The position numbers and the translations under genes are program-made. The notes beneath the pieces were generated by a model that saw nothing but the letters and a program-made list of their open reading frames with translations, made no database searches and was not told the DNA's origin. This document shows, one piece after another, positions 1-64,000 of a stretch of 64,000 bases of DNA. The DNA is from Gammaproteobacteria bacterium (GTDB lineage Bacteria > Pseudomonadota > Gammaproteobacteria > Eutrophobiales > Eutrophobiaceae): contig SCUJ01000006.1 in the NCBI GenBank assembly GCA_004297165.1, positions 496,001-560,000 on the forward strand, read 5' to 3'. Within the stretch, counting starts at the first letter, position 1. Every line of letters begins with the position of its first letter.

Positions 1-1053
1 AGTGTCATCGTTGATCTCGGTAATAACGCCGAGGCCCTCATCTCCAGGGAACATCTGATCCCGCGCGAGGCCATTCGTCCGGGCGATCGTTTACGGGCAT
101 ACCTTTATGAAGTAAGACCGGAAACCCGCGGTCCGCAGTTATTTCTCAGCCGGACTGCCCCGGAACTCCTGATTGAACTGTTCAAAATCGAGGTTCCCGA
201 GATTAATGAAGGCATGATTGAGATCATAAATGGGGCGAGAGATCCGGGCTCCCGGGCGAAGATAGCCGTCCGCACCCGCGACCCGAGAATCGATCCAATC
301 GGCGCCTGCGTCGGCATGCGCGGTTCCCGTGTGCAGGCCGTATCTAACGAACTGGGCGGCGAGCGAATCGACATCATACTTTGGGATGAAAACCCGGCCC
401 AATTCGTAATCAACGCTATGGCGCCGGCGGAGATCGCCTCAATCCTGGTGGACGAGGATTCTCACAGCATGGATGTGGCCGTTGCCGAGGAGAATCTCTC
501 GCAGGCAATCGGGCGGGGCGGTCAGAACGTAAAGTTGGCGAGTGAGTTGACCGGTTGGGATCTGAATATAATGTCAGTCGAGCAGGCGGAAGAAAAAACC
601 GAAAGCGAAGCGCAGAACCTGCTGAAGATGTTCATGGACCAACTTGATGTTGACGAAGAAATCGCCAATATTCTGGTGCAGGAAGGGTTTTCCAGTATTG
701 ATGAAGTGGCTTACGTCCCGGAGAACGAGATCCGGGAGATCGAAGAATTCGACGAAGATCTCGTCAACGAACTGCGCAACCGGGCGCGCGATGTCCTGTT
801 AACCCGCGCAATTGTCAACGAAGAGAAACTTTCGGACGCCAAGCCGGCAGCCGACCTTCTGAATATGAAAGGGATGGACGAAGCCTTGGCATATGAACTG
901 GCTGGCAGGGGGGTCATCACCATGGAAGATCTGGCGGAACAATCCGTCGACGATCTCCTGGTTATAGAAGACCTCGACGCCGAACGCGCGGGCAAATTAA
1001 TCATGACGGCGAGAATACCCTGGTTTGAGAAAGACAACCCGGCGAGGGATTAG
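1..1053 (+). CDS. nusA: Transcription termination/antitermination factor NusA (5' end outside window)
   Basis: This protein binds RNA polymerase and nascent RNA and modulates pausing, termination and antitermination. The reading frame is open from base 1, so the N-terminal domain and the start of the S1 domain are missing; 350 codons are visible. The visible part runs from the end of S1 into two KH domains (KH1 with the [12 protein letters not shown] motif, KH2 with the [13 protein letters not shown] motif). It then carries two acidic helix-hairpin C-terminal repeats typical of proteobacterial NusA. It ends with TAG three bases before infB, in the conserved nusA-infB-rbfA-truB order. rimP would be expected just upstream, outside the window. 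Confidence 0.97.
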
Positions 1054-1056
1054 TCA

Positions 1057-3621
1057 ATGCCCGAAGTGACGATAAAACAGTATGCGAGCACCATCAATAT
1101 ACCCATCGACAGGTTATTGGAGCAACTGAACGATGCAGGTATCAGGGGCAAAGCCGCCGACGATCTAATCTCGGACTCGGAAAAGGCCGAATTGCTGGGT
1201 TTCCTGCGCCGCAAACACGGCAAGGACGAAAAATCCGAACCTAAAAAAATCACCCTTCGCCGCAAATCGGTCAGCGAAATAAAGGTGCCCGTCGCCACCG
1301 CCGCGCGTAACAAGGCGCGATCCAAGACCATAAATGTTGAATATCGCAAGAAACGCACCTACGTAAAACGCAGCGTTATCGAAGATGAGGCCGCCGAAAA
1401 GGCCGCCGAGGAGGCCAGACTTCAGGAGGAAGCCGAAGCTGTCGAGCAGGCGCGTCTCGCTGAGGCCGCAGCTCAAACGGCGGCGATCGAATCGCAATCG
1501 GCAACGGACATGGCGTCGGCGCAACTGTTGGATGAGGCAAAAGCCGAGACGGATCAAGAAACCGAACAGAAGGTACAGGATCTCGCAAACCGACCTGGCG
1601 CAATTGCCGACCTTGGTATAGCGCCGATCCGGACGGTCGAACCGGCAGCCAAGACTATTCCCCCGACAGAGGAGGGCGCTAAAGTATCTCGCGAAGCACG
1701 TGAGAAAAATTATCGTCCTCATCAGGAAGAAGAAGGTCATGCTTTTCATAGGAAAGAGCTGCACGTCGCTTCGGACAAATCTGGACGCCGCAAGAAAAAG
1801 TCCAAGAATCTGCGTCCGGTGGTAAAACAGGCCCCGCAACACATTTTCGAGAAGCCTACGGAACCCATCGTTCGGGAAGTGGAAATTCCCGAGAGCATCA
1901 CTGTTGCCGAACTAGCCCAACGGATGTCGATCAAGGGGATCGAAGTCGTCAAGGTCATGTTGAATATGGGCAGCATGGTTACCATCAACCAGACCATCGA
2001 TCAGGATACAGCCGCGATAGTCGTCGAGGAAATGGGGCACCGTCCCAAGCTGCTCAAGGAAAACGCCCTGGAAGAGGAGATCATCAAGAGCGCCGCCCAT
2101 GAGGGAGAAGCCATGCCGAGGGCCCCGGTGGTTACCATCATGGGGCATGTCGATCATGGCAAGACTTCACTCCTAGATTACATCCGGCGGACCAAGGTTA
2201 CCAGCACCGAGGCAGGGGGCATCACCCAGCATATCGGGGCTTACAACGTGGAAACGCCGAAAGGTCGCATCACTTTTCTCGACACTCCGGGCCATGAAGC
2301 CTTCACGGCTATGCGCGCACGCGGCGCCAAGGTGACGGATATAGTTGTTATCGTGGTCGCCGCCGATGATGGCGTGATGCCGCAGACTGAGGAGGCAATC
2401 CGGCATGCCAAGGCGGCAAAAGTGCCGGTCATCATCGCCGTGAACAAAATCGACAAGGCCAACGCCGACCCGGATCGAGTTAAACAGGAATTGTCCAAAC
2501 TTGATGTCATCTCCGAGGCATGGGGCGGCGACACCATCTTCGTCCATGTCTCCGCCATTACCGGACAGGGTGTCGATACCCTGCTGGAAAATATATTGCT
2601 GCAAGCAGAGATTATGGAACTGAAGGCCGTCGACAAGGGACCGGCCGCGGGGACGGTTATCGAATCCAGACTGGATCGCGGCAGGGGTCCTGTGGCCACG
2701 ATCCTTGTGCAACGAGGCGAGATCCGCAAGGGAGATGTCATACTCAGCGGACACGAATATGGACGTGTCCGGGCCATGCAGAATGAAGACGGCAAGGATA
2801 TTGAATCTGCCGGACCATCCACCCCGATTGAAGTTTTAGGACTCTCGGGCACGCCGAATGCAGGAGATGAAATTATCGTCGTTCCGGATGAACGCAAGGC
2901 GAGAGAGATTGCCTTGTTCAGACAAGGGAAATACCGTGAGGTAAAACTCGCCAAGCAACAAGCCTCGAAGATTGAATCCGCGCTGACCCAGATGAGCGAA
3001 GAAGGAAAATCGATTTTGTATGTGCTCATCAAGGCGGATGTCCAGGGGTCCTGCGAAGCCCTGGTCGGCGCACTCAGGCAACTGGGCACTGAAGAAGTCG
3101 GCGTCGAAGTGATCAACAGTGGCGTCGGCGGGATAACGGAGTCAGACATCAATCTGGCGACAACGACCAAGGCCATGGTCATCGGCTTTAATGTCCGTGC
3201 TGATGCCTCCGCCCGGCGGTTGGCGGAAGATGAGGGAGTAAAAATCCGGTATTACAGTGTGATCTACGACGTAATCGATGACGTCAAGGCGGGGCTGAGC
3301 GGATTACTGGCGCCCGAGGTGCGGGAAAATATCATCGGCAATGCCAAGGTCCAGGAAATCTTCAGTTCGCAAAAATTCGGCGATATCGCCGGGTGCATCG
3401 TCACCAACGGAATTATCCGCAAAAGCAATCCCATCCGGGTGTTGCGGGATAATGTTGTCATCTATGAAGGGGAACTGGAATCACTGCGACGTTTCAAGGA
3501 TGATGTCAACGAGGTGAAATCCGGCATTGAATGCGGGATCGGCGTGAAGAATTATACCGACGTCAGGGCTGGCGATGTGATCGAGGTTTTTGAACGCGTA
3601 GAAGTCGCGCGCACCATCTGA
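1057..3621 (+). CDS. infB: Translation initiation factor IF-2
   Basis: IF-2 is the GTPase that delivers fMet-tRNA to the 30S subunit and promotes 50S joining. The 854-aa protein starts with an IF2_N domain (about 1-52), followed by a long charged Ala/Glu/Lys-rich linker and a second IF2_N-like segment near 280-330. The G domain begins near residue 355, with G1 GHVDHGKT at about 363-370, G3 DTPGHEAF, G4 NKID and a G5-like SAITGQG. Domains II, III and C2 follow, including the CVVTNG and GIKNY-like C-terminal region. Length and order are normal for a proteobacterial IF-2. The ATG lies three bases after the nusA stop, indicating co-transcription. Confidence 0.98.
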
Positions 3622-3674
3622 CCACCGGCCAAACCTCCGGCTGTGACAGATATAGTACAGGCCTTGCGGACTAG

Positions 3675-4046
3675 ATGCAGAGACAATATGGTCGGAATCA
3701 ACGGGTTGCCGATCTGATTCAACGGGAATTAGCCCCGCTTTTTCAACGGGATTTGCGCAATCCTGAATTCGGTTTGGTTACCATCTCCCGCGTCGATCTG
3801 AGCCCCGACTTGGGCAATGCCAGGGTCTTTTTGACCAGCATCGGCGGCACGCTAAATCAGGATTCGCTGATAACGAACATCAATAAACAGGCCAGTCATT
3901 TCCGGCACGAACTGGCCGGGAAACTGCGGCTCAGAAGCGTTCCCAAGCTACATTTCACCTACGATACCGCCATAGAAAAAGGCGAACGGCTCTACTCATT
4001 AATCGCTTCGTTAAAGACCGATTCCGATAGCGATCAAACCCCTTGA
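3675..4046 (+). CDS. rbfA: 30S ribosome-binding factor RbfA
   Basis: RbfA is a KH-type 16S rRNA maturation factor acting on the 5' helix of the 30S subunit. The 123-aa protein begins with the conserved RNQRVADLIQRELAPL segment and has the family's single KH-like fold, with the typical LRSVPKLHFTYD strand near the C-terminus. Length is normal. It lies 53 bases after infB, in the standard nusA-infB-rbfA-truB arrangement, so it is very probably part of the same transcript. Confidence 0.96.
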   Translation: MQRQYGRNQRVADLIQRELAPLFQRDLRNPEFGLVTISRVDLSPDLGNARVFLTSIGGTLNQDSLITNINKQASHFRHELAGKLRLRSVPKLHFTYDTAIEKGERLYSLIASLKTDSDSDQTP

Positions 4047-4102
4047 GCGCATCGGCACACAGGATGTGCGGATGGCTCCATACATTGTTATCAGGAATGG
4101 TT

Positions 4103-5065
4103 GTGAAAAAAAGTCAACGGCGGAATAAACCTCAAGGTCGTAATCTGGATGGTATTCTGCTACTGGATAAACCGATCGGGATAACCTCCAACCAGGCCCT
4201 GCAACAGGTCAAGAACCTCTTCGCGGCGCGCAAGGCAGGACACACCGGCAGCCTGGACAAGATGGCGTCCGGTTTATTACCCATATGTTTCGGCGAAGCC
4301 ACAAAATTTTCCGGATATCTGTTGGAGGCCGATAAACAGTACCTCACCGATTGCCGTTTGGGCATTCGGACCGCCACGGGCGATGCGCTGGGCGATATCC
4401 TCGAAGAGGCGCCGGTACCCGCCTATTCGATATCTCAAGTAGAAGACGTGCTGGCTAAATTCAGGGGCGAAACGACACAAATACCGCCGATGTTTTCAGC
4501 ACTGAAACACCAGGGTAAACGCTTGTACGAACTGGCTTATAAGGGCATAGAGGTTGAGAGACAGCCACGCAGGGTAGTAATCCATAAACTTGAACTGATC
4601 AGCTTCGATGGAGTGATACTCAGAATGGCAGTGCATTGTTCCAAAGGGACGTACATACGCACGCTGGCGGAAGATATCGGCAAATTACTTGGCTGCGGCG
4701 CTCATGTCACGATGCTGAGGCGCACAGGCGCAGGACCATTCAGGGAAGCCGGGATGCATGTGCTGGAGAAGTTGCAAGAGGTGGCAGTCCATGGCGTAGA
4801 GCATCTCGACAGTTTGCTTCTGCCCCTCGATGCCGCCTTGCGTGACCTGCCCGACCTGCGCCTGAATGCCTTGATTGCAGGCTACATCCGAGACGGCCAG
4901 GCGGTCATGGTGCCCCAGGCGCCCATATCCGGAATGCTGCGCCTGTATGATGAAACAGGCGGCTTTATCGGGGTCGGTGAAATCCTCGATGACGGGCGAG
5001 TGGAACCAAGACGGTTGGTCAACCGGCAAGGTGAATCGTCGAGGCATATTTTACGGTCTTTTTAA
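4103..5065 (+). CDS. truB: tRNA pseudouridine(55) synthase TruB
   Basis: TruB converts U55 of the tRNA T-loop to pseudouridine. The catalytic Asp sits in GHTGSLDKMASG (residue 52 with this start), followed by the normal synthase core and a PUA-like C-terminal part. An open frame reaches back to a TTG at 4043 that overlaps the rbfA stop. I prefer the GTG at 4103 because AGGA at 4093-4096 is spaced 6 bases from it; the ATG at 4097 is too close to that ribosome-binding site. The 320-aa length from 4103 fits the family. It is the last gene before an independent rpsO promoter. Confidence 0.95.
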   Translation: MKKSQRRNKPQGRNLDGILLLDKPIGITSNQALQQVKNLFAARKAGHTGSLDKMASGLLPICFGEATKFSGYLLEADKQYLTDCRLGIRTATGDALGDILEEAPVPAYSISQVEDVLAKFRGETTQIPPMFSALKHQGKRLYELAYKGIEVERQPRRVVIHKLELISFDGVILRMAVHCSKGTYIRTLAEDIGKLLGCGAHVTMLRRTGAGPFREAGMHVLEKLQEVAVHGVEHLDSLLLPLDAALRDLPDLRLNALIAGYIRDGQAVMVPQAPISGMLRLYDETGGFIGVGEILDDGRVEPRRLVNRQGESSRHILRSF

Positions 5066-5075
5066 TCATAAATTC

Positions 5076-5104
5076 TTGTTCAGGCACAAGCGCATAGGTA
5101 GAAT
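5076..5104 (+). promoter_or_regulatory. Sigma70-type promoter for rpsO
   Basis: TTGTTC at 5076-5081 and TAGAAT at 5099-5104 are separated by 17 bases. They lie about 50 bases upstream of the rpsO start and just after the truB stop. The boxes are close to consensus and the position matches the separate rpsO promoter known in enterobacteria. Prediction from sequence only. Confidence 0.6.
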
Positions 5105-5156
5105 GCGCGCTTTCCAAGAGTCGAATATACAGCAGGCATAGCCAGGAGCGATGCAG

Positions 5157-5426
5157 ATGGCATTAAATCAGCAGCAGACATCAGCCATTATCAACGAATA
5201 TAAGCGTACAGACAGCGATACCGGGTCACCCGAAGTTCAAGTTGCCTTGTTGACCTCCAATATCACGCAGTTATCAGATCATTTTACTGTCCACAACAAG
5301 GATCATCATTCCCGACAGGGTTTGTTGCGGATGGTTAATCACCGTCGCAAATTACTGGAATATCTGAAGAAAAAAGACATCAATCGTTACCGGGAGTTGA
5401 TTGGACGGCTGGGGCTTCGCAAATAA
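5157..5426 (+). CDS. rpsO: 30S ribosomal protein S15
   Basis: S15 is a primary 16S rRNA-binding protein of the 30S platform. The protein shows the conserved [24 protein letters not shown] and [12 protein letters not shown] blocks. I chose ATG 5157 rather than the in-frame ATG 5151: AGGAG at 5144-5148 is spaced 8 bases from 5157 but only 2 from 5151, and the resulting 89 aa equals the usual length. pnp follows after 148 bases, the usual rpsO-pnp pairing. That gap has a small CCGGT/ACCGG stem at 5493-5517 and no other gene. Confidence 0.97.
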
Positions 5427-5574
5427 CGCAACGCCGCCCATTCACACGCAAATAATCTCCCTCAACCCCCTTCGATTCCTACGTGAGCGCTGCCGGTAGT
5501 TATTTCTCGAGGACCGGACACATTCTGGCAAGGCTTGCTCCACGGACTCTTAAATACCTCAGGATCTAAATGCG

Positions 5575-7659
5575 ATGAAAGTGGTCAGAAAAGAATTTTT
5601 ATATGGCGATAACAACGTAATACTCGAAACGGGCAGAATAGCCCGACAGGCGACTGGCGCGGTTTATTGCAGCATGGGCGATACCGTGGTGCTGGTCACC
5701 TGTGTGGCCAACAAGGCAGTCAACCCGGGACAGGACTTTTTCCCGTTGACCGTCGAATATCAAGAGCGGAATTATGCGGCGGGGAAGATACCCGGCGGAT
5801 TCTTCAAGCGCGAAGGCCGGCCCTCGGAAAAAGAAACTCTCACCTCACGCCTCATCGACCGCCCCATCCGCCCCCTGTTCCCAAAAGGCTTCAGCAACGA
5901 AGTACAGATTATCGCCACGGTCCTCTCGCTGGACCCAGCGGTGGATCCGGATATCTTGTCCATGATAGGCGCATCCGCTGCGATCTCCATCGCCGGTCTG
6001 CCCTTTAGTGGGCCAATTGGCGCCGCGCGCGTCGGGTATCGGGACGGGAGTTACCTGCTGAATCCAAGTTTCGATGCCCTGGATAATTCGGAACTTAACC
6101 TGGTCGTGGCTGGCACCGAGAGCTCCGTTTTGATGGTTGAATCTGAGGCCCGGCAACTCAGCGAAGAGATCATGCTGGGAGCGGTCATGTTTGGACACGA
6201 GCAATTCCAGGTGGTTATCAGGAATATCCGCGAAATGGTTAAAGAAGCCGGCGCCCGACCCTGGCCCTGGCAACCACCGGAGCCCAATGCCGAACTGGTC
6301 GCTGAGGTGGATCAACGCTGCGCCGACCTGATCAGCGAAGCCTACGCCATTCGCGATAAATTGAGCCGGCGGGATCGCCTGCAGGAGATCAAGACCGAGA
6401 TCGTACAGGCATTGCAGACGGCCTTCCCTGAAAAATGGCAGGATGGCGACATCCTGGAAGTCATCGAGAAACTGGAAAGCAAGATCGTCAGGCATGGGAT
6501 AGTCGTTGGGGAACCGCGTATCGATGGACGCGGACCCGAGGACATCCGTCCGATTTCGATAGAAGTCGGGATCCTGCCCAGGGCGCATGGATCGGCATTG
6601 TTTACCCGTGGAGAAACCCAGGCATTGGTTGGAGTGGCCCTCGGCACCGACAGGGATTCACAGATAATCGACGCCATCGAAGGCGAACGCCGTGAAAATT
6701 TCATGTTGCATTACAACTTTCCGCCGTTTTCCGTGGGCGAGACAGGGCGCGTCGGTACACCCAAGCGCCGCGAAATTGGTCATGGGCGGCTGGCGAAACG
6801 CGGTATGCTGGCGGTGATGCCGGATATGACCAAGTTCCCGTATGCCATCCGGGTAGTCTCGGAAATTACGGAATCCAATGGATCGAGTTCCATGGCGTCC
6901 GTTTGCGGGACCAGCCTCTCGCTTATGGATGCCGGCGTGGCTATATCTGCGCCGGTGGCTGGCATTGCCATGGGACTTATCAAGGAAAAGGACAAGTTCG
7001 TCGTGCTGTCGGACATCATGGGCGATGAGGATCACCTGGGCGACATGGATTTCAAGGTCGCGGGGACTGCCACTGGTGTTACTGCATTACAGATGGATAT
7101 CAAGATCGATGGCATTACCCGGCAGATTATGCAAGTGGCCCTGGCGCAGGCGCGCACCGGCCGCATGCATATCCTGGGCAAGATGAACGAGATCATAAGC
7201 AAATCCAGACCGGAGATGTCCGAGTACGCACCGCGTATCACCACCATCAAGATACACCCGGACAAGATCCGCGACGTCATCGGCAAGGGCGGCACGACCA
7301 TCCGGGGAATTACTGAGGAGACTGGGGCCACCATCGATATCGCCGATGACGGCACGGTCAAGATCTTCTCGGTGGACAAGGCGGCGGCGGAAAACGCCCG
7401 CAAGCGTATCGAATCCATCACCGCTGATATCGAAGTCGGCAAGATCTACGAAGGCCGGGTGCAGAAACTCATGGACTTCGGGGCCTTCGTCAACATCCTG
7501 CCGGGCAAGGACGGTTTGGTACACATCTCCCAGATATCGGATGAACGCGTGGAGAATGTCAGCGAAAAGCTCTCCGAAGGCGATATGGTCAAGGTCAAGG
7601 TGCTGGAGATCGATCGCCAGGGCCGGGTCCGCCTCAGCATGAAGGCCGTCAACGAATAG
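5575..7659 (+). CDS. pnp: Polyribonucleotide nucleotidyltransferase (PNPase)
   Basis: PNPase is the phosphorolytic 3'-5' exoribonuclease of the RNA degradosome. The 694-aa protein has two RNase PH-type domains (about 1-215 and 310-540) separated by the all-alpha linker. The second contains the metal/catalytic region [23 protein letters not shown] domain ([17 protein letters not shown]) and an S1 domain ([20 protein letters not shown]) complete the C-terminus. Length and domain order are normal. It is followed by an intrinsic terminator. Confidence 0.98.
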
Positions 7660-7681
7660 CGAACGCGGATAACGCGTAAAG

Positions 7682-7705
7682 AAAGGGCCGTTTGGCCCTT
7701 TTTTT
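7682..7705 (+). terminator. Rho-independent terminator after pnp
   Basis: A perfect 8-bp stem, AAAGGGCC at 7682-7689 and GGCCCTTT at 7694-7701, has a GTTT loop and runs into a T tract ending at 7705. It lies 23 bases after the pnp stop and closes the rpsO-pnp transcript. Confidence 0.9.
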
Positions 7706-7795
7706 ATGTCCCCCCGCCATGGTCAGAAGAGCCGAAAACATGGCTGGACTCTCGGCTTTACGGTAGGATGCGCATTTTTCGAAGGTATTGATTTG

Positions 7796-8638
7796 ATGAA
7801 ATTGGATAGCAAGGAATTCCGTTTCTGGGAACACAAGGCGATTACCTTCCTCGGCATGTCCGGGGTGGGAAAAACGCGCCTTGCGCGCCTGCTTCGGAAG
7901 CGGCATTGGTTTCATTATTCGGTGGATTATCGGATCGGCACGCGCTATCTCAATGAACCGATCATGGATAACATCAAATACAAGGCGATGGGTATCCCCT
8001 TTCTCCGGGACTTATTGCGTTCGGATTCCATCTGTATCGCCAACAACATCTCCGTGGACAACCTGAAGTGTCTTTCGTCCTACCTAGGCAAGGTCGGCAA
8101 TCCGGAACTTGACGGTCTTGGCCTCGATGAGTTCAAGCGTCGCCAACGTCAACACCGGGAGGCTGAGTTGGCCGCCCTCAGGGATGTGCCGGAATATATC
8201 CGCAAGGCCAGGGATATCTATGGCTACTCGCACTTTGTCAACGATGCCGGCGGCAGCCTGTGCGAACTTGAAGACGAGGAGATCTTTAATGTCCTCTCCG
8301 CGCATACCTTGATCCTGTACATAAAATCCACAGACCGGAATGAGCAGGAATTGATCCTCAGGGCGGAGGAGGATCCAAAGCCCCTGTATTTCCGGGAGAC
8401 TTTCCTCGATGAGCAACTTGCGATTTACATGGAGGAACGGGCGCTTGAATACGCGGCGATGATCCAGCCTGACGACTTCGTGCGCTGGGTCTTTCCCAGA
8501 TTGCTGCGCGCGCGCCTGCCGAGGTACGGAACGATTGCGGAACGATACGGTTACACCGTCACCACGGATGAGATCGCCGGCATCAATGATGACCAGGATT
8601 TCCTCACACTGATCGAAACTGTGTTGGAACGAGCCTGA
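7796..8638 (+). CDS. P-loop NTPase of unknown function
   Basis: The 280-aa protein begins its fold with a Walker A motif GMSGVGKT at about residues 19-26, after a short strand (AITFLGMSG). Several conserved-looking acidic and aromatic stretches follow, but I do not recognise a known kinase signature beyond the P-loop. The nucleotide-binding N-terminus resembles small-molecule kinases of the shikimate/adenylate kinase type, so a kinase role is possible but not shown. The open frame extends back to 7706 inside the pnp terminator region; ATG 7796 with AAGG about 10 bases upstream is the likelier start. It is only 25 bases from metA, so co-transcription is likely. Confidence 0.75.
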   Translation: MKLDSKEFRFWEHKAITFLGMSGVGKTRLARLLRKRHWFHYSVDYRIGTRYLNEPIMDNIKYKAMGIPFLRDLLRSDSICIANNISVDNLKCLSSYLGKVGNPELDGLGLDEFKRRQRQHREAELAALRDVPEYIRKARDIYGYSHFVNDAGGSLCELEDEEIFNVLSAHTLILYIKSTDRNEQELILRAEEDPKPLYFRETFLDEQLAIYMEERALEYAAMIQPDDFVRWVFPRLLRARLPRYGTIAERYGYTVTTDEIAGINDDQDFLTLIETVLERA

Positions 8639-8663
8639 ATTTCCATTACTGAGATCTTAAAAA

Positions 8664-9740
8664 ATGCCGCTCGTAGCCAATACCGATTTGCCAAGCTTTG
8701 CCAGACTGCGTGAGGAAGGCGAGACCGTCATCGCCCGGGATCGCGCGCTGCATCAGGATATTCGGGAACTGCATATCGGCCTCCTTAACATGATGCCGGA
8801 TAAATCGCTGGAGGCGACTGAACGCCAGTTTTTCCGTCTGATCGGCGAAAGCAACCAGATCGCCCAGTTTTATATGCACCCATTCACGATCGATGCCATA
8901 CACAGGGAAGCAGAGGCCAGCGAACACGTGCGCAAGTACTATAAAAGTTTCCGTCAGATTAGGGAGGAAGGGCTGGATGCCCTGATCATCTCGGGTGCCC
9001 TTCCGGGGCCGGAACTATCGCAGTTACCCTTCTGGAGCCCTCTCATAGAAGTCATGGATTGGGCCAGTGAAAATGTGACATCGACCTTGTGTTCATGCCT
9101 GGCCACTCATGCCATCATGCAGTTTCGCTATGCCATGAAACGCATACACCTGTCCGCGAAACGCTGGGGTGTGTATACCCACAAGGTCATCGATCAGCGC
9201 CATCCCCTGGTGGCGGGGGTCAACACGCGCTTCGATGTGCCGCATTCGCGGTTCTATCAGATCGATGCCGAGCAGTTCACCGCTGCCGGTCTGCACATAC
9301 TGGTGGAGAGCCCCGCAGCCGGCGTGCATCTTGCCGTGAGCGGCGATGGCTTGCGCACTGTCATGTTTCAAGGGCATCCGGAATATGACGCCATCAGCCT
9401 GTTGAAAGAATACAAACGCGAGGTCAATCATTTTCTCGCCGGCATAAACACGGAATACCCGCCATTTCCTGAAAACTACTTCACGCCGCTGTGCCAGGCA
9501 ATCCTCGATGAATTTCGCGATCGTGTGATGCAGGCGAAAGTCCACGGTAAGCCTGAACCGATTTTTCCTGAGCGCCTGATCCGGGATTCGTTGGACAATA
9601 CCTGGCATGACAGCGCCGAAGCGGTCATCAACAACTGGATCGGATTGGTGTATCAGCTTACGCATGTGGACCGGCGCAAGCCCTTCCGGGACGACGTCGA
9701 TCCGGAACATCCACTAGCTTCGATTAACACCCGTAACTGA
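8664..9740 (+). CDS. metA: Homoserine O-succinyltransferase (MetA family)
   Basis: This enzyme acylates homoserine in the first committed step of methionine synthesis. The 358-aa protein carries the MetA N-terminal block [20 protein letters not shown]. The likely nucleophile Cys145 sits in [10 protein letters not shown], and His238 and Glu240 are in FQGHPEYD, matching the Cys-His-Glu triad of the family. The family splits between succinyl- and acetyl-transferases; which acyl-CoA is used here cannot be settled by eye. It follows the P-loop gene by 25 bases and precedes rimO by 26. Confidence 0.9.
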
Positions 9741-9766
9741 ATGCTTTCCATTCATTTGTTGGTAAC

Positions 9767-11080
9767 ATGGCCGCGCCGAAAGTAGGTTTTGTCAGTCTGG
9801 GATGCCCCAAGGCCCTGGTTGATTCAGAGCGCATGCTCACACGCTTGCGGGAGGAGGGCTATGAGATCAGCCCGACTTATCAAGGGGCGGATCTGGTCGT
9901 CGTCAACACTTGCGGGTTCATCGACAGCGCCAAGCAGGAATCCATCGAAGCGATTGGCGAGGCGCTCGTCGAAAACGGCAGGGTAATCGTGACGGGCTGC
10001 CTGGGCAGTCAGGCGGAATCCATCAGGGCCATTCATCCCAAGGTCCTCGATATCACTGGACCCCAGCAATATGAGGCAGTGGTCGCGGCGGTCAGGACTC
10101 ATGCCCCCATCAGTATCGAGACAGGCGCGTGTCACGTTCCCATGCCGCCGCAAGGCGTGCGTCTCACGCCCTCTCATTATGCCTACCTGAAGATCGCCGA
10201 GGGCTGCAATAATCATTGCAGTTTCTGCATCATCCCGGCATTGCGGGGGAGATTGGCAAGCCGGACGCTGGCTGAAATACTGCGCGAGGCCGAAACTCTA
10301 GTCGCATCAGGGGTCCGGGAATTGCTCGTAATCTCGCAGGACACCGGGGCATACGGCGCGGACAGAAACTTCGGAGAGCGCGCCGCGCGCCGCGAAGACC
10401 TTCATTCCTTGTGTGTCGAACTCGGCAAACTCGGCGTCTGGGTCAGGTTGCATTATGTTTATCCTTATCCGCATGTCGATCGCATCATTCCCCTGATGCA
10501 GGATAATAAAATCCTGCCTTACCTGGATGTGCCATTTCAACATGGCAGCCCGGCAATCTTGAAGGCGATGAAGCGCCCCGCGGCGGTGGAAAACAATCTC
10601 AAACGCATTCAATCCTGGCGGGAGGCGTGTCCCGATCTGACCTTGAGATCCTCGTTTATTGTTGGCTTCCCCGGCGAAACGGATGCCGATTTCGAGTTGT
10701 TAATCGAATTTTTGCGCGAGGCGCGCCTGGATCGGGTAGGCTGTTTCCAATATTCCGCAGTTAGCGGCGCAGCCGCCAATGCCTTGCCCGACGCTGTGCC
10801 AGAAGCCATCAAGGAGGAACGCTGGGAGCGCCTTATGCAGACACAGGCTGATATCAGCGCCGCCAGGCAACAGGAGCGAATCGGTAAGGTGGTCGAGGCG
10901 ATCATCGATGAAGCAGGGGAGGTTTATATCGGCCGCAGTCATGCCGACGCCCCGGAGATTGATGGCGTGATCCGCATAGACAGCCGACGTCGATTGTTCC
11001 CGGGGGATATCCTCAAGGTTTTAATCCAGGCCGCCGATGACTATGATTGCAGCGGGATAAATATCGAGGATATCGATTGA
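9767..11080 (+). CDS. rimO: Ribosomal protein S12 methylthiotransferase RimO
   Basis: RimO is a radical-SAM enzyme that adds a methylthio group to an Asp of ribosomal protein S12. The N-terminal UPF0004 domain has its three cluster cysteines in [16 protein letters not shown] and GCLGSQ. The radical-SAM motif CNNHCSFC is at residues 147-154, and a TRAM domain forms the C-terminus. The 437-aa length is normal. [11 protein letters not shown] distinguishes RimO from the related MiaB. The next gene starts one base after its stop. Confidence 0.96.
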
Positions 11081-11081
11081 A

Positions 11082-12011
11082 ATGATAGCGTCCATGTTAT
11101 TTCCCACCGGGGCTGTGCTGATTGCATTATTCTCCTGGTATTTACCCGCGGTGTTGAACCCTTACGGCGAGGCCATAGTACCCTTGCTTGCAATTGTCAT
11201 GTTCGGCATGGGCATGACGCTGCGGCCTGAAAATTTCCTCGATGTCTGCAAGCGTCCTGGATTGATCCTGTTGGGGATCTGTCTGCAGTACATCTTCATG
11301 CCCATGATCGCCTTCGTGGTTGCCTCGCTGTTGGGCCTCAACAAGGCCTTGTTTGTGGGACTGGTGGTAGTGGGCAGTTGTCCGGGGGGGACTGCCTCCA
11401 ATGTAATTTGTTATCTGGCGAGAGGGGATGTGGCGTTGTCCATAACGCTGACCACGGTCTCAACCTTGCTGGCGGTATTTTTAACGCCGTTCATGACCTG
11501 GCTGTACATCGGCGAGATGGTTCCGGTGCCTGTGATCGACATGATGCTCGACATCCTCCTGATCATCATCCTGCCGGTCGCCGCCGGCGTGCTCGTTAAT
11601 CTGTATTTCGCGAAGTATTTACGGCGACTCAAGCATTATTTTCCCTTCATCTCGGTCGCGGCAATCATCGGCATAATCGGGATTATCGTTGCCCAGAATC
11701 ATGACCAGATACCGCTCGTGGCCTTGCCATTGCTGACGGCGGTTTTCTGGCTCAACCTCGGCGGTCTGGCAAGCGGTTATTTCTTCGGACGGATCTTCCG
11801 GCTTGATGAGCGGATTTGTCGCACCCTGGCCATAGAGGTTGGCATGCAGAATTCCGGTCTTGGCGTGGTTCTCGCCGGAACCTACTTCCCCAATCTCCCC
11901 CTGGCTACGCTGCCGGGGGCGATCTTCAGCATCTGGCACAATATCACCGGTTCCATTCTCGCCGGGTATTGGTCGAGCAAGACTGAAGGTGAGGTGCAAA
12001 CAGAAGTCTGA
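11082..12011 (+). CDS. Bile acid:sodium symporter (BASS) family transporter
   Basis: This is a polytopic inner-membrane protein of 309 aa with about nine to ten hydrophobic segments. It has the family features FGMGMTL in the third helix region and SCPGGTASNVICYLARGD in the crossover region that forms the sodium and substrate sites. Bacterial BASS proteins take up diverse organic anions such as pantoate or pyruvate, and the substrate here is not predictable. It starts one base after rimO and converges on the folate gene. Confidence 0.88.
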   Translation: MIASMLFPTGAVLIALFSWYLPAVLNPYGEAIVPLLAIVMFGMGMTLRPENFLDVCKRPGLILLGICLQYIFMPMIAFVVASLLGLNKALFVGLVVVGSCPGGTASNVICYLARGDVALSITLTTVSTLLAVFLTPFMTWLYIGEMVPVPVIDMMLDILLIIILPVAAGVLVNLYFAKYLRRLKHYFPFISVAAIIGIIGIIVAQNHDQIPLVALPLLTAVFWLNLGGLASGYFFGRIFRLDERICRTLAIEVGMQNSGLGVVLAGTYFPNLPLATLPGAIFSIWHNITGSILAGYWSSKTEGEVQTEV

Positions 12012-12036
12012 CGAAGTTCAGCTGACCGAGATATGA

Positions 12037-12615
12037 TCAAGGTATCTCGATCAGACGTTGTTCCGTTGCGATTGCGTTAATCCGGACATCTCTTCCCGTG
12101 GTCGGTATATAAGTTTGCACCTGGCATTCGTAGGCTATAGCCAACCTGTAGCACGCAGGATTTTCTCTGAACCACTGATCGTAATAGCCGCGGCCAAATC
12201 CGAGACGATCGCCACGCGTGGTAAAACCGAGACCGGGGGTTATGCATAAATCGATGGCAAAATCCGCCTTCCATCCGGCGACAGGCGTCAGGATGCCCCA
12301 TTCCCCTGGATGCAGGTCTTCCCACTTTAGCAAGGGGATCGCATGGATGCCTTGCCCGCGAAGTATGCGTGGTACTGTCAAACGTTTGCCACAGGCCAAC
12401 AATCCCTTAATGAGTTCATGGGTGGCCACTTCACTGCCAAAACTTAAAAAACAAAATATACTTTCAGCCTCCTTCACACGCGGCAAGTCCAAAACCCGCT
12501 CCTGGATGCGTCGATCGAATTTCGTTTTGACAATGGCGTCGATACTTGAGCGGAGCGATGAGAGACGTTTCCTGAACTCATTTTTTTCGATTTTTATATT
12601 GTCATTTATATTCAT
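12037..12615 (-). CDS. 5-formyltetrahydrofolate cyclo-ligase family protein
   Basis: The enzyme (MTHFS, YgfA/Fau family) converts 5-formyl-THF to 5,10-methenyl-THF using ATP. The 192-aa protein has the conserved RLGFGRGYYDQW segment near 146-158 and the basic N-terminal KNEFRKRL helix. ATG 12615 is used because the frame upstream offers only a TTG. The first codons are notably AT-rich compared with neighbours. In many gammaproteobacteria 6S RNA sits directly upstream of this gene; I see no such RNA here. Confidence 0.9.
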   Translation of the reverse strand: MNINDNIKIEKNEFRKRLSSLRSSIDAIVKTKFDRRIQERVLDLPRVKEAESIFCFLSFGSEVATHELIKGLLACGKRLTVPRILRGQGIHAIPLLKWEDLHPGEWGILTPVAGWKADFAIDLCITPGLGFTTRGDRLGFGRGYYDQWFRENPACYRLAIAYECQVQTYIPTTGRDVRINAIATEQRLIEIP

Positions 12616-12800
12616 AATTATCAATATAATATAATTAATATTTAATGTTGATTATATAAATTTTAACAGATCAGTGTTATGGAACAAGTTAATACTCGGG
12701 TTTTGCAACATAGCACAAGATGTCTGAAGATGTCGGTCATTCAGAACTGAACTTATCTAGATTTTCGATCCTGTAATTTATTTCATACGATTCGAAGCAG
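12616..12800. other. AT-rich intergenic patch
   Basis: The stretch from about 12590 to 12680 is built almost wholly of A and T (for example 12615-12662), in strong contrast to the GC-rich surroundings. No gene or clear hairpin is visible between the folate cyclo-ligase start and rpsP. It probably holds the divergent promoters. Confidence 0.5.
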
Positions 12801-12802
12801 GT

Positions 12803-12831
12803 CTTTCTTTTTAATGGATTTACCGTAAAAT
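12803..12831 (+). promoter_or_regulatory. Possible promoter of the rpsP operon
   Basis: A TAAAAT -10-like box lies at 12826-12831, about 68 bases upstream of rpsP. The -35 region near 12803-12808 is poor. The weak stem with C-run and G-run at 12835-12850 would fall in the leader. Tentative. Confidence 0.28.
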
Positions 12832-12898
12832 AGCGCCCTTTTTCGGGGGGTATTAACGAAAGAAATTACCCGCCAAGCATACGAGGTGTTCACATTAC

Positions 12899-13159
12899 AT
12901 GGTAACCATTCGACTGGCGCGCGCCGGCACAAAAAAACGTCCCTTCTATCATATAGTGGTAACGGATTCACGCTCCAAACGCGATGGGCGTTACCTGGAG
13001 AGAGTGGGGTTCTATAACCCGATCGCTACCGGACAAGATTTGGAAGTCAGCATTAACCGGTCCAGATTCGATTATTGGACCGCGCAGGGGGCAAGGATGT
13101 CCGATCGTGTGGCTGCATTGGCGCAAAACAGCGCCGTGGCAGGCGCCACAGGGGCCTGA
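12899..13159 (+). CDS. rpsP: 30S ribosomal protein S16
   Basis: S16 is a small-subunit assembly protein. The 86-aa protein begins [20 protein letters not shown] and has the conserved [18 protein letters not shown] block. Length is normal. It heads the classical rpsP-rimM-trmD-rplS operon, with rimM following after 19 bases. Confidence 0.97.
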
Positions 13160-13178
13160 AAATAAAGAGCATCATCTC

Positions 13179-13706
13179 ATGATGATGCAGGAAGATCCGG
13201 GCAAGCAACGCTCCATTATCATCGGACGGGTTTGCGGCCTGCACGGTTTGCGGGGAGGTCTCAAGGTTGTTTCCTATACCCGTCCAACCGAGAACCTGTT
13301 TATTTATAACCCCTGGCTGGTGGGTAGCCCCGGAAACTGGGTAATCCATAGAGTGCTAAGGCATGAAAATCCTGGTAAACATCCGGTCGCATTTCTGGAA
13401 GGCATCGAGGATCGCGATGCAGCGGCCAAACTGGCGAATCTGGATATAGCGATCAAGCGCAGCCAGTTGCCCGATCTGCCTGAGGGTGAGTTTTATTGGT
13501 GTGACCTCATGAACCTGGAGGTCCGGGATCAAGATGGTCAGGTTTTGGGCCGCGTCACGGATGTCCTCGATACCGCGCCACACGGGGTCCTGGTCGTCGC
13601 CGGGACCGAGAAGATTTTAGTACCTCTGGTCAAGAATGAAATAATCCGTCGTGTGGACCGTGACCTTGGCGTGATTCATGTACGCTGGATTCGTGGGTAT
13701 CTATGA
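13179..13706 (+). CDS. rimM: 16S rRNA processing protein RimM
   Basis: RimM is an assembly factor that binds S19 and the 30S head. The 175-aa protein shows [18 protein letters not shown] at the start of its N-terminal beta-barrel and the PRC-barrel half with [10 protein letters not shown] and PHGVLVV. The frame is open further upstream through rpsP, but ATG 13179 (first of three in-frame ATGs), with AAAGAG about 9 bases upstream, gives the family length. Its TGA overlaps the trmD ATG, suggesting translational coupling. Confidence 0.95.
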
Positions 13707-14458
13707 TGCTGCGATTCATCGTGATCACCTTGTTTCCGGAGATGTTCCAGGCGGTGACCGAATGGGGCGTCACCGGTCGGGCCGTCAAGGCCGGACTGCT
13801 TGAAGTGAACACCGTCAATCCGCGGGATTATACGACCGACCCGCACCGGACGGTGGACGATCGCCCATACGGCGGCGGTCCTGGCATGGTGATGATGGCA
13901 GCCCCGCTGCTCAAGGGTATCGACTACGCGCGAGAAAGCTTGCCCGGCGCGCCGGTTATCTATCTGAGCCCGCAGGGCAAGACGCTGAAACAGAGCGATT
14001 TGCCGGGATTATCGAGTCAGGGCAGATGGATCCTGTTGGCTGGCCGTTATGAAGGAATCGATGAAAGGGTTTTGGAAAGCGCGGTGGATATGGAGATTTC
14101 CATCGGCGATTATGTATTAAGCGGGGGGGAATTGCCCGCCATGGTGCTGATAGATGCACTGGCGCGATTGCACCCCGGGGTGTTGGGACATGCGGAATCG
14201 GCCGTGACCGACTCCCACGTTAACGGACTGCTTGACCATCCGCACTACACGCGTCCGGAGATCCATGCTGGCCAACAGGCGCCGAAAGTCCTGCTGGATG
14301 GCAACCACGCGGAGATCAGGCGCTGGCGGATGAAACAGTCACTGGGAAGCACCTGGTTGAGACGGCCGGATTTGCTGGCGGCAGTAAACCTGGACGCCGA
14401 ACAGACTGCGTTGCTGGAAGAATTTATAAATGAATACCAACAACATAAAACCAGTTAG
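13703..14458 (+). CDS. trmD: tRNA (guanine37-N1)-methyltransferase TrmD
   Basis: TrmD is a SPOUT-class enzyme methylating G37 next to the anticodon. The 251-aa protein has the SAM-binding knot motifs [12 protein letters not shown] and [14 protein letters not shown] and the conserved [14 protein letters not shown] loop. Length is normal. It overlaps rimM by four bases and precedes rplS by 45. Confidence 0.97.
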
Positions 14459-14503
14459 AATACGGCGAATCATTGTTTAGTAATAATCGTTGGAGCAGAG
14501 CGT

Positions 14504-14866
14504 ATGGCTAATTTAATCGAACAACTGGAATCCGAGCAGATGAACAAGGAAATTCCTGATTTCGATCCGGGCGACACCGTCGTGGTCAAGGTCAAGGTCA
14601 AGGAGGGGCAAAGAGAGCGAATTCAGGCGTATGAAGGCGTCGTGATAGCCAAACGCAACCGGGGAATGAATTCCTCATTTACCGTGCGGAAAATCTCGTA
14701 TGGCGAGGGCGTGGAGCGGGTATTCCAGACCTACAGCAGCAGCATCGAGGGCATAGAAGTGAAACGCAAAGGGCATGTGCGCCGCGCCAAGCTGTATTAC
14801 ATGCGGGATCTGCGCGGCAAGGCGGCCCGGATCAAGGAAAAGGTTAAAACCACAACCGCGGAGTAA
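14504..14866 (+). CDS. rplS: 50S ribosomal protein L19
   Basis: L19 lies at the 30S-50S interface. The 120-aa protein has the [14 protein letters not shown] and [16 protein letters not shown] blocks and the [20 protein letters not shown] tail. Normal length, last ribosomal gene of the rpsP operon. Confidence 0.97.
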
Positions 14867-14895
14867 ACTGCCCGATTTGGGGCCGGGTTCCTGGA

Positions 14896-15819
14896 TTGGC
14901 TGTGTCAGCGCCATTACCCGCGGAATCGGCCCCTCTCTCTAACTCGCTGCGCTTGATAGCGCAGTTTCTGGATGTCCTGTGGATGGAGCGGGGGTTAAGC
15001 GAAAACACGCTCAAGGCCTACCACAGCGATTTATCTGACTTTGCCCGTTGGCTGGCCGCCAGGGAGTCAGATCTGTTACAGGTCGACAACTCCAAACTGT
15101 TGTCCTATCTTTCCAGCCGGCCTGCCTCGGCGCGAACCACGGCCAGACGACTTTCCAGCCTGCGCCGATTCTATCGGCAAATGGTCCGCGACGGGCGCTG
15201 CGCAATGGACCCATCCATGGATATCGACTCGCCGCGTCTGGGGCGTTCGCTGCCTAAATCGCTGACCGAAACCGAGGTGGAACAACTGCTGATAACCCCG
15301 GATATCGAAACCAGCATCGGACTGCGCGATCGGGCGATGCTGGAGACGCTTTATGCCACGGGCCTGCGGGTTTCCGAATTGGTATCCCTGCGGCTGGACC
15401 AGATGAATCTGCGCCAGGGCGTGGTGCGCATCAGAGGCAAGGGCGACAAGGAGCGGTTGGTTCCGCTCGGGGAAGAGGCGGTTTACTGGATACAGAAATA
15501 TCTCGCTCACGCCCGTCAGGAACTCTTCCCACATCGTCCTGACGCCACGCTGTTTCCATCCTCGCGCGGACAACTAATGCAAAGGCAGACCTTCTGGCAT
15601 GCGATCCGGCGGTATGGGGTCAAGGCCGGGATCAAAGGTCGGATCTCGCCTCATGTTCTACGGCATGCCTTTGCCACTCATCTGCTCAATCATGGCGCTG
15701 ACCTGCGAGTGGTTCAGATGCTGCTCGGGCACAGCGACATATCGACCACCCAGATATATACCCATGTGGCGAGGGAACGACTGAAGAAACTGCACGCTGC
15801 ACACCATCCCCGAGGGTAA
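14896..15819 (+). CDS. xerD: Site-specific tyrosine recombinase XerD
   Basis: XerD, with XerC, resolves chromosome dimers at dif near the division septum. The 307-aa protein has the SAM-like N-terminal core-binding domain and a complete catalytic set: Arg in ATGLRVSEL, Lys in GKGDKER, His and Arg in HVLRHAFATHLL, His in LLGHSDIS and Tyr in TTQIYTHV. The assigned start is TTG 14896; GTG 14902, in frame, is equally possible. XerC is the close alternative. XerD is preferred because dsbC is nearby, as in the enterobacterial xerD-dsbC-recJ order, here interrupted by an inverted ATPase gene. Confidence 0.88.
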   Translation: MAVSAPLPAESAPLSNSLRLIAQFLDVLWMERGLSENTLKAYHSDLSDFARWLAARESDLLQVDNSKLLSYLSSRPASARTTARRLSSLRRFYRQMVRDGRCAMDPSMDIDSPRLGRSLPKSLTETEVEQLLITPDIETSIGLRDRAMLETLYATGLRVSELVSLRLDQMNLRQGVVRIRGKGDKERLVPLGEEAVYWIQKYLAHARQELFPHRPDATLFPSSRGQLMQRQTFWHAIRRYGVKAGIKGRISPHVLRHAFATHLLNHGADLRVVQMLLGHSDISTTQIYTHVARERLKKLHAAHHPRG

Positions 15820-15855
15820 TGCTGGTAACGCTCGAATCACTTGTTGGCAGACGGT

Positions 15856-17643
15856 TTATCTATCGTCCGCTGGCGGCACGGCGGAATAAATCTCCTCCAG
15901 AGTGGTCAGTCCTTCCGCAACCTTGCGCGCGCCGCTGACCTGCAGTGTGCGCATGCCCTGGCGTAACGCGGCCTCCCGATATTTCACCAGTTCCGCGCCG
16001 GTATTGATCAGATGCCGCAATTCCTTGTCCACCATGAGGATCTCGTAGATGCCAGAGCGCCCGAGGTACCCGGTGTGACGGCATTCATCGCATCCTTTGT
16101 ATGTAAATGTCTCCTCCGGTGGTTTGGCTTTATGCGGCGCGAGCAGCTTGTCCCATGCTTGTATATCCACCTTGGCTGGCGCTTTGCAATGGGGACAAAG
16201 CGTCCTGATCAGGCGTTGGGCAAGGATCCCCAGCAGAGAGGCGCTGATGAGATAAGGCAGGGCGCCCAGATCCAGCAACCGGGTTATGCTGGAGGCGGCA
16301 TCGTTTGTGTGCAGGCTTGAAAGCACGAGATGGCCGGTCAGGGCAGCTTGGATGGCTATCTCCGCAGTCTCGCGATCCCGGATCTCTCCCACCATGATGA
16401 TGTCGGGATCCTGTCGCAGCAGGGTTCTGACGCCAGAGGCGAAGGTTACATCGATGACCGGTTGCACCTGCATCTGGTTGAACTGGGTTTCGACCAGTTC
16501 GATGGGATCTTCGATAGTGCAGATGTTGATCTCCGGGCGCGCCAGTTTCTTTAATGCGGAATACAAGGTCGTGGTCTTGCCGGAGCCGGTGGGACCGGTT
16601 ACCAGGATGATGCCGTGCGGATGGTCCACCATTTTCCCCCAACATTCCTCTTCATGACGGGAGAATCCGAGATCGGTGAAGGACTTCATCAGCATCTCAG
16701 GATTGAAGATTCGCAATACCAGTTTCTCGCCAAAGGTGGTCGGCATGGTCGAGAGCCGCATTTCCACCTCGCTCCCTGACGGCGTGCGCGTCTTCACCCG
16801 GCCATCCTGCGGGCGGCGTTTGTCTGTCACATCCATCCGGCCCAGGGACTTCAGCCGGCTGGTAATCGCGCCCATCAGCAGGATTGGGAATTCATGCACA
16901 TCATGCAAGACGCCATCGATCCGGAATCGCACCCGTCCCACCTCGCGACGCGGTTCGAGATGGATATCGCTGGCCCGTTGTTCGAAGGCAAACTGCAATA
17001 ACCAGTCGACCAGACTGACCACATGCCGGTCATTGGCGTCCGGTTCGCCCATCTTGCCGACTTCGACCAGTTGTTCGAAGTTCTGGATGAGATTCAGGGT
17101 CTGATTTTGTTTATCCGAGACTGCGCCGATAATCGAGCGACTGATGCCGTAAAATTCGGTCAAATAACGTTGCAGATCCACTGGATTGATCAGAACGCGT
17201 TTGATCCGCTTGCGGGCGATGCGTTCTACTTCCGACTCCCAGTTGCTGATGAAGGGTTCACAGGTGGCGACCGTCAATTCATCGTCAGTGACATGCACGG
17301 GCAGGATTTGCAGCTTGTTGGCGTAGGCTTGGGAGATTACCGAGGTGATCTTGGCGACGTCGATCTTGAGCGGATCCAGCCGCATGTATTCTTGACCGCA
17401 GCTTCCCGCCAACCAACGCGTCAGTTGCTCGAGAGTCAACGGATACGGGGGGCGTGTATCGCTTTGCCATCCCTGATCCGAGACTACGATCAGAGGATGG
17501 GAATTCCGCAAGATCTCCTGATCGAGATGTTTATAGAGACGCGCTGCCTGGCCGGCATTGATAATCCCGTCCTTCTGCAATCCCTCCAGGATATACTCGA
17601 TCGTGAGTTTCCCGTTCATGCGGCTGGCGGTTGCGATGTTCAC
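15856..17643 (-). CDS. Type II secretion / type IV pilus assembly ATPase (GspE/PilB family)
   Basis: This is a cytoplasmic hexameric ATPase powering pilus or pseudopilus assembly. The 595-aa protein has a MshEN-like N-terminal domain (about 60-180) and an N2 domain with RASDIHLEP. Walker A GPTGSGKTTTL is at about 350-360, an Asp box EDPIE follows, and Walker B-like DIIMVGEIRDRETAEIA is present. The four-Cys zinc site is visible in CPHC and CDEC. No other secretion or pilus gene is next to it, so GspE versus PilB cannot be decided. It is inserted on the opposite strand between xerD and dsbC. Confidence 0.9.
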   Translation of the reverse strand: MNIATASRMNGKLTIEYILEGLQKDGIINAGQAARLYKHLDQEILRNSHPLIVVSDQGWQSDTRPPYPLTLEQLTRWLAGSCGQEYMRLDPLKIDVAKITSVISQAYANKLQILPVHVTDDELTVATCEPFISNWESEVERIARKRIKRVLINPVDLQRYLTEFYGISRSIIGAVSDKQNQTLNLIQNFEQLVEVGKMGEPDANDRHVVSLVDWLLQFAFEQRASDIHLEPRREVGRVRFRIDGVLHDVHEFPILLMGAITSRLKSLGRMDVTDKRRPQDGRVKTRTPSGSEVEMRLSTMPTTFGEKLVLRIFNPEMLMKSFTDLGFSRHEEECWGKMVDHPHGIILVTGPTGSGKTTTLYSALKKLARPEINICTIEDPIELVETQFNQMQVQPVIDVTFASGVRTLLRQDPDIIMVGEIRDRETAEIAIQAALTGHLVLSSLHTNDAASSITRLLDLGALPYLISASLLGILAQRLIRTLCPHCKAPAKVDIQAWDKLLAPHKAKPPEETFTYKGCDECRHTGYLGRSGIYEILMVDKELRHLINTGAELVKYREAALRQGMRTLQVSGARKVAEGLTTLEEIYSAVPPADDR

Positions 17644-17780
17644 GTTGATAAGTCCAGTTCCTTTCCCGGCGATCCGGTTTCATATAATATAACAGCAATG
17701 GCAAAACCGGGCTGTGAATGACATTACTCCCCGCCAGCCTGTCCCAAGGCCAAGAACCATATATATCCAATGGTGGAGCA

Positions 17781-18509
17781 ATGAGAAATCTTCGAACCGC
17801 TCTGATTTACCTGTTCTGTTGTGCGCTTTACCCCGTCGCCGATCTGTCCGCCGCGGAATCCGCCCCGGAGGCGCGAATCCGTGCGGCGGTCAAAGAACAA
17901 TTTCCCGAGTACAAGGCGGGCTCGATTCGAGAGTCGCAGATCCCTGGACTTTATCAGGTAATGCTTGGCGCTGAAGTCGTCTATATGTCCCCGGATGGCA
18001 GGTTTATAATCCAGGGCGACCTTTATGACCTCGAGAAGAAAGAAAACCTCAGCGAAAAGGGACGGGAGCAGGCCAGGATTGAAGCCCTTCGATCCGTGCC
18101 TGAAGAAGAATTCATCGAGTTTGCCCCCGAGAATCCTGCCTGGACGATTTATGTCTTCACCGATATCGAGTGCAGCTTCTGCAGGCGGTTCCACAAGGAT
18201 ATCAAGCAACACAATGCCAACGGGATTGCCGTGCGTTATCTGGCCTTTCCCCGGAGCGGGATCGGGTCGAAGACCTACCGCAACATGGTCTCGGTCTGGT
18301 GCGCGCCGGATCGCCATACGGCGCTGACCAACGCCAAACTGGACAAACTGCCGAAGGATACCTCATGCGATAATCCGGTCAGCCGTCATTACGAACTCGG
18401 GCGGGATGTCGGAGTCAGCGGCACCCCCGCAATCTACACCGAGCAAGGCGTGCATATCGGCGGGTACCTTAGTCCCGAGGAAATGCTGGAGGCGGTGAAG
18501 GGTTCTTAG
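17781..18509 (+). CDS. dsbC: Periplasmic thiol:disulfide interchange protein DsbC
   Basis: DsbC is the dimeric periplasmic disulfide isomerase kept reduced by DsbD. The 242-aa protein has a signal peptide (basic MRNLR start, hydrophobic core, cleavage near LSAAES) and a DsbC N-terminal dimerisation domain. The thioredoxin-like domain has the active site CSFC instead of the common CGYC, and a second cysteine pair lies near CAPD and TSCDN. ATG 17781 with GGAG just upstream is preferred over the longer frame from 17718, because the signal peptide begins there. Its end overlaps the converging DUF3108 gene by 4 bases. Confidence 0.88.
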   Translation: MRNLRTALIYLFCCALYPVADLSAAESAPEARIRAAVKEQFPEYKAGSIRESQIPGLYQVMLGAEVVYMSPDGRFIIQGDLYDLEKKENLSEKGREQARIEALRSVPEEEFIEFAPENPAWTIYVFTDIECSFCRRFHKDIKQHNANGIAVRYLAFPRSGIGSKTYRNMVSVWCAPDRHTALTNAKLDKLPKDTSCDNPVSRHYELGRDVGVSGTPAIYTEQGVHIGGYLSPEEMLEAVKGS

Positions 18510-19240
18510 TCTTCGGTGGTTACGGACAGCGATTCAAGCACAGCGATTGTAGTGGCGCCATCCGGTTCGATAGTTTCGACCTTGATTGGCAGATAATCCA
18601 GATTCGGCGCGCACCAAAGCACCGTGCTGCGTTCGCTGCCGGGCTTGAATCTTTCCAGTTTGAGGGCATGAAAGTCCCCCATGGGGGTTTGCACAATTTC
18701 CTTGCCCAGGGTGACGAAATCATACTGCTTCAGCTTGCCGCCATCGGCCACCGTATAGCTGATATCCGTCATACCCAGCGCCAGGTCCCGCATGATCGAG
18801 AGCTGGTACAGCAGTTTGTCGGTGATTCTCGGCTGCATCCGCATCCGCCAGCTCGAACCGTTCACGGTGGTCGTGATCTGTTCATTCTCCCAATTGAACC
18901 GGATCTCCACCTGCCTCTCCTGTTTACCGCCAGCATGCCGATAGCTGTAGAAATCCGGTTTGATCTCCTTGCCATCAAACCGCCACTCGCTGCTTTCGGT
19001 GATGATATCGCGACGGATCAGGGCGAGGAATCCGACCGGCCGCGTTTCTGAGCGATAGCGATAGCCGCCCTGAGGCGAGACCGAGAAGGTTCTGGTCATG
19101 GCGGCGATGCGGGCGCCCGTGCTGTACAGCGAGTAGTCCGCGGTAAAAAAGCGGGGCAGCCCGGCTTCGGCAGTGCAACAGCGCGCTGCCAGACAGAGTA
19201 TCAAGAATGCCGCCAGCGCGCCTGTCAGGGTTTGTTTCAT
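18506..19240 (-). CDS. Exported DUF3108 domain protein
   Basis: The 244-aa protein begins with a signal peptide (MKQTLTGALAAFLILCLAARC), then a beta-rich region matching the DUF3108 family. Recognisable pieces are the YRYRSET start, DFYSYRHAGGKQERQVEIRF, and the FHALKLERF and APNLDYLPIKVE ends. Members are predicted periplasmic or outer-membrane-associated proteins of unknown function. The start is set at ATG 19240 rather than 19279, because the signal sequence begins there. It converges on dsbC and is divergent from waaA. Confidence 0.8.
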   Translation of the reverse strand: MKQTLTGALAAFLILCLAARCCTAEAGLPRFFTADYSLYSTGARIAAMTRTFSVSPQGGYRYRSETRPVGFLALIRRDIITESSEWRFDGKEIKPDFYSYRHAGGKQERQVEIRFNWENEQITTTVNGSSWRMRMQPRITDKLLYQLSIMRDLALGMTDISYTVADGGKLKQYDFVTLGKEIVQTPMGDFHALKLERFKPGSERSTVLWCAPNLDYLPIKVETIEPDGATTIAVLESLSVTTED

Positions 19241-19352
19241 CGGGATTTTTTCGAGGATACTGTGATAAGATTCGGCCATTATATGATCACGGTCACCTCA
19301 GCAACAGCCGACTGCGCCATACCCTTGATGTTGCGTTAAATGCCAAAACCGG

Positions 19353-20651
19353 ATGGCTGACCGACTCCGACATCTATATTCCCTCTCGCTTTACCTGCTT
19401 GCCCCCTGCGCGTTATTAAGATTGTTCTGGTTGGGCCGCAGGGATCCGGATTATAGGCTCGGTTGGGCGGCGCGTTTCGGATTACAGCAACTCCCCCAGG
19501 CCCCGCATCCCCTGATCTGGATTCATGCGGTTTCCGTGGGCGAAGTCAAGGCCGCATCCAGTCTGGTGCATCGGCTCCGCGCCAACTATCCGGATTGCCA
19601 TATCCTGGTGACGACGATTACGGCGACAGGCGCCGCCATCACCAGGCAAATATTCGGCGACAAGGTCATGCATTTGTATCTCCCCTACGATTTGCCGCAC
19701 GCCATCAGGGGATTTCTCGACGCCATACGACCGGAAATCCTGATTGTCATGGAAACCGAACTTTGGCCGAACTTGTATCATCAGGCTAACGAACGCGGCA
19801 TCAAGATTGTTCTGGTCAATGCCAGATTGTCCAACCGCTCTTTCGCCCGATACCGGAAGGTACAATTTTTTATGCGGGAGGTCTTGCGTAAGGTGTCCGT
19901 CATCGCCGCACAAACCACGGATGACGCCCTGCGCTTTGGGGCGATTGGCGGCGATCCAGACCGAATTACCATCACGGGCAATATAAAATTCGATGTCACG
20001 CCTGTACACAGCATTGGTCAGGAAGGCGAGGCGGTGCGTGCCTGGTTATCGAGCCAACGTCCCGTCTGGATTGCCGCAAGCACTCATGAGGGTGAAGAAA
20101 GGTTGGCATTGGACGCCCACAAAAAGGTGCTCGAACGTCATCCTGATTGCCTCCTGATTATCGCGCCGCGTCATCCGGAACGATTCAAACAGGTGCTTCG
20201 TATGGTGTTTGAAAGCGGTTATAACGCCATCAGCCGGAGCATGACGGCACAGGTGTCGGAGCACATCCAGGTTTTGATCCTGGACAGCATGGGCGAACTC
20301 CCCGTGTTCTACGCGGCCGCCGACTTGGCCTTCGTTGGCGGCAGCCTGCTGCCACATGGCGGTCATAATGTCCTGGAGCCGGCCATGGCGGGCATACCTG
20401 TGTTAACAGGCAGACATACGGATAATTTCCGCGAGATTACCAGGATGCTGGAGGAGGCCGGTGCCCTGCGCCGGATCGAGGATGAGAATGAATTGGCCGC
20501 CGAGGCGATCAAGCTGCTCGCAAACGCGGAACTGCGGCATGTCATGGGTCAGGCTGGCAAGGAGGTCGTGGCGCAAAACCGTGGCAGCGTGGATCGGGTG
20601 ATGGAATTAATCCGTACATACCTGCCATTCAAGGCAGATGTTTCAATTTAA
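19353..20651 (+). CDS. waaA: 3-deoxy-D-manno-octulosonic acid transferase
   Basis: This enzyme (KdtA, GT30) adds Kdo to lipid IVA at the inner membrane, the first core step of LPS. The 432-aa protein has an N-terminal hydrophobic anchor and the GT30 blocks IWIHAVSVGEVKAA, METELWPNL, AASTHEGEE, IAPRHPERF and GGSLLPHGGHNVLEPA. Length is normal. It implies a Gram-negative LPS-bearing cell. The stop lies 4 bases from the converging fdhA stop. Confidence 0.95.
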   Translation: MADRLRHLYSLSLYLLAPCALLRLFWLGRRDPDYRLGWAARFGLQQLPQAPHPLIWIHAVSVGEVKAASSLVHRLRANYPDCHILVTTITATGAAITRQIFGDKVMHLYLPYDLPHAIRGFLDAIRPEILIVMETELWPNLYHQANERGIKIVLVNARLSNRSFARYRKVQFFMREVLRKVSVIAAQTTDDALRFGAIGGDPDRITITGNIKFDVTPVHSIGQEGEAVRAWLSSQRPVWIAASTHEGEERLALDAHKKVLERHPDCLLIIAPRHPERFKQVLRMVFESGYNAISRSMTAQVSEHIQVLILDSMGELPVFYAAADLAFVGGSLLPHGGHNVLEPAMAGIPVLTGRHTDNFREITRMLEEAGALRRIEDENELAAEAIKLLANAELRHVMGQAGKEVVAQNRGSVDRVMELIRTYLPFKADVSI

Positions 20652-20655
20652 GAAC

Positions 20656-23412
20656 TCAGTTTTTTTCGAGCCGGACCGCGCAGAATTTGAGTTCCGGTAT
20701 CTTCCCGAAGGGATCTAGGGCCTCATTCGTGAGGAGATTGGCGGCCGCTTCGTTGTAGCAAAAAGCCATGAATACCACCCCGCGCGGCATGCCAGTGTCC
20801 ACCCTGGAAAGTGCAACGATGGCGCCGCGGCGCGAACGAAGGGTGATGGGTTCTCCCGGATTGATGCCAACTGCGGCGAGGTCCTCAGGGTGGATGCTGA
20901 TAACGGGATGTGGTTCCAACTCATTCAGAACGGCAGCCCGGCGCGTCATGCTGCCAGTATGCCAGTGCTCCAGTTGCCTGCCAGTAGTAAATACTATGGG
21001 ATATTCGGCATCCGGCAGCTCATCCGCATGTATATATTCTGCAGGAACGAACCGGCCCCTGCCGTCCTTGGTCGGAAACTCGTTGATGAAGATGACTTCC
21101 TCGCCCGGATCGCCGTCGTTGAGCAGTGGCGCGGTAAGCGCATCTTCGCGCTCCAGTCGCTGCCATGTCATGCCACCCATGCTGGGAGTGGCCTCGCAGA
21201 TCTCGTGAAAGACGTCACTCACCTCGGGATAATTCCACTTCAGCCCCAACCGTTGCGCCATCTGTTGGATGATCCAGAGATCCTGACGCGCCTCGCCCGG
21301 GGGATCGATGGCCTGGCGGCCGATCTGCACCCGCCGGTCTGTATTGGTAAAGGAGCCGGTCTTTTCCGGGAAGGCCGAGGCCGGCAGGATGACATCCGCG
21401 AAACCTGCGGTTTCCGTAAAGAAGATATCCTGCACCACCAGATGCCGTAATCCGGCCAGGGCATCCCGTGCATGGTTCAGGTTCGGATCCGACATGGCCG
21501 GATTTTCGCCCATGATGTACATGCCTTTCACAACGCCATTGTGGATGGCATGCATCACCTCGACTACGGTCAATCCTGGCCGCGGGTCCAATCCCTTGCA
21601 ATCCCAAAGGGTTTCGAAGCGGGCCCTGACCCCTTCATCCGCCACCGGTTGGTAGTTGGGAAAGGACATGGGGATCAAGCCAACATCGGAGGCCCCCTGC
21701 ACATTGTTCTGTCCGCGCAGCGGATGCAATCCAGTCCCTGGACGGCCGATCTGGCCCGTGAGGAGGGCGAGTGAGATCAGGCAGCGCGCATTATCCGTTC
21801 CGTGAATGTGCTGCGATACGCCCATGCCCCAGAAGATCATGGCCGCGCCTGCCTTGGCGTATGCGCGCGCGACCTCTTTCAGGAGGTCCGCATCGACGCC
21901 GCACAAGGCCGCAACGCTCTCCGGGCTGTAACGACTGACGACCTCCCTGAGTTGCTCGAAGCCGGTGGTCCGCTGGGCGATGAATTCCCGGTTATGCAAG
22001 CCCTCGGCAATTATGGTGTGCAGCAGGCTGTTCAACAGAGGCACGTCGGTGTCCGGACGGAACTGCAGATGATGCTTGGCGTGGGCGGCGAGGGCGGAGC
22101 GGTAGGGATCGAGAACAATCAAGGTCTTGCCTGATTTAACCGCATTTTTCATGAAGGTGGCCGCGACCGGATGATTCACGGTCGTATTGGATCCAACGAC
22201 GACGATGACATCGGCCTTGGCGGCATCGCCAAACGGGTTGGAGACGGCGCCGGAGCCGATGGTTTCCATCAAGGCGGCCACGGAAGAGGCGTGACACAGC
22301 CGGGTGCAATGATCGACATTGTTGGTCCGGAAACCCGTGCGCACCAGCTTTTGAAACAGATACGCCTCTTCGTTGCTGCCCTTGGCCGAACCGAAACCGG
22401 CGAGGGATGCCGGGCCGTCCGTATCTCGCAGAATCTTCAGGCCTTTAGCCGCGAAATCGAGGGCCTCATCCCAACTGGCCTCGCGAAAATATTCGGCGAT
22501 CTGATCCTGACGCAACAGTTCGGCGGTCTTCGCCTTACCCTCGCGCCGAATCAACGGCTGGGTCAGCCGGTCCGGGTGATGGACGTAATCGAAACCGTAG
22601 CGTCCCTTGACGCACAGCCGGCTGTGGTTTGCCGGCCCATCCCGTCCTTCCACTTGAAGGATGTGATTGTCTTTGACCAGATAGGTGAGTTGGCAACCTA
22701 CGCCGCAATAGGGGCAGACAGAAGGAACCGTCTTCTCCGATTCGATCAGACCAACCTTTCCGGAAGGCATGAGGGCACCGGTGGGACAGGCCTGCACGCA
22801 TTCCCCGCAACTCACACAGGTACTGGCGCCGAGCGGATCATGCAGATCGAAGACGATTGAAGCGTGTGCGCCACGGTAGGCAAAACCGATGACGTCATTA
22901 ACCTGCTCTTCGCGACACGCCCGCACACAGCGTGTACATTGAATACAGGCATCCAGATTTACTGTTATGGCGGGATGGCTGGCATCCATCGACGGTTGCT
23001 CCCGGCCGGGGAAACGCGGCGCAGGGATCCGCAAGACTTCATCCGCCCAATGATCCAGGAGGGAATTGCGCGTGTAAGGTGAGGCTGATTGCATCGGCAT
23101 ATCGGCACGCAGCAACTCGACAACCATGCGCTGGGAGTGCCGGGCGCGCTCGCTTTCGCTGTTGACCTTCATCCCGGCGGCTGGTTTCCGGCAACATGAA
23201 GGCGCCAGGGTCCGCTCGCCCTCAATCTCGACCATGCAGGCGCGACAGTTGCCGTCTGCGCGATAACCTTCTTTGTAACAGAGGTGCGGGATCTCCAGGC
23301 CATGGCGTCTGGCTGATTCTAGGATGGATTCATCTGGCAGGGCGTCGATCGATCTGCCATTGAAACTGAAGGCTACCAGGTTCGGATGCGCGATTTCCTG
23401 TTTAGCGGTCAT
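20656..23412 (-). CDS. NAD-dependent formate dehydrogenase, catalytic (molybdopterin) subunit, Cys type
   Basis: This subunit oxidises formate to CO2 at a bis-MGD Mo/W centre in the cytoplasm and passes electrons through Fe-S clusters to the NuoEF-like subunit upstream. The 918-aa protein has a 2Fe-2S domain (about 12-90), two [4Fe-4S] ferredoxin motifs (CIQCTRCVRAC, CVSCGECVQAC), the Molybdop_Fe4S4 motif (CPYCGVGC) and then the molybdopterin and MoCo-binding domains. The metal ligand position in DHCTRLCHASS is Cys373 (TGT), not selenocysteine. The architecture matches FdsA-type enzymes. The start overlaps the end of the NuoEF-fusion gene by 11 bases. No fdhD/fdsC chaperone is in the window. 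Confidence 0.92.
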   Translation of the reverse strand: MTAKQEIAHPNLVAFSFNGRSIDALPDESILESARRHGLEIPHLCYKEGYRADGNCRACMVEIEGERTLAPSCCRKPAAGMKVNSESERARHSQRMVVELLRADMPMQSASPYTRNSLLDHWADEVLRIPAPRFPGREQPSMDASHPAITVNLDACIQCTRCVRACREEQVNDVIGFAYRGAHASIVFDLHDPLGASTCVSCGECVQACPTGALMPSGKVGLIESEKTVPSVCPYCGVGCQLTYLVKDNHILQVEGRDGPANHSRLCVKGRYGFDYVHHPDRLTQPLIRREGKAKTAELLRQDQIAEYFREASWDEALDFAAKGLKILRDTDGPASLAGFGSAKGSNEEAYLFQKLVRTGFRTNNVDHCTRLCHASSVAALMETIGSGAVSNPFGDAAKADVIVVVGSNTTVNHPVAATFMKNAVKSGKTLIVLDPYRSALAAHAKHHLQFRPDTDVPLLNSLLHTIIAEGLHNREFIAQRTTGFEQLREVVSRYSPESVAALCGVDADLLKEVARAYAKAGAAMIFWGMGVSQHIHGTDNARCLISLALLTGQIGRPGTGLHPLRGQNNVQGASDVGLIPMSFPNYQPVADEGVRARFETLWDCKGLDPRPGLTVVEVMHAIHNGVVKGMYIMGENPAMSDPNLNHARDALAGLRHLVVQDIFFTETAGFADVILPASAFPEKTGSFTNTDRRVQIGRQAIDPPGEARQDLWIIQQMAQRLGLKWNYPEVSDVFHEICEATPSMGGMTWQRLEREDALTAPLLNDGDPGEEVIFINEFPTKDGRGRFVPAEYIHADELPDAEYPIVFTTGRQLEHWHTGSMTRRAAVLNELEPHPVISIHPEDLAAVGINPGEPITLRSRRGAIVALSRVDTGMPRGVVFMAFCYNEAAANLLTNEALDPFGKIPELKFCAVRLEKN

Positions 23413-25084
23413 CGGCGAATTCCTGGGGGAAATATTTCATGGCGCAACGGAGGGCGTTGGGTGCGGCCTGTCCGAGGCCACAGATCGAGGCATCCGCCAT
23501 GACGCGGGCCAGGTCCTCCAGCAGGTTATGGTCCCATGTTTTCCGGCTCATCAGGGTGACGGCCTTGCTGGTTCCCACACGGCAGGGTGTGCATTGGCCG
23601 CAGGATTCATCGCGGAAGAAACGCATCGCGTTAAGCGCGGCCTCACGGACGCTGTCCTCAGTCGAAAGCACGATGACCGCGGCGGAACCGATAAAACAGC
23701 CGTAAGTGTTCAGTGTATCGAAATCCAGCGGGATTTCGCCGAGCGAGGCCGGCAGGATGCCGCCGGAGGCGCCGCCGGGGAAATACGCGTAGAACTCATG
23801 TCCTGGCGTCATTCCGCCACAATATTCATCGATCAATTCCCGTACCGTGATCCCGGCCGGGGCCTGGTACATCCCAGGTTTGCGCACCCGCCCGCTGACC
23901 GAAAAGGAACGCAGGCCCTTGCGGCCATTCCGGCCTTGGGAGAGAAACCAGTCCGGTCCCTTTTCGATCAGGTCCCTGACCCAATAAAGCGTTTCCATGT
24001 TGTGTTCCAGCGTCGGACGGCCGAACAGCCCGACCTCGGCCACATAGGGCGGACGCAGCCGCGGCATCCCGCGTTTGCCCTCTATGGATTCGATCATGGC
24101 CGATTCCTCGCCGCAGATATAGGCCCCGGCCCCGCGCCGCAGATGAATCTCGGGCAAGGCAACCGGTGGGTTCTTTTTCAGGTTCGCCAATTCCTGTTCC
24201 AGGATCTGGCGGCAGCCCGCGTATTCATCCCGCAGATAGATGTAGATGGCTGGTGCCTCGATGGCCCACGCGGCAATCAAGGCGCCTTCCAGAAACCGCT
24301 GGGGGTCGCGTTCGAGATAATGGCGATCCTTGAATGTGCCCGGTTCGCCTTCATCGATATTGACGGCCAGGAGGCGCGGCGATTGTTGTTTACGCAGGAT
24401 CTCCCATTTCATCCCGGCCGGGAATCCGGCCCCGCCCAGGCCGCGCAGACCGGATTGTTTCAATATGGCGATAATGGATTCCGGCGTATGTCGACCGCCA
24501 TGACAGTCCCGCAGCAGGCGATAGCCGCCATCATCGAGATAATCCTGATAACTGATCCAGGGTTGAGGTTCTATCCGGGTTTGATTGGCATCCAGACACG
24601 CCTGTACCTTGGTCACGGTTGCAGCAGGGATGGGATTCGTGCCAACCACCACCGCTGGCGCTTGCTCGCAACGTCCGATGCAGGGTACTTGCTCAATATG
24701 AACACCCGCGCGTTCGAGTCGGTGTAGTTCTTCATACAGGGCCGTGGCCCCCTGCATGGCACAGGCGATTGAGTTACATACCCGGACTGTAATCTCGGGT
24801 GCTTTGGCCTCGGACCAGACCACCTGAAAGTGATGATAAAAACTGGCGACCTCAAAGACTTCCACGACCGGGAGCTTCATCGCTGCGGCCAGGGCAACGA
24901 TATGCGCGGCGGAGATCTGACGGTATTTGTCCTGAATCAGATGCAGGTATTCGATCAGCAGATCCCGGCGTCTTGGCCGGAGGCCCAGCAATGCCTCGAT
25001 CTCTGCCGCAGCCTTGGGATCGATTGTCCTGCCGCGAAATTGCGCCATCTTTACCCGCGGTGTTTCAGAAACGCTCGCTGACAC
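23402..25084 (-). CDS. NAD-dependent formate dehydrogenase, NuoE-NuoF fusion subunit
   Basis: This is the diaphorase half of the soluble formate dehydrogenase. The 560-aa protein joins a NuoE-like thioredoxin-fold [2Fe-2S] domain (about 20-165, with cysteines in CNSIAC and CIGRCEQAP) to a NuoF-like FMN/NADH domain. The NuoF part has the glycine-rich GLRGLGGAGFPAGMKWE near 205, GAGAYICGEESAM, and the [4Fe-4S] motif ESCGQCTPCRVG near 515. In canonical Fds enzymes these are separate FdsG and FdsB proteins, so this is a natural fusion. It lies first, immediately upstream of the catalytic gene. Confidence 0.9.
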   Translation of the reverse strand: MSASVSETPRVKMAQFRGRTIDPKAAAEIEALLGLRPRRRDLLIEYLHLIQDKYRQISAAHIVALAAAMKLPVVEVFEVASFYHHFQVVWSEAKAPEITVRVCNSIACAMQGATALYEELHRLERAGVHIEQVPCIGRCEQAPAVVVGTNPIPAATVTKVQACLDANQTRIEPQPWISYQDYLDDGGYRLLRDCHGGRHTPESIIAILKQSGLRGLGGAGFPAGMKWEILRKQQSPRLLAVNIDEGEPGTFKDRHYLERDPQRFLEGALIAAWAIEAPAIYIYLRDEYAGCRQILEQELANLKKNPPVALPEIHLRRGAGAYICGEESAMIESIEGKRGMPRLRPPYVAEVGLFGRPTLEHNMETLYWVRDLIEKGPDWFLSQGRNGRKGLRSFSVSGRVRKPGMYQAPAGITVRELIDEYCGGMTPGHEFYAYFPGGASGGILPASLGEIPLDFDTLNTYGCFIGSAAVIVLSTEDSVREAALNAMRFFRDESCGQCTPCRVGTSKAVTLMSRKTWDHNLLEDLARVMADASICGLGQAAPNALRCAMKYFPQEFADDR

Positions 25085-25408
25085 GAAATTTCATCCTCAT
25101 CTCTATGGTTATCGGACATCACCCCGGATGCCCCATTGACTACGCTGTGTACTCTATTCTTGGGTGAAGCACGCCTGAATCCTGACTGGATTGTAACCTC
25201 TGGGCGACCTCTGGAACAATTGTCTATATTCCAGTATATCGATACGCTCCGTTTACAATAGAATCCAATGATAGCGCCAATCAAACCAACAATAACCGAC
25301 CCCGGATGAGTGGGTCCAGAAACCTTATAGGTCGCTTGGAACACGGCTGTTGCAAGACGATGCGAAAGCCCGGCCACAATGTCTCAAATAATCGAAAAGG
25401 ATTAAATT
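25085..25408. other. Divergent promoter region between FDH and CPBP genes
   Basis: These 324 bases separate two divergent genes and must hold both start regions. A TTGCAA (25350-25355) and CACAAT (25375-25380) pair 19 bases apart could serve the plus-strand gene, but this is weak. I see no gene, repeat or terminator. Confidence 0.4.
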
Positions 25409-28400
25409 GTGCGAGTCTCCGCTATTGCCCTGCAATCTCCCCGGTTCTGGATTGGTTTCCTGATCGTTTCATGCGGCGCCGCGATTGCCGCTATAAAACT
25501 GATGTTCATCGTTTTTCCAAACCTGCACGTCGATGTCAGTATTTCCCGTGAGGATGCCGTTGCCAGGGCGCTGATCTTCCAGCAGGAACGCTTTCCCGAG
25601 TTGCAATACGAACGCACCGCCGTCGCCTTCATCGGCAACGATGATTTGCAGAATTACGTCGAGCTCGAAGCTGGAGATGCGGCTGCCTTCCAGGAACTCA
25701 TTCCCAAACCCGACGCCAAGACGCATTTCTGGCGCGTCCGCATCTTCAAGCCCGGCCAGCAGCAGGAACTGTTCGTCGATCTGAGTCCGACCGGCATACC
25801 TCTGGGATACGTTTACGTCATCCCGGAACAGGAACCAGGCGCCGCGCCGACCGAGCAGGCGGCGCGGGCGATTGCGGAAAATGGGGCGCGCGGCTTATTG
25901 GGCGCCCGTTTTTCGAGCTACTCGCCTTTGGAAGCGCATGTGACTCGTCAGGATTCAGGGCGGGTGGATCACAGCTTCGTCTATGAGCACTCCGACCTTG
26001 TTATCGGCGATGCGCGTTTCCGGCTGGAAATCGAGGTTGCCGGCGATCAGCTGATAGCCGTTTCGTCGCAAACATTTATTCCGGAGGCATTCGAACAACG
26101 CTACGGAAAAATGCGCGCGCTGAACAATCATATCAGTAATATTTCACAGATAGCGATGGGTTTGCTTTTAGTTCTGACGGGGATGATTGGCGGAGGGATC
26201 TGGCTGTTTCGCCGGCAAGAATTGCAATTGCGCCAGGCCGTCGCGCCAGGTATTGCGATTGGAGTGGGCATGGCTTGTGCCTTGCTGGCCAACCTGCCCA
26301 TGGCATGGATGAATTATCAGACAACCAGCACCGTGCAAACCTTTCTCATGCTGCAATGGGGGCAGGCCGGATTATTGATCCTTATCGTCAGTATCGAATT
26401 GATCATGGCACTGGCAATTGCGGAAGGGCTTACCCGCCTGGCTTTTGGCCAGCATCCACGTTTGTGGACACAGTTCCGCCATGAGGTTGCGGCGACGCCG
26501 GAGATCTGGGGACGGGTGCTTGGCGGTTATGCATGGGCGGGGTTGTTCTTGCTGTATGTCGTGTTATTTTATCTCTTCAGCACCATGGTGCTGGGATGGT
26601 GGCAACCCGCCGGCATCGAATCCAATCCGAATATACTGGCCAGTTGGCGTCCGGCGCTGGCCCCCATCTTCGGCGCCTTGAGGGCCGGGATCGAGGAGGA
26701 ATGCCTGTTCCGGGCCATCCCTCTGGCCGGCGCGGCGCTGATTGGCAATCATTTTGGCAAGCGCGACAGATTTATCATCGCCGCGTTGATTGTTCAGGCG
26801 CTGGTATTTGCCGGCGCCCACGCGAATTACGCCACCTTGCCAGGCTACAGCCGCCTGGTCGAAATACTTATCCCCGCCCTGGTCTTCGGTCTGGTCTATC
26901 TGCGTTTCGGTCTGCTTGCGGGCATTATCGCCCACTTCGAATATGATTTGACGCTGATGAGCCTGCCGATTTTTTCCGCCGAATTTTCCAGTCTCTGGAT
27001 CGACCGGCTGCTCGTTATTCTCGCCGGCTCGGCGCCATTAATCGCGATAATTCTGGCCAGAATGCGGCAAGGCGCCCTGATCCCGCTCGGCGCAAAATGG
27101 CGCAATTCGGGTTATGTGAAGGCGGCGCCAGTCGCAGTCCGCCAACAGGAACGATATGTCCATAACACAACCACCCTCGGCGTCAATATCAAGACCATGT
27201 TGGCGCTGGGAATCCTGTTCGCGATACTGAATGCAATCGACGTATCGCGGCCGGCGCAGATCGTCTGGCCGGAATTCACCATCGATCGAGCACAGGCCCA
27301 GGCGCGCGCCGAAGAAGCTCTGGCGGCGCGAGACGTGTTATTGAACGCTGAATGGCGGCGCACCGTAATCGCGAAATCTGAACGGATGGCCGCCGCCCAA
27401 TTCGTCTGGCGCGAGTCCGGGCCCGGATACGTACAGATACTTCTGGGCCGTTATATCGAACCGCCGTTGTGGGTCGTTACCTGGCGCAAGTTCGAAGGTC
27501 CGGTGGAAGATCGCTCCGAATCCTGGCAGGTCCTGCTGAATCCCGACGGCAGTCCGCGCGAGATCAAACATAAATTACCCGAGGGCAGGGCGGGCGCCCG
27601 TTTGAACAGAGAACAGGCATTGGCCATCGCCGAGGCGTGGATCGGGGATCTGGGTTGGCAGGAGGTTGCGCAACTCGAATTGAAGAAGATCGAAGAGACG
27701 CAACGTCCGGCGCGCAGCGATTGGACCCTGCAATTCATGGATAAAACCGCCTATCATCAAGCGGAGGCAACAGCGCTAATCGCCATCGATCTGGCCGGTG
27801 ACGAGGTGGCGGGGTATTCCCGGACCATCTCGATCCCTGAAGCCTGGGTGCGGGCCGAACGGGAAGCGTCCGCACGACGTCTGCCCTTCATAATCGTTTC
27901 GGTGGTTGCGCTGCTTACCATCTTCTGTTGCGCCGGCATCACGTTCTTCCGCGGAGGCAGCGGCCGGAAATTCAGTTTAAAAATAGCGGCGCCCTGGATG
28001 TTGGCCGCTGTAATCCCATTTCTTGCCGTCACTCTTATGCGAATGGATACCCGTCTCGGCGTCTTACAAACCACGATGGGCTGGGGAGCGCAGATCGGGA
28101 TGTTAATGGCGGGTTTTCTCGTCAGCGCCATCGCGCTCGGCGGTTTGTTTTTTCTGGCGGCACAGGCCATCCACGGGGAATCTCCGCGGCCGGGCGCCAG
28201 CGCCGGCAAGGATATGTGGATTGGGTCCGCCTGCGCCCTTGCGCTGGGTAACTATGTGGGTTTGCTCGAAATGGTCCTGCCGGTCTCCTCCGTGCCGGTG
28301 GCCCTTACTGCGGATCTTGGCGCCTGGAGTCCCCTGTGGGCTCTGCTTATGAACGGACTGACGAGGCTGACCGCGATCAGTTTGTCGGTGCTATTTGCAA

Positions 28401-28762
28401 TCGGTCTGGTCCGCTTCACGGACAGGACCTGGCGCAAGTCATTGATCATGGCGCTGCTAATCCTCCTCCTGGTTTGCGGCGTCTTCGCTGACCGCGAACC
28501 ACTCGAAGGGTTGTTGCGCCCGACCGTACAGATTTTTACCATCCTTTTGATCTTCGAACTCGTGCGCCGTCGGCAAGTGGGCGCGGCGCTGGCGATGCTC
28601 GGGATTAATATTGCGTTACGGCAGCTTTACCTCTTTCGTGCTCTTTACCCTGAGGCATGGTGGCACAGTTTGATCGGCGCGGCCGCCGTCCTGGCAGCGA
28701 CATATCTACTGGTCAGGCACTGGCATGCCAATGCGAATGCACCTGCTAGAGAAGCGGTCTGA
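25409..28762 (+). CDS. Large CPBP-family intramembrane metalloprotease with repeated PepSY-like segments
   Basis: The 1117-aa membrane protein has one N-terminal helix, a PepSY-like soluble region (about 45-230), a helix bundle and then a CPBP (Abi/Rce1-type) core. The core keeps the motif EECLFR (Glu430, Glu431, Arg435), a His in GAHANYA and a His in AHFEYD, the expected catalytic/metal residues. A second TM helix near 590, another PepSY-like region (about 610-820) and a second multi-helix bundle to the end follow, so the protein looks like a duplicated soluble-plus-membrane architecture. Ordinary CPBP proteins are 200-300 aa. Start is GTG with AAAAGG 8 bases upstream. The role and substrate are unknown. 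Its 3' end overlaps the converging FDH gene by 17 bases. Confidence 0.78.
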   Translation: MRVSAIALQSPRFWIGFLIVSCGAAIAAIKLMFIVFPNLHVDVSISREDAVARALIFQQERFPELQYERTAVAFIGNDDLQNYVELEAGDAAAFQELIPKPDAKTHFWRVRIFKPGQQQELFVDLSPTGIPLGYVYVIPEQEPGAAPTEQAARAIAENGARGLLGARFSSYSPLEAHVTRQDSGRVDHSFVYEHSDLVIGDARFRLEIEVAGDQLIAVSSQTFIPEAFEQRYGKMRALNNHISNISQIAMGLLLVLTGMIGGGIWLFRRQELQLRQAVAPGIAIGVGMACALLANLPMAWMNYQTTSTVQTFLMLQWGQAGLLILIVSIELIMALAIAEGLTRLAFGQHPRLWTQFRHEVAATPEIWGRVLGGYAWAGLFLLYVVLFYLFSTMVLGWWQPAGIESNPNILASWRPALAPIFGALRAGIEEECLFRAIPLAGAALIGNHFGKRDRFIIAALIVQALVFAGAHANYATLPGYSRLVEILIPALVFGLVYLRFGLLAGIIAHFEYDLTLMSLPIFSAEFSSLWIDRLLVILAGSAPLIAIILARMRQGALIPLGAKWRNSGYVKAAPVAVRQQERYVHNTTTLGVNIKTMLALGILFAILNAIDVSRPAQIVWPEFTIDRAQAQARAEEALAARDVLLNAEWRRTVIAKSERMAAAQFVWRESGPGYVQILLGRYIEPPLWVVTWRKFEGPVEDRSESWQVLLNPDGSPREIKHKLPEGRAGARLNREQALAIAEAWIGDLGWQEVAQLELKKIEETQRPARSDWTLQFMDKTAYHQAEATALIAIDLAGDEVAGYSRTISIPEAWVRAEREASARRLPFIIVSVVALLTIFCCAGITFFRGGSGRKFSLKIAAPWMLAAVIPFLAVTLMRMDTRLGVLQTTMGWGAQIGMLMAGFLVSAIALGGLFFLAAQAIHGESPRPGASAGKDMWIGSACALALGNYVGLLEMVLPVSSVPVALTADLGAWSPLWALLMNGLTRLTAISLSVLFAIGLVRFTDRTWRKSLIMALLILLLVCGVFADREPLEGLLRPTVQIFTILLIFELVRRRQVGAALAMLGINIALRQLYLFRALYPEAWWHSLIGAAAVLAATYLLVRHWHANANAPAREAV

Positions 28763-31421
28763 CGCTGACCGCAGTAACCTTGGTCTCCGGGATCTTGGCC
28801 ACCGGATCCAGGGCCGGATTGGTGATGAGATTGGTCGGGCTTTCGTGGAAATGAAAGGTCATGGAACACAAACCCGGTTGACAGACGTCCGTCAAACGGG
28901 CCTGTACTTTTACCGTGCCGCGCCGCGAACTGACTTCGACCCAGTCGCCATCGGCGATCCCGTAGCGTTCCGCGTCCGCGGGATGCAGGCATAACCATTC
29001 GTTGGCATCCAGTGCGGAGAGTCCCGCCACCCGGCGGGTCATGGTGCTGGAATGGAAATGGAACAGACTCCGATCCGTCGTGAGGATCAAGGGATATTGT
29101 CCGTCCGCGGTTTCCGCCGGAGGCCGATAGGTAAGGGGTGAGAAACAGGCCTTGCCGCCCGGTCGGCTGAACTTCTCTGGAAACAGGTAGGGTGTGCCTG
29201 GATAGTTCGTATCGGGACAGGGCCACTGCAGACCGTTATTCTCGATCCGTTCGTAGGTGATGCCGCCATAACTCGGCGTAACCTGGTTAATCTCCCGCAT
29301 GATCGCTTCCGGCGAGGAGTAGGAGAATCCAGGCGCGTCCATCCGCTCGGCGATGCGGGAAACTATCCACCAGTCGGGTCTGGAATCGCCAACCGGATTG
29401 ATGGCCCGGCGGACTCGCTGGACGCGGCGTTCCGTGTTGGTGAAGGTGCCGTCTTTTTCGGCGAAGGAGGCGGCCGGCAACACCACATCGGCATAAGTCG
29501 CGCTCTCCGAAAGAAAGATGTCCTGAACCACGAAGAAATCCAGTCGCTCCAGGGCCGCGCGGACGTGTCCTGAATTCGCCTCGGTGAGCAGAGGATTCTC
29601 GCCCACCATATAGAGGGTATCGATCCCGCCGTCACAGATCGCATCGAAGATCTCCGTGTGGGTGAGACCGGGCTGGTTCGGGAGTTGCGCATTCCAGGCG
29701 GACTCGAATTTTTTTTGTATCGTTGGGTCATCCACCCGTTGACTGCCGGGATAGACATTCGGCAGACAGCCCATGTCGCAGGCGCCCTGCACGTTGTTTT
29801 GTCCACGCAAGGGATTTACGCCGGTCCCGGGGGCGCCCAGCGAACCGGTCACCAGGGCCAGGTTCGCCACGGCCTTGACGCTATCCGTGCCATGGCTGTG
29901 CTGGGTTATGCCCATCGCATAGAAGATCGATGACGGTTTGTTGGTGGCGTAGATACGCGCAATCTCCGTAATCCTCGACCAGGGCAATCCCGTGGTCTCC
30001 ACAACAAACTCCGGCGTATAGGCCTGGAGCGAGGCGACGAATTCCGCAAAACCCTCGGTCCTGGCGGCAATGAAGGATTCGTCCGCAAGCCCCGTCTCGA
30101 TAATGTATCTCGCCATGCCCATCAGGAGCGCCACGTCCGTCCCCGGCCGGGGTTGCAGGAAATGGCTGGCCGCATGCGTCAGATCGATTTCCTTGGGGTT
30201 TATCACGATCAAGGTCGCGCCGTTGCGCGCGGCCCGGCGCATCCGGTGACCGATGACGGGATGGGCGCTGGTGGTATTCGCGCCGATGACCATGATGGTG
30301 CGGGCAACGTCGATGTCGGCAATGGAATTGGTCATTGCCCCGGACCCCAGTGAGGCGACCAGACCGGTCACCGTGGGGGCATGTCAAAGCCTGGCGCAGT
30401 GATCGATGTTGTTGGTTCTCATCGCCACGCGGACGAATTTCTGGATCAGATAATTCTCTTCGTTGGTGCATTTCGCAGAGGCGAGTGCGGCGAAACGACC
30501 TTTGGATTTGCGGAACTTTTCCGCGATGAGGTCCAGCGCCACATCCCAGTTGCTTTCCTTCAATTCGCCGTTCTTGCGCACCAGCGGGCGGGTGAGTCGA
30601 TCCGGATGATTGATGAAACGGAAACCGAAGCGACCCTTGACACACAGGCTGCCTGAATTTGTCTCGCGGTCGCGATCGCCGCTGACGCTGACCACTGTAT
30701 CGCCGCGCACACCGACGTGGATCCCGCAGCCGACTCCGCAATACACACAGGTGCTTTGCACTTCGCGGGCCGGGATTGCAGGGGTCTTGGGGGCGAGGGC
30801 GCCGACCGGGCAGCGTTCCACACATTCGCCGCAGGATTCGCAGATCGATTCGGCGAAGGGCCGATTGCCGGCTGCGCCAATCACGGTCTTGTCGCCCCAA
30901 TGGATGTAACCGATGGCGCGCAGACCGACGATCTCGTCGCAGGTGCGCACGCAGATGCCGCAGAGCACGCATTTGTTCGGATCGAATTGGAAGAATGGAT
31001 TGGATCCGTCAACAGGCAGATTGCGTTCTGTCTTGCCGAGCCGGGTGAGCTGGTTCGGACGCATGCCCAGATAAGCCGAAATCTTCAGCAGTTCGCAATC
31101 ATGGGCGGCGGCGCAGGCGAGACAATCCATGTAGTGATCGGCGATCAGCAATTCCATTACTTGAACGCGCATCCGCTGGATCACCGCATTGCTCGTCGCG
31201 ACCGAAATGCCATCCTTGACCGGTTCACGGCACGCCATGCGCGGTTTGCCGCCGTCGATGGAGACAAAACAGAGCCGGCAGGATCCGGTCGGCTTAAGAT
31301 CGGGATGGTTGCACAGATGCGGGATATAGATCCCGCTCGCGCTGGCGGCGTTCAGAACGGAAGTGCCTGAGGCCGCCGTAACCTCTTGGCCATCGATGGT
31401 GAAACTGCATGTTTCAGTCAT
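28746..31421 (-). CDS. Selenocysteine-containing formate dehydrogenase catalytic subunit (UGA read as Sec)
   Basis: This is a second cytoplasmic formate dehydrogenase alpha subunit. The frame is broken only by TGA at 30384-30386, which falls exactly at the metal-ligand position: the flanks read DHCARL-TGA-HAPTVTG, matching Cys373 of the paralogue at 20656-23412. A SECIS hairpin follows. Read through, the protein is 891 aa with Sec at residue 346. It has a 2Fe-2S domain, an extra CLACAAAHDC cluster segment, two [4Fe-4S] motifs (CVLCGICVRTC, CESCGECVERC), CVYCGVGC and complete molybdopterin domains. I set the start at ATG 31421, where the 2Fe-2S fold begins; ATG 31481 is in frame. It follows the ferredoxin-NADP reductase gene closely, implying one operon. 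Confidence 0.93.
30345..30386 (-). promoter_or_regulatory. Bacterial SECIS element directing selenocysteine insertion
   Basis: On the minus strand the UGA (30386-30384) is followed by 11 bases and then a 7-bp stem GGUGACC / GGUCGCC (30372-30366 with 30360-30354) closed by the loop GGUCU (30365-30361). A lower CCCCA / UGGGG stem (30378-30374 with 30349-30345) extends it. The GGUCU loop and the spacing from UGA are the same as in E. coli fdhF as I recall it. SelB would bind the apical stem-loop. Confidence 0.92.
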
Positions 31422-31497
31422 AAGGCCGTTCCCGCGGTTCGCTGCGTTGCGTCTGCCGGCTGGTCTGTAACGCAATGGCAATCAGTATCTGATTATC

Positions 31498-32877
31498 TCA
31501 ACCGAGCACTTTCAGCATTTCGGCGATTGAAGTCATCTTCTCCCTCGGTTTGCCCTTGGTCTTGCCAAGTTCGATCTCATGCTGGTCAATCTTCTTCCAT
31601 GCCTTGAAATCGATATGCCGCACTTTCTTCGCGTTAAGGATGGGATAGATGCCTTCGGCGCCCGGTTTGCGATCATTCGTCGCCAGCAAATCGATGTCGT
31701 TAAGCAAGGAGTCAGCCGTTTCCACACCGCAGGCCCGATTGGTGCCGATGATCCCGGAAGGCCCGCGCTTGATCCATCCCGCAGTGTAGAGTTGGGGGAT
31801 CGGGTTGTCATTTTGATCGGTGATGCGCCCAAGGGTATTGGGGAAAATGCCCCGATCCGCGTCGAACGGCAGGCCGGGCAAGGGCCTGCCTTTATAACCG
31901 ATACTGCGGAAGATTATGCCGGCAGGGATCTCCAGCGAAGTCCCCGCGCCGCGTGCGGATTGCTTGAAAGCGGCGCCGCTCAGCCGGTTGTTCTCCAGCA
32001 CGATGCTTTCCACCTTGCCGCTGCCGCGGATCTCTACCGGGCTCTTGAGAAAGGTGAAAATGCAACGTCGCTGCTTGCCCGACGCGGATGTTTCAGTGAA
32101 CTGCTGGAACAATTCAAGGTTTTTCTGGCTGCCCGGATTGTTGATATCCGCGAGTTCGGTTTCGCTCTCGGGATTCAGCGCCAGTTCCTTCGGATCGATG
32201 AAGGGGACACAGTTGTTCAGGTGGCCGAACTCCTTCAGTTCCTTGGAGGTAAATTTCGCCTGCACGGGACCGCGCCGGCCGACAATGTAGATGTTTCTGA
32301 TCCGGCTTTTGGCCAGTGCATCCAGGGCATGCGTGGCGATATCCGTATCCTTCAGTTCGTCAATATCCTTGGCGAGAATGCGGGCGACATCCGCGGCGAC
32401 ATTCCCCTGACCGATGATTACCGCGGTTTCATGGCTCAGATCGAAGACGCGATCCCGATAATCGACGTGGCCGTTATACCAGCCGACAAACTCGGTCGCG
32501 GTATAGCTGCCCGGCAGGTCCTCGCCCGGAATGCCGAGCCGGCGATCCGATTCCGCCCCACAAGTGAAGATAAGGGCATGATGGGTCCGGCGCAGGTCTT
32601 CGACCGTTATGTCCCGGCCCACCGTCACATTGCCGATGAAATTGAAACCGGGTGTCTGGGCGATCTTCTCGTATACCTGAATCGCCTGTTTCAGCTTGGG
32701 ATGATCCGGCGCCACGCCGCTGCGCACCAGTCCGTAAGGATTCGGCAAGCGTTCCAGCATATCGACGCGCACCGATTTCCCGGATTTCAGTAGCGCCTCG
32801 GCCGCATAGAAACCGCTGGGTCCGCTGCCGATGACCGCGACTTGCAAGGGATGGGTTTCAGTTCCTAACTGCGTCAT
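31498..32877 (-). CDS. Ferredoxin-NADP+ reductase, adrenodoxin-reductase type
   Basis: This is an FAD enzyme moving electrons between NADP(H) and ferredoxin. The 459-aa protein has an N-terminal FAD Rossmann motif VIGSGPSGFYAAEALL (about 15-30) and the family segments PYGLVRSGVAPDHP and GQGNVAADVARIL (NADP domain, about 165-180). The FAD-closing region near TAGWIKRGPSGIIGTN is also present. This matches the FprA/adrenodoxin-reductase group rather than plant-type FNR. It lies between the 7Fe ferredoxin gene (79 bases upstream) and the Sec-FDH gene on the same strand, so a link of ferredoxin, NADP and formate is a natural reading. Confidence 0.9.
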   Translation of the reverse strand: MTQLGTETHPLQVAVIGSGPSGFYAAEALLKSGKSVRVDMLERLPNPYGLVRSGVAPDHPKLKQAIQVYEKIAQTPGFNFIGNVTVGRDITVEDLRRTHHALIFTCGAESDRRLGIPGEDLPGSYTATEFVGWYNGHVDYRDRVFDLSHETAVIIGQGNVAADVARILAKDIDELKDTDIATHALDALAKSRIRNIYIVGRRGPVQAKFTSKELKEFGHLNNCVPFIDPKELALNPESETELADINNPGSQKNLELFQQFTETSASGKQRRCIFTFLKSPVEIRGSGKVESIVLENNRLSGAAFKQSARGAGTSLEIPAGIIFRSIGYKGRPLPGLPFDADRGIFPNTLGRITDQNDNPIPQLYTAGWIKRGPSGIIGTNRACGVETADSLLNDIDLLATNDRKPGAEGIYPILNAKKVRHIDFKAWKKIDQHEIELGKTKGKPREKMTSIAEMLKVLG

Positions 32878-32956
32878 GCAACAACCTCACACTTCGATGC
32901 AATGGAGAAAAAAGTAATCTTAATGGTTCTGGGCAATCCGAAGCCCGGCAATAAAG

Positions 32957-33262
32957 CTAGAATCCGAGCGCCGCCTTGCGATCTTCCGCGGTTGGCAGGG
33001 GTTCCATGGGTTCGCCGCAGACCGGCAAGGTTGGGGCGCGTTCAGCGTTGATTGCCACCCATGTCTTCAACTCTTCCGGAAGGTCATCTTCTTCGTAAAT
33101 TGCTTGAACCGGACATTCGGGTATGCAGGCGCTGCAATCGATGCAAACGTCGGGGTCGATATAAACCATGTTGTCGTCGAAGTGGAAACATTCGACCGGG
33201 CATACCGCCACACAATCGGTAAATCGACAACCATTACAATTCTCAGTGACGACTGTAGCCAT
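32957..33262 (-). CDS. fdxA: 7Fe/FdI-type ferredoxin
   Basis: This is a small soluble electron carrier of 101 aa. The cysteine pattern Cys9, 12, 17, 21, 25 and then Cys40, 43, 46, 50 is that of Azotobacter FdI-like proteins. By family rule Cys9/17/50 hold a 3Fe-4S cluster and Cys21/40/43/46 a 4Fe-4S cluster. The acidic tail after the clusters (EEDDLPEELKTW) is also typical. CAGGAG stands 6 bases before the ATG. It is the first gene of the apparent ferredoxin, reductase and Sec-FDH operon. Confidence 0.93.
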   Translation of the reverse strand: MATVVTENCNGCRFTDCVAVCPVECFHFDDNMVYIDPDVCIDCSACIPECPVQAIYEEDDLPEELKTWVAINAERAPTLPVCGEPMEPLPTAEDRKAALGF

Positions 33263-33338
33263 CGTTTTTCTCCTGGGTTTTGATTTTTTGAGGGTCCGTT
33301 ATTTTCTTCAAGGAAGACTTCGCTGTACAGGGAAAAGA

Positions 33339-33380
33339 TATGTTACACACAGGGTTATGACGGGTTTTGACAAATATCAT
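33339..33380 (-). promoter_or_regulatory. Candidate FNR/CRP-family class II promoter for fdxA operon
   Basis: TTGAC-AAAT-ATCAT at 33367-33380 (plus orientation) matches the FNR consensus TTGAT-N4-ATCAA at 8 of 10 positions. On the minus strand TAACAT at 33345-33340 can act as a -10 box. A start near 33333 would put the box centre close to -41, the class II activator position. It lies about 70 bases upstream of the fdxA ATG. If real, the operon is induced under low oxygen. Confidence 0.42.
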
Positions 33381-33387
33381 TATTCTG

Positions 33388-33430
33388 AAAAAAGAAAGCC
33401 TGGTATCCGGAAGAGGCCGGGATACCAGGC
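33388..33430 (-). terminator. Intrinsic terminator-like hairpin upstream of the fdxA promoter
   Basis: Read on the minus strand, GCCTGGTATCC (33430-33420) pairs perfectly with GGATACCAGGC (33408-33398) across an 11-base loop. It is followed by TTTCTTTTTT (33397-33388). The gene upstream on this strand is divergent (lpdA), so the hairpin must terminate an unannotated RNA, act as an insulator, or belong to a leader. Confidence 0.6.
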
Positions 33431-33433
33431 AAG

Positions 33434-33452
33434 AGCCGGGATCCTCCCGGCT
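33434..33452. repeat. Perfect palindrome AGCCGGGA-TCC-TCCCGGCT
   Basis: The 8-bp arms (33434-33441 and 33445-33452) have a 3-base spacer. It lies between the terminator-like hairpin and a weak CCCG/CGGG stem (33454-33468). It may be a REP-type dispersed palindrome or part of a structured RNA. Confidence 0.5.
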
Positions 33453-33744
33453 ACCCGTTAGAGGCGGGCACTTTTTTCACCGTGGCAACACATCACACTG
33501 CCACAGCGGTTTGTAACCTTGAGTCGTTTCATCTGGCGGACGAGGGAACGGCGTGATTTATAGCACCCCTATCAGATGAGGTCAAGATTACGATAAGGTC
33601 CAATATATAGGGTTTTTGGACGATCATGGGGTCAACGCGCGTATCAGCAGTGGACGATCGGAGAAGATCCATCATGCGCGTATGGCGGGCTTGGTTCTTG
33701 TGGCATGATGCGAGCCTTGATTTTCTTATAGAGATTTAGCGTAT

Positions 33745-35208
33745 ATGCCTAGCATTGCAGAAAATTACGATAACGGGTCGCGTGTCCTGACCGAACCTGA
33801 CAGTAAGGCGGATCTGGTGGTGATCGGTTCTGGCCCTGGCGGTTATACGGCGGCCTTTCGGGCGGCGGATCTCGGCATCCAGACCTTGTTGGTGGAAAAC
33901 TTTCCGCGACTCGGCGGCGTATGTCTGAATGTCGGCTGCATACCTTCGAAGGCCCTCTTGCATGCGGCCAAGGTGATCGATGAGGGCAGGGAGGCCAGCG
34001 CCTTCGGCATCGATTTCGGCGATCCGAAGATCGATCTCGACAAACTGCGCGGCTGGAAAAACCGTTTGCTCGAACAACTCACCGGAGGGTTGCAGGGGCT
34101 GGCGCGCAAAAGGAAAGTGACGGTCATGCAGGGGCAGGGGGAATTCATCTCGAATCGTCTCCTGCGTGTGACCGGCGAGTCCGGTTCGAAAATCGTGGCC
34201 TTCGATAAGGCGATCATCGCGGTTGGCTCGAGTCCGGTCAGGTTACCTGGTTGCTCCGATGACCCGCGTATCATCACCTCGACCGGGGCGCTGGAACTGA
34301 CGGATATTCCACCAGGGCTGCTCGTCATCGGTGGCGGCATCATCGGACTGGAGATGGCCGCTGTTTATCATGCCCTTGGATCCAGGATAACCGTCGTCGA
34401 ATTGCTTGACTCATTGGTCGCTGGCGCGGACCCTGACCTGGTTAAGCCGCTGCAGCAACGACTCTCTAAAAGATACGAAAATATCTTCACTGGAACGCGG
34501 GTCGGGTCGATCACGTCACGGGCGGAGGGAATTCAGGTCAGCCTTGTGGGAGGCCAGGCGCCGGCAGAAGCCATTTTCGACAAAGTGTTGGTCGCCGTGG
34601 GACGCAGGCCGAACGGCAAACAAATCGGCGCCGAACATGCCGGTGTCGCGGTTACCGACCAGGGTTACATTCCGGTTGACCGGCAACAACGCACCAACGT
34701 TCCGCATATCTTCGCCATCGGCGATGTCGTGGGGGCGCCGATGCTGGCGCACAAGGCATCTCATGAAGGCAAAGTCGCGGCGGAGGCGGCCGCCGGCCAG
34801 AAGAGCGGGTTCGACTCGAAGGTCATTCCCTCCGTGGCCTACACCGACCCCGAGCTGGCCTGGGTCGGCATGACTGAACAAGAGGCAACCAGCAAAGGTA
34901 TCGCTTACGGCAAAGGGGTATTTCCCTGGGCCGCGAGCGGCCGATCGCTAAGTCTGGGCCGGAGCGAAGGGATCACCAAACTGTTGTTCGACGAAGAGAC
35001 CGGGCGGCTTATGGGCGCGGGAATCGTTGGACCCAACGCTGGCGATCTCATTGCCGAAGCCGCCCTCGCGATCGAGATGGGATGCGATGCTGAAGATCTT
35101 GCGCTGACGATCCACCCCCACCCAACGCTTTCCGAGACACTGGCATTCGCCGCCGAGGCTTATACCGGCGCCATCACCGATCTTTATCTGCCTAAGAAAC
35201 GAAAATGA
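33745..35208 (+). CDS. lpdA: Dihydrolipoyl dehydrogenase
   Basis: This FAD enzyme re-oxidises dihydrolipoamide with NAD+ in 2-oxo acid dehydrogenase or glycine cleavage complexes. The 487-aa protein has the FAD motif VVIGSGPGGYTAA (about 25-37), the redox disulfide Cys60-Cys65 in GGVCLNVGCIPSK and the NAD motif VIGGGIIGLEMA. It also has the second FAD block FAIGDVVGAPMLAHKA and the catalytic His-Glu in TIHPHPTLSETL. A short N-terminal extension (about 20 aa) precedes the fold. No E1 or E2 gene is adjacent, so the partner complex is elsewhere. Confidence 0.94.
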   Translation: MPSIAENYDNGSRVLTEPDSKADLVVIGSGPGGYTAAFRAADLGIQTLLVENFPRLGGVCLNVGCIPSKALLHAAKVIDEGREASAFGIDFGDPKIDLDKLRGWKNRLLEQLTGGLQGLARKRKVTVMQGQGEFISNRLLRVTGESGSKIVAFDKAIIAVGSSPVRLPGCSDDPRIITSTGALELTDIPPGLLVIGGGIIGLEMAAVYHALGSRITVVELLDSLVAGADPDLVKPLQQRLSKRYENIFTGTRVGSITSRAEGIQVSLVGGQAPAEAIFDKVLVAVGRRPNGKQIGAEHAGVAVTDQGYIPVDRQQRTNVPHIFAIGDVVGAPMLAHKASHEGKVAAEAAAGQKSGFDSKVIPSVAYTDPELAWVGMTEQEATSKGIAYGKGVFPWAASGRSLSLGRSEGITKLLFDEETGRLMGAGIVGPNAGDLIAEAALAIEMGCDAEDLALTIHPHPTLSETLAFAAEAYTGAITDLYLPKKRK

Positions 35209-35214
35209 TGGCTG

Positions 35215-35721
35215 CTATACCCGGCCGATAAAATCACGCTTCCCGATGTTCACGCCATTATGCCGCAGGATGGCGTAGGCCGTGGTGACATGAAAGTAAA
35301 AATTCGGCAGCGCAAACCTGTGCAGGTAATCCATGCCTGAAAATTTTAGGGTCATGGAAGGGAATTGCATGACTATGGTCCGATCCTCGGAACCGTTTAT
35401 AGCATGAGGTTTGCATGTTTTTAAGAAGGCGACAGTCTTGTCGATGCGCTTGTACAGGTCCTTGAAGCTCTTTTCGTTGTCCTTGTAAACCGGGATTTTC
35501 TTGTCCGCGAGTCTCCCCGCGCACCCCTTTGCCGTATCGCTGGCGATCTGGATCTGACGGGTGAGGGGGTACATGTCGGGCGCAAGCCGGGCATTCATGA
35601 ACACCCCGGGATCTATCTTGTTCCTGGCGGCATGGCGTTCCGCCTTGGCGAGGATTTTTTTCAGGTTGGCCAGCATGTGCAACATGACAGGTATCGATGC
35701 ATCGTACATAGGTGTGTTCAT
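35215..35721 (-). CDS. DUF1993 family protein
   Basis: The 168-aa soluble protein matches the DUF1993 family, which has a DinB-like helical-bundle character. Recognisable parts are MYDASIPVMLHMLANLKKIL, LAPDMYPLTRQIQIASDTAK and the end FYFHVTTAYAILRHNGVNIGKRDFIG. No enzymatic function is established. GGAGG just upstream supports ATG 35721. It converges on lpdA with a 6-base gap. Confidence 0.85.
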   Translation of the reverse strand: MNTPMYDASIPVMLHMLANLKKILAKAERHAARNKIDPGVFMNARLAPDMYPLTRQIQIASDTAKGCAGRLADKKIPVYKDNEKSFKDLYKRIDKTVAFLKTCKPHAINGSEDRTIVMQFPSMTLKFSGMDYLHRFALPNFYFHVTTAYAILRHNGVNIGKRDFIGRV

Positions 35722-35814
35722 AATCAGCCTCCACTTCCAAGTTCAACGAAAAAACTCTCTCCGGATTCTATCGCGGAGATCGGCGCAGTCATAATAACAG
35801 CGCGATAACTGGGA

Positions 35815-37470
35815 TTATTCCGCGTCGCCTTGGTGCGCGGCACGACCTTTGACGGAATAATTCGCCATCCATGCTTCCAGTTCCGGCAACGATTTCGCCG
35901 GACTTATGTAATTACCCTGGGCGATGTCGCAGCGCATCTTTTTAAGAGTCATCAGGATATCTTCTTCCTCGATCCCTTCCGCAGTGACGCTGAGTCCCAG
36001 ATTATGTCCGAGGTTAATAGTTGCCCTCACAATGGTTTCATCATTTGAGTTAGTGCGCATCCCCCTCACAAACGTCTGATCTATCTTGATCTCGTGGACC
36101 GGGAGGCGGCTCAGGTAGGAGAGGGAAGAATAACCCGTGCCGAAATCGTCGATGGAGATGTTAAAGCGCAGTCCGTGCAATCGTTGTAGTACGGAGATCG
36201 CGCGCTTGGGGTCCGCCATGATGCTGCTTTCGGTGATTTCCAGGGTCAAGGCGGAGGGATCGATTCCGGTACTCGTTACCAGTTCCTCCAGCATGTTCAC
36301 CAATTCGGTATCTATCAAATCTTTTGCCGATACATTGATCGACATGCCAATCTTCAGATCACGCGCTTTCCAGACGAGGGATTGATTCACGGCGGTGCGG
36401 ACCACCCAATCGGTCAACGGGCCGATCAATCGGGTGCGTTCCGCGAGGGGAATGAATTCCGCCGGAGAGATATTTCCGTACTCGGCATGCCGCCAGCGCA
36501 CCAGGGCCTCCACGGCGACGACCCGATCAGTCAAAAGATCGACCTTAGGCTGATAATGCAATTCCAGCAAATTTTCTTCGATGGCGCCGCGCAATTGTCC
36601 CATCAGAGTTACCCGCCGTGGATTTTCCTGATTAAGTTGCGGTGAGTACATGAGGTATCCCTTTTGCCCCTTCTTGGCGGAATACATTGCAATACTGCTG
36701 CATTGCATGAGCATATCGGCATCGTTCCCGTGATCCGGATAAGAGGCGAGGCCCATGGATGCCGACAATTCGATGTTCTCGTCCGCGACGAGAATCGGTT
36801 CCTGCATCACCTTTTGCACGCGCCCGACAATGGCGACTGCCGTGGCTTCGTCTGGGAGGTTATAAAGCAAGATCGCGAATTCGTCTCCGCCCAGCCGCGC
36901 CAGGGTATCCTGGGGTTGAATCACACGCCCCATGTCTTTGGCGATCCGGCTTAGAATATAGTCGCCATTTTTCACGCCGAAGGCATCGTTGATCTCCTTG
37001 AATCGATCCAGGTTCAACAACAGGATTGTGACGGATTCATTATTTCTTGACGCGACCAGCAAGGCATCGCGCAAGCGCTTATAGAAAAACTCCCGGTTGG
37101 GCAGGCCGGTCAGTGCGTCATGAGTAGCTTCATGCTGCGATTTCTTTTTCCATTCCGTGGTTTCGGCGCGGAGTTTGTCGGTTTCCTGAATGATCATCGC
37201 GCCGGCCTTGCGCGCCATCAGATATCCGGTGTATTGGCCCCAAACGGCGAATACAAAAGGCATCAAATCGAGTATGCGCAGCGCGAAACTGGTGGATTGC
37301 GCATGCGCCATGCCTGACATTGTCACCGCGCCGGCAATCTGATAAGCGGTCACGACAGTTGCAATGACGACCAGGAACAATGCTATGCTCAGCGCCAGGA
37401 TACTGTACTGATTGACGCCGTATTTCAGGATTTCGAGGTGCAGTTGTGAATCTGTATCGCGGTCGTTCAT
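35815..37470 (-). CDS. Membrane GGDEF-EAL cyclic-di-GMP signalling protein
   Basis: The 551-aa protein has two N-terminal membrane helices (about 22-48 and 63-88), a short coiled segment, a GGDEF domain (motif intact at 194-198) and an EAL domain. EAL is at 321-323, and the DDFGTGYSSL and AEGIEEED motifs are present. Both catalytic signatures look complete, so synthesis and breakdown of c-di-GMP are both possible and the net direction is unknown. No sensor domain beyond the membrane part is seen. It is divergent from the DamX-like gene 114 bases away. Confidence 0.92.
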   Translation of the reverse strand: MNDRDTDSQLHLEILKYGVNQYSILALSIALFLVVIATVVTAYQIAGAVTMSGMAHAQSTSFALRILDLMPFVFAVWGQYTGYLMARKAGAMIIQETDKLRAETTEWKKKSQHEATHDALTGLPNREFFYKRLRDALLVASRNNESVTILLLNLDRFKEINDAFGVKNGDYILSRIAKDMGRVIQPQDTLARLGGDEFAILLYNLPDEATAVAIVGRVQKVMQEPILVADENIELSASMGLASYPDHGNDADMLMQCSSIAMYSAKKGQKGYLMYSPQLNQENPRRVTLMGQLRGAIEENLLELHYQPKVDLLTDRVVAVEALVRWRHAEYGNISPAEFIPLAERTRLIGPLTDWVVRTAVNQSLVWKARDLKIGMSINVSAKDLIDTELVNMLEELVTSTGIDPSALTLEITESSIMADPKRAISVLQRLHGLRFNISIDDFGTGYSSLSYLSRLPVHEIKIDQTFVRGMRTNSNDETIVRATINLGHNLGLSVTAEGIEEEDILMTLKKMRCDIAQGNYISPAKSLPELEAWMANYSVKGRAAHQGDAE

Positions 37471-37483
37471 CAGTACAGTCTGT

Positions 37484-37511
37484 TTGCCCTGGTCAAAATT
37501 CAGTATATATA
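37484..37511 (+). promoter_or_regulatory. Possible sigma70 promoter of the DamX-like gene
   Basis: TTGCCC at 37484-37489 and TATATA at 37506-37511 are separated by 16 bases, about 75 bases upstream of the start. Tentative. Confidence 0.33.
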
Positions 37512-37584
37512 ACTTTATCCCGCTTGTATCGCCTTCCCGCCCGAGCAGACTTGAAGCCTGGTGAACTTATCAAGGCAACTATGA

Positions 37585-39141
37585 ATGCGATATACTGAAA
37601 TATATATGGAACAATATTTCAAAGCCTTTCATCTGCATCAGGAACCGTTTCCGCTGACAACCACAACGGAGGAATTGTTCGAAACCGCGGAACTACGGCG
37701 CAGCCTCGAAGAGGTAACGCAACGACTCCTCAACACCAATGAAGTCGTTCTGATAACGGCGCCGCATGGGAGTGGTAAATCGACCCTGGCACGCCGCCTC
37801 AAAACCGCGGATGTGAAAGGCGTTGCAATAAACCTGATCGCTGGCGATACAACACTCACAACCGAAGCCATTGCCTATGAACTGGCACGGCAGATCTTCA
37901 CGGATCGGGAGATCGACAGATCGCTGGCTGTCAGTATGTTACATAAATATCTGGAATATTCCGCCACCAAGGGCTTCAAGCCGATCATCATTATCGACGA
38001 TGCGGATTCCTTGCCTGCACAGACCCTCCATTTCCTGTTGCAACTCGCGGAATTGCGCTATCGCGAATTCAGTCTGCATTTCTTGTTGATTGCCGATGCG
38101 TCCATAGAGGAGAAGCTTTCCGGCGGTCAATTCACCTCATTGTCCATAACCCTGAATCGAGATCTACGGATCCCGGCCTTTACCAGAGAGCAGACTCAAG
38201 CATATATCGTCCAACGATTGCAACGAAGTGGCGCGGTTGAAACGCCATTCACATCCAAAGAATTGGATGCGATCCATGAACAGTCACAGGGATTGCCTGG
38301 AAGGATTCATACCCAAGCGCGGCAATTCCTGATTACCAAAAGTCAGAAAATGGTAACGTCCAGCCGCAGGAAGTTTATCCCCTTGACAGGATTGGCCGTA
38401 GGTGGAGTGCTCGTTATCCTTCTTCTGACTTATGTCCTTATTGATCGAAACAATCGTTCCGGGACGACAGGATCTGAAACGAGCGCAATCGATGCAACAC
38501 AAAAAGTCATTGCCCCTCAACCGGCGCCTCCCGTGACTGAAACCGGGGTCCTGAATGAGGAGGGTACGGTTGCTATCGAAGAAAACACCATAGCGCTAGA
38601 GCCTGTCAGCGAGGAACCGCAAGTCGTTGCGCAAGCACTTCCAGCCGAGGTACCTGAGGCGCAGCCACCGACATCTTCAGAAACTCCGCCGGTCACGACC
38701 TTCCATAAAGGCCCTGATGCATCCGATCTGGCGCGGGTAGCGCACTTGTATCATCTGGAAGCGATTCCAGGGTATCTTGCCGGCATACGGGGCGCGGATT
38801 GGTTGCGTGCACAGGATCCCGATGCCTATTGCCTTCAATTAATCTCGGCGCAATTTCTCCAGAACATAGAAAAGCTGCTGCGAGAAGAACCCGGACATAA
38901 CAGGGACCTGTCGGGATATATTAAATATACGCCGTCAGGCAAACCGCGTTATCTGCTCTTCTACGGCATTTATCCGGACAAGGAAACCGCAACGAGCGCT
39001 GTCGCCGGGATCCCTGCGGGCTTTGCCAGGATAAATCCCTGGCCGCAGAAGATCGCGGCGATAGTGCGGGATCTGGATCAGGTTGAACAGCGGGTCCGGG
39101 AGGAGGGCATGCCTGACGGAGGAGATTCCCCTGTCAATTGA
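37585..39141 (+). CDS. DamX-like protein: AAA ATPase, one membrane helix, SPOR domain
   Basis: The 518-aa protein has an ExeA/DamX-type AAA domain in its first 260 residues. Walker A is APHGSGKST near 60 and Walker B-like IIIIDDADSLP near 133-143. A single transmembrane helix follows at about 270-292, then an acidic Pro/Ala/Glu-rich periplasmic linker and a C-terminal SPOR-like domain (about 415-505, with YCLQLISAQ and YLLFYGIYPDKETA). SPOR domains bind denuded septal peptidoglycan, so a cell-division role is inferred. ATG 37585 has AAGG at good distance; the in-frame ATG 37606 (MEQYFKAF) is where homology should begin. Unlike in E. coli, aroB and dam are not adjacent. Confidence 0.8.
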   Translation: MRYTEIYMEQYFKAFHLHQEPFPLTTTTEELFETAELRRSLEEVTQRLLNTNEVVLITAPHGSGKSTLARRLKTADVKGVAINLIAGDTTLTTEAIAYELARQIFTDREIDRSLAVSMLHKYLEYSATKGFKPIIIIDDADSLPAQTLHFLLQLAELRYREFSLHFLLIADASIEEKLSGGQFTSLSITLNRDLRIPAFTREQTQAYIVQRLQRSGAVETPFTSKELDAIHEQSQGLPGRIHTQARQFLITKSQKMVTSSRRKFIPLTGLAVGGVLVILLLTYVLIDRNNRSGTTGSETSAIDATQKVIAPQPAPPVTETGVLNEEGTVAIEENTIALEPVSEEPQVVAQALPAEVPEAQPPTSSETPPVTTFHKGPDASDLARVAHLYHLEAIPGYLAGIRGADWLRAQDPDAYCLQLISAQFLQNIEKLLREEPGHNRDLSGYIKYTPSGKPRYLLFYGIYPDKETATSAVAGIPAGFARINPWPQKIAAIVRDLDQVEQRVREEGMPDGGDSPVN

Positions 39142-40507
39142 TCAGACTTTGCAGGGGAGCGGGAATGCGTCCACCATGGCGAACGAAGCGATTCTCTCGA
39201 TATCCGCTATTGACCGCCAGTACCGGGCCTTCGCCTAACAAGCCCCCGAAATAAACCCGTTCACCCGCCTTTTTTCCTGGTGCCGGGATTAATCTTGCCG
39301 CGGTAGTTTTCTTGTTTATCACCCCGATGGCCATTTCATCGGCGATGATGGCCGCAAGCATCTCCGCCGTGGTGTCGCCCGGCAGGGCAACCATGTCCAG
39401 CCCGACGGAACAGACGCTGGTCATTGCCTCCAGTTTTTCCAGTGACAGGAGACCGGATGCAGCCGCGGTCGCGATGTTCAAATCTTCGCTGACCGGAATG
39501 AATGCGCCGCTGAGCCCACCGACATGCGAACTGGCGAAGGCGCCGCCTTTTTTCACGGCATCGTTAAGCAGCGCCAGGGCCGCGGTGCTGCCCGGCATGC
39601 CGATACTGCCGAGCCCCATGGCTTGAAAGATCTCTCCAACGCTGTCGCCAACGGTCGGGGTAGGGGCAAGCGATAGATCGACTACGCCAAATTTTATGCC
39701 TAGCGCCTCCGCCACCTCCTTGCCGATGAGTTCCCCGGCGCGCGTCACCCGTGCAGCCGTCTGTTTGATGACCTCCGAGATTCGTCCCAGATCCGCATTC
39801 GGTTCAGACTCCAACAAACGGTCCACGGCCTTTTTAACCACGCCGGGGCCGCTTACGCCCACGTTAATCACCGCATCCGGTTCGCCAATACCGAGGTAAG
39901 CGCCCGCCATGAACGGAATATCCTGGGGGATGTTCGCGAACACCACCAATTTGGCGGCGGCCAGACCATCCGCGTCAGCGGTCAGTTCCGCCGCCCGCTT
40001 GACTGTATGGCCCATACGCAAAACGGCATCCATATTGATGCCCGCCCGCGTGGAGGCGACGTTCACGGAGGCGCATACATGCCGCGTTGAGGCCAGGGCC
40101 TCGGGGATGGCGTCAATCAGCGCCCGATCCCCGGTAGCCATGCCTTTTTCCACCAGTGCGCTGAACCCGCCGATGAAATCGATGCCTGTCGCCCGGGCAC
40201 AATCGTCCAGTGCGGCGGCCACACGCACCAATTCTCCTGAATTGAAAGAGGCGCCGATCGCCGCCATCGGGCTGATTGAGATGCGCTTATTAACGACCGG
40301 GATCCCGTATTTGCCGCCGATCCGGTTACAGGTCTCCACCAGATTTCCGGCCAGGGATTCGATCCGGTTGCGCAGTTTGCCGATAAACCGTTGCAGATCA
40401 TCGCTGACACAATCGAACAGGTTGATGCCGATGGTGACAGTCCTGAGATCCAGATGTTCGCACTTGATCATGTCAAGCGTCGCGATAATTTCTTTTTCGC
40501 TCAGCAT
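39134..40507 (-). CDS. UPF0210 (DUF711, PFL-like) family protein
   Basis: This is a conserved cytoplasmic protein of 457 aa whose family resembles glycyl-radical enzyme folds but whose reaction is unknown. Recognisable segments are TVTIGINLFDC near the start, RISISPMAAIGASF, GGFSALVEKGM and GAYLGIGEPDAVINVGVSGPGVVK. FGVVDLSLAPTPTVGDSVGE and the end HGGRIPAPLQSLIN are also present. It is paired with an ACT-domain gene 25 bases upstream, the usual UPF0210/UPF0237 pairing. It overlaps the converging DamX-like gene by 8 bases. Confidence 0.88.
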   Translation of the reverse strand: MLSEKEIIATLDMIKCEHLDLRTVTIGINLFDCVSDDLQRFIGKLRNRIESLAGNLVETCNRIGGKYGIPVVNKRISISPMAAIGASFNSGELVRVAAALDDCARATGIDFIGGFSALVEKGMATGDRALIDAIPEALASTRHVCASVNVASTRAGINMDAVLRMGHTVKRAAELTADADGLAAAKLVVFANIPQDIPFMAGAYLGIGEPDAVINVGVSGPGVVKKAVDRLLESEPNADLGRISEVIKQTAARVTRAGELIGKEVAEALGIKFGVVDLSLAPTPTVGDSVGEIFQAMGLGSIGMPGSTAALALLNDAVKKGGAFASSHVGGLSGAFIPVSEDLNIATAAASGLLSLEKLEAMTSVCSVGLDMVALPGDTTAEMLAAIIADEMAIGVINKKTTAARLIPAPGKKAGERVYFGGLLGEGPVLAVNSGYRENRFVRHGGRIPAPLQSLIN

Positions 40508-40532
40508 TTAGTTTCTGCGCCGTGTTGTAAGG

Positions 40533-41087
40533 TTATATGCGGTTCATCGCGTTGAAGATTCCCCGATGCTGGAGATTGATGGTCAATTGCAGGCGTTCGG
40601 TGATCTCATCCAGATCATGGTTGAGTACGGCGAGGTCAACCGCCTCGGGGATATCCACATCGAAGATCATCACATTATCGTCAGGCACATCGCCGCCCTT
40701 GAAGACCGCGCGCAAATTGGTGATGTTAATCCCATGGTTGGCCATGCAACGGCTTATGGCGCTGACCAGGCCCGGCCGATCCGGACCGCAGGCTGTGATA
40801 ATGAATGCTTCACCCGGCGACGAGTGTCCATCAGTTTTCGCTGCTGGCAGTTCCTTGATGAATATATCAAGTCCCATGCCGCACAGGGATTCCGACATCC
40901 TGCTTTCCAGTTGACCGGTATCCAGATCTTCAGGTGTAGAGACCAGGAGCAGGGAACCGAATACGGATTGCAGGATGGTCTGACTGGCGTTTTCTATGTT
41001 GCAACCGTTGTCCAGCAATGCACCGGAAACAGCCGCGAGGATCCCCGGACGATCATGCCCGAGCACGGATACGATGATTTTTTTCAT
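40533..41087 (-). CDS. ACT-domain protein (GcvR / UPF0237-like)
   Basis: The 184-aa protein has two ACT domains. The first starts IIVSVLGHDRPGILAAVSG with DNGCNIENASQT; the second has FIITACGPDRPGLVSAISR with NHGINITNLRA. ACT pairs bind small effectors, often amino acids. Tandem ACT proteins of this size resemble the glycine cleavage repressor GcvR, while the neighbour suggests the UPF0237 partner of UPF0210. No DNA-binding domain is present. Confidence 0.83.
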   Translation of the reverse strand: MKKIIVSVLGHDRPGILAAVSGALLDNGCNIENASQTILQSVFGSLLLVSTPEDLDTGQLESRMSESLCGMGLDIFIKELPAAKTDGHSSPGEAFIITACGPDRPGLVSAISRCMANHGINITNLRAVFKGGDVPDDNVMIFDVDIPEAVDLAVLNHDLDEITERLQLTINLQHRGIFNAMNRI

Positions 41088-41399
41088 TACAAAGGCTGAT
41101 TGAGGAGAGGATTAAATATTAAGGTATGATCCCTGATGGCTGTTATTCTAGCTACTATCCCGTTACACGAGTAGCGTGAATTTGATGCGGAAAACGAATG
41201 ACAACAAGACATCGCGGCTTCTCCTCTTCGTGTGCTGAATAATATTATGGTGCGCATAATGTATATTATGTTAAATCGCATGCATATATTACCAAGACAA
41301 TAGCCCGCTTGCCTAAATTTATAGACATGGCAGTGTTTCACCAACTGACCTAATATTGCCTGCACTACTCTCCGAACCAGCGTCACGGTTGATTTATAT
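41088..41399. other. Divergent intergenic region with AT-rich inverted repeat
   Basis: These 312 bases lie between the ACT gene and the SulP gene. CATAAT (41255-41260) and ATTATG (41265-41270) form a perfect inverted repeat around GTAT inside an AT-rich patch, as in many operators. No gene is visible. Confidence 0.45.
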
Positions 41400-43598
41400 A
41401 TGTTGAAGATTGCCAAGCCGGGTCATTTAACTGGAGATTTCTGGGGCGGGCTTGCCGCGATGTTGGTGGCGTTGCCTTCCGCCATCGCCTTCGGAGTCAC
41501 CATCTACACGCCCTTGGGCGGTAGTTATATCGCTTATGGCGCGCTGGCCGGAATACTCGGCGTAACCGCGCTCGGTCTGGTCGCCTCAGTTGTCGGCGGT
41601 ACCAACAGGCTCATTACAGCACCCTGCGCTCCAGCCGCCGCCGTATTATCCGCCTACGCCCTGGAGGCCATGCACGGCGCATCTCCTGAGAGTGTATTGC
41701 TATCCCTGATTCTGCTAGGTCTGGTAGCTGGATTATTACAAGTTACCTTCGGACTGGTCGGACTCGGCCATTTGATCAAATACATGCCCTACCCCGTTGT
41801 CAGCGGCTATCTCAGCGGCGTGGGTCTTTATATCATCGCGAGCCAGGTACCCAAGTTGCTGGGCGTGCCGAAGGATGTCCATTTCTGGGAATCGTTGGTC
41901 AGCATTGGCGAGTGGCGATGGGAGGGTATTGTCGTGGGTCTGGCGAGCATTACCGTCATGGTAATCGCCCCCCGCATCACCAAACGCATACCCGCGGCCA
42001 TCCTGTCGCTTGCCGCTGGTTTGATAACTTATTTCATCTTGGGACTCTTTGACGATTCGCTCCGGAATCTTAAGGGCAACAACCTGGTGATCGGGGCGTT
42101 GGGAAGCGGCGCAGGCGGGGGTTTCCTAGAAATCATCAGCGCGCGGTGGGAAGGCATTAAAGATCTCAATATGCACTCCATCAATGCACTGGTCATGCCC
42201 GCCCTGACTCTGGCGATACTGCTTTCCATCGACACGCTCAAAACCTGTGTAGTGCTCGATGCCCTGACTCGTTCGCGCCATAACTCCAACCGCGAGCTGC
42301 TGGGCCAGGGCCTTGGGAACATCACCTCCGCACTGATTGGCGGTATGCCGGGCGCCGGCACCATGGGCGCGACGCTGGTAAACATGTCCAGCGGCGCGAT
42401 GACCCGCTTGTCCGGGATCATTGAAGGGATACTGGCCTTATTTGCGTTTCTCATCCTCAGCAAACTGATTGCCTGGGTGCCAGTCGCCACACTCTCTGGC
42501 ATCCTCATAGTGATTGGTTTTCGAATGATGGACCGCGACACCTTGCACTATCTGAAACATCGCTCAACAATCCTGGATTTCACCGTTATAGCGGCTGTGG
42601 TGATTACCGCGCTGACAGTCAGCCTTATTGCCGCTTCAGGCACCGGCATATTCCTTGCCGTACTGCTCTTTATCCGGGAGCAGATCGGTGGGCGCGTCGT
42701 GCATCGGAAGACATACGGCAACAAGATCTTCTCGCGGCAGATCCGTATGCAACCCGAAATGGAGGTGCTGGCCGCCAGAGGTGATCAAACGGTAATCTTC
42801 CAGTTGCAAGGGAGTCTTTTCTTTGGGACAACGGATCAACTCTATACCGCGCTGGAGCCGGAACTCAAGACCAGGAAATATCTCATTCTGGACATGCGCC
42901 GGGTGCAATCCGTGGATATCACCGCTACGCATATTCTCCAACAGATCATGGATACCCTGGCGGAACGCAACGCCAGTCTTATTTTCTGCGACATACCCAG
43001 GAGCCTCCCCAGCGGCCGTGACATGCAGCAATACTTCGATCAAGTCGGATTGATTAAGGAAAAAAGCCCCATCCACATTTTCAGCGAATTAAGTGATGCC
43101 CTCGAATGGACTGAAGATAAAATACTCCAGGAAGCCTCCCTGGAACGTGGCGAGGTCAAGCCGCTCGATCTACATGAAATCGAATTATTCCATGGCCGGA
43201 AACTGGAAACTCTCGGTGAGCTGGAGACCAGCATGGACAAACGCTCCTACAAGGCCGGCGAGCGCATATTTGCGATGGGTGATGCCGATCAGGATCTGTT
43301 TATAATCCGGCTAGGCGAGGTGCGGATCCTCTTTCCTTACGATGGCGGCTACCGGCACATCAGCACCTTCGGACGTGGCGCCTTTTTTGGGGAGATGTCA
43401 TTCCTGGATCGCGGGACACGCTCAGCGACCGCCGTCGCCAGCGCCGACACGGATCTCTATGTACTCTCCAGGGACAAATTCAACACCTTCGCCGAGTCCC
43501 ACAAGAAGATCTCTCTCAACCTGATGGAAGGCCTGGCGCGCGTTCTCGCCGCGCGTCTGCGCTACACCAACGCGGAGATTCAGGCGCTCTTCGAGTAA
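41400..43598 (+). CDS. SulP anion transporter with STAS and cyclic-nucleotide-binding domains
   Basis: The 732-aa protein has a SulP membrane core (about 1-430, with GLVASVVGGTNRLITAPCAP and GLGNITSALIGGMPGAG). A cytoplasmic STAS domain (about 455-560, with YLILDMRRVQSVDITATHIL) and a C-terminal cNMP-binding domain (about 615-720, with FGEMSFLDRGTRSATAVA) follow. SulP proteins carry sulfate, bicarbonate, C4-dicarboxylates or other anions; the substrate is not readable here. The cNMP domain keeps the key GE and R positions of the phosphate-binding cassette, suggesting allosteric control by cAMP or a similar ligand. No good ribosome-binding site stands before ATG 41400. Confidence 0.9.
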   Translation: MLKIAKPGHLTGDFWGGLAAMLVALPSAIAFGVTIYTPLGGSYIAYGALAGILGVTALGLVASVVGGTNRLITAPCAPAAAVLSAYALEAMHGASPESVLLSLILLGLVAGLLQVTFGLVGLGHLIKYMPYPVVSGYLSGVGLYIIASQVPKLLGVPKDVHFWESLVSIGEWRWEGIVVGLASITVMVIAPRITKRIPAAILSLAAGLITYFILGLFDDSLRNLKGNNLVIGALGSGAGGGFLEIISARWEGIKDLNMHSINALVMPALTLAILLSIDTLKTCVVLDALTRSRHNSNRELLGQGLGNITSALIGGMPGAGTMGATLVNMSSGAMTRLSGIIEGILALFAFLILSKLIAWVPVATLSGILIVIGFRMMDRDTLHYLKHRSTILDFTVIAAVVITALTVSLIAASGTGIFLAVLLFIREQIGGRVVHRKTYGNKIFSRQIRMQPEMEVLAARGDQTVIFQLQGSLFFGTTDQLYTALEPELKTRKYLILDMRRVQSVDITATHILQQIMDTLAERNASLIFCDIPRSLPSGRDMQQYFDQVGLIKEKSPIHIFSELSDALEWTEDKILQEASLERGEVKPLDLHEIELFHGRKLETLGELETSMDKRSYKAGERIFAMGDADQDLFIIRLGEVRILFPYDGGYRHISTFGRGAFFGEMSFLDRGTRSATAVASADTDLYVLSRDKFNTFAESHKKISLNLMEGLARVLAARLRYTNAEIQALFE

Positions 43599-43600
43599 CT

Positions 43601-43687
43601 TGGTGCCCGGGGCCGGAGTCGAACCGGCACGGCGGTAAAGCCGAGGGATTTTAAGTCCCTTGTGTCTACCTGTTCCACCACCCGGGC
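43601..43687 (-). tRNA. tRNA-Leu (anticodon UAA)
   Basis: This 87-base gene with encoded CCA (TGG at 43601-43603) has a long variable arm typical of class II leucine tRNA. The anticodon loop CUUAAAA in an AGGGA/UCCCU stem gives anticodon UAA. The acceptor stem GCCCGGG/CCCGGGC and GGTTCGACTCC T-arm are intact. Confidence 0.96.
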
Positions 43688-43731
43688 TTTAGTGGGTATC
43701 GTTGTTTCATTATACCGGATGAAGGAGTATT

Positions 43732-43805
43732 TGGAGGCTGGGGTCGGAATCGAACCGGCGTCCACGGCTTTGCAGGCCGCTGCATGACCACTCTGCCACC
43801 CAGCC
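43732..43805 (-). tRNA. tRNA-Cys (anticodon GCA)
   Basis: This 74-base gene has encoded CCA (TGG at 43732-43734), acceptor stem GGCTGGG and discriminator U. The anticodon loop reads CUGCAAA, giving GCA. It lies 44 bases upstream of tRNA-Leu in the same orientation. Confidence 0.96.
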
Positions 43806-43820
43806 TTTGTTCCATAAACG

Positions 43821-43850
43821 AAAAACCCCGAGTCAGAAGATGCCCGGGGC
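43821..43850 (-). terminator. Terminator-like hairpin between tRNA-Gly and tRNA-Cys
   Basis: On the minus strand CCCCG (43849-43845) pairs with CGGGG (43830-43826) across a 14-base loop and is followed by five T (43825-43821). The short stem suggests partial termination after tRNA-Gly, or an RNA-processing signal. Confidence 0.5.
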
Positions 43851-43859
43851 TTGTGAATC

Positions 43860-43935
<76 letters not shown>

Positions 43936-43982
43936 ATGTGGCTGGCTATTGTAACTTCGAAGCCGCAACTGTCAACAGCCTG

Positions 43983-44543
43983 CTAGCTGTGCATGGATTC
44001 CCTGAGCTTCGCCCAGGCGCTTGCCAGGTATTCGTAAAGCGACCACAGCGTCAGGATTACGGCGATATAAAGGCAGATTTGCCCTAGCAGGTAAATCGGG
44101 ACAATCCATATGGGATCCCGGTAAATCAGCAGGATGAGGGACACCATCTGTGTAATGGTCTTGATCTTGCCGTAGATTGATACTGCCACCTTGCTGCGCG
44201 CGCCCAGTTCCGCCATCCATTCGCGCAATGCGGAAACGGTTATTTCCCGTCCGATGATTACAGCCGCAGGCAACGCCATCAAGACGTTCGAATCCTGTTG
44301 CACCAGTAAAACCAGCACCACCGCGACCATGAGCTTGTCTGCGACAGGGTCCAGAAACGCCCCCAGGGATGAGGTCTGTTGCAGTCTTCTGGCGAGATAA
44401 CCGTCGAGAATATCGGTCACGGCCGCGAGGGTAAAAATTAGACACGCCAACTGGTGATTCCACTTGATCGGGAGATAAAAAACGACCACGAAGACGGGGA
44501 TCAGGATAATCCTGAGGAGGGTCAGTGCGTTGGGGATGTTCAT
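43983..44543 (-). CDS. pgsA: CDP-diacylglycerol-glycerol-3-phosphate 3-phosphatidyltransferase
   Basis: PgsA makes phosphatidylglycerophosphate, the precursor of phosphatidylglycerol and cardiolipin, in the inner membrane. The 186-aa protein has about five hydrophobic segments. The full CDP-alcohol phosphotransferase motif is present: Asp44, Asp47-Gly48, Ala51-Arg52, Gly61, Asp65 and Asp69. The start MNIPNALTLLRIILIP is typical. It overlaps uvrC by 4 bases and precedes tRNA-Gly, the same order as the enterobacterial uvrC-pgsA-glyW-cysT-leuZ locus. Confidence 0.96.
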   Translation of the reverse strand: MNIPNALTLLRIILIPVFVVVFYLPIKWNHQLACLIFTLAAVTDILDGYLARRLQQTSSLGAFLDPVADKLMVAVVLVLLVQQDSNVLMALPAAVIIGREITVSALREWMAELGARSKVAVSIYGKIKTITQMVSLILLIYRDPIWIVPIYLLGQICLYIAVILTLWSLYEYLASAWAKLRESMHS

Positions 44544-46363
44544 GATTCGGCGTGAAAGTGGTTATATATCTTCTCGGCCAGATTCTTATTGATTCCAGGC
44601 GCCTTGGCAAGGTCTTCAATCCCGGCCCTGGTAATACCTTGCAGGCCGCCGAAATAACGGATCAACTGCTGTCTCCGCATGGCCCCGATCCCCTCGATAT
44701 CTTCCAGTACGGAGCGATTCCGCTGTTTGCCGCGCCGTTGGCGGTGGCCGGTGATCGCGAATCGATGCGCCTCGTCACGGATCTCCTGGATCAAATGCAG
44801 GGCCGGAGAATCGGCTGCCAGGTGCATGGCCTGACGCGCATCCGTAAACACCAGTGTCTCGTTGCCTGCCTTGCGCGTGACTCCTTTGGCCACGCCCACG
44901 ACAGGAATGGAATCAAGCTGCATCTCTCGCAGGACTGCTTCAGCCTCGCTCAATTGACCTTTGCCGCCGTCTATCAGGATTAAATCAGGCAGCTTGCCGG
45001 CCTCTTTCTGAACGCGTGAATAACGCCGCTCCAGGGCCTGCCGCATCGCGGCATAATCGTCGCCCAGCGTGATATTCCTGATGTTGAAACGGCGGTAATC
45101 CGCCTTCACCGCGCCATTGTGGTTGAACACCACACAGGAGGCCACTGGATTCTCGCCCCCGGTATGACTGATATCGAAACATTCTATGCGTTCCGGAATA
45201 TCATCGAGATTGAGGGACTGCGCCAGGTTAGCGAACCGCTGTTGTATGTTTTCCCTGGCGCCAAGTTTTTGTCGCAAGGCCAACTCGGCATTCTCGCTCG
45301 CCATCCGCATCCACTGCGCGCGTTCCCCCCGGAGTCGATGGCGGATCCGCACCTGCCGGCCTGCCTGATGGGAAAGCGCTGTCTCTATCAAGTCCGTTTC
45401 GACGGCGGCATCGCTGGTAAGGATCTCGTGAGGTATCTCCCGCTTCCCTCCTCCCGCAAGATAGTGTTGGGAGATAAAGGCGCCTATCAACTCCCCTTCC
45501 AGGTCACCGTCGCCCTGGTTAGGGAAAATGGCCTTGTTCCCGAGCAGGCGCCCATTGCGAATCATGAAAAGTTGGATGCAACTCAGGTTCGACTGCCGGA
45601 TACAGGCGATGATATCGATCTCGCCTTTCCCTTTCGTGATGTGCTGAGTCTCCTGTACCTTGCGTAACCCGGCAATCTGGTCTCGAATGGCTGCTGCGCG
45701 CTCGAATTCCAGGGCAGCGGATGCCGCCTGCATCGGGCCGGCAAGGTTTTTTATGACTTCCTCGTTCCGTCCTTGCAGAAACAACATGGCGTTTGTCACA
45801 TCCCGCCGATATTCCTCCGCGCCGATCAGGCCGGTGCAAGGAGCGGTACAACGTTTGATCTGGTATTGCAGACAGGGTCTGGAGCGATTGCGGAAGAAGC
45901 TGTCGTCGCATTGCCTGATCCGGAACAGCGTCTGGGTCAGATGCAAGGCGCCGCGGGCGGAACCGGAATCGGGAAAGGGGCCGAAATATTTGCCTTTGCC
46001 CTTTTGCGCACCCCGGAAGTACATCAACCTCGGATATGTCTCGTCTATCGACAAGTAGAGATAGGGATAACTTTTATCGTCCCGGAAGGTGACGTTATAG
46101 CGGGGACGCAATTGTTTGATGAGGTTGTTCTCCAGCAACAGGGCCTCCAATTCCGTATGGGTTACAGTCACTTCAATCCCGTCAATGTGTTCCACCAGCG
46201 CACGGGTCTTCGGCGAGAGGGCCTGCTTCGTAAAATAACTTGCCACCCGCCGTTTGAGATTGCGCGCCTTGCCGACATAGATCACCTGCCCCGCTTCATC
46301 CAGCATCCTGTAAACACCAGGTTTCGCAGTCAGGGTTTTCAGAAACTCCTTATGATTAAACAT
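44540..46363 (-). CDS. uvrC: Excinuclease ABC subunit C
   Basis: UvrC makes both incisions in nucleotide excision repair. The 607-aa protein has an N-terminal GIY-YIG nuclease (GVYRMLDEAGQVIYVGKA, about 16-33), a Cys-containing insert (QCDD, CLQYQIKRCTAPCTG) and a UVR UvrB-binding motif (about 200-235). The RNase H-like 3' half contains CFDISHTGGENPVASCVVF and ILIDGGKGQL, and a C-terminal HhH pair completes it. Normal length. The gene order udgB-uvrC-pgsA-tRNA indicates one transcript. Confidence 0.97.
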   Translation of the reverse strand: MFNHKEFLKTLTAKPGVYRMLDEAGQVIYVGKARNLKRRVASYFTKQALSPKTRALVEHIDGIEVTVTHTELEALLLENNLIKQLRPRYNVTFRDDKSYPYLYLSIDETYPRLMYFRGAQKGKGKYFGPFPDSGSARGALHLTQTLFRIRQCDDSFFRNRSRPCLQYQIKRCTAPCTGLIGAEEYRRDVTNAMLFLQGRNEEVIKNLAGPMQAASAALEFERAAAIRDQIAGLRKVQETQHITKGKGEIDIIACIRQSNLSCIQLFMIRNGRLLGNKAIFPNQGDGDLEGELIGAFISQHYLAGGGKREIPHEILTSDAAVETDLIETALSHQAGRQVRIRHRLRGERAQWMRMASENAELALRQKLGARENIQQRFANLAQSLNLDDIPERIECFDISHTGGENPVASCVVFNHNGAVKADYRRFNIRNITLGDDYAAMRQALERRYSRVQKEAGKLPDLILIDGGKGQLSEAEAVLREMQLDSIPVVGVAKGVTRKAGNETLVFTDARQAMHLAADSPALHLIQEIRDEAHRFAITGHRQRRGKQRNRSVLEDIEGIGAMRRQQLIRYFGGLQGITRAGIEDLAKAPGINKNLAEKIYNHFHAES

Positions 46364-46370
46364 ATGTTAA

Positions 46371-47018
46371 TCAATTGATTGACGCTAATAGTTCATGTAT
46401 TTTATAGAAAACATCATGAAACATGGTTTCGGTAAGCCGGCGGGTTTGGGTGTTATAACGGCTGCAATGGAAAGAGTCCACCAACCAACGATCAGACTGA
46501 ATCTTGTGATTGGCGCCGTGACTGAAGGGAAAGTCGGATTGTTTATGCGCCAGAGCCTTCAAGATCGCCTCATGTGCCACCCTGCCGAGTGCGAGAATAA
46601 CCTGCCCGCGGGGGTATTCGGTCAGTTCCGCGTTTAAAAAACTGTTACAGGTCCGGATTTCAAGCGGCGTAGGTTTGTTGCCGGGCGGCAGGCACTTTAC
46701 GGCATTCGTGATCCGGCAATCAATCAACTGCAATCCATCATTCCTGTCGTTCGCTACAGGTTGATTGCTGAAGCCGAATTCAAACAGGGTTCGATACAGC
46801 AGGATACCGGCATGGTCCCCGGTGAACGGTCTAGCGGTGGCGTTGGCGCCGTGCAGACCGGGTCCCAGACCCACAATCAACAACTTTGGATTTTCCACCC
46901 CAAATGGCGGGACAGGCCGGGCATGATATCCCGGAAACTTTATCCGCACCTGATCGAGGTGGGTAGCGATGCGTGGGCAACGTTTGCAAGCGGGATCAAA
47001 TTGGGTGAGTTTCCCCAT
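46371..47018 (-). CDS. Uracil-DNA glycosylase family 5 (UDGb)
   Basis: This Fe-S uracil/hypoxanthine DNA glycosylase starts base-excision repair. The 215-aa protein has the four cluster cysteines (Cys11, Cys14 and a pair around CLPPGNKPTPLEIRTC). Motif A is GLGPGLHGANATARPFTGD, which has no acidic catalytic residue, as in family 5. The later motif is HCSRYNTQTRRLT, where a Cys replaces the usual Pro. It sits 7 bases upstream of uvrC, grouping two DNA-repair genes. Confidence 0.88.
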   Translation of the reverse strand: MGKLTQFDPACKRCPRIATHLDQVRIKFPGYHARPVPPFGVENPKLLIVGLGPGLHGANATARPFTGDHAGILLYRTLFEFGFSNQPVANDRNDGLQLIDCRITNAVKCLPPGNKPTPLEIRTCNSFLNAELTEYPRGQVILALGRVAHEAILKALAHKQSDFPFSHGANHKIQSDRWLVDSFHCSRYNTQTRRLTETMFHDVFYKIHELLASIN

Positions 47019-47130
47019 GTAACAGCATATGCATCAAGTAATCCGATATGTCATTGTAGCCTGATAATGCTTGAGAAAATAATGACTTCTGATCCAATCC
47101 ATCCTCGCCGGAGACATACGATAGTGCTTA

Positions 47131-48465
47131 TCAACGTTGTTGATCCACAGCGGCCAGATCCTCTCTGATCGATTTTGTGGCCAGCAGAAAATGCACCGCC
47201 GCCCAGGCGGTCGAGATAACCACTACTCCAAGTATCGCATAGCGTAGCGAATCAGTTCCGAGTTGGGGTTGAAGATAATCGCTGGCCATGCCAACACCAA
47301 GCGGCCCGAAACCCATTGCCACGAGATTAACGAAAAATCCGTATATCGACGAGGCCAGCGCCCGGCGTCGGACGCCCGCCATCCCCAGCAACATGGCCAT
47401 GACCGGGCCGAGATACATATGTCCGAAAAACGTCGGAATGATGAGAAACAGCAACGCCGGAATGGGTGTCGGCCACAAATAAACCAGGAACACGAAGGGG
47501 ATCGCAATCAAAATGCCAGCGCCCGAAAGCCACAAATACCAGCGGACGTCTTGAGTCATCTTGACCAGCCGGTCGCCGATCATGCCGCCGAATATGGCGC
47601 CACAGGCGCCCGAGATCCCGAAGACGAAGGCCAGCCAGGTGCCTGCCTCGCCGCTGCTCATGCCGTGACTTCGCATGAAGAAGGACGGTTGCCAGATCCC
47701 CGCCCCCCAGCCGGACATCCCGTAGAGCGCCGCCGCCATACATAAATGACGGCAGGCCGGTCGTCGCCAGAGGTAATAAAAAGTGTCGAGGATGCCGGGA
47801 GTCGATCCAAGCGCCTGTTGCGGTTCATAAAACCCCCTGGGTGGTTCCCGCAGGGTAAGCCACAAGACTATCGCCAGCGCCACGCCGGGCAAGCCCACCA
47901 CCATGAAGGCGCTGCGCCAGCCCAGGAATTCATTGACCCAGCCGCCCACCAGAAATCCGGTCAGTACGCCGAGCGGGACGCTCATGCCGGTGACGGCCAT
48001 GGCCGTGGCGCGGCGTTCCGGTGGAAAGTAGTCGGCGATAAGCGAATTCGCCGGCGGTGTCCCGCCCGCCTCCCCTATCCCGACCCCGACCCGGGCGAGA
48101 AACAGTGAAACGAATCCGGTGGTCAGCCCGCAGATCGCGGTCATCGCGCTCCACAGACAGAGCGCGATGGCGATGATATTGCGGCGATTACTGCGGTCGG
48201 CCACCCAGGCAATGGGAATCCCGCACAGGGAATAAAACACCGCGAAGGCCATGCCGCCCAGCATGCCCAACTCCGTGTCGGTAAGGGAAAAATCCTTTTT
48301 TATTGCCTCCAGCAAGACTGCAAAGATCTGGCGGTCGACGAAATTGAAGAGCGCCACCAATAACAGCAGGACGAGCACATAACGGCGATATACATCCGAA
48401 ATATGGAACGCGGCTGCGCCCCCTTTCAATTCCCCAAACGCGGCGCTACCGGCATGATTGGCCAT
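47131..48465 (-). CDS. MFS transporter (Spinster/anion-cation symporter-like)
   Basis: The 444-aa protein has about 12 membrane helices. It carries the MFS loop motif AWVADRSNRRNIIAIAL between helices 2 and 3 and GVGIGEAGGTPPANSLIADYFPPERRATAM, which is characteristic of Spinster-like MFS proteins. It is divergent from the FAD/Fe-S/FAD cluster with a 246-base shared upstream region, so it may import the substrate of that cluster. That is an inference from position only. Confidence 0.87.
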   Translation of the reverse strand: MANHAGSAAFGELKGGAAAFHISDVYRRYVLVLLLLVALFNFVDRQIFAVLLEAIKKDFSLTDTELGMLGGMAFAVFYSLCGIPIAWVADRSNRRNIIAIALCLWSAMTAICGLTTGFVSLFLARVGVGIGEAGGTPPANSLIADYFPPERRATAMAVTGMSVPLGVLTGFLVGGWVNEFLGWRSAFMVVGLPGVALAIVLWLTLREPPRGFYEPQQALGSTPGILDTFYYLWRRPACRHLCMAAALYGMSGWGAGIWQPSFFMRSHGMSSGEAGTWLAFVFGISGACGAIFGGMIGDRLVKMTQDVRWYLWLSGAGILIAIPFVFLVYLWPTPIPALLFLIIPTFFGHMYLGPVMAMLLGMAGVRRRALASSIYGFFVNLVAMGFGPLGVGMASDYLQPQLGTDSLRYAILGVVVISTAWAAVHFLLATKSIREDLAAVDQQR

Positions 48466-48711
48466 GATTCCCCCCCAGGAGACAGCAGTTTCAGCTACGA
48501 GGTTGTTGTATTTTTTCGCCTAGCATAACGGACCTGGCCGGATAAAGTAAAAGAAATGTGGCCAGGCTCATGATGCCTATTCCGATCCCGCCATTTTGCG
48601 TGATATGCTTAGTACCATACAAATTTGCGGACATGTCGATTGACCGTGAAAAGTCCTGGCCAATTCTGGCCGGACCGATAATTTCAATAACTCGATTAAT
48701 CTGGAGGGGGA
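48466..48711. promoter_or_regulatory. Shared divergent control region with repeated CTGGCC motifs
   Basis: CTGGCC or its complement occurs four times (near 48534, 48558, 48656 and 48667). The last pair forms a partly symmetrical TCCTGGCCAATTCTGGCCGGA element at 48653-48673, 40-60 bases before the plus-strand gene. It may be an operator controlling both the MFS gene and the flavoprotein cluster. Confidence 0.35.
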
Positions 48712-50175
48712 ATGATTCCACGTGACAGACTGGAACAGATCGTCGACGCCAAATCCCTGAGCTATGAAGCCACCGTCCTGGATGACTACGCCTCGGACAT
48801 GAGCTTCGTCAACCCGGTGAGACCGGCGTGTGTCGCCAGACCGAAGCAAGCCGCCGAGGTCCAGCAACTGGTCAAACTGGCCAATGAAACCCACACCCCG
48901 CTGATACCGGTAAGTTCCGGCTCGCCACATTTCCGCGGCGACACGGTGCCGGGGAATGGCGGCGCGATAATTGTCGATCTGAGCGGCATGAAACAAATCA
49001 TGTTTGTGGATCGCGACCGGCGCGTGGCGATGTGCGAGCCGGGCGTGACCTTTGGCGAGCTCATCCCGGCTGCCCGTAAAGCCGGACTGCGCCTCAACAT
49101 GCCCCTCATGCCGCGTTCCACCAAGTCGGTGGTCGCCAGCATACTGGAGCGCGAGCCGGTCACGCTGCCGAAATATCAGTGGGACGCCTCGGACCCGCTG
49201 GCCTGCGCCGGCGTCTGCTTCGGCAATGGCGCCGAATTCCGCACCGGCCAGGCGGCCGGCCCCGGAACGCTGGATGAGCAATGGGCGGTCGGGGGCATGC
49301 AAAAGGCCCCGTATGGCCCGGGCACGCCGTCGCTGCACCGTTTGATCCAGGGCGCCCAGGGGACGATGGGCATCGTCACCTGGTTGTCGATGCGCTGCGA
49401 ATTGCTGCCAGCACTCGAACAACCCTTCGTTGTCGGATCCAGCAATCTCGATGAATTGCTCGAACTGGCCTACTGGCTTATTCGTCTGAGCGCCGTCAAC
49501 GAATGCTTCATCCTCAACAGCTCCAATCTGGCGGCCATGTTCTCCGATTCGGCTGCCGAGGGTCGCAAACTCAAGACCACGCTACCCGCCTGGACCCTGT
49601 TCTATGCAGTGGCTGGTTATGAGTACTTTCCGGAAGAAAGGGTTTCTTCACAAATTTCCGACATCACTACGATTGCCCAACGTTTGAACCTTGAAGCAGT
49701 CCATGCCGTGGGCGGACTTACCGCCAATGCCATACTGAAGGCCGCACAGCAACCCTCTGCCGATCCCTACTGGAAGCTTCGTCCCCAGGGTGGTTGTCAG
49801 GATATCTTCTATATTACCCAGAGGGAAAAGATTACCAGGCAGATTGGCGTAATGAATGAACTGGCTGATCGTTCCTGCTATTCCGCCGCCGATCTCGGTG
49901 TCTATATCCAACCGATGGTCCAGGGCTCCAGTTACCACTGTGAGTTCAATCTGTTCTATGACGTCGCCGACGCCAAAGAATGTAATCGGGTGAAGGAACT
50001 GTCTGAATCCGCCACCCGGAGCCTGCTGAACCATGGCGCATTCTTCTCGCGCCCGTATGGGAACAGCGCCGGGACGATCCTCAACCGGGATGCCGCCAGC
50101 ATCGAGGTGTTGCGCACCTTCAAGAGGATCTTCGATCCGAACAATGTCATGAACCCTGGGAAAGTGTGCTTCTAA
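48712..50175 (+). CDS. FAD-linked oxidoreductase 1 (VAO/GlcD-like) of a three-gene dehydrogenase cluster
   Basis: The 487-aa protein has the FAD_binding_4 (PCMH) fold: VARPKQAAEVQQLVKLANE, the PVSSGSPHFRGD pyrophosphate-binding region and VDLSGMKQIMFVDRDRRVAMCEPGVTFGEL. The C-terminal FAD-oxidase part ends FKRIFDPNNVMNPGKV. The family oxidises alcohols, 2-hydroxy acids or phenols. The substrate is not evident. A strong GGAGGGGG ribosome-binding site precedes the ATG. It is followed by the Fe-S gene after 54 bases. Confidence 0.85.
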   Translation: MIPRDRLEQIVDAKSLSYEATVLDDYASDMSFVNPVRPACVARPKQAAEVQQLVKLANETHTPLIPVSSGSPHFRGDTVPGNGGAIIVDLSGMKQIMFVDRDRRVAMCEPGVTFGELIPAARKAGLRLNMPLMPRSTKSVVASILEREPVTLPKYQWDASDPLACAGVCFGNGAEFRTGQAAGPGTLDEQWAVGGMQKAPYGPGTPSLHRLIQGAQGTMGIVTWLSMRCELLPALEQPFVVGSSNLDELLELAYWLIRLSAVNECFILNSSNLAAMFSDSAAEGRKLKTTLPAWTLFYAVAGYEYFPEERVSSQISDITTIAQRLNLEAVHAVGGLTANAILKAAQQPSADPYWKLRPQGGCQDIFYITQREKITRQIGVMNELADRSCYSAADLGVYIQPMVQGSSYHCEFNLFYDVADAKECNRVKELSESATRSLLNHGAFFSRPYGNSAGTILNRDAASIEVLRTFKRIFDPNNVMNPGKVCF

Positions 50176-50229
50176 ACACCACTGCCTGACATACAGAAAC
50201 CAGCATATATAATCCGGGAGGTAACGGTA

Positions 50230-51498
50230 ATGGGATTGGAACAATACAAAGGCGACATGGAGATGTGTTGCCGGTGTTCGGCCTGCAAATGGATCCCCCT
50301 GCAGAAGGTCAGCGGACAGCAATTCGCCAACGCGTGCCCCAGCATTTCCAGATACAACTTTCACAGCTATTCCGGCGGCGGCCGCCTGAACATCGGCGCC
50401 GCGGCGCTGAAGAACGGCGACAACTATACCGACAAGCTGCTCGACATCGTCTATAACTGCCAGATGTGCGGCGCCTGTGGCGTGTCCTGTAATTATGCGA
50501 TGGATATGGAGGTAATGGCGCCGATTACCGAATTCCGGATCAAATGCGTCGCCGACGGCAAGACCCACCCTGCCCTCGATGCGGCGATCGCCAATCTGCG
50601 CAAGACCGGTTCCATCGTGCCGGCGAAAGGCAAACGCGGGGCTTGGGCGGCCGGATTAAAATTGAAGGATGCCGCCAAGGAGAAGGTTGAGGTATTGCTG
50701 TATGTCGGCGATCTCACCAGCCATGACCCCAAGCTGCATAAACTGGCGCGGGCGACGGCGAAGATCCTGCAAAAAGCGGGCGTCGATTTCGGCATTGCCG
50801 GCGACGCCGAGACCTCGACCGGCGGACAGGCCTATGAGATGGGTTATCAGGAGGATTTCCTGACTCAGGCCAGGAAGAACATGGACTACGTCAAACAGTC
50901 CGGGATCAAGACCGTAGTCACGGCATCTCCCCACGCTTATCAGGCATTCAAGGTGCTGTACGATAAATTCAAGTTGCGCGGCGACCTCAAGGTGTATCAC
51001 ATCTCGGAATACATTCAGCTTTTGCTGAGTGAAGGTCGGCTTAAACCAAACCACCGAATCGACCTGGCGGTGACCTATCACGACCCCTGTCACCTCGGGC
51101 GGCTGGGCGAACCCTGGCAACACTGGGAGGGCAAAAAAGTCCCAGGCGATCGTTTCGTATTCGATCCGCCTAAGGTATACCGGCGCGGCACACACGGGAC
51201 CTATGCGGCGCCGCGGGATGTGATCAACAGCATTCCAGGTGTGAAGCTCACCGAGATGACCCGCATCAAGGAATATGCCTGGTGCTGCGGGGCTGGCGGT
51301 GGAGTGAATGCATCCAACCCGGAATTCTCGCAATGGACGGCGCGGGAACGCATCGCGGAGGCCGAAACGACCGGGGCCGAGGCGATCGTGACCGCCTGTC
51401 CGTGGTGCGAAAACAATTTCAATGCGGCGATCGAGGCCGCCGGCAGTCGTCTGAAGGTCTTCGACCTCGTCGAACTGTTCGAACAAGCGATCGCCTAG
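50230..51498 (+). CDS. Fe-S electron-transfer protein with CCG domain (GlcF/HdrB-like)
   Basis: The 422-aa protein starts with a Cys-rich ferredoxin part (CCRCSAC near 13-19, CQMCGACGVSC near 78-88, each with a distal Cys). It ends with a CCG domain: HDPCHLGR, WCCGAGGGVN and CPWCENNF. This is the layout of GlcF and of heterodisulfide-reductase-related subunits that collect electrons from flavoprotein dehydrogenases. It sits between two FAD proteins with short gaps (54 and 13 bases), so the three products probably form one complex. Confidence 0.85.
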   Translation: MGLEQYKGDMEMCCRCSACKWIPLQKVSGQQFANACPSISRYNFHSYSGGGRLNIGAAALKNGDNYTDKLLDIVYNCQMCGACGVSCNYAMDMEVMAPITEFRIKCVADGKTHPALDAAIANLRKTGSIVPAKGKRGAWAAGLKLKDAAKEKVEVLLYVGDLTSHDPKLHKLARATAKILQKAGVDFGIAGDAETSTGGQAYEMGYQEDFLTQARKNMDYVKQSGIKTVVTASPHAYQAFKVLYDKFKLRGDLKVYHISEYIQLLLSEGRLKPNHRIDLAVTYHDPCHLGRLGEPWQHWEGKKVPGDRFVFDPPKVYRRGTHGTYAAPRDVINSIPGVKLTEMTRIKEYAWCCGAGGGVNASNPEFSQWTARERIAEAETTGAEAIVTACPWCENNFNAAIEAAGSRLKVFDLVELFEQAIA

Positions 51499-51511
51499 GG
51501 GGGTAAACGTC

Positions 51512-52996
51512 ATGACCATGAGTAAGGATGTATACGCGGAATTCGAGGCCATAGTCGGCCCGGAATTTATTTGCGCCGACCCGGCGATCATGCCGTCCTA
51601 TCACAACACCGCGCATGCGGCGGTGATCCTGCCGGAGAATACCGCGCAGGTACAGGCGATCATCCGGCTGTGCAACAAGCACAAGGTGCGTTTCCGCCCG
51701 GTCTGCACGGGCTGGACCGGCCGGTTCGAGCCGGGGATGCTCTATATGGATCTGCGGCGGATGAACCGCATCATCGAGATCAACGAAAAAAATATGTACG
51801 CGGTGGTCGAACCGTATGTGATCTCGGCGCAATTGCAGGCCGAATTGATGAAACGCGGCCTGCACATGAACGTCAAGGGTGCCGGCACGAACTGCTCGGC
51901 GATGCTGCGCGGGCACGGTCATCTGGACCAGAGCACCAGCGGCGACGATCGCAACCATCTGGCCATCGAGTGGGTCACGCCCGCGGGCGATATCGTGCGT
52001 TCCGGCTCCTTGGGTTCGGCGGACGAATGGTTCTCCGGCGACGGCCCGGGACCCTCGTTGCGCAGCATCCTGACCAGCGCGGTGCCGCCCGGCGCCACTC
52101 CCGGCGTATTCACCAAGGCCGCAATGAAGATCTACCACTGGCCGGGACCGACCAAGTTCCCGGTCGTCGGGGCATCGCCGAATTATCAACTGAGCGAGGT
52201 CCCGCCGAACATGATGGCGCGCTATTACAGTTTCCCGTCGGTGGATCAGATGTGGCAGGCCGAGCTTAAACTCGGCGAGGCGGAGATTGCCTTCGAATTG
52301 ATGGGTTTTAATATTGCCATGGTCGCGGCGAACATCAGCACCAGCAATGAAGAAGAAGAAGAAACCTTCAAACGTCTCAGCAAGGAGATCCAGGGTCCCG
52401 GCTTTTTCATCATCATTGCCGGCAACTCGGCGGCCGATTTTGCCTACAAAAAACGCGTCCTGAATCAAATCGTCAGCGATAACAACGGCAAGTCCGTGAC
52501 CTCGCTCGAAGACCCGCGGATCGAAGGCATCCTGCTATGTCAATGCATCCGCATCTCGGCATCCATCCGCGAGACCTTCCGTCCCGGCGGCATGTTCAAG
52601 TCCATCCCGGTGATGGGCCAGCGGGATCTCACCATCAAGTGGGCCATCGGCGCCGGCAAGGCGAAAGAACCGTTAATCGCCAAGGGGCTGATCGTCGACG
52701 ACGGCGGGGCCGCCTTTGGCTGGGGCGTTGAACAGGGACACCTCGGCAAGACGGAGATCTTCTGCAAGTTCGATCCGCACAACGCAGAGGCCCAGAAGGC
52801 CGTGGATGCCTGGCACTTCGAGCAGAGCGACCGGGCCTTCAAGGAACGCTATTTCGCCCTGCTGGGTTACCGCAATGAACCCAATGCGACGGAGGAGATC
52901 GGCCAGGCGCTGTCGAGCTATCACAAGTGGTGGAACGAGATCCAGAAGGCCTTCGATCCGAACCGCGTGTCGCCCGAGGGCGGTGCGTTGGTCTGA
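51512..52996 (+). CDS. FAD-linked oxidoreductase 2 of the same cluster
   Basis: The 494-aa protein is a second full-length PCMH-type flavoprotein (AAVILPENTAQVQAIIRLCN, FRPVCTGWTGRFEPGM, VKGAGTNCSAMLRGHG), ending IQKAFDPNRVSPEGGALV. It is clearly diverged from the first FAD protein in the operon. In GlcDEF the second flavoprotein (GlcE) is short, whereas this one is full length, so the cluster is not a standard glycolate oxidase. An acidic run near residue 282 (NEEEEET) is a local oddity. The start may be the ATG at 51512 or 51518. Confidence 0.85.
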   Translation: MTMSKDVYAEFEAIVGPEFICADPAIMPSYHNTAHAAVILPENTAQVQAIIRLCNKHKVRFRPVCTGWTGRFEPGMLYMDLRRMNRIIEINEKNMYAVVEPYVISAQLQAELMKRGLHMNVKGAGTNCSAMLRGHGHLDQSTSGDDRNHLAIEWVTPAGDIVRSGSLGSADEWFSGDGPGPSLRSILTSAVPPGATPGVFTKAAMKIYHWPGPTKFPVVGASPNYQLSEVPPNMMARYYSFPSVDQMWQAELKLGEAEIAFELMGFNIAMVAANISTSNEEEEETFKRLSKEIQGPGFFIIIAGNSAADFAYKKRVLNQIVSDNNGKSVTSLEDPRIEGILLCQCIRISASIRETFRPGGMFKSIPVMGQRDLTIKWAIGAGKAKEPLIAKGLIVDDGGAAFGWGVEQGHLGKTEIFCKFDPHNAEAQKAVDAWHFEQSDRAFKERYFALLGYRNEPNATEEIGQALSSYHKWWNEIQKAFDPNRVSPEGGALV

Positions 52997-53134
52997 TACT
53001 GCCCCCCTAGCTTGCAAGGCAAGGGATTGTCTTTGGAAATCTGACCGTATGTCGCTGATGGTGGATTTGGCTTATTATGGAGCTATCGATTCTCATTGCT
53101 CGCGCAACTAAGCCGCTAAGGAGTGGAGAACAAT

Positions 53135-53407
53135 ATGAACGCCGTGGTGATTGAACACGTAAAGGTCGCCGAGCTGCCCGAGGCTTGGCGCAACAAGCTC
53201 GCCATCCCCGCCGATGCGCGCGTCACGGTGCGGATCGAGGATGAAGCCGCTCAGCCCACCCCCACCGAGCAGACGTCCGATCAGTCCAGCATCGATCCCG
53301 CGTTCGGCATCTGGCGCGACCGCGAGGACATGGCCGATGTTGAAGGCTACGTTCGCAAGCTGCGCGCGTCGCGTTACAATCGTGATGGCTCGCGCAAAGA
53401 CGGTTGA
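53135..53407 (+). CDS. vapB: VapB-type antitoxin
   Basis: The 90-aa protein has a C-terminal toxin-binding tail, DPAFGIWRDREDMADVEGYV followed by LRASRYN, which is typical of antitoxins paired with PIN toxins. The N-terminus could form an AbrB-like or MazE-like strand region (VKVAELPEAWRNKLAIPADA). ATG 53135 with GGAG 6 bases upstream is preferred to GTG 53123. Its stop overlaps the toxin ATG by one base. Confidence 0.82.
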   Translation: MNAVVIEHVKVAELPEAWRNKLAIPADARVTVRIEDEAAQPTPTEQTSDQSSIDPAFGIWRDREDMADVEGYVRKLRASRYNRDGSRKDG

Positions 53408-53793
53408 TGTCGGTGTTGGTCGATACCGATGTATTGATCTGGCATCTGCGCGGCTACAGCCAAGCTGCGCAGTGCCTTGACCGTCTGCCGCAACTCATGT
53501 TGTCCGCCATGAGTTATCTGGAATTGCTGCAAGGCATGCACAACAAGGAAGAACTCACCGCCGTACAAAAGATGTTTGCGCTGCGCCACGCCAACGTGCT
53601 GCCGCTCACCGCCGCGATCACGCAACGCGCCACCGAGTTGATGACCACGCTGACGCTAAGTCACGGTTTGCAAGCTGGCGATGCCCTTATCGCTGCCACG
53701 GCCTTGGAACATCAACTGCCCCTGCTCACCGGCAACAGCAAACACTTCACGTCGATTGCCGGACTCAACGTCGAGAAGTTCGCGCTGTCATGA
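53407..53793 (+). CDS. vapC: PIN-domain ribonuclease toxin (VapC)
   Basis: The 128-aa protein has the PIN fold with its acidic residues in LVDTDVLIWHLRG, SYLELLQG and AGDALIAATALEH, and the C-terminal PLLTGNSKHF block. VapC toxins cleave tRNA or rRNA and are neutralised by the upstream antitoxin. The pair is autoregulated in known systems. Its 3' end faces the candidate immunity gene 103 bases away. Confidence 0.9.
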   Translation: MSVLVDTDVLIWHLRGYSQAAQCLDRLPQLMLSAMSYLELLQGMHNKEELTAVQKMFALRHANVLPLTAAITQRATELMTTLTLSHGLQAGDALIAATALEHQLPLLTGNSKHFTSIAGLNVEKFALS

Positions 53794-53896
53794 GTGTAAA
53801 CGTCGCTGACGATCGACTTTAGTCGGTGCTGGGGGTCGTCGCCGAAGTCCTCCTTAAGGTTCCAGTTCGCATCCGCGGGCTAGGCGATACTGTCTA

Positions 53897-54382
53897 TTAT
53901 TTGCGGGGTTTCCATTCCTTGATAACGTTACTCACTACATCATCCGCGATAAGCTGGGTCCGTTCTTCATAGCGACCTAGAGCTTTATCATCATCGAAGG
54001 TGACGATCACGTGCAATCGCTTATCTGGGATGCTGGCTACGCAGTTTAGCTTCCTTTCGCCAAGAAAATTTATAAAATGACTACATACCAGATCAAATCT
54101 TGGTCTTACATCCGCTGACAGAGCTATTCGGGATATATCATCATTTCGCTCGCCACTAGAGTCTATGGGAGGTGATAAACTTATTGAAAGTGCCATCCCC
54201 TTTGGATGATTATGAGGGGCTGGCGCGACTGCAATCACGCGCTCAGACTCTACGCAATAACCACCAGCTGATTCGATTTCAACCCACATACAACCTGATT
54301 TTATGTTTTGAACACAGCCGTATCCCGATGCTAATAGCGATAACATCATAATGCGAATCAAGTGTCGTTTCAGGTGACGCAT
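53897..54382 (-). CDS. Small exported protein, candidate RHS-toxin immunity protein
   Basis: The 161-aa protein has a basic start (MRHLKRHLIR) and a hydrophobic stretch ending near Cys23 (SLLASGYGC), like a signal or lipoprotein peptide, although the lipobox is poor. The rest is a mixed alpha/beta domain with several cysteines (about Cys31, 43, 100 and 114) that I do not recognise. It begins 5 bases after the RHS tip stop, on the same strand. That is where immunity genes of RHS toxins usually sit, so it is a plausible periplasmic antidote. This is inferred from position. Confidence 0.6.
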   Translation of the reverse strand: MRHLKRHLIRIMMLSLLASGYGCVQNIKSGCMWVEIESAGGYCVESERVIAVAPAPHNHPKGMALSISLSPPIDSSGERNDDISRIALSADVRPRFDLVCSHFINFLGERKLNCVASIPDKRLHVIVTFDDDKALGRYEERTQLIADDVVSNVIKEWKPRK

Positions 54383-54387
54383 AAATT

Positions 54388-56006
54388 CTAACAGTATTCC
54401 TCATAGCGATTAGAGCACATGAAATGCCACATATGCCAATCAGCCTCTTCCTCTGTATTAAGCCTCTTGGTAGAAGGAGTATTAACATATCTCTCCTTTG
54501 GCAGATACTCACCTGGTTCTTTCGGTAATAGGTCCCCGCTGAGGATGTGACCCCAGACGGGACCTAATCTTCCTTCTTCATTCCGTCGATAAAATTGCCA
54601 GACATGTGTAATCGCGTGAATAAAGAGAGCTATATATGAGCCTGAGCATCCAGAGATGAAATCCTGACAACTCAGCATCGATTTAGGCATGTGTATAATG
54701 TTACGGGGGGTAAAATCACCACCAAAATTTCCATCGTACGCCACTTTCGCTAGATCCTCCGGTAGTTTGGAAAATTCCGATAGCGCGGCCTTTAATTCAT
54801 TCCTGATTAAATTTCGTAATTTTTTCAACTTTTCAGCATCCCTCTCCGCAAGTTCAAGCAACCCCACCTTCCGCTTCAGACGGGAGCCTTCGATGGGTTC
54901 GTAGACCTTGACCCTGACGCTCTTCTCAAAATACCTCCCTGCCGTCGCCTGCGCGTTCTGGCCGTTGCTCGCGGCCTCCGCCGCGGGTGTGGTGTGGCTG
55001 ACACCGGGCCCACTTCCATCCGGATAGCCCCCGGGATACCCCGTATTGTTGACGCCGCCATTAAGTCCTTCATTTACCCATAGCCAATCTTCTACGTTCG
55101 CCCACGAGCAATAATTTGACCCCGCACACGGCTGCTGCGATGGCCGTTCGCCCGTAACGATACACAAATAAAGCGATGGACAATCCATCGTCGTGCCTGA
55201 GGGGTAGGGTGCGGGGGCTCTGATCACGATCTCCTCGATCGTTTCAAACCCACTCGGGTCCGTATACCGCAGCGGATTATTCAGCACATAGCTGTACCGA
55301 TTGTAACTCTGCGAGTAGCCGGGGTGCGTGATCAACGGATCGGCGGAGAGCATCCGGCCCAGCATCGGATCGTAGACCCGCCCGTTCATGTGGATGATGC
55401 CCACATCATCCAGGTGCTCGTGCCCGGTGTAGCCGCGCGGGGTCGCCGTCGGGTAGAGGGGGGCCGTGGCCGGACTCCAGTCCTCCGGGTGACCCCAGGC
55501 GTCGTAGCTCAGCTCTTCGCTGACGTTGGCCTGCTCATCGGTGATGACGCTGACGTTGCCGAGGTGATCCTTATGCAGGTAGTGGGTGGTTTCGAGACTG
55601 CCGCTGTGTTTGATGAGGGCCACCGCCCCGCCGCCGGCGCGGACGGTGTAGACGTGGTGACCTGGCCGGTGAGGCCGTTCGTCTGCTGGATCCGGTTTCT
55701 ATCGGCCCCGTAGGTAAAGCTGAGGGTGACGCCGTTGGCCGTGATGGATTCGGGCAGGTTGTCCTGGGTCCAGGTGAGGTCGCGGGGGCTGTTGCGGCTG
55801 AAGTCATAGCCCTGGAGCAGGTTGCCGTTCGTATCGTAACAATGCGGCTGGCCGCCGGCCGTGGTCACGGCGTGCGGGCCGGGGGCGACGGCCGCGGTGG
55901 GGCAAGCCGTATCAGGGAGTTCGGCGTAAGCATAGGTCCCGGCGATCCCCGGTTTGATCTGCAGGTTGCCGAGGGCGTCGTTGCTCGACGAAAGATGATC
56001 CTGCAG
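54388..56006 (-). pseudogene. 5'-truncated, frameshifted RHS repeat protein tip with zincin-like C-terminal toxin domain
   Basis: Only the 3' end of an RHS gene is present. The upstream part (56006 to about 55655) encodes RHS repeats (YDTNGNLLQGYDFS, LTWTQDNLPESI). The downstream part (about 55650-54388) encodes the RHS core (YLHKDHLGNVSVITD, GRVYDPMLGRMLSADPL, YSYVLNNPLRYTDPSGFE) in another frame, so a single-base shift lies near 55650-55662. After DPSGFE comes a variable region of about 280 aa. It has an HAITHVWQ segment, close to HExxH-type zinc peptidase motifs but with Ala in place of Glu. The 5' end abuts the stop of the next gene. Confidence 0.8.
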
Positions 56007-56007
56007 A

Positions 56008-56829
56008 TTACCTTCCCCAGTATTTGCCCGTGACGACCAGCGGGATAGAGATCGAGGTGATCACCCTGCCCCGCCCTTCGACTTCCCGGCTCGAAAACTC
56101 CAGATCCAGCCGACATTCGGGCACGGATTTGCTACCCGTGATGGGAATGATCACCACCCCTTTACCCTGGGGTGGCAGATCCACGATCCCTCCATCCAAG
56201 CCTCGTGTTATGGGGTGTCTAAAATCGAAAGTGTCCGTACAACCGATGAGATCTTTACGCGAAACATAAAGCTGGCCATGCTGCGCCGACAGGTTTGTGA
56301 TCAAGATGCGCACGAGTTTTGCGTCATTCCTCTCCATTGCCTCGATGTTATGCTCCAGCTTGAGGTCCTGCTCTGCCAACTCGACGGAGAGGGGCGTACG
56401 GAGTGTTAGCTGATCGTTCAGTGTGACCTCGCCGGTGATTAGATTCTCGAACTTATCCCCATAGGCGATTGTATAGCGGACCGTGGCCGGGTAGCTCGCG
56501 ATGTGGGGTCCGGCCCGGAACACCCGGTGCGCCCAGCCTGACCCCGGCACGACGGCCGTTGTGTGATAGTCGAGGTAATAATTCCCAACCGTGGATCTCG
56601 TGAATGCCCACCCCTCCGCTGCGGGTAAATGCTCGATCGAGAAAAAGATGCTGGTCTTCATGGGGACATCAGTCAGGTTGCGCACGATGACGTTGACCTC
56701 CGGGTAATCGGAGGTCACGCGCGATTCAAACTGCTCCACCATCACCGTGTTCCCGTCGCCCAAGGCCGGGCCGGGCATCACCGCCAGACACCATATGACC
56801 AGTGCGATGAGGCGATAGGAAGTTAACAT
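56008..56829 (-). CDS. Secreted protein of unknown function
   Basis: The 273-aa product starts with a signal peptide (MLTSYRLIALVIWCLAVMPGPALG) and continues as an all-beta protein with two Ig-like or CARDB-like halves (VNVIVRNLTDVPMKTSIFFS; LVRILITNLSAQHGQLYVS). I do not recognise a family. ATG 56829 is preferred because the preceding frame ends TAA overlapping it (ATGTTAA), suggesting coupling to an upstream gene now reduced to a remnant. Its stop touches the RHS fragment. Confidence 0.65.
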   Translation of the reverse strand: MLTSYRLIALVIWCLAVMPGPALGDGNTVMVEQFESRVTSDYPEVNVIVRNLTDVPMKTSIFFSIEHLPAAEGWAFTRSTVGNYYLDYHTTAVVPGSGWAHRVFRAGPHIASYPATVRYTIAYGDKFENLITGEVTLNDQLTLRTPLSVELAEQDLKLEHNIEAMERNDAKLVRILITNLSAQHGQLYVSRKDLIGCTDTFDFRHPITRGLDGGIVDLPPQGKGVVIIPITGSKSVPECRLDLEFSSREVEGRGRVITSISIPLVVTGKYWGR

Positions 56830-57005
56830 TCTTTGGCTCCCACGTCCTTGCATGCCTGATACCGCTCGAGTTGACGCATCAGATCGCTACTGTTTAATGG
56901 ACCGTCATACATATGATTATTAAACTGCGGTCCGAACGTGCCGTTCAGATTTTGATCGAGTTGCCAGTTGTAGGCATCGATCTCGGATAGCCGAGTACTG
57001 GACCC
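56823..57005 (-). pseudogene. C-terminal remnant of an unidentified gene
   Basis: An open frame of about 60 codons with no start reads ...IDAYNWQLDQNLNGTFGPQF, then MYDGPLNSSDLMRQLERYQ, ending KECXX-like at a TAA that overlaps the ATG of the secreted-protein gene. A stop (57006-57008) precedes it, so only the last part of a coding sequence seems to survive. Confidence 0.4.
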
Positions 57006-57047
57006 TTAAAGGTCTATGGAACCGCATGCCTAGGATTACCAGTTCGA

Positions 57048-58463
57048 TTATTCCGGAGGAGACACGCCCACGCCATGGCGTAAGGCGTCTTCTTCTTCGA
57101 GTTCAACCATTTTCCGGCTGTTGCTGGGGATATGTGTCGGGATCAGGAAGAAACTGGTTACCGTTAAAACGATCACCCCGGCGATCGCGAATAAAAACAT
57201 GCTGACCGGGGGCGCCGGATCCATCTTGAAATAAAATGTCGCGGCCCAGGGGCTTGCGACTGCCCCGATCCGCGAAAACGTCTGCGCCATGCCCACGGCG
57301 GAGGCGCGAATCTCGGTCGGGTAGGAATGGGCGCTGACCGCGTACAGAAATGCCTGCATGCCATTGATGGATGCCCCCGCAACCAGACACGCGGCGAGCA
57401 AGGAAGGATTTGCGACGTTATCCACAAGCAACAGCATGGCCAGCGCCGCTGTCGCCAAGCCGCCCACCGCGGCGAGTATGGTCCCGACATATTTGGAACC
57501 GAACCAGTTGATGAATAAGGCCCCGCCAACGGATCCCAGCGCGGCGCCGCCGCTGAAGACAGTCAGTCCCATCCTGGATGTGCCTGCCTCCAGACCGGAG
57601 TTGGTGAGCAGCGTCGGCAGATAGTTGGTGAACACATAGAGCACGAAACTGTTGATCGCGAAGGCGGTCCAGATGAAGGTTGTACGGGCGCGAAAATCGG
57701 TATTCCACAAGGTCGAAAACCAGTGGCTGGAACGTTTCCCCGCTTCAACGACAACAAACTCCTCGGTCCCGTCGAACCGGTTTTCGCCCAGCAATCGATT
57801 TAGAGTGTGCGCCAGGCGTTTGTGCAGTTCCGGGTGTTTGGCCAGGTACTTGGGCGATTCCGGCAACAGGAACGAAAACAGCACGAACATTGCCAGAGGG
57901 ACCATGGAACCCACCAAAAACATGCCGCGCCAGCCGCCGCTCTCGAGCACCGGTCCCGAGATCAATCCGCCCAAGGCCCCGCCCAGAGGTATTGCCACGA
58001 TGACAGCGGCCACGACCACGCTCCGGATGTTTTTGTTGGTCCATTCCGACACAAGTGTCGTCGCCAGAGGGGTAATCCCGCCGAGACCGAAACCCATGAT
58101 CAGCCGGCCTGTTATCAAGATATCGAGGTTACTGGAGAAATAACATATCAACGAGCCCAGGAACAACAACGAGAGACAGGAGACATAGGCTCGTTTACGA
58201 CCGACGCGATCGCCCAGCCAACCGAGCAGGACAGAGCCAATCGCCATACCAATCAATCCGGCGCTGTTCACCGGCCCCAGATCGCCGCGGGTGATGCCGA
58301 AATCAGCGACCAGCGGATCGGCGATATAGCCCATGATGAACAAATCGAAACCGTCGGCCAGCATGATGACGATCATCATCAAGGCAATGCCGCAGGGCAT
58401 CCAGAAAAAACCCGCGGAATCGATCACCGCGCCAACATCAACTTTATTATTTTTCATAGTCAT
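57048..58463 (-). CDS. MFS transporter, aromatic acid:H+ symporter (AAHS)-like
   Basis: The 471-aa protein has 12 predicted helices with the DGFDLFIMGY motif in helix 1, characteristic of AAHS carriers, and GWLGDRVGRKRAY in loop 2-3. Members import aromatic acids such as 4-hydroxybenzoate, protocatechuate or benzoate, and some carry other carboxylates. No ring-cleavage gene is in the window. It is divergent from the NmrA-like gene, and the 185-base gap contains an 18-bp palindrome. Confidence 0.85.
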   Translation of the reverse strand: MTMKNNKVDVGAVIDSAGFFWMPCGIALMMIVIMLADGFDLFIMGYIADPLVADFGITRGDLGPVNSAGLIGMAIGSVLLGWLGDRVGRKRAYVSCLSLLFLGSLICYFSSNLDILITGRLIMGFGLGGITPLATTLVSEWTNKNIRSVVVAAVIVAIPLGGALGGLISGPVLESGGWRGMFLVGSMVPLAMFVLFSFLLPESPKYLAKHPELHKRLAHTLNRLLGENRFDGTEEFVVVEAGKRSSHWFSTLWNTDFRARTTFIWTAFAINSFVLYVFTNYLPTLLTNSGLEAGTSRMGLTVFSGGAALGSVGGALFINWFGSKYVGTILAAVGGLATAALAMLLLVDNVANPSLLAACLVAGASINGMQAFLYAVSAHSYPTEIRASAVGMAQTFSRIGAVASPWAATFYFKMDPAPPVSMFLFAIAGVIVLTVTSFFLIPTHIPSNSRKMVELEEEDALRHGVGVSPPE

Positions 58464-58589
58464 TGGTTTTGTATTTATCCTGTCCGTGGCATGCTATGCC
58501 GCAAGTCGGAAACACAACCAGTTTAACGCAACGGTATAATAATTAGATAGACATCATTTGACCTGTTCGAATCCTTGATCAACCATTTA

Positions 58590-58607
58590 TTTGCGCCCAG
58601 GCGCAAA
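58590..58607. promoter_or_regulatory. 18-bp palindrome TTTGCGCC-CA-GGCGCAAA
   Basis: The 8-bp arms are perfect with a 2-base centre, placed about 40 bases before the NmrA-like ATG and in the shared region with the AAHS gene. This size and symmetry fit an operator. Alternatively, with a CCAG loop and the following ATTTTT (58608-58613), it could be a small terminator or attenuator on the plus strand. Confidence 0.45.
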
Positions 58608-58648
58608 ATTTTTGCTGCACAACACTTAAATAATATGGGGGGACATGC

Positions 58649-59563
58649 ATGACCATCCTGATTACCGGCGCCTCCGGCCAATACGGCCGCTCGGTCACCG
58701 ACAAACTCATAGCGCGCGGCCTGGCACGCGAGCTGGTGCTCCTGACCCGCAAGCCCGAAAAACTGGCGGATCGCACGACGGTTGGCTGTCAGGTGCGGTA
58801 CGGCGATTTCGATAAACCGTCGAGCCTTGCCGCCGCAATGCAGGGGATCGACAGGATGTTGCTGATCAGCGGTACGCGCGTGGGCAAGCGGGTCGCGCAA
58901 CACAAGGCGGCGATCGACGCCGCAGCCTCCGCCGGGGTGAAACAGATCATCTATACAAGCGTCGTTGGCATCACGCCGCAAAATCCCGCGATCGTCATCC
59001 GCGACCATGGCCCGACGGAGGAGTTGATTAAGGCCAGCGGCTGCGCCTGGACAATCTTGCGCGATCAACATTATGCCGACGCCATGGTCGTCAATATGGG
59101 ACCGAATTACATCCGTTCCGGCCAGTGGCTGACCAGCACCGCGGGCGGCCGGGAGGCCCTGGTCTGGCGCGAGGATTGCGTCGAATCCGCGGTAGCGGTC
59201 CTGACCAACGCGGGGCATGCAGGCAAGACGTACAACATCACCGGACCGGAATTATTGAACTTCGGCGATATAGCGCGGATGCTCACCGAGGTGAGCGGTC
59301 ACGAGGTGAAACTGGTCGAGACCACGGATGAAGGCATGTTCGCGATGTTTGATGCGATGGGCATCCCGCGCGAACCGGTCGACGATCAGGTTGTCTCCGG
59401 CGTGCCATGGAACAGTAACGACATGGTGAGTTTCGAGGCTGCGATCCGCGGCGGGCATTTCGCGATCATCTCCGACGACGTGGAAAAACTCACCGGCCGC
59501 AAGCCACGAGGCGTGCGGCAACTGGTCGAAGCCAACGCGGCAATGCTGCGCGCCGCGAAATAG
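58649..59563 (+). CDS. NmrA-like NAD(P)-binding protein (SDR family, QorB type)
   Basis: The 304-aa protein begins MTILITGASGQYGRSVTDKL, an atypical-SDR Rossmann motif, and continues with GTRVGKRVAQHKAAIDAAASA and YTSVVGITPQNPA, as in NAD(P)H-binding NmrA/quinone-reductase-like proteins. It lacks a Tyr-x3-Lys catalytic pair, so it may be a redox sensor or a quinone reductase. A GGGGGGA ribosome-binding site precedes it. The SDR gene follows on the same strand after 59 bases. Confidence 0.83.
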   Translation: MTILITGASGQYGRSVTDKLIARGLARELVLLTRKPEKLADRTTVGCQVRYGDFDKPSSLAAAMQGIDRMLLISGTRVGKRVAQHKAAIDAAASAGVKQIIYTSVVGITPQNPAIVIRDHGPTEELIKASGCAWTILRDQHYADAMVVNMGPNYIRSGQWLTSTAGGREALVWREDCVESAVAVLTNAGHAGKTYNITGPELLNFGDIARMLTEVSGHEVKLVETTDEGMFAMFDAMGIPREPVDDQVVSGVPWNSNDMVSFEAAIRGGHFAIISDDVEKLTGRKPRGVRQLVEANAAMLRAAK

Positions 59564-59622
59564 TAACGTTTCGATCTCCATCGGAACAACTTTTCAAGTT
59601 GTTAAATACGAGGGCCACACTC

Positions 59623-60447
59623 ATGTCTGCGCGGATCAAGAATCTGTTTACCTTGTTGTTTATCCTGGCATCGGGTCTGACCGGTCATTCACCCCTGGCT
59701 GAAACTGTGCTGATCACGGGCTCGAACCAGGGGATCGGCCTCGAGTTCGCAAGACAATATGCTGCCCGCGGCTGGACCGTCATCGCCACCCATCGCCGCG
59801 AAACCACTCCCGACTCTCTGGCGCAGTTGGCCGCGGAATTTCCGCAGGTGCGCATCGAACGCATGGACGTGACGGACGCCGCGCAGATTGAGGGGCTCGG
59901 CGCCAAGTTGAAAGGGATGCCCATCGATGTGCTGCTTAATAATGCCGGCATGGTCAGAACCGATCCGCTGGACCAGCCCGGCGGCAATGCCAACCAGTTG
60001 TTCGGCACGCTTGACTACAAACTGCTGGATGACTTCATCCACACGAATGTTGCCGGCCCGCTGAAGATCTGCGAAACCTTCATCGAGAACGTCAAGGCGA
60101 GCAAACAGAAAAAGATCGTCGCGATCAGCTCGGCGGCAGGCACCATCACAATGCCGCCGTTCATGCCCAACGGGGCCCCCATCCCGGACCACTACTGGTA
60201 TCGCATCAGCAAGACCGCGTTAAACAGCGCGATGCGCCTGCTGAGCGCGCAATTCAAGGGAGATGGCGTGACGGTCGTGATGTTTCATCCCGGCGGCGTG
60301 AAGGTGGAGAGCTTTGGCGACCTGGATATCCCCGGACTTGAGTCGCCTGAGGCGGCGATCGGCAAGATGATCCGGACTATCGATGGGCTGAATCTGAAAG
60401 ATTCAGGGCGCTTCCTGCAGAACGACGGGAAGGATCAACCCTGGTAG
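59623..60447 (+). CDS. Short-chain dehydrogenase/reductase with signal-like N-terminus
   Basis: The 274-aa protein has a classical SDR core: TGSNQGIGLEFARQYA (cofactor), NNAGM, a catalytic Ser in ISSAAGT and the Tyr-x3-Lys pair in YRISKTALNSAM. It resembles C-factor/CsgA-like SDRs. Unusually, a basic start and a hydrophobic stretch (MSARIKNLFTLLFILASGLT) precede the Rossmann strand, as in a signal peptide or anchor. ATG 59623 is chosen over 59599 because the signal-like segment starts there, with GAGGG 5-10 bases upstream. Substrate unknown. Confidence 0.85.
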   Translation: MSARIKNLFTLLFILASGLTGHSPLAETVLITGSNQGIGLEFARQYAARGWTVIATHRRETTPDSLAQLAAEFPQVRIERMDVTDAAQIEGLGAKLKGMPIDVLLNNAGMVRTDPLDQPGGNANQLFGTLDYKLLDDFIHTNVAGPLKICETFIENVKASKQKKIVAISSAAGTITMPPFMPNGAPIPDHYWYRISKTALNSAMRLLSAQFKGDGVTVVMFHPGGVKVESFGDLDIPGLESPEAAIGKMIRTIDGLNLKDSGRFLQNDGKDQPW

Positions 60448-60463
60448 GGAGGATGTACAGGAA

Positions 60464-61003
60464 TCACACCTCGACAAACTTCGCGCCGAAACAGCCGGCG
60501 ATTTGCATGGCATCACGCAACAACTCCGACACCACGAGCGCGCCGGAACCGTCGTTGACATTGAAGATGTGCATGCCTTCCGGCACCCGTTCGCGATCCA
60601 GATAGAGTTTGGTCACCGGACGATAACGCAAGGCATGCTGGTCATTGCAGGTTATTTTACTGTAGACAGACCGCGATTCATCGAGGCAGTCGAGAACTCG
60701 TCTCACCTTAAGTATGCCATAGCCGGGGGTATTGCTTACCATAATGGGCTTAATCTCCACATCGGCGCCCGCGATCTTCTCGATAACTGCCGCCAGTTCC
60801 AGACCGATGATCGGCAGGTCGAAACTGGTCATGGTGAATTCCAGCGGTCTGCCCCGGCGGCTGATTTCAACGCTCGGCATCTCCCCGGCGGATGTCTGGC
60901 CGTCGCCGGCATGTAGAAACGCCGCTCCCCGCCAGCGTTTCACATCCCCCAAATACCAGCGCCCGGGGATCCGGATGTCATCGATGAGTTGAAAATATCG
61001 CAT
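60464..61003 (-). CDS. Imm11-family (DUF1629) protein
   Basis: The 179-aa protein matches the Imm11 / MXAN_0049 family as I remember it: GYGILKVRRVLDCLDESRSV in the middle and HIFNVNDGSGALVVSELLRDA then FVEV at the end. Members act as immunity proteins in polymorphic toxin systems or stand alone. No toxin gene is adjacent; the RHS tip lies about 4.5 kb away. It converges on the SDR gene with a 16-base gap. Confidence 0.7.
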   Translation of the reverse strand: MRYFQLIDDIRIPGRWYLGDVKRWRGAAFLHAGDGQTSAGEMPSVEISRRGRPLEFTMTSFDLPIIGLELAAVIEKIAGADVEIKPIMVSNTPGYGILKVRRVLDCLDESRSVYSKITCNDQHALRYRPVTKLYLDRERVPEGMHIFNVNDGSGALVVSELLRDAMQIAGCFGAKFVEV

Positions 61004-61200
61004 CGTTTCTTTGTGTCTGTTTTCAGTTCTTATGAATACTGTCGCCAGACTTGCTAGATGGCTGGCTTGAATCTAAATCCCGGATTGGAGGTTGGCGTCT
61101 TATTTATCGATTATTACAGACGCAATTTAAGTATTTATCCATGAGGAGTAAATACCCTAAAAAGAGTAGGTTTGATGGAGGGAGGTTGGAGCAATCGAAG

Positions 61201-61228
61201 CGGGAGCGGCTCTTGGGAGTCGCTCCCG
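61201..61228. repeat. REP-like palindrome after the diaphorase operon
   Basis: CGGGAGCG (61201-61208) and CGCTCCCG (61221-61228) form a perfect 8-bp stem with a 12-base loop, 6 bases after the stop of the minus-strand gene. There is no T tract on the minus side, so a dispersed palindrome or factor-dependent end signal is likelier than an intrinsic terminator. The rest of 61004-61234 shows nothing. Confidence 0.5.
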
Positions 61229-61234
61229 TAACTG

Positions 61235-61867
61235 CTAGGCGCTGGCTGTTTTTGCGCGGGTATCGATCTTTTGTAACGAGGGCGAGAGGGAGATAAGGGC
61301 CTCGGTCAGGACAAAAGCGGCCTGGAGAGCCGAGGTCGGACACAACGGGAAGCACTCTTTACAATCCCAGCATTCCACGGCGGCAAGCTCGGGGATGAAG
61401 TTGATCTCGCGACAGGGACCGCGATCCAGAAAGCCGACGACGTTTTTCTTTTTGACCTCGGCGCAGTAGCGCACACAGAGCCCGCAAAGGATGCAGAACG
61501 ATGGCTCCTTGGGGAAACGGTCCTTGTCGGCATGGTAATCCTCCGCAATCGCCTTCAAGACCTCGGATTCCGGGGCATAGGCCAGCAACTGCTCGGTCAG
61601 TACCTTGCGAATCTTGTCGATCTGGGGGCTGCGGGTCCAAACCACCAGGTCGTTCGCCGCGGGATAGATACAGGCCGCGACCAGGTTGGTTCTGCCACCG
61701 GATTCAGCCTCCACCGTGCAGAGCCGGCAGCCGCCAAAGGATTCCAGTTTCTCGTGGTGGCAGACCGTGGGGATATCGATGCCGGCCTTGCGCGCGGCAT
61801 CCAGGATGGTCTTGCCGGCCTCGACGGTGACTTCCTTGCCGTCGATCTTCAAACGGATCTCGCTCAT
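61235..61867 (-). CDS. HoxU/NuoG-N-terminus-like iron-sulfur subunit of an NADH diaphorase
   Basis: The 210-aa protein has an N-terminal 2Fe-2S domain (about 1-80, cysteines in TVCHHE, GGCRLC and VAACIYP) and a ferredoxin part with two clusters (FCILCGLCVRYC and CWDCKECFPLCP). The intermediate His/Cys cluster segment normally found in HoxU and NuoG is missing: the region 85-130 has no cysteine. It passes electrons between the NuoF-like subunit and a partner enzyme. Its ATG overlaps the stop of the NuoF-like gene (ATGA). It is the last gene of the operon. Confidence 0.87.
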   Translation of the reverse strand: MSEIRLKIDGKEVTVEAGKTILDAARKAGIDIPTVCHHEKLESFGGCRLCTVEAESGGRTNLVAACIYPAANDLVVWTRSPQIDKIRKVLTEQLLAYAPESEVLKAIAEDYHADKDRFPKEPSFCILCGLCVRYCAEVKKKNVVGFLDRGPCREINFIPELAAVECWDCKECFPLCPTSALQAAFVLTEALISLSPSLQKIDTRAKTASA

Positions 61868-63804
61868 GTTGCCTTGCTCTCTTTCTCGGATTTGGTTTCC
61901 CTGATGAGGATCCTCGCTTCCTCCGGAATCGCCGCGGGAACCGGGTCGCCGGAGAGCCGCATGGCCGCCCCGAACCGTGTCGGACAGACTTCGAAACAGG
62001 TGCCGCAACGGTTGCATACCGCCTGATCGATGATATGGATCTTGTCCTTGCCGCCCGAGATCGCCCCGGAGGTGCATTTACGGAAGCAGATCAGGCAGGC
62101 CTGGCATTGCTCAGGATCGATGTAGTAGGAGATCAGTTTCTTGCAAACGAACGCGGGACACCGCTTGTTGTGGATGTGCGCCTCGTATTCATGACGGAAA
62201 TAGCGCAATGTGCTCAGCACCGGATTGGCGGCGCTGCGTCCCAGTGCGCACAGCGAGGCGCGGGTAGAGAGGCAGATCTCCTCGAGCAGTTCGATGTCGC
62301 CTTCCTTGCCTCGGCCTTCGGTGATGTCGGTCAGGATCCGGTGCATCTGCTTGATGCCTTCCCGGCAGGGCGAACATTTGCCGCAGGATTCGCCGGAGAG
62401 GAAATTCAGGAAGTAGCGGGCGACATCCACCATGCAGGTGTCCTCATCCATGACGATCATGCCACCTGAACCCATGATGGCCCCGAACTTGGTCAGTTCG
62501 TCGAAATCGACCTGGATATCCAGATGTTCCTCGGGGATGCAGCCGCCCGCAGGACCGCCGGTCTGCACGGCCTTGAACTTCTTGTTTTTCGGGATGCCGC
62601 CGCCCACCTTGTAGATGATGTCCCTGAGCGTGACGCCCATCGGCACCTCGACCAGACCGGTGTTGTTTACCTTGCCCACCAGGGAAAATATCTTCGTCCC
62701 CTTGCTGCCTTTGGTGCCCATTCCGGCGAACCAGTCCGCCCCGTTGTTAACGATCAACGGCACGTTGGCCCAGGTCTCTACATTATTGATATTGGTGGGT
62801 TTGCCCCACAAGCCGCGGGTGGCTGGAAACGGCGGTCGGGCGCGCGGTTCTCCCGCCCTGCCCTCCAGAGAGGCCAGCAGTGCGGTCTCTTCGCCGCAAA
62901 TGAAGGCCCCGGCGCCCCGATGGACCTCGATGCTGAAATCGAAACCCGATCCGAGGATGTTCTTGCCCAGCAGGCCGCGCTCCTCCGCCAGCCGGATGGC
63001 GGAAAGCACGTTCTCCACCGCGAGTGGATATTCCTGGCGAACATAGATGTAGCCTTCGCTGGCGCCGATGGCATAGGCGCCGATGATGAGTCCCTCCAGG
63101 ACGCCGAAGGGATTGCCCTCCATCAGCGAACGGTCCATATAGGCGCCGGGGTCGCCTTCATCGCAGTTGACGATGACGTATTTCCTGTCGCCCAGCGCAT
63201 TGCGCGCCGCTTCCCACTTGATGCCGGCCGGGAAACCGCCGCCGCCCCGGCCGCGCAGATTCGCCTTTTTCACCTCGGCGATGACCGCCTCCGGTCCCAT
63301 GTCGAATGCCTTGACCATGGCCGAGTAGCCGCCGACGGCGAGATAGTCGTTCAGATTCTTGGGGTCGAGTTTGACGTTGTTGGCCAAGACACTGCGCTGC
63401 TGGTGTTTATAAAAGGGAATCTCGAATTCGTGAGTGGCCTTTTCGCCAGTCGCCGGGTCCTTGTACAAAAGACGCTCGACGACCTTTTTCTCTTTGACGG
63501 TCTTCGCGATGATCTCCGGGACGTCTTTCGGCGTAACCTGGATATAACTGATCTCTTCGGGCGAGATCACCATGTTCGGACCTTTTTCGCAGAAACCATG
63601 GCAGCCGGTCTTGCGGAATTCCACCGATCCGTTCAAGCCTTGCTTCTCGAACTCCTCATGGATGGCCGCGGCCACCTTGCCGCTGCCGGTGGCGTTGCAC
63701 GCCGTGCCCGAGCAGAGCGTTATGCAGACCTTGTCCGGATCGCGTCCGGCCAGGATCTCCTCACGGAGATGTTCGAGATCGGCGGGTGAATTCAGTTTCG
63801 ACAT
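61864..63804 (-). CDS. NuoF-like flavoprotein with C-terminal ferredoxin domain (HndC/HydB/HoxF type)
   Basis: The 646-aa protein has four parts: an N-terminal thioredoxin-like [2Fe-2S] domain (CSGTAC near 31-36, CHGFC near 68-72) and the FMN/NADH core (LRGRGGGGFPAGIKWEAA, GAGAFICGEETALLASLEG). A [4Fe-4S] segment (ESCGKCSPCREG) and two extra [4Fe-4S] motifs at the end (CQACLICFRKC, CNRCGTCFEVC) follow. This matches the diaphorase subunits of multimeric hydrogenases and related NAD(P)-linked enzymes, some of which bifurcate electrons. The catalytic partner should lie upstream of the window end. Confidence 0.9.
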   Translation of the reverse strand: MSKLNSPADLEHLREEILAGRDPDKVCITLCSGTACNATGSGKVAAAIHEEFEKQGLNGSVEFRKTGCHGFCEKGPNMVISPEEISYIQVTPKDVPEIIAKTVKEKKVVERLLYKDPATGEKATHEFEIPFYKHQQRSVLANNVKLDPKNLNDYLAVGGYSAMVKAFDMGPEAVIAEVKKANLRGRGGGGFPAGIKWEAARNALGDRKYVIVNCDEGDPGAYMDRSLMEGNPFGVLEGLIIGAYAIGASEGYIYVRQEYPLAVENVLSAIRLAEERGLLGKNILGSGFDFSIEVHRGAGAFICGEETALLASLEGRAGEPRARPPFPATRGLWGKPTNINNVETWANVPLIVNNGADWFAGMGTKGSKGTKIFSLVGKVNNTGLVEVPMGVTLRDIIYKVGGGIPKNKKFKAVQTGGPAGGCIPEEHLDIQVDFDELTKFGAIMGSGGMIVMDEDTCMVDVARYFLNFLSGESCGKCSPCREGIKQMHRILTDITEGRGKEGDIELLEEICLSTRASLCALGRSAANPVLSTLRYFRHEYEAHIHNKRCPAFVCKKLISYYIDPEQCQACLICFRKCTSGAISGGKDKIHIIDQAVCNRCGTCFEVCPTRFGAAMRLSGDPVPAAIPEEARILIRETKSEKESKAT

Positions 63805-63813
63805 GGGATGCCC

Positions 63814-64000
63814 TTATTGATAACCTTTCAACAGGTCGGCGGCCATGGCGGGCGCCAGCTTGCCGAGGTGCTGTTCATCGATCTCCATCACCGGACCCAG
63901 GGCGCAGCAACCGAGGCAGTTGACCGTCTCCAGACTGAATTTGAGATCGGCGTCGGTCTCGCCCGGCTGAATGCCGGTGATGTTCTGCACCACCTCCAGG
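63814..64000 (-). CDS. NuoE-like [2Fe-2S] subunit (5' end outside window)
   Basis: The last 61 codons of a thioredoxin-fold 2Fe-2S protein are visible: EVVQNITGIQPGETD, the cluster motif VNCLGCCALGPVMEID and LAPAMAADLLKGYQ before TAA. This is the C-terminal half of a NuoE/HoxE/HndA-type protein. It lies 9 bases upstream of the NuoF-like gene and belongs to the same operon. Confidence 0.88.
   Translation of the reverse strand, partial: LEVVQNITGIQPGETDADLKFSLETVNCLGCCALGPVMEIDEQHLGKLAPAMAADLLKGYQ

Follow-up and report, generated by a model that had tools for sequence, protein, structure and literature searches.

How benzene is attacked under anaerobic conditions is a decades-old question, and since 2026 a leading candidate is a heterotrimer of the FAD / Hdr-like Fe-S / FAD type, an architecture known since that year (PMC13101534, PMC13416013) and found in strict anaerobes that are hard to grow. 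Toth et al. reported that proteins #24-26 of Ca. Anaerobenzenivorax ORM2a (WAC08368-WAC08370), encoded in the so-called 'Magic' cluster, were the three most abundant ones of a benzene-degrading culture. Protein #24 was proposed by these authors as the FAD-binding catalytic subunit, two of the four cysteine motifs of protein #25 are incomplete, and the cluster also contains an AMP ligase, MaoC proteins and type III CoA-transferases (PMC13101534). In a benzene-degrading sulfate reducer, Musat et al. found that BzS1_12970/80/90 accounted for about one fifth of the detected proteome and had homologues of 23-42% identity in bacteria unable to use benzene (PMC13416013). Identity among the trios of benzene degraders is 63-76%, and the homologues published from outside this clade, at 22-42%, occur in organisms that do not have the capacity to use benzene (PMC13101534, PMC13416013).

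Organization and conservation of the A-C-B genes

The window analyzed here is a stretch of 64,000 nucleotides from the genome of an uncultured gammaproteobacterium of 3.53 Mb (13 contigs, 98.95% complete), and three genes on its plus strand encode a trio with the same order as the benzene heterotrimer, that is, FAD (PCMH and FAD-oxidase C) / Hdr-like Fe-S / FAD (PCMH only). Subunit A (48712..50175) is a VAO/PCMH-fold flavoprotein of 487 aa with PF01565 and a C-terminal PF02913 domain, subunit C (50230..51498) is an Fe-S protein of 422 aa with Fer4_8 and two CCG matches, and subunit B (51512..52996) is a second PCMH-type protein of 494 aa with PF01565 only and no PF02913. Their predicted masses are 53.3, 46.4 and 54.5 kDa, respectively. 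The three ORFs are intact and co-directional, with gaps of 54 bases between A and C and 13 bases between C and B. Both coordinates and domains agree with the initial annotation, in which two full-length PCMH flavoproteins with short gaps around an Fe-S subunit had been recognized, but its suggestion that this architecture may be undescribed cannot be maintained, since anaerobic benzene degraders have a heterotrimer of this build as their dominant protein (PMC13101534, PMC13416013).

A sequence search with one genome per species identified homologues of B at 41 loci. In close relatives, the A-C-B order and a C-B gap of 12-20 bases were present in every complete trio measured, and the A-C gap of complete loci ranged from 29 to 78 bases. 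The number of loci and the order and spacing kept in relatives indicate that the trio is not a chance grouping. Comparison with locus L018, whose A, C and B proteins are 75, 82 and 88% identical to those of the window, revealed that substitutions fall mostly at the third codon position (44/31/193 for the three positions of B) and, as a consequence, that the genes of the trio are under purifying selection. Promoter, terminator and Rfam scans at the trio gave nothing above chance. Elsewhere in the window, three tRNA genes in a row (43604-43935, minus strand) were identified beside pgsA-like and uvrC-like genes.

Subunit features and comparison with described enzymes

The structural model of A (mean pLDDT 75) had as its best match among solved structures p-cresol methylhydroxylase (1dii, E 4.7e-27, TM 0.72 with Foldseek), followed by vanillyl-alcohol enzymes and D-lactate dehydrogenase. 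The PCMH-type FAD-binding fold is present in both flavoproteins, as PF01565 was found in A and B and the Foldseek E-value of B was about 1e-14. The pyrophosphate loop of A has the VAO length (SSGxPHFRGDTVP) and that of B falls short of the loops of VAO relatives by about six residues, which makes A the likelier of the two to bind FAD for catalysis. On these loop features, A is probably the FAD-binding catalytic subunit. The model of B was weak (pLDDT 67), with mouse D-lactate dehydrogenase as top fold match, and FAD binding by this subunit is doubtful.

Subunit C contains two [4Fe-4S] motifs and an intact, noncubane-type CCG domain 2; CCG domain 1 is devoid of its cysteines and reads AETSTGG. 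The cysteines of this first site were lost in every Pseudomonadota sequence read (the window, L018, L019, L020 and L024; L060 is the same contig as L019), and the other full-length C members keep CCG there. In its two [4Fe-4S] motifs and its CCG domains C resembles the HdrD/TfrB and EtfD-type proteins, from which the Pseudomonadota members differ in keeping cysteines at one CCG site only. The best NCBIfam model for C was TfrB, with 128 of 385 bits.

The E. coli GlcDEF complex shares with the trio its two PCMH-type flavoproteins and its CCG Fe-S subunit, and differs from it in the gene order, the full-length B of the trio and the metal ligands lacking in A. GlcD, used as control, aligned with the profile of A over 410 columns at 22% identity. 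The residues HAGDGNMH and GEHG bind metal in GlcD-type enzymes; they read VQGSSYH and SRPYG in A, leaving one histidine of four, and all members of the subfamily have the replacement FFSRPY unchanged. The homology of C to GlcF extends over its whole length (352 columns, 98% probability). B, with its 494 aa, is not of the short GlcE type, aligned with GlcE at a probability of 0.2% by hhalign and with the first part of GlcD over 197 columns. NCBIfam scores were 52 bits for GlcD (cut-off 568), 22 for GlcE (284) and 32 for GlcF (333), and those of GlpC and LdhH were also about a tenth of the curated cut-offs. The scores below cut-off, the lost metal ligands and the comparison with GlcE led us to reject orthology with GlcDEF and LdhH and supported the initial annotation, which had set the trio apart from GlcDEF and had named orthology to a characterized glycolate or lactate system as the finding that would speak against its reading; a search for such orthology gave a negative outcome.

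The initial annotation had also proposed a hydroxy-acid dehydrogenase, which in its simple form is unlikely because A lacks three of the four residues that bind metal in enzymes of the GlcD/D-lactate type. A more divergent 2-hydroxyacid dehydrogenase of this type, in which A would oxidize an aliphatic or aryl (mandelate-like) acid and C would pass the electrons to quinone, would agree with the GlcDEF-like three-part plan, with the alignments of C and A to GlcF and GlcD, with the lactate dehydrogenase match of B and with the benzoylformate-decarboxylase-like TPP enzyme encoded beside B genes at four Dehalococcoidia loci. However, the lost ligands, the invariant FFSRPY and the very low scores of the GlcD, GlcF and LdhH models make it unlikely as well.

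A second possibility is a PCMH-type enzyme oxidizing 4-phenols in which the Fe-S subunit takes the place of the cytochrome, so that A or B would form a quinone methide from a para-alkylphenol or a 4-hydroxybenzyl alcohol. It is one particular form of the aromatic reading that we favour below. The best matches of A, in structure and in sequence, are PCMH, vanillyl-alcohol dehydrogenase and eugenol oxidase, and the genome encodes corrinoid methyltransferases and further VAO-type proteins, as expected for lignin-derived phenols. However, the members of the PchF / vanillyl-alcohol oxidase family, although similar to A in fold, have cytochrome c as partner and are only about 20% identical to it, and the Tyr-Arg phenolate motif was not recognized in A by profile alignment, whose identity is low in that region. 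Moreover, several ordinary VAO-type genes are already present in the genome for such chemistry, and we regard this reading as rather improbable.

Distribution, genomic context and relation to the benzene heterotrimer

According to the titles given by the submitters, the loci belong to Gammaproteobacteria, Alphaproteobacteria, Acidobacteria, Chloroflexi/Dehalococcoidia, Zixibacteria, Deltaproteobacteria and one actinobacterium, and gene order and spacing recur across at least six phyla. The closest Chloroflexi members are 62-68% (A), 67-74% (C) and 72-76% (B) identical to the window. Pairwise distances of A, C and B in 76 trios, including several paralogous trios per genome, correlated at 0.92-0.95, a value to which shared ancestry contributes; as far as these distances can tell, the three subunits travel and diverge together. 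The concatenated tree placed the window with L018, then with Steroidobacteraceae and Alphaproteobacteria MAGs (support 100/100), next to Acidobacteria and inside a clade of 28 loci with a long stem (100/100). This cross-phylum distribution suggests horizontal transfer, against the proof of which stand MAG contamination and paralogy.

L039 comes from a deltaproteobacterial MAG, and of 395 genomes searched in its phylum 138 contained homologues of C, frequently as three or four copies. The family thus extends well beyond the specialists for benzene, and this compound cannot be the substrate of its members in general. The superfamily of the trio is large and mainly found in anaerobes, and single MAGs of Deltaproteobacteria and Dehalococcoidia contain several of its paralogues. 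The window genome itself contains a second, paralogous A-C-B trio (L059, G000:C13:673000-692500, positions 7480-11729, minus strand) of about 40/41/31% identity, whose C retains the first CCG site. In one genome (L112, G166:C3:260000-279000, positions 6623-15673), two A-C-B trios follow each other in tandem, which suggests diversification of the family by duplication. In addition, the Dehalococcoidia loci L049, L051, L052 and L053 carry paralogues of B in whose vicinity neither A nor C was found; most of these paralogues are located between a URO-D methyltransferase gene and the gene of a benzoylformate-decarboxylase-like TPP enzyme.

Two carriers near the trio were correctly reported by the initial annotation. 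The first is a divergent MFS carrier (47131..48465, minus strand), a 36% homologue of which adjoins a paralogous trio in another species of the genus (L061). The second, further on, is an MFS carrier of the AAHS (aromatic acid:H+ symport) type (57048..58463, minus strand), with TIGR00895 as best model (259 bits, under the cut-off of 418); in L062, from another species of the genus, a homologue of 89% identity likewise lies convergent to a B-like gene, next to its end. From these carriers an organic acid or a phenolic compound had been suggested as substrate. An aromatic or phenolic substrate is favoured by the context.

The bam-type class II benzoyl-CoA reductase cluster begins 8.2 kb after B, outside the trio, with its BamI- and BamH-like end at 61235..63804 (minus strand). 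Beyond the window (C13:560300-567950) are the FlpD/BamF-, HdrA/BamE-, CCG/BamD-, BamC- and BamB-like genes, the BamB-like protein scoring 789 bits against 4z3w, and BamA (689 bits, over the cut-off of 464) is encoded elsewhere on the same 1.78 Mb contig. The genes at L063 (G000:C13:560001-575000), together with 61235-63804 of the window, form a near-complete bam cluster on a gammaproteobacterial chromosome. In the family, of which 53 genomes were covered, only this genus yielded a close BamB. No BamB was found in G017, an 88% complete genome of another species of the family in which the trio is present (B 86-88%), and the trio is therefore not tied to benzoyl-CoA reductase. The AOR-type genes beside some relatives were discarded as BamB, being 23-30% identical to the BamB-like protein of the window genome. 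Between the trio and the bam cluster there is a small toxin/immunity patch, with genes for a PIN-domain protein (53404-53793), an RHS-like C-terminal fragment (54388-55623) and an Imm11-type immunity protein (60464-61003).

Besides hemE, the window genome has five genes for methyltransferases of the URO-D type. In relatives, URO-D genes were found in the fetched flanks of 13 of the 41 loci, for 1.2 expected from the mean density in 14 genomes and 3.8 at the highest density seen, a count in which neighbours vary and related genomes are not independent. One set of the window genome (L184, G000:C13:700000-719900, positions 11945-19694) comprises a URO-D methyltransferase, a corrinoid protein, a 236-aa protein without Pfam domain and a RACo-type activator, and is possibly an O-demethylase; the URO-D, corrinoid protein and RACo genes of this locus have counterparts of 43-53% identity in the set that adjoins the trio L037 of Chloroflexi. 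Estrogen methylation of the EmtABCD type was rejected for the neighbouring corrinoid genes, as EmtA is MtmB-like (PMC7448270) and the neighbours are of the URO-D type. At several deltaproteobacterial loci, EtfAB genes are located next to the trio or within it, and no ETF genes were found beside the window trio; ETF is a plausible acceptor because of this adjacency in related phyla, and quinones, to which the initial annotation had the electrons delivered, are another candidate. Altogether, the branch of the window often adjoins genes for handling aromatic compounds, and the context points to anaerobic aromatic catabolism.

With respect to the benzene heterotrimer, the masses of A and C are nearly equal (53.3 and 46.4 kDa versus 54.5 and 46.5 kDa), and both systems have an Fe-S subunit with some incomplete cysteine motifs and a bam pathway in the genome. 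By their predicted architecture, the two belong to the same superfamily. In contrast, the window B is about 11 kDa smaller than the benzene-type subunit of 65.8 kDa, the host is gammaproteobacterial, and the neighbours of the window trio do not include an AMP ligase, MaoC or two type III CoA-transferases. None of 80 trio neighbourhoods inspected had the other genes of the benzene cluster, and the 'Magic' cluster (AMP ligase and CoA-transferases around the trio) was found neither in the 395 genomes of the phylum mentioned above nor in 63 genomes of one class. L148 matches BzS1 in mass (54.5/47.1/65.9 kDa) and was set aside as an orthologue because its neighbours differ. Set against the published descriptions, the mass of B, the neighbours and the loss of the CCG site indicate that the window trio is most likely a different subfamily, which probably does not act on benzene itself. 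Hence, although the domain order, the bam pathway (as in ORM2a and BPL) and a CoA-transferase gene (PF01144) adjoining the L018 trio would agree with the reaction proposed for the benzene enzyme, that is, flavin-based activation of unsubstituted benzene through addition to an organic co-substrate, this reaction is highly improbable here given the smaller B, the missing neighbours, the distant homologues in organisms unable to use benzene (PMC13416013, PMC13101534) and the widespread, multi-copy superfamily.

Proposed function and its meaning

We consider it moderately probable that the trio is a heterotrimeric flavin/iron-sulfur dehydrogenase of aromatic or phenolic compounds which delivers its electrons via C to ETF or quinone. 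The fold class, the cofactor motifs, the conserved unit and the context are established at the level of sequence, and from them we infer the following steps. A would bind FAD and take a hydride from its substrate, an aromatic or phenolic compound of the lignin type, for which a lignin-derived alcohol, an alkylphenol or an aryl acid are candidates. C would relay single electrons to an acceptor, for example ETF or quinone, and B would complete the complex as GlcE does for GlcD. The products may feed the benzoyl-CoA pathway of the cell. A flavin-based attack by the subfamily, without oxygen, on an inert aromatic compound other than benzene is, in our opinion, very unlikely.

A search of a literature library with few of the subscription journals did not find this subfamily, its cross-phylum spread or the loss of the CCG site described, nor a trio of this kind in a gammaproteobacterium with class II benzoyl-CoA reductase. 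A sister subfamily distributed across phyla provides a comparative set for separating benzene-specific residues from the common machinery, as well as more members to express. The wide spread, with its several paralogues per genome, also means that labels such as 'FAD-binding oxidoreductase' or 'glycolate oxidase' cover an entire class of uncharacterized redox enzymes of anaerobes. Finally, if the attack on an inert aromatic compound were true, the chemistry now suspected in a few strict specialists for benzene would represent a general strategy that has spread horizontally as far as Gammaproteobacteria, Acidobacteria and Dehalococcoidia.
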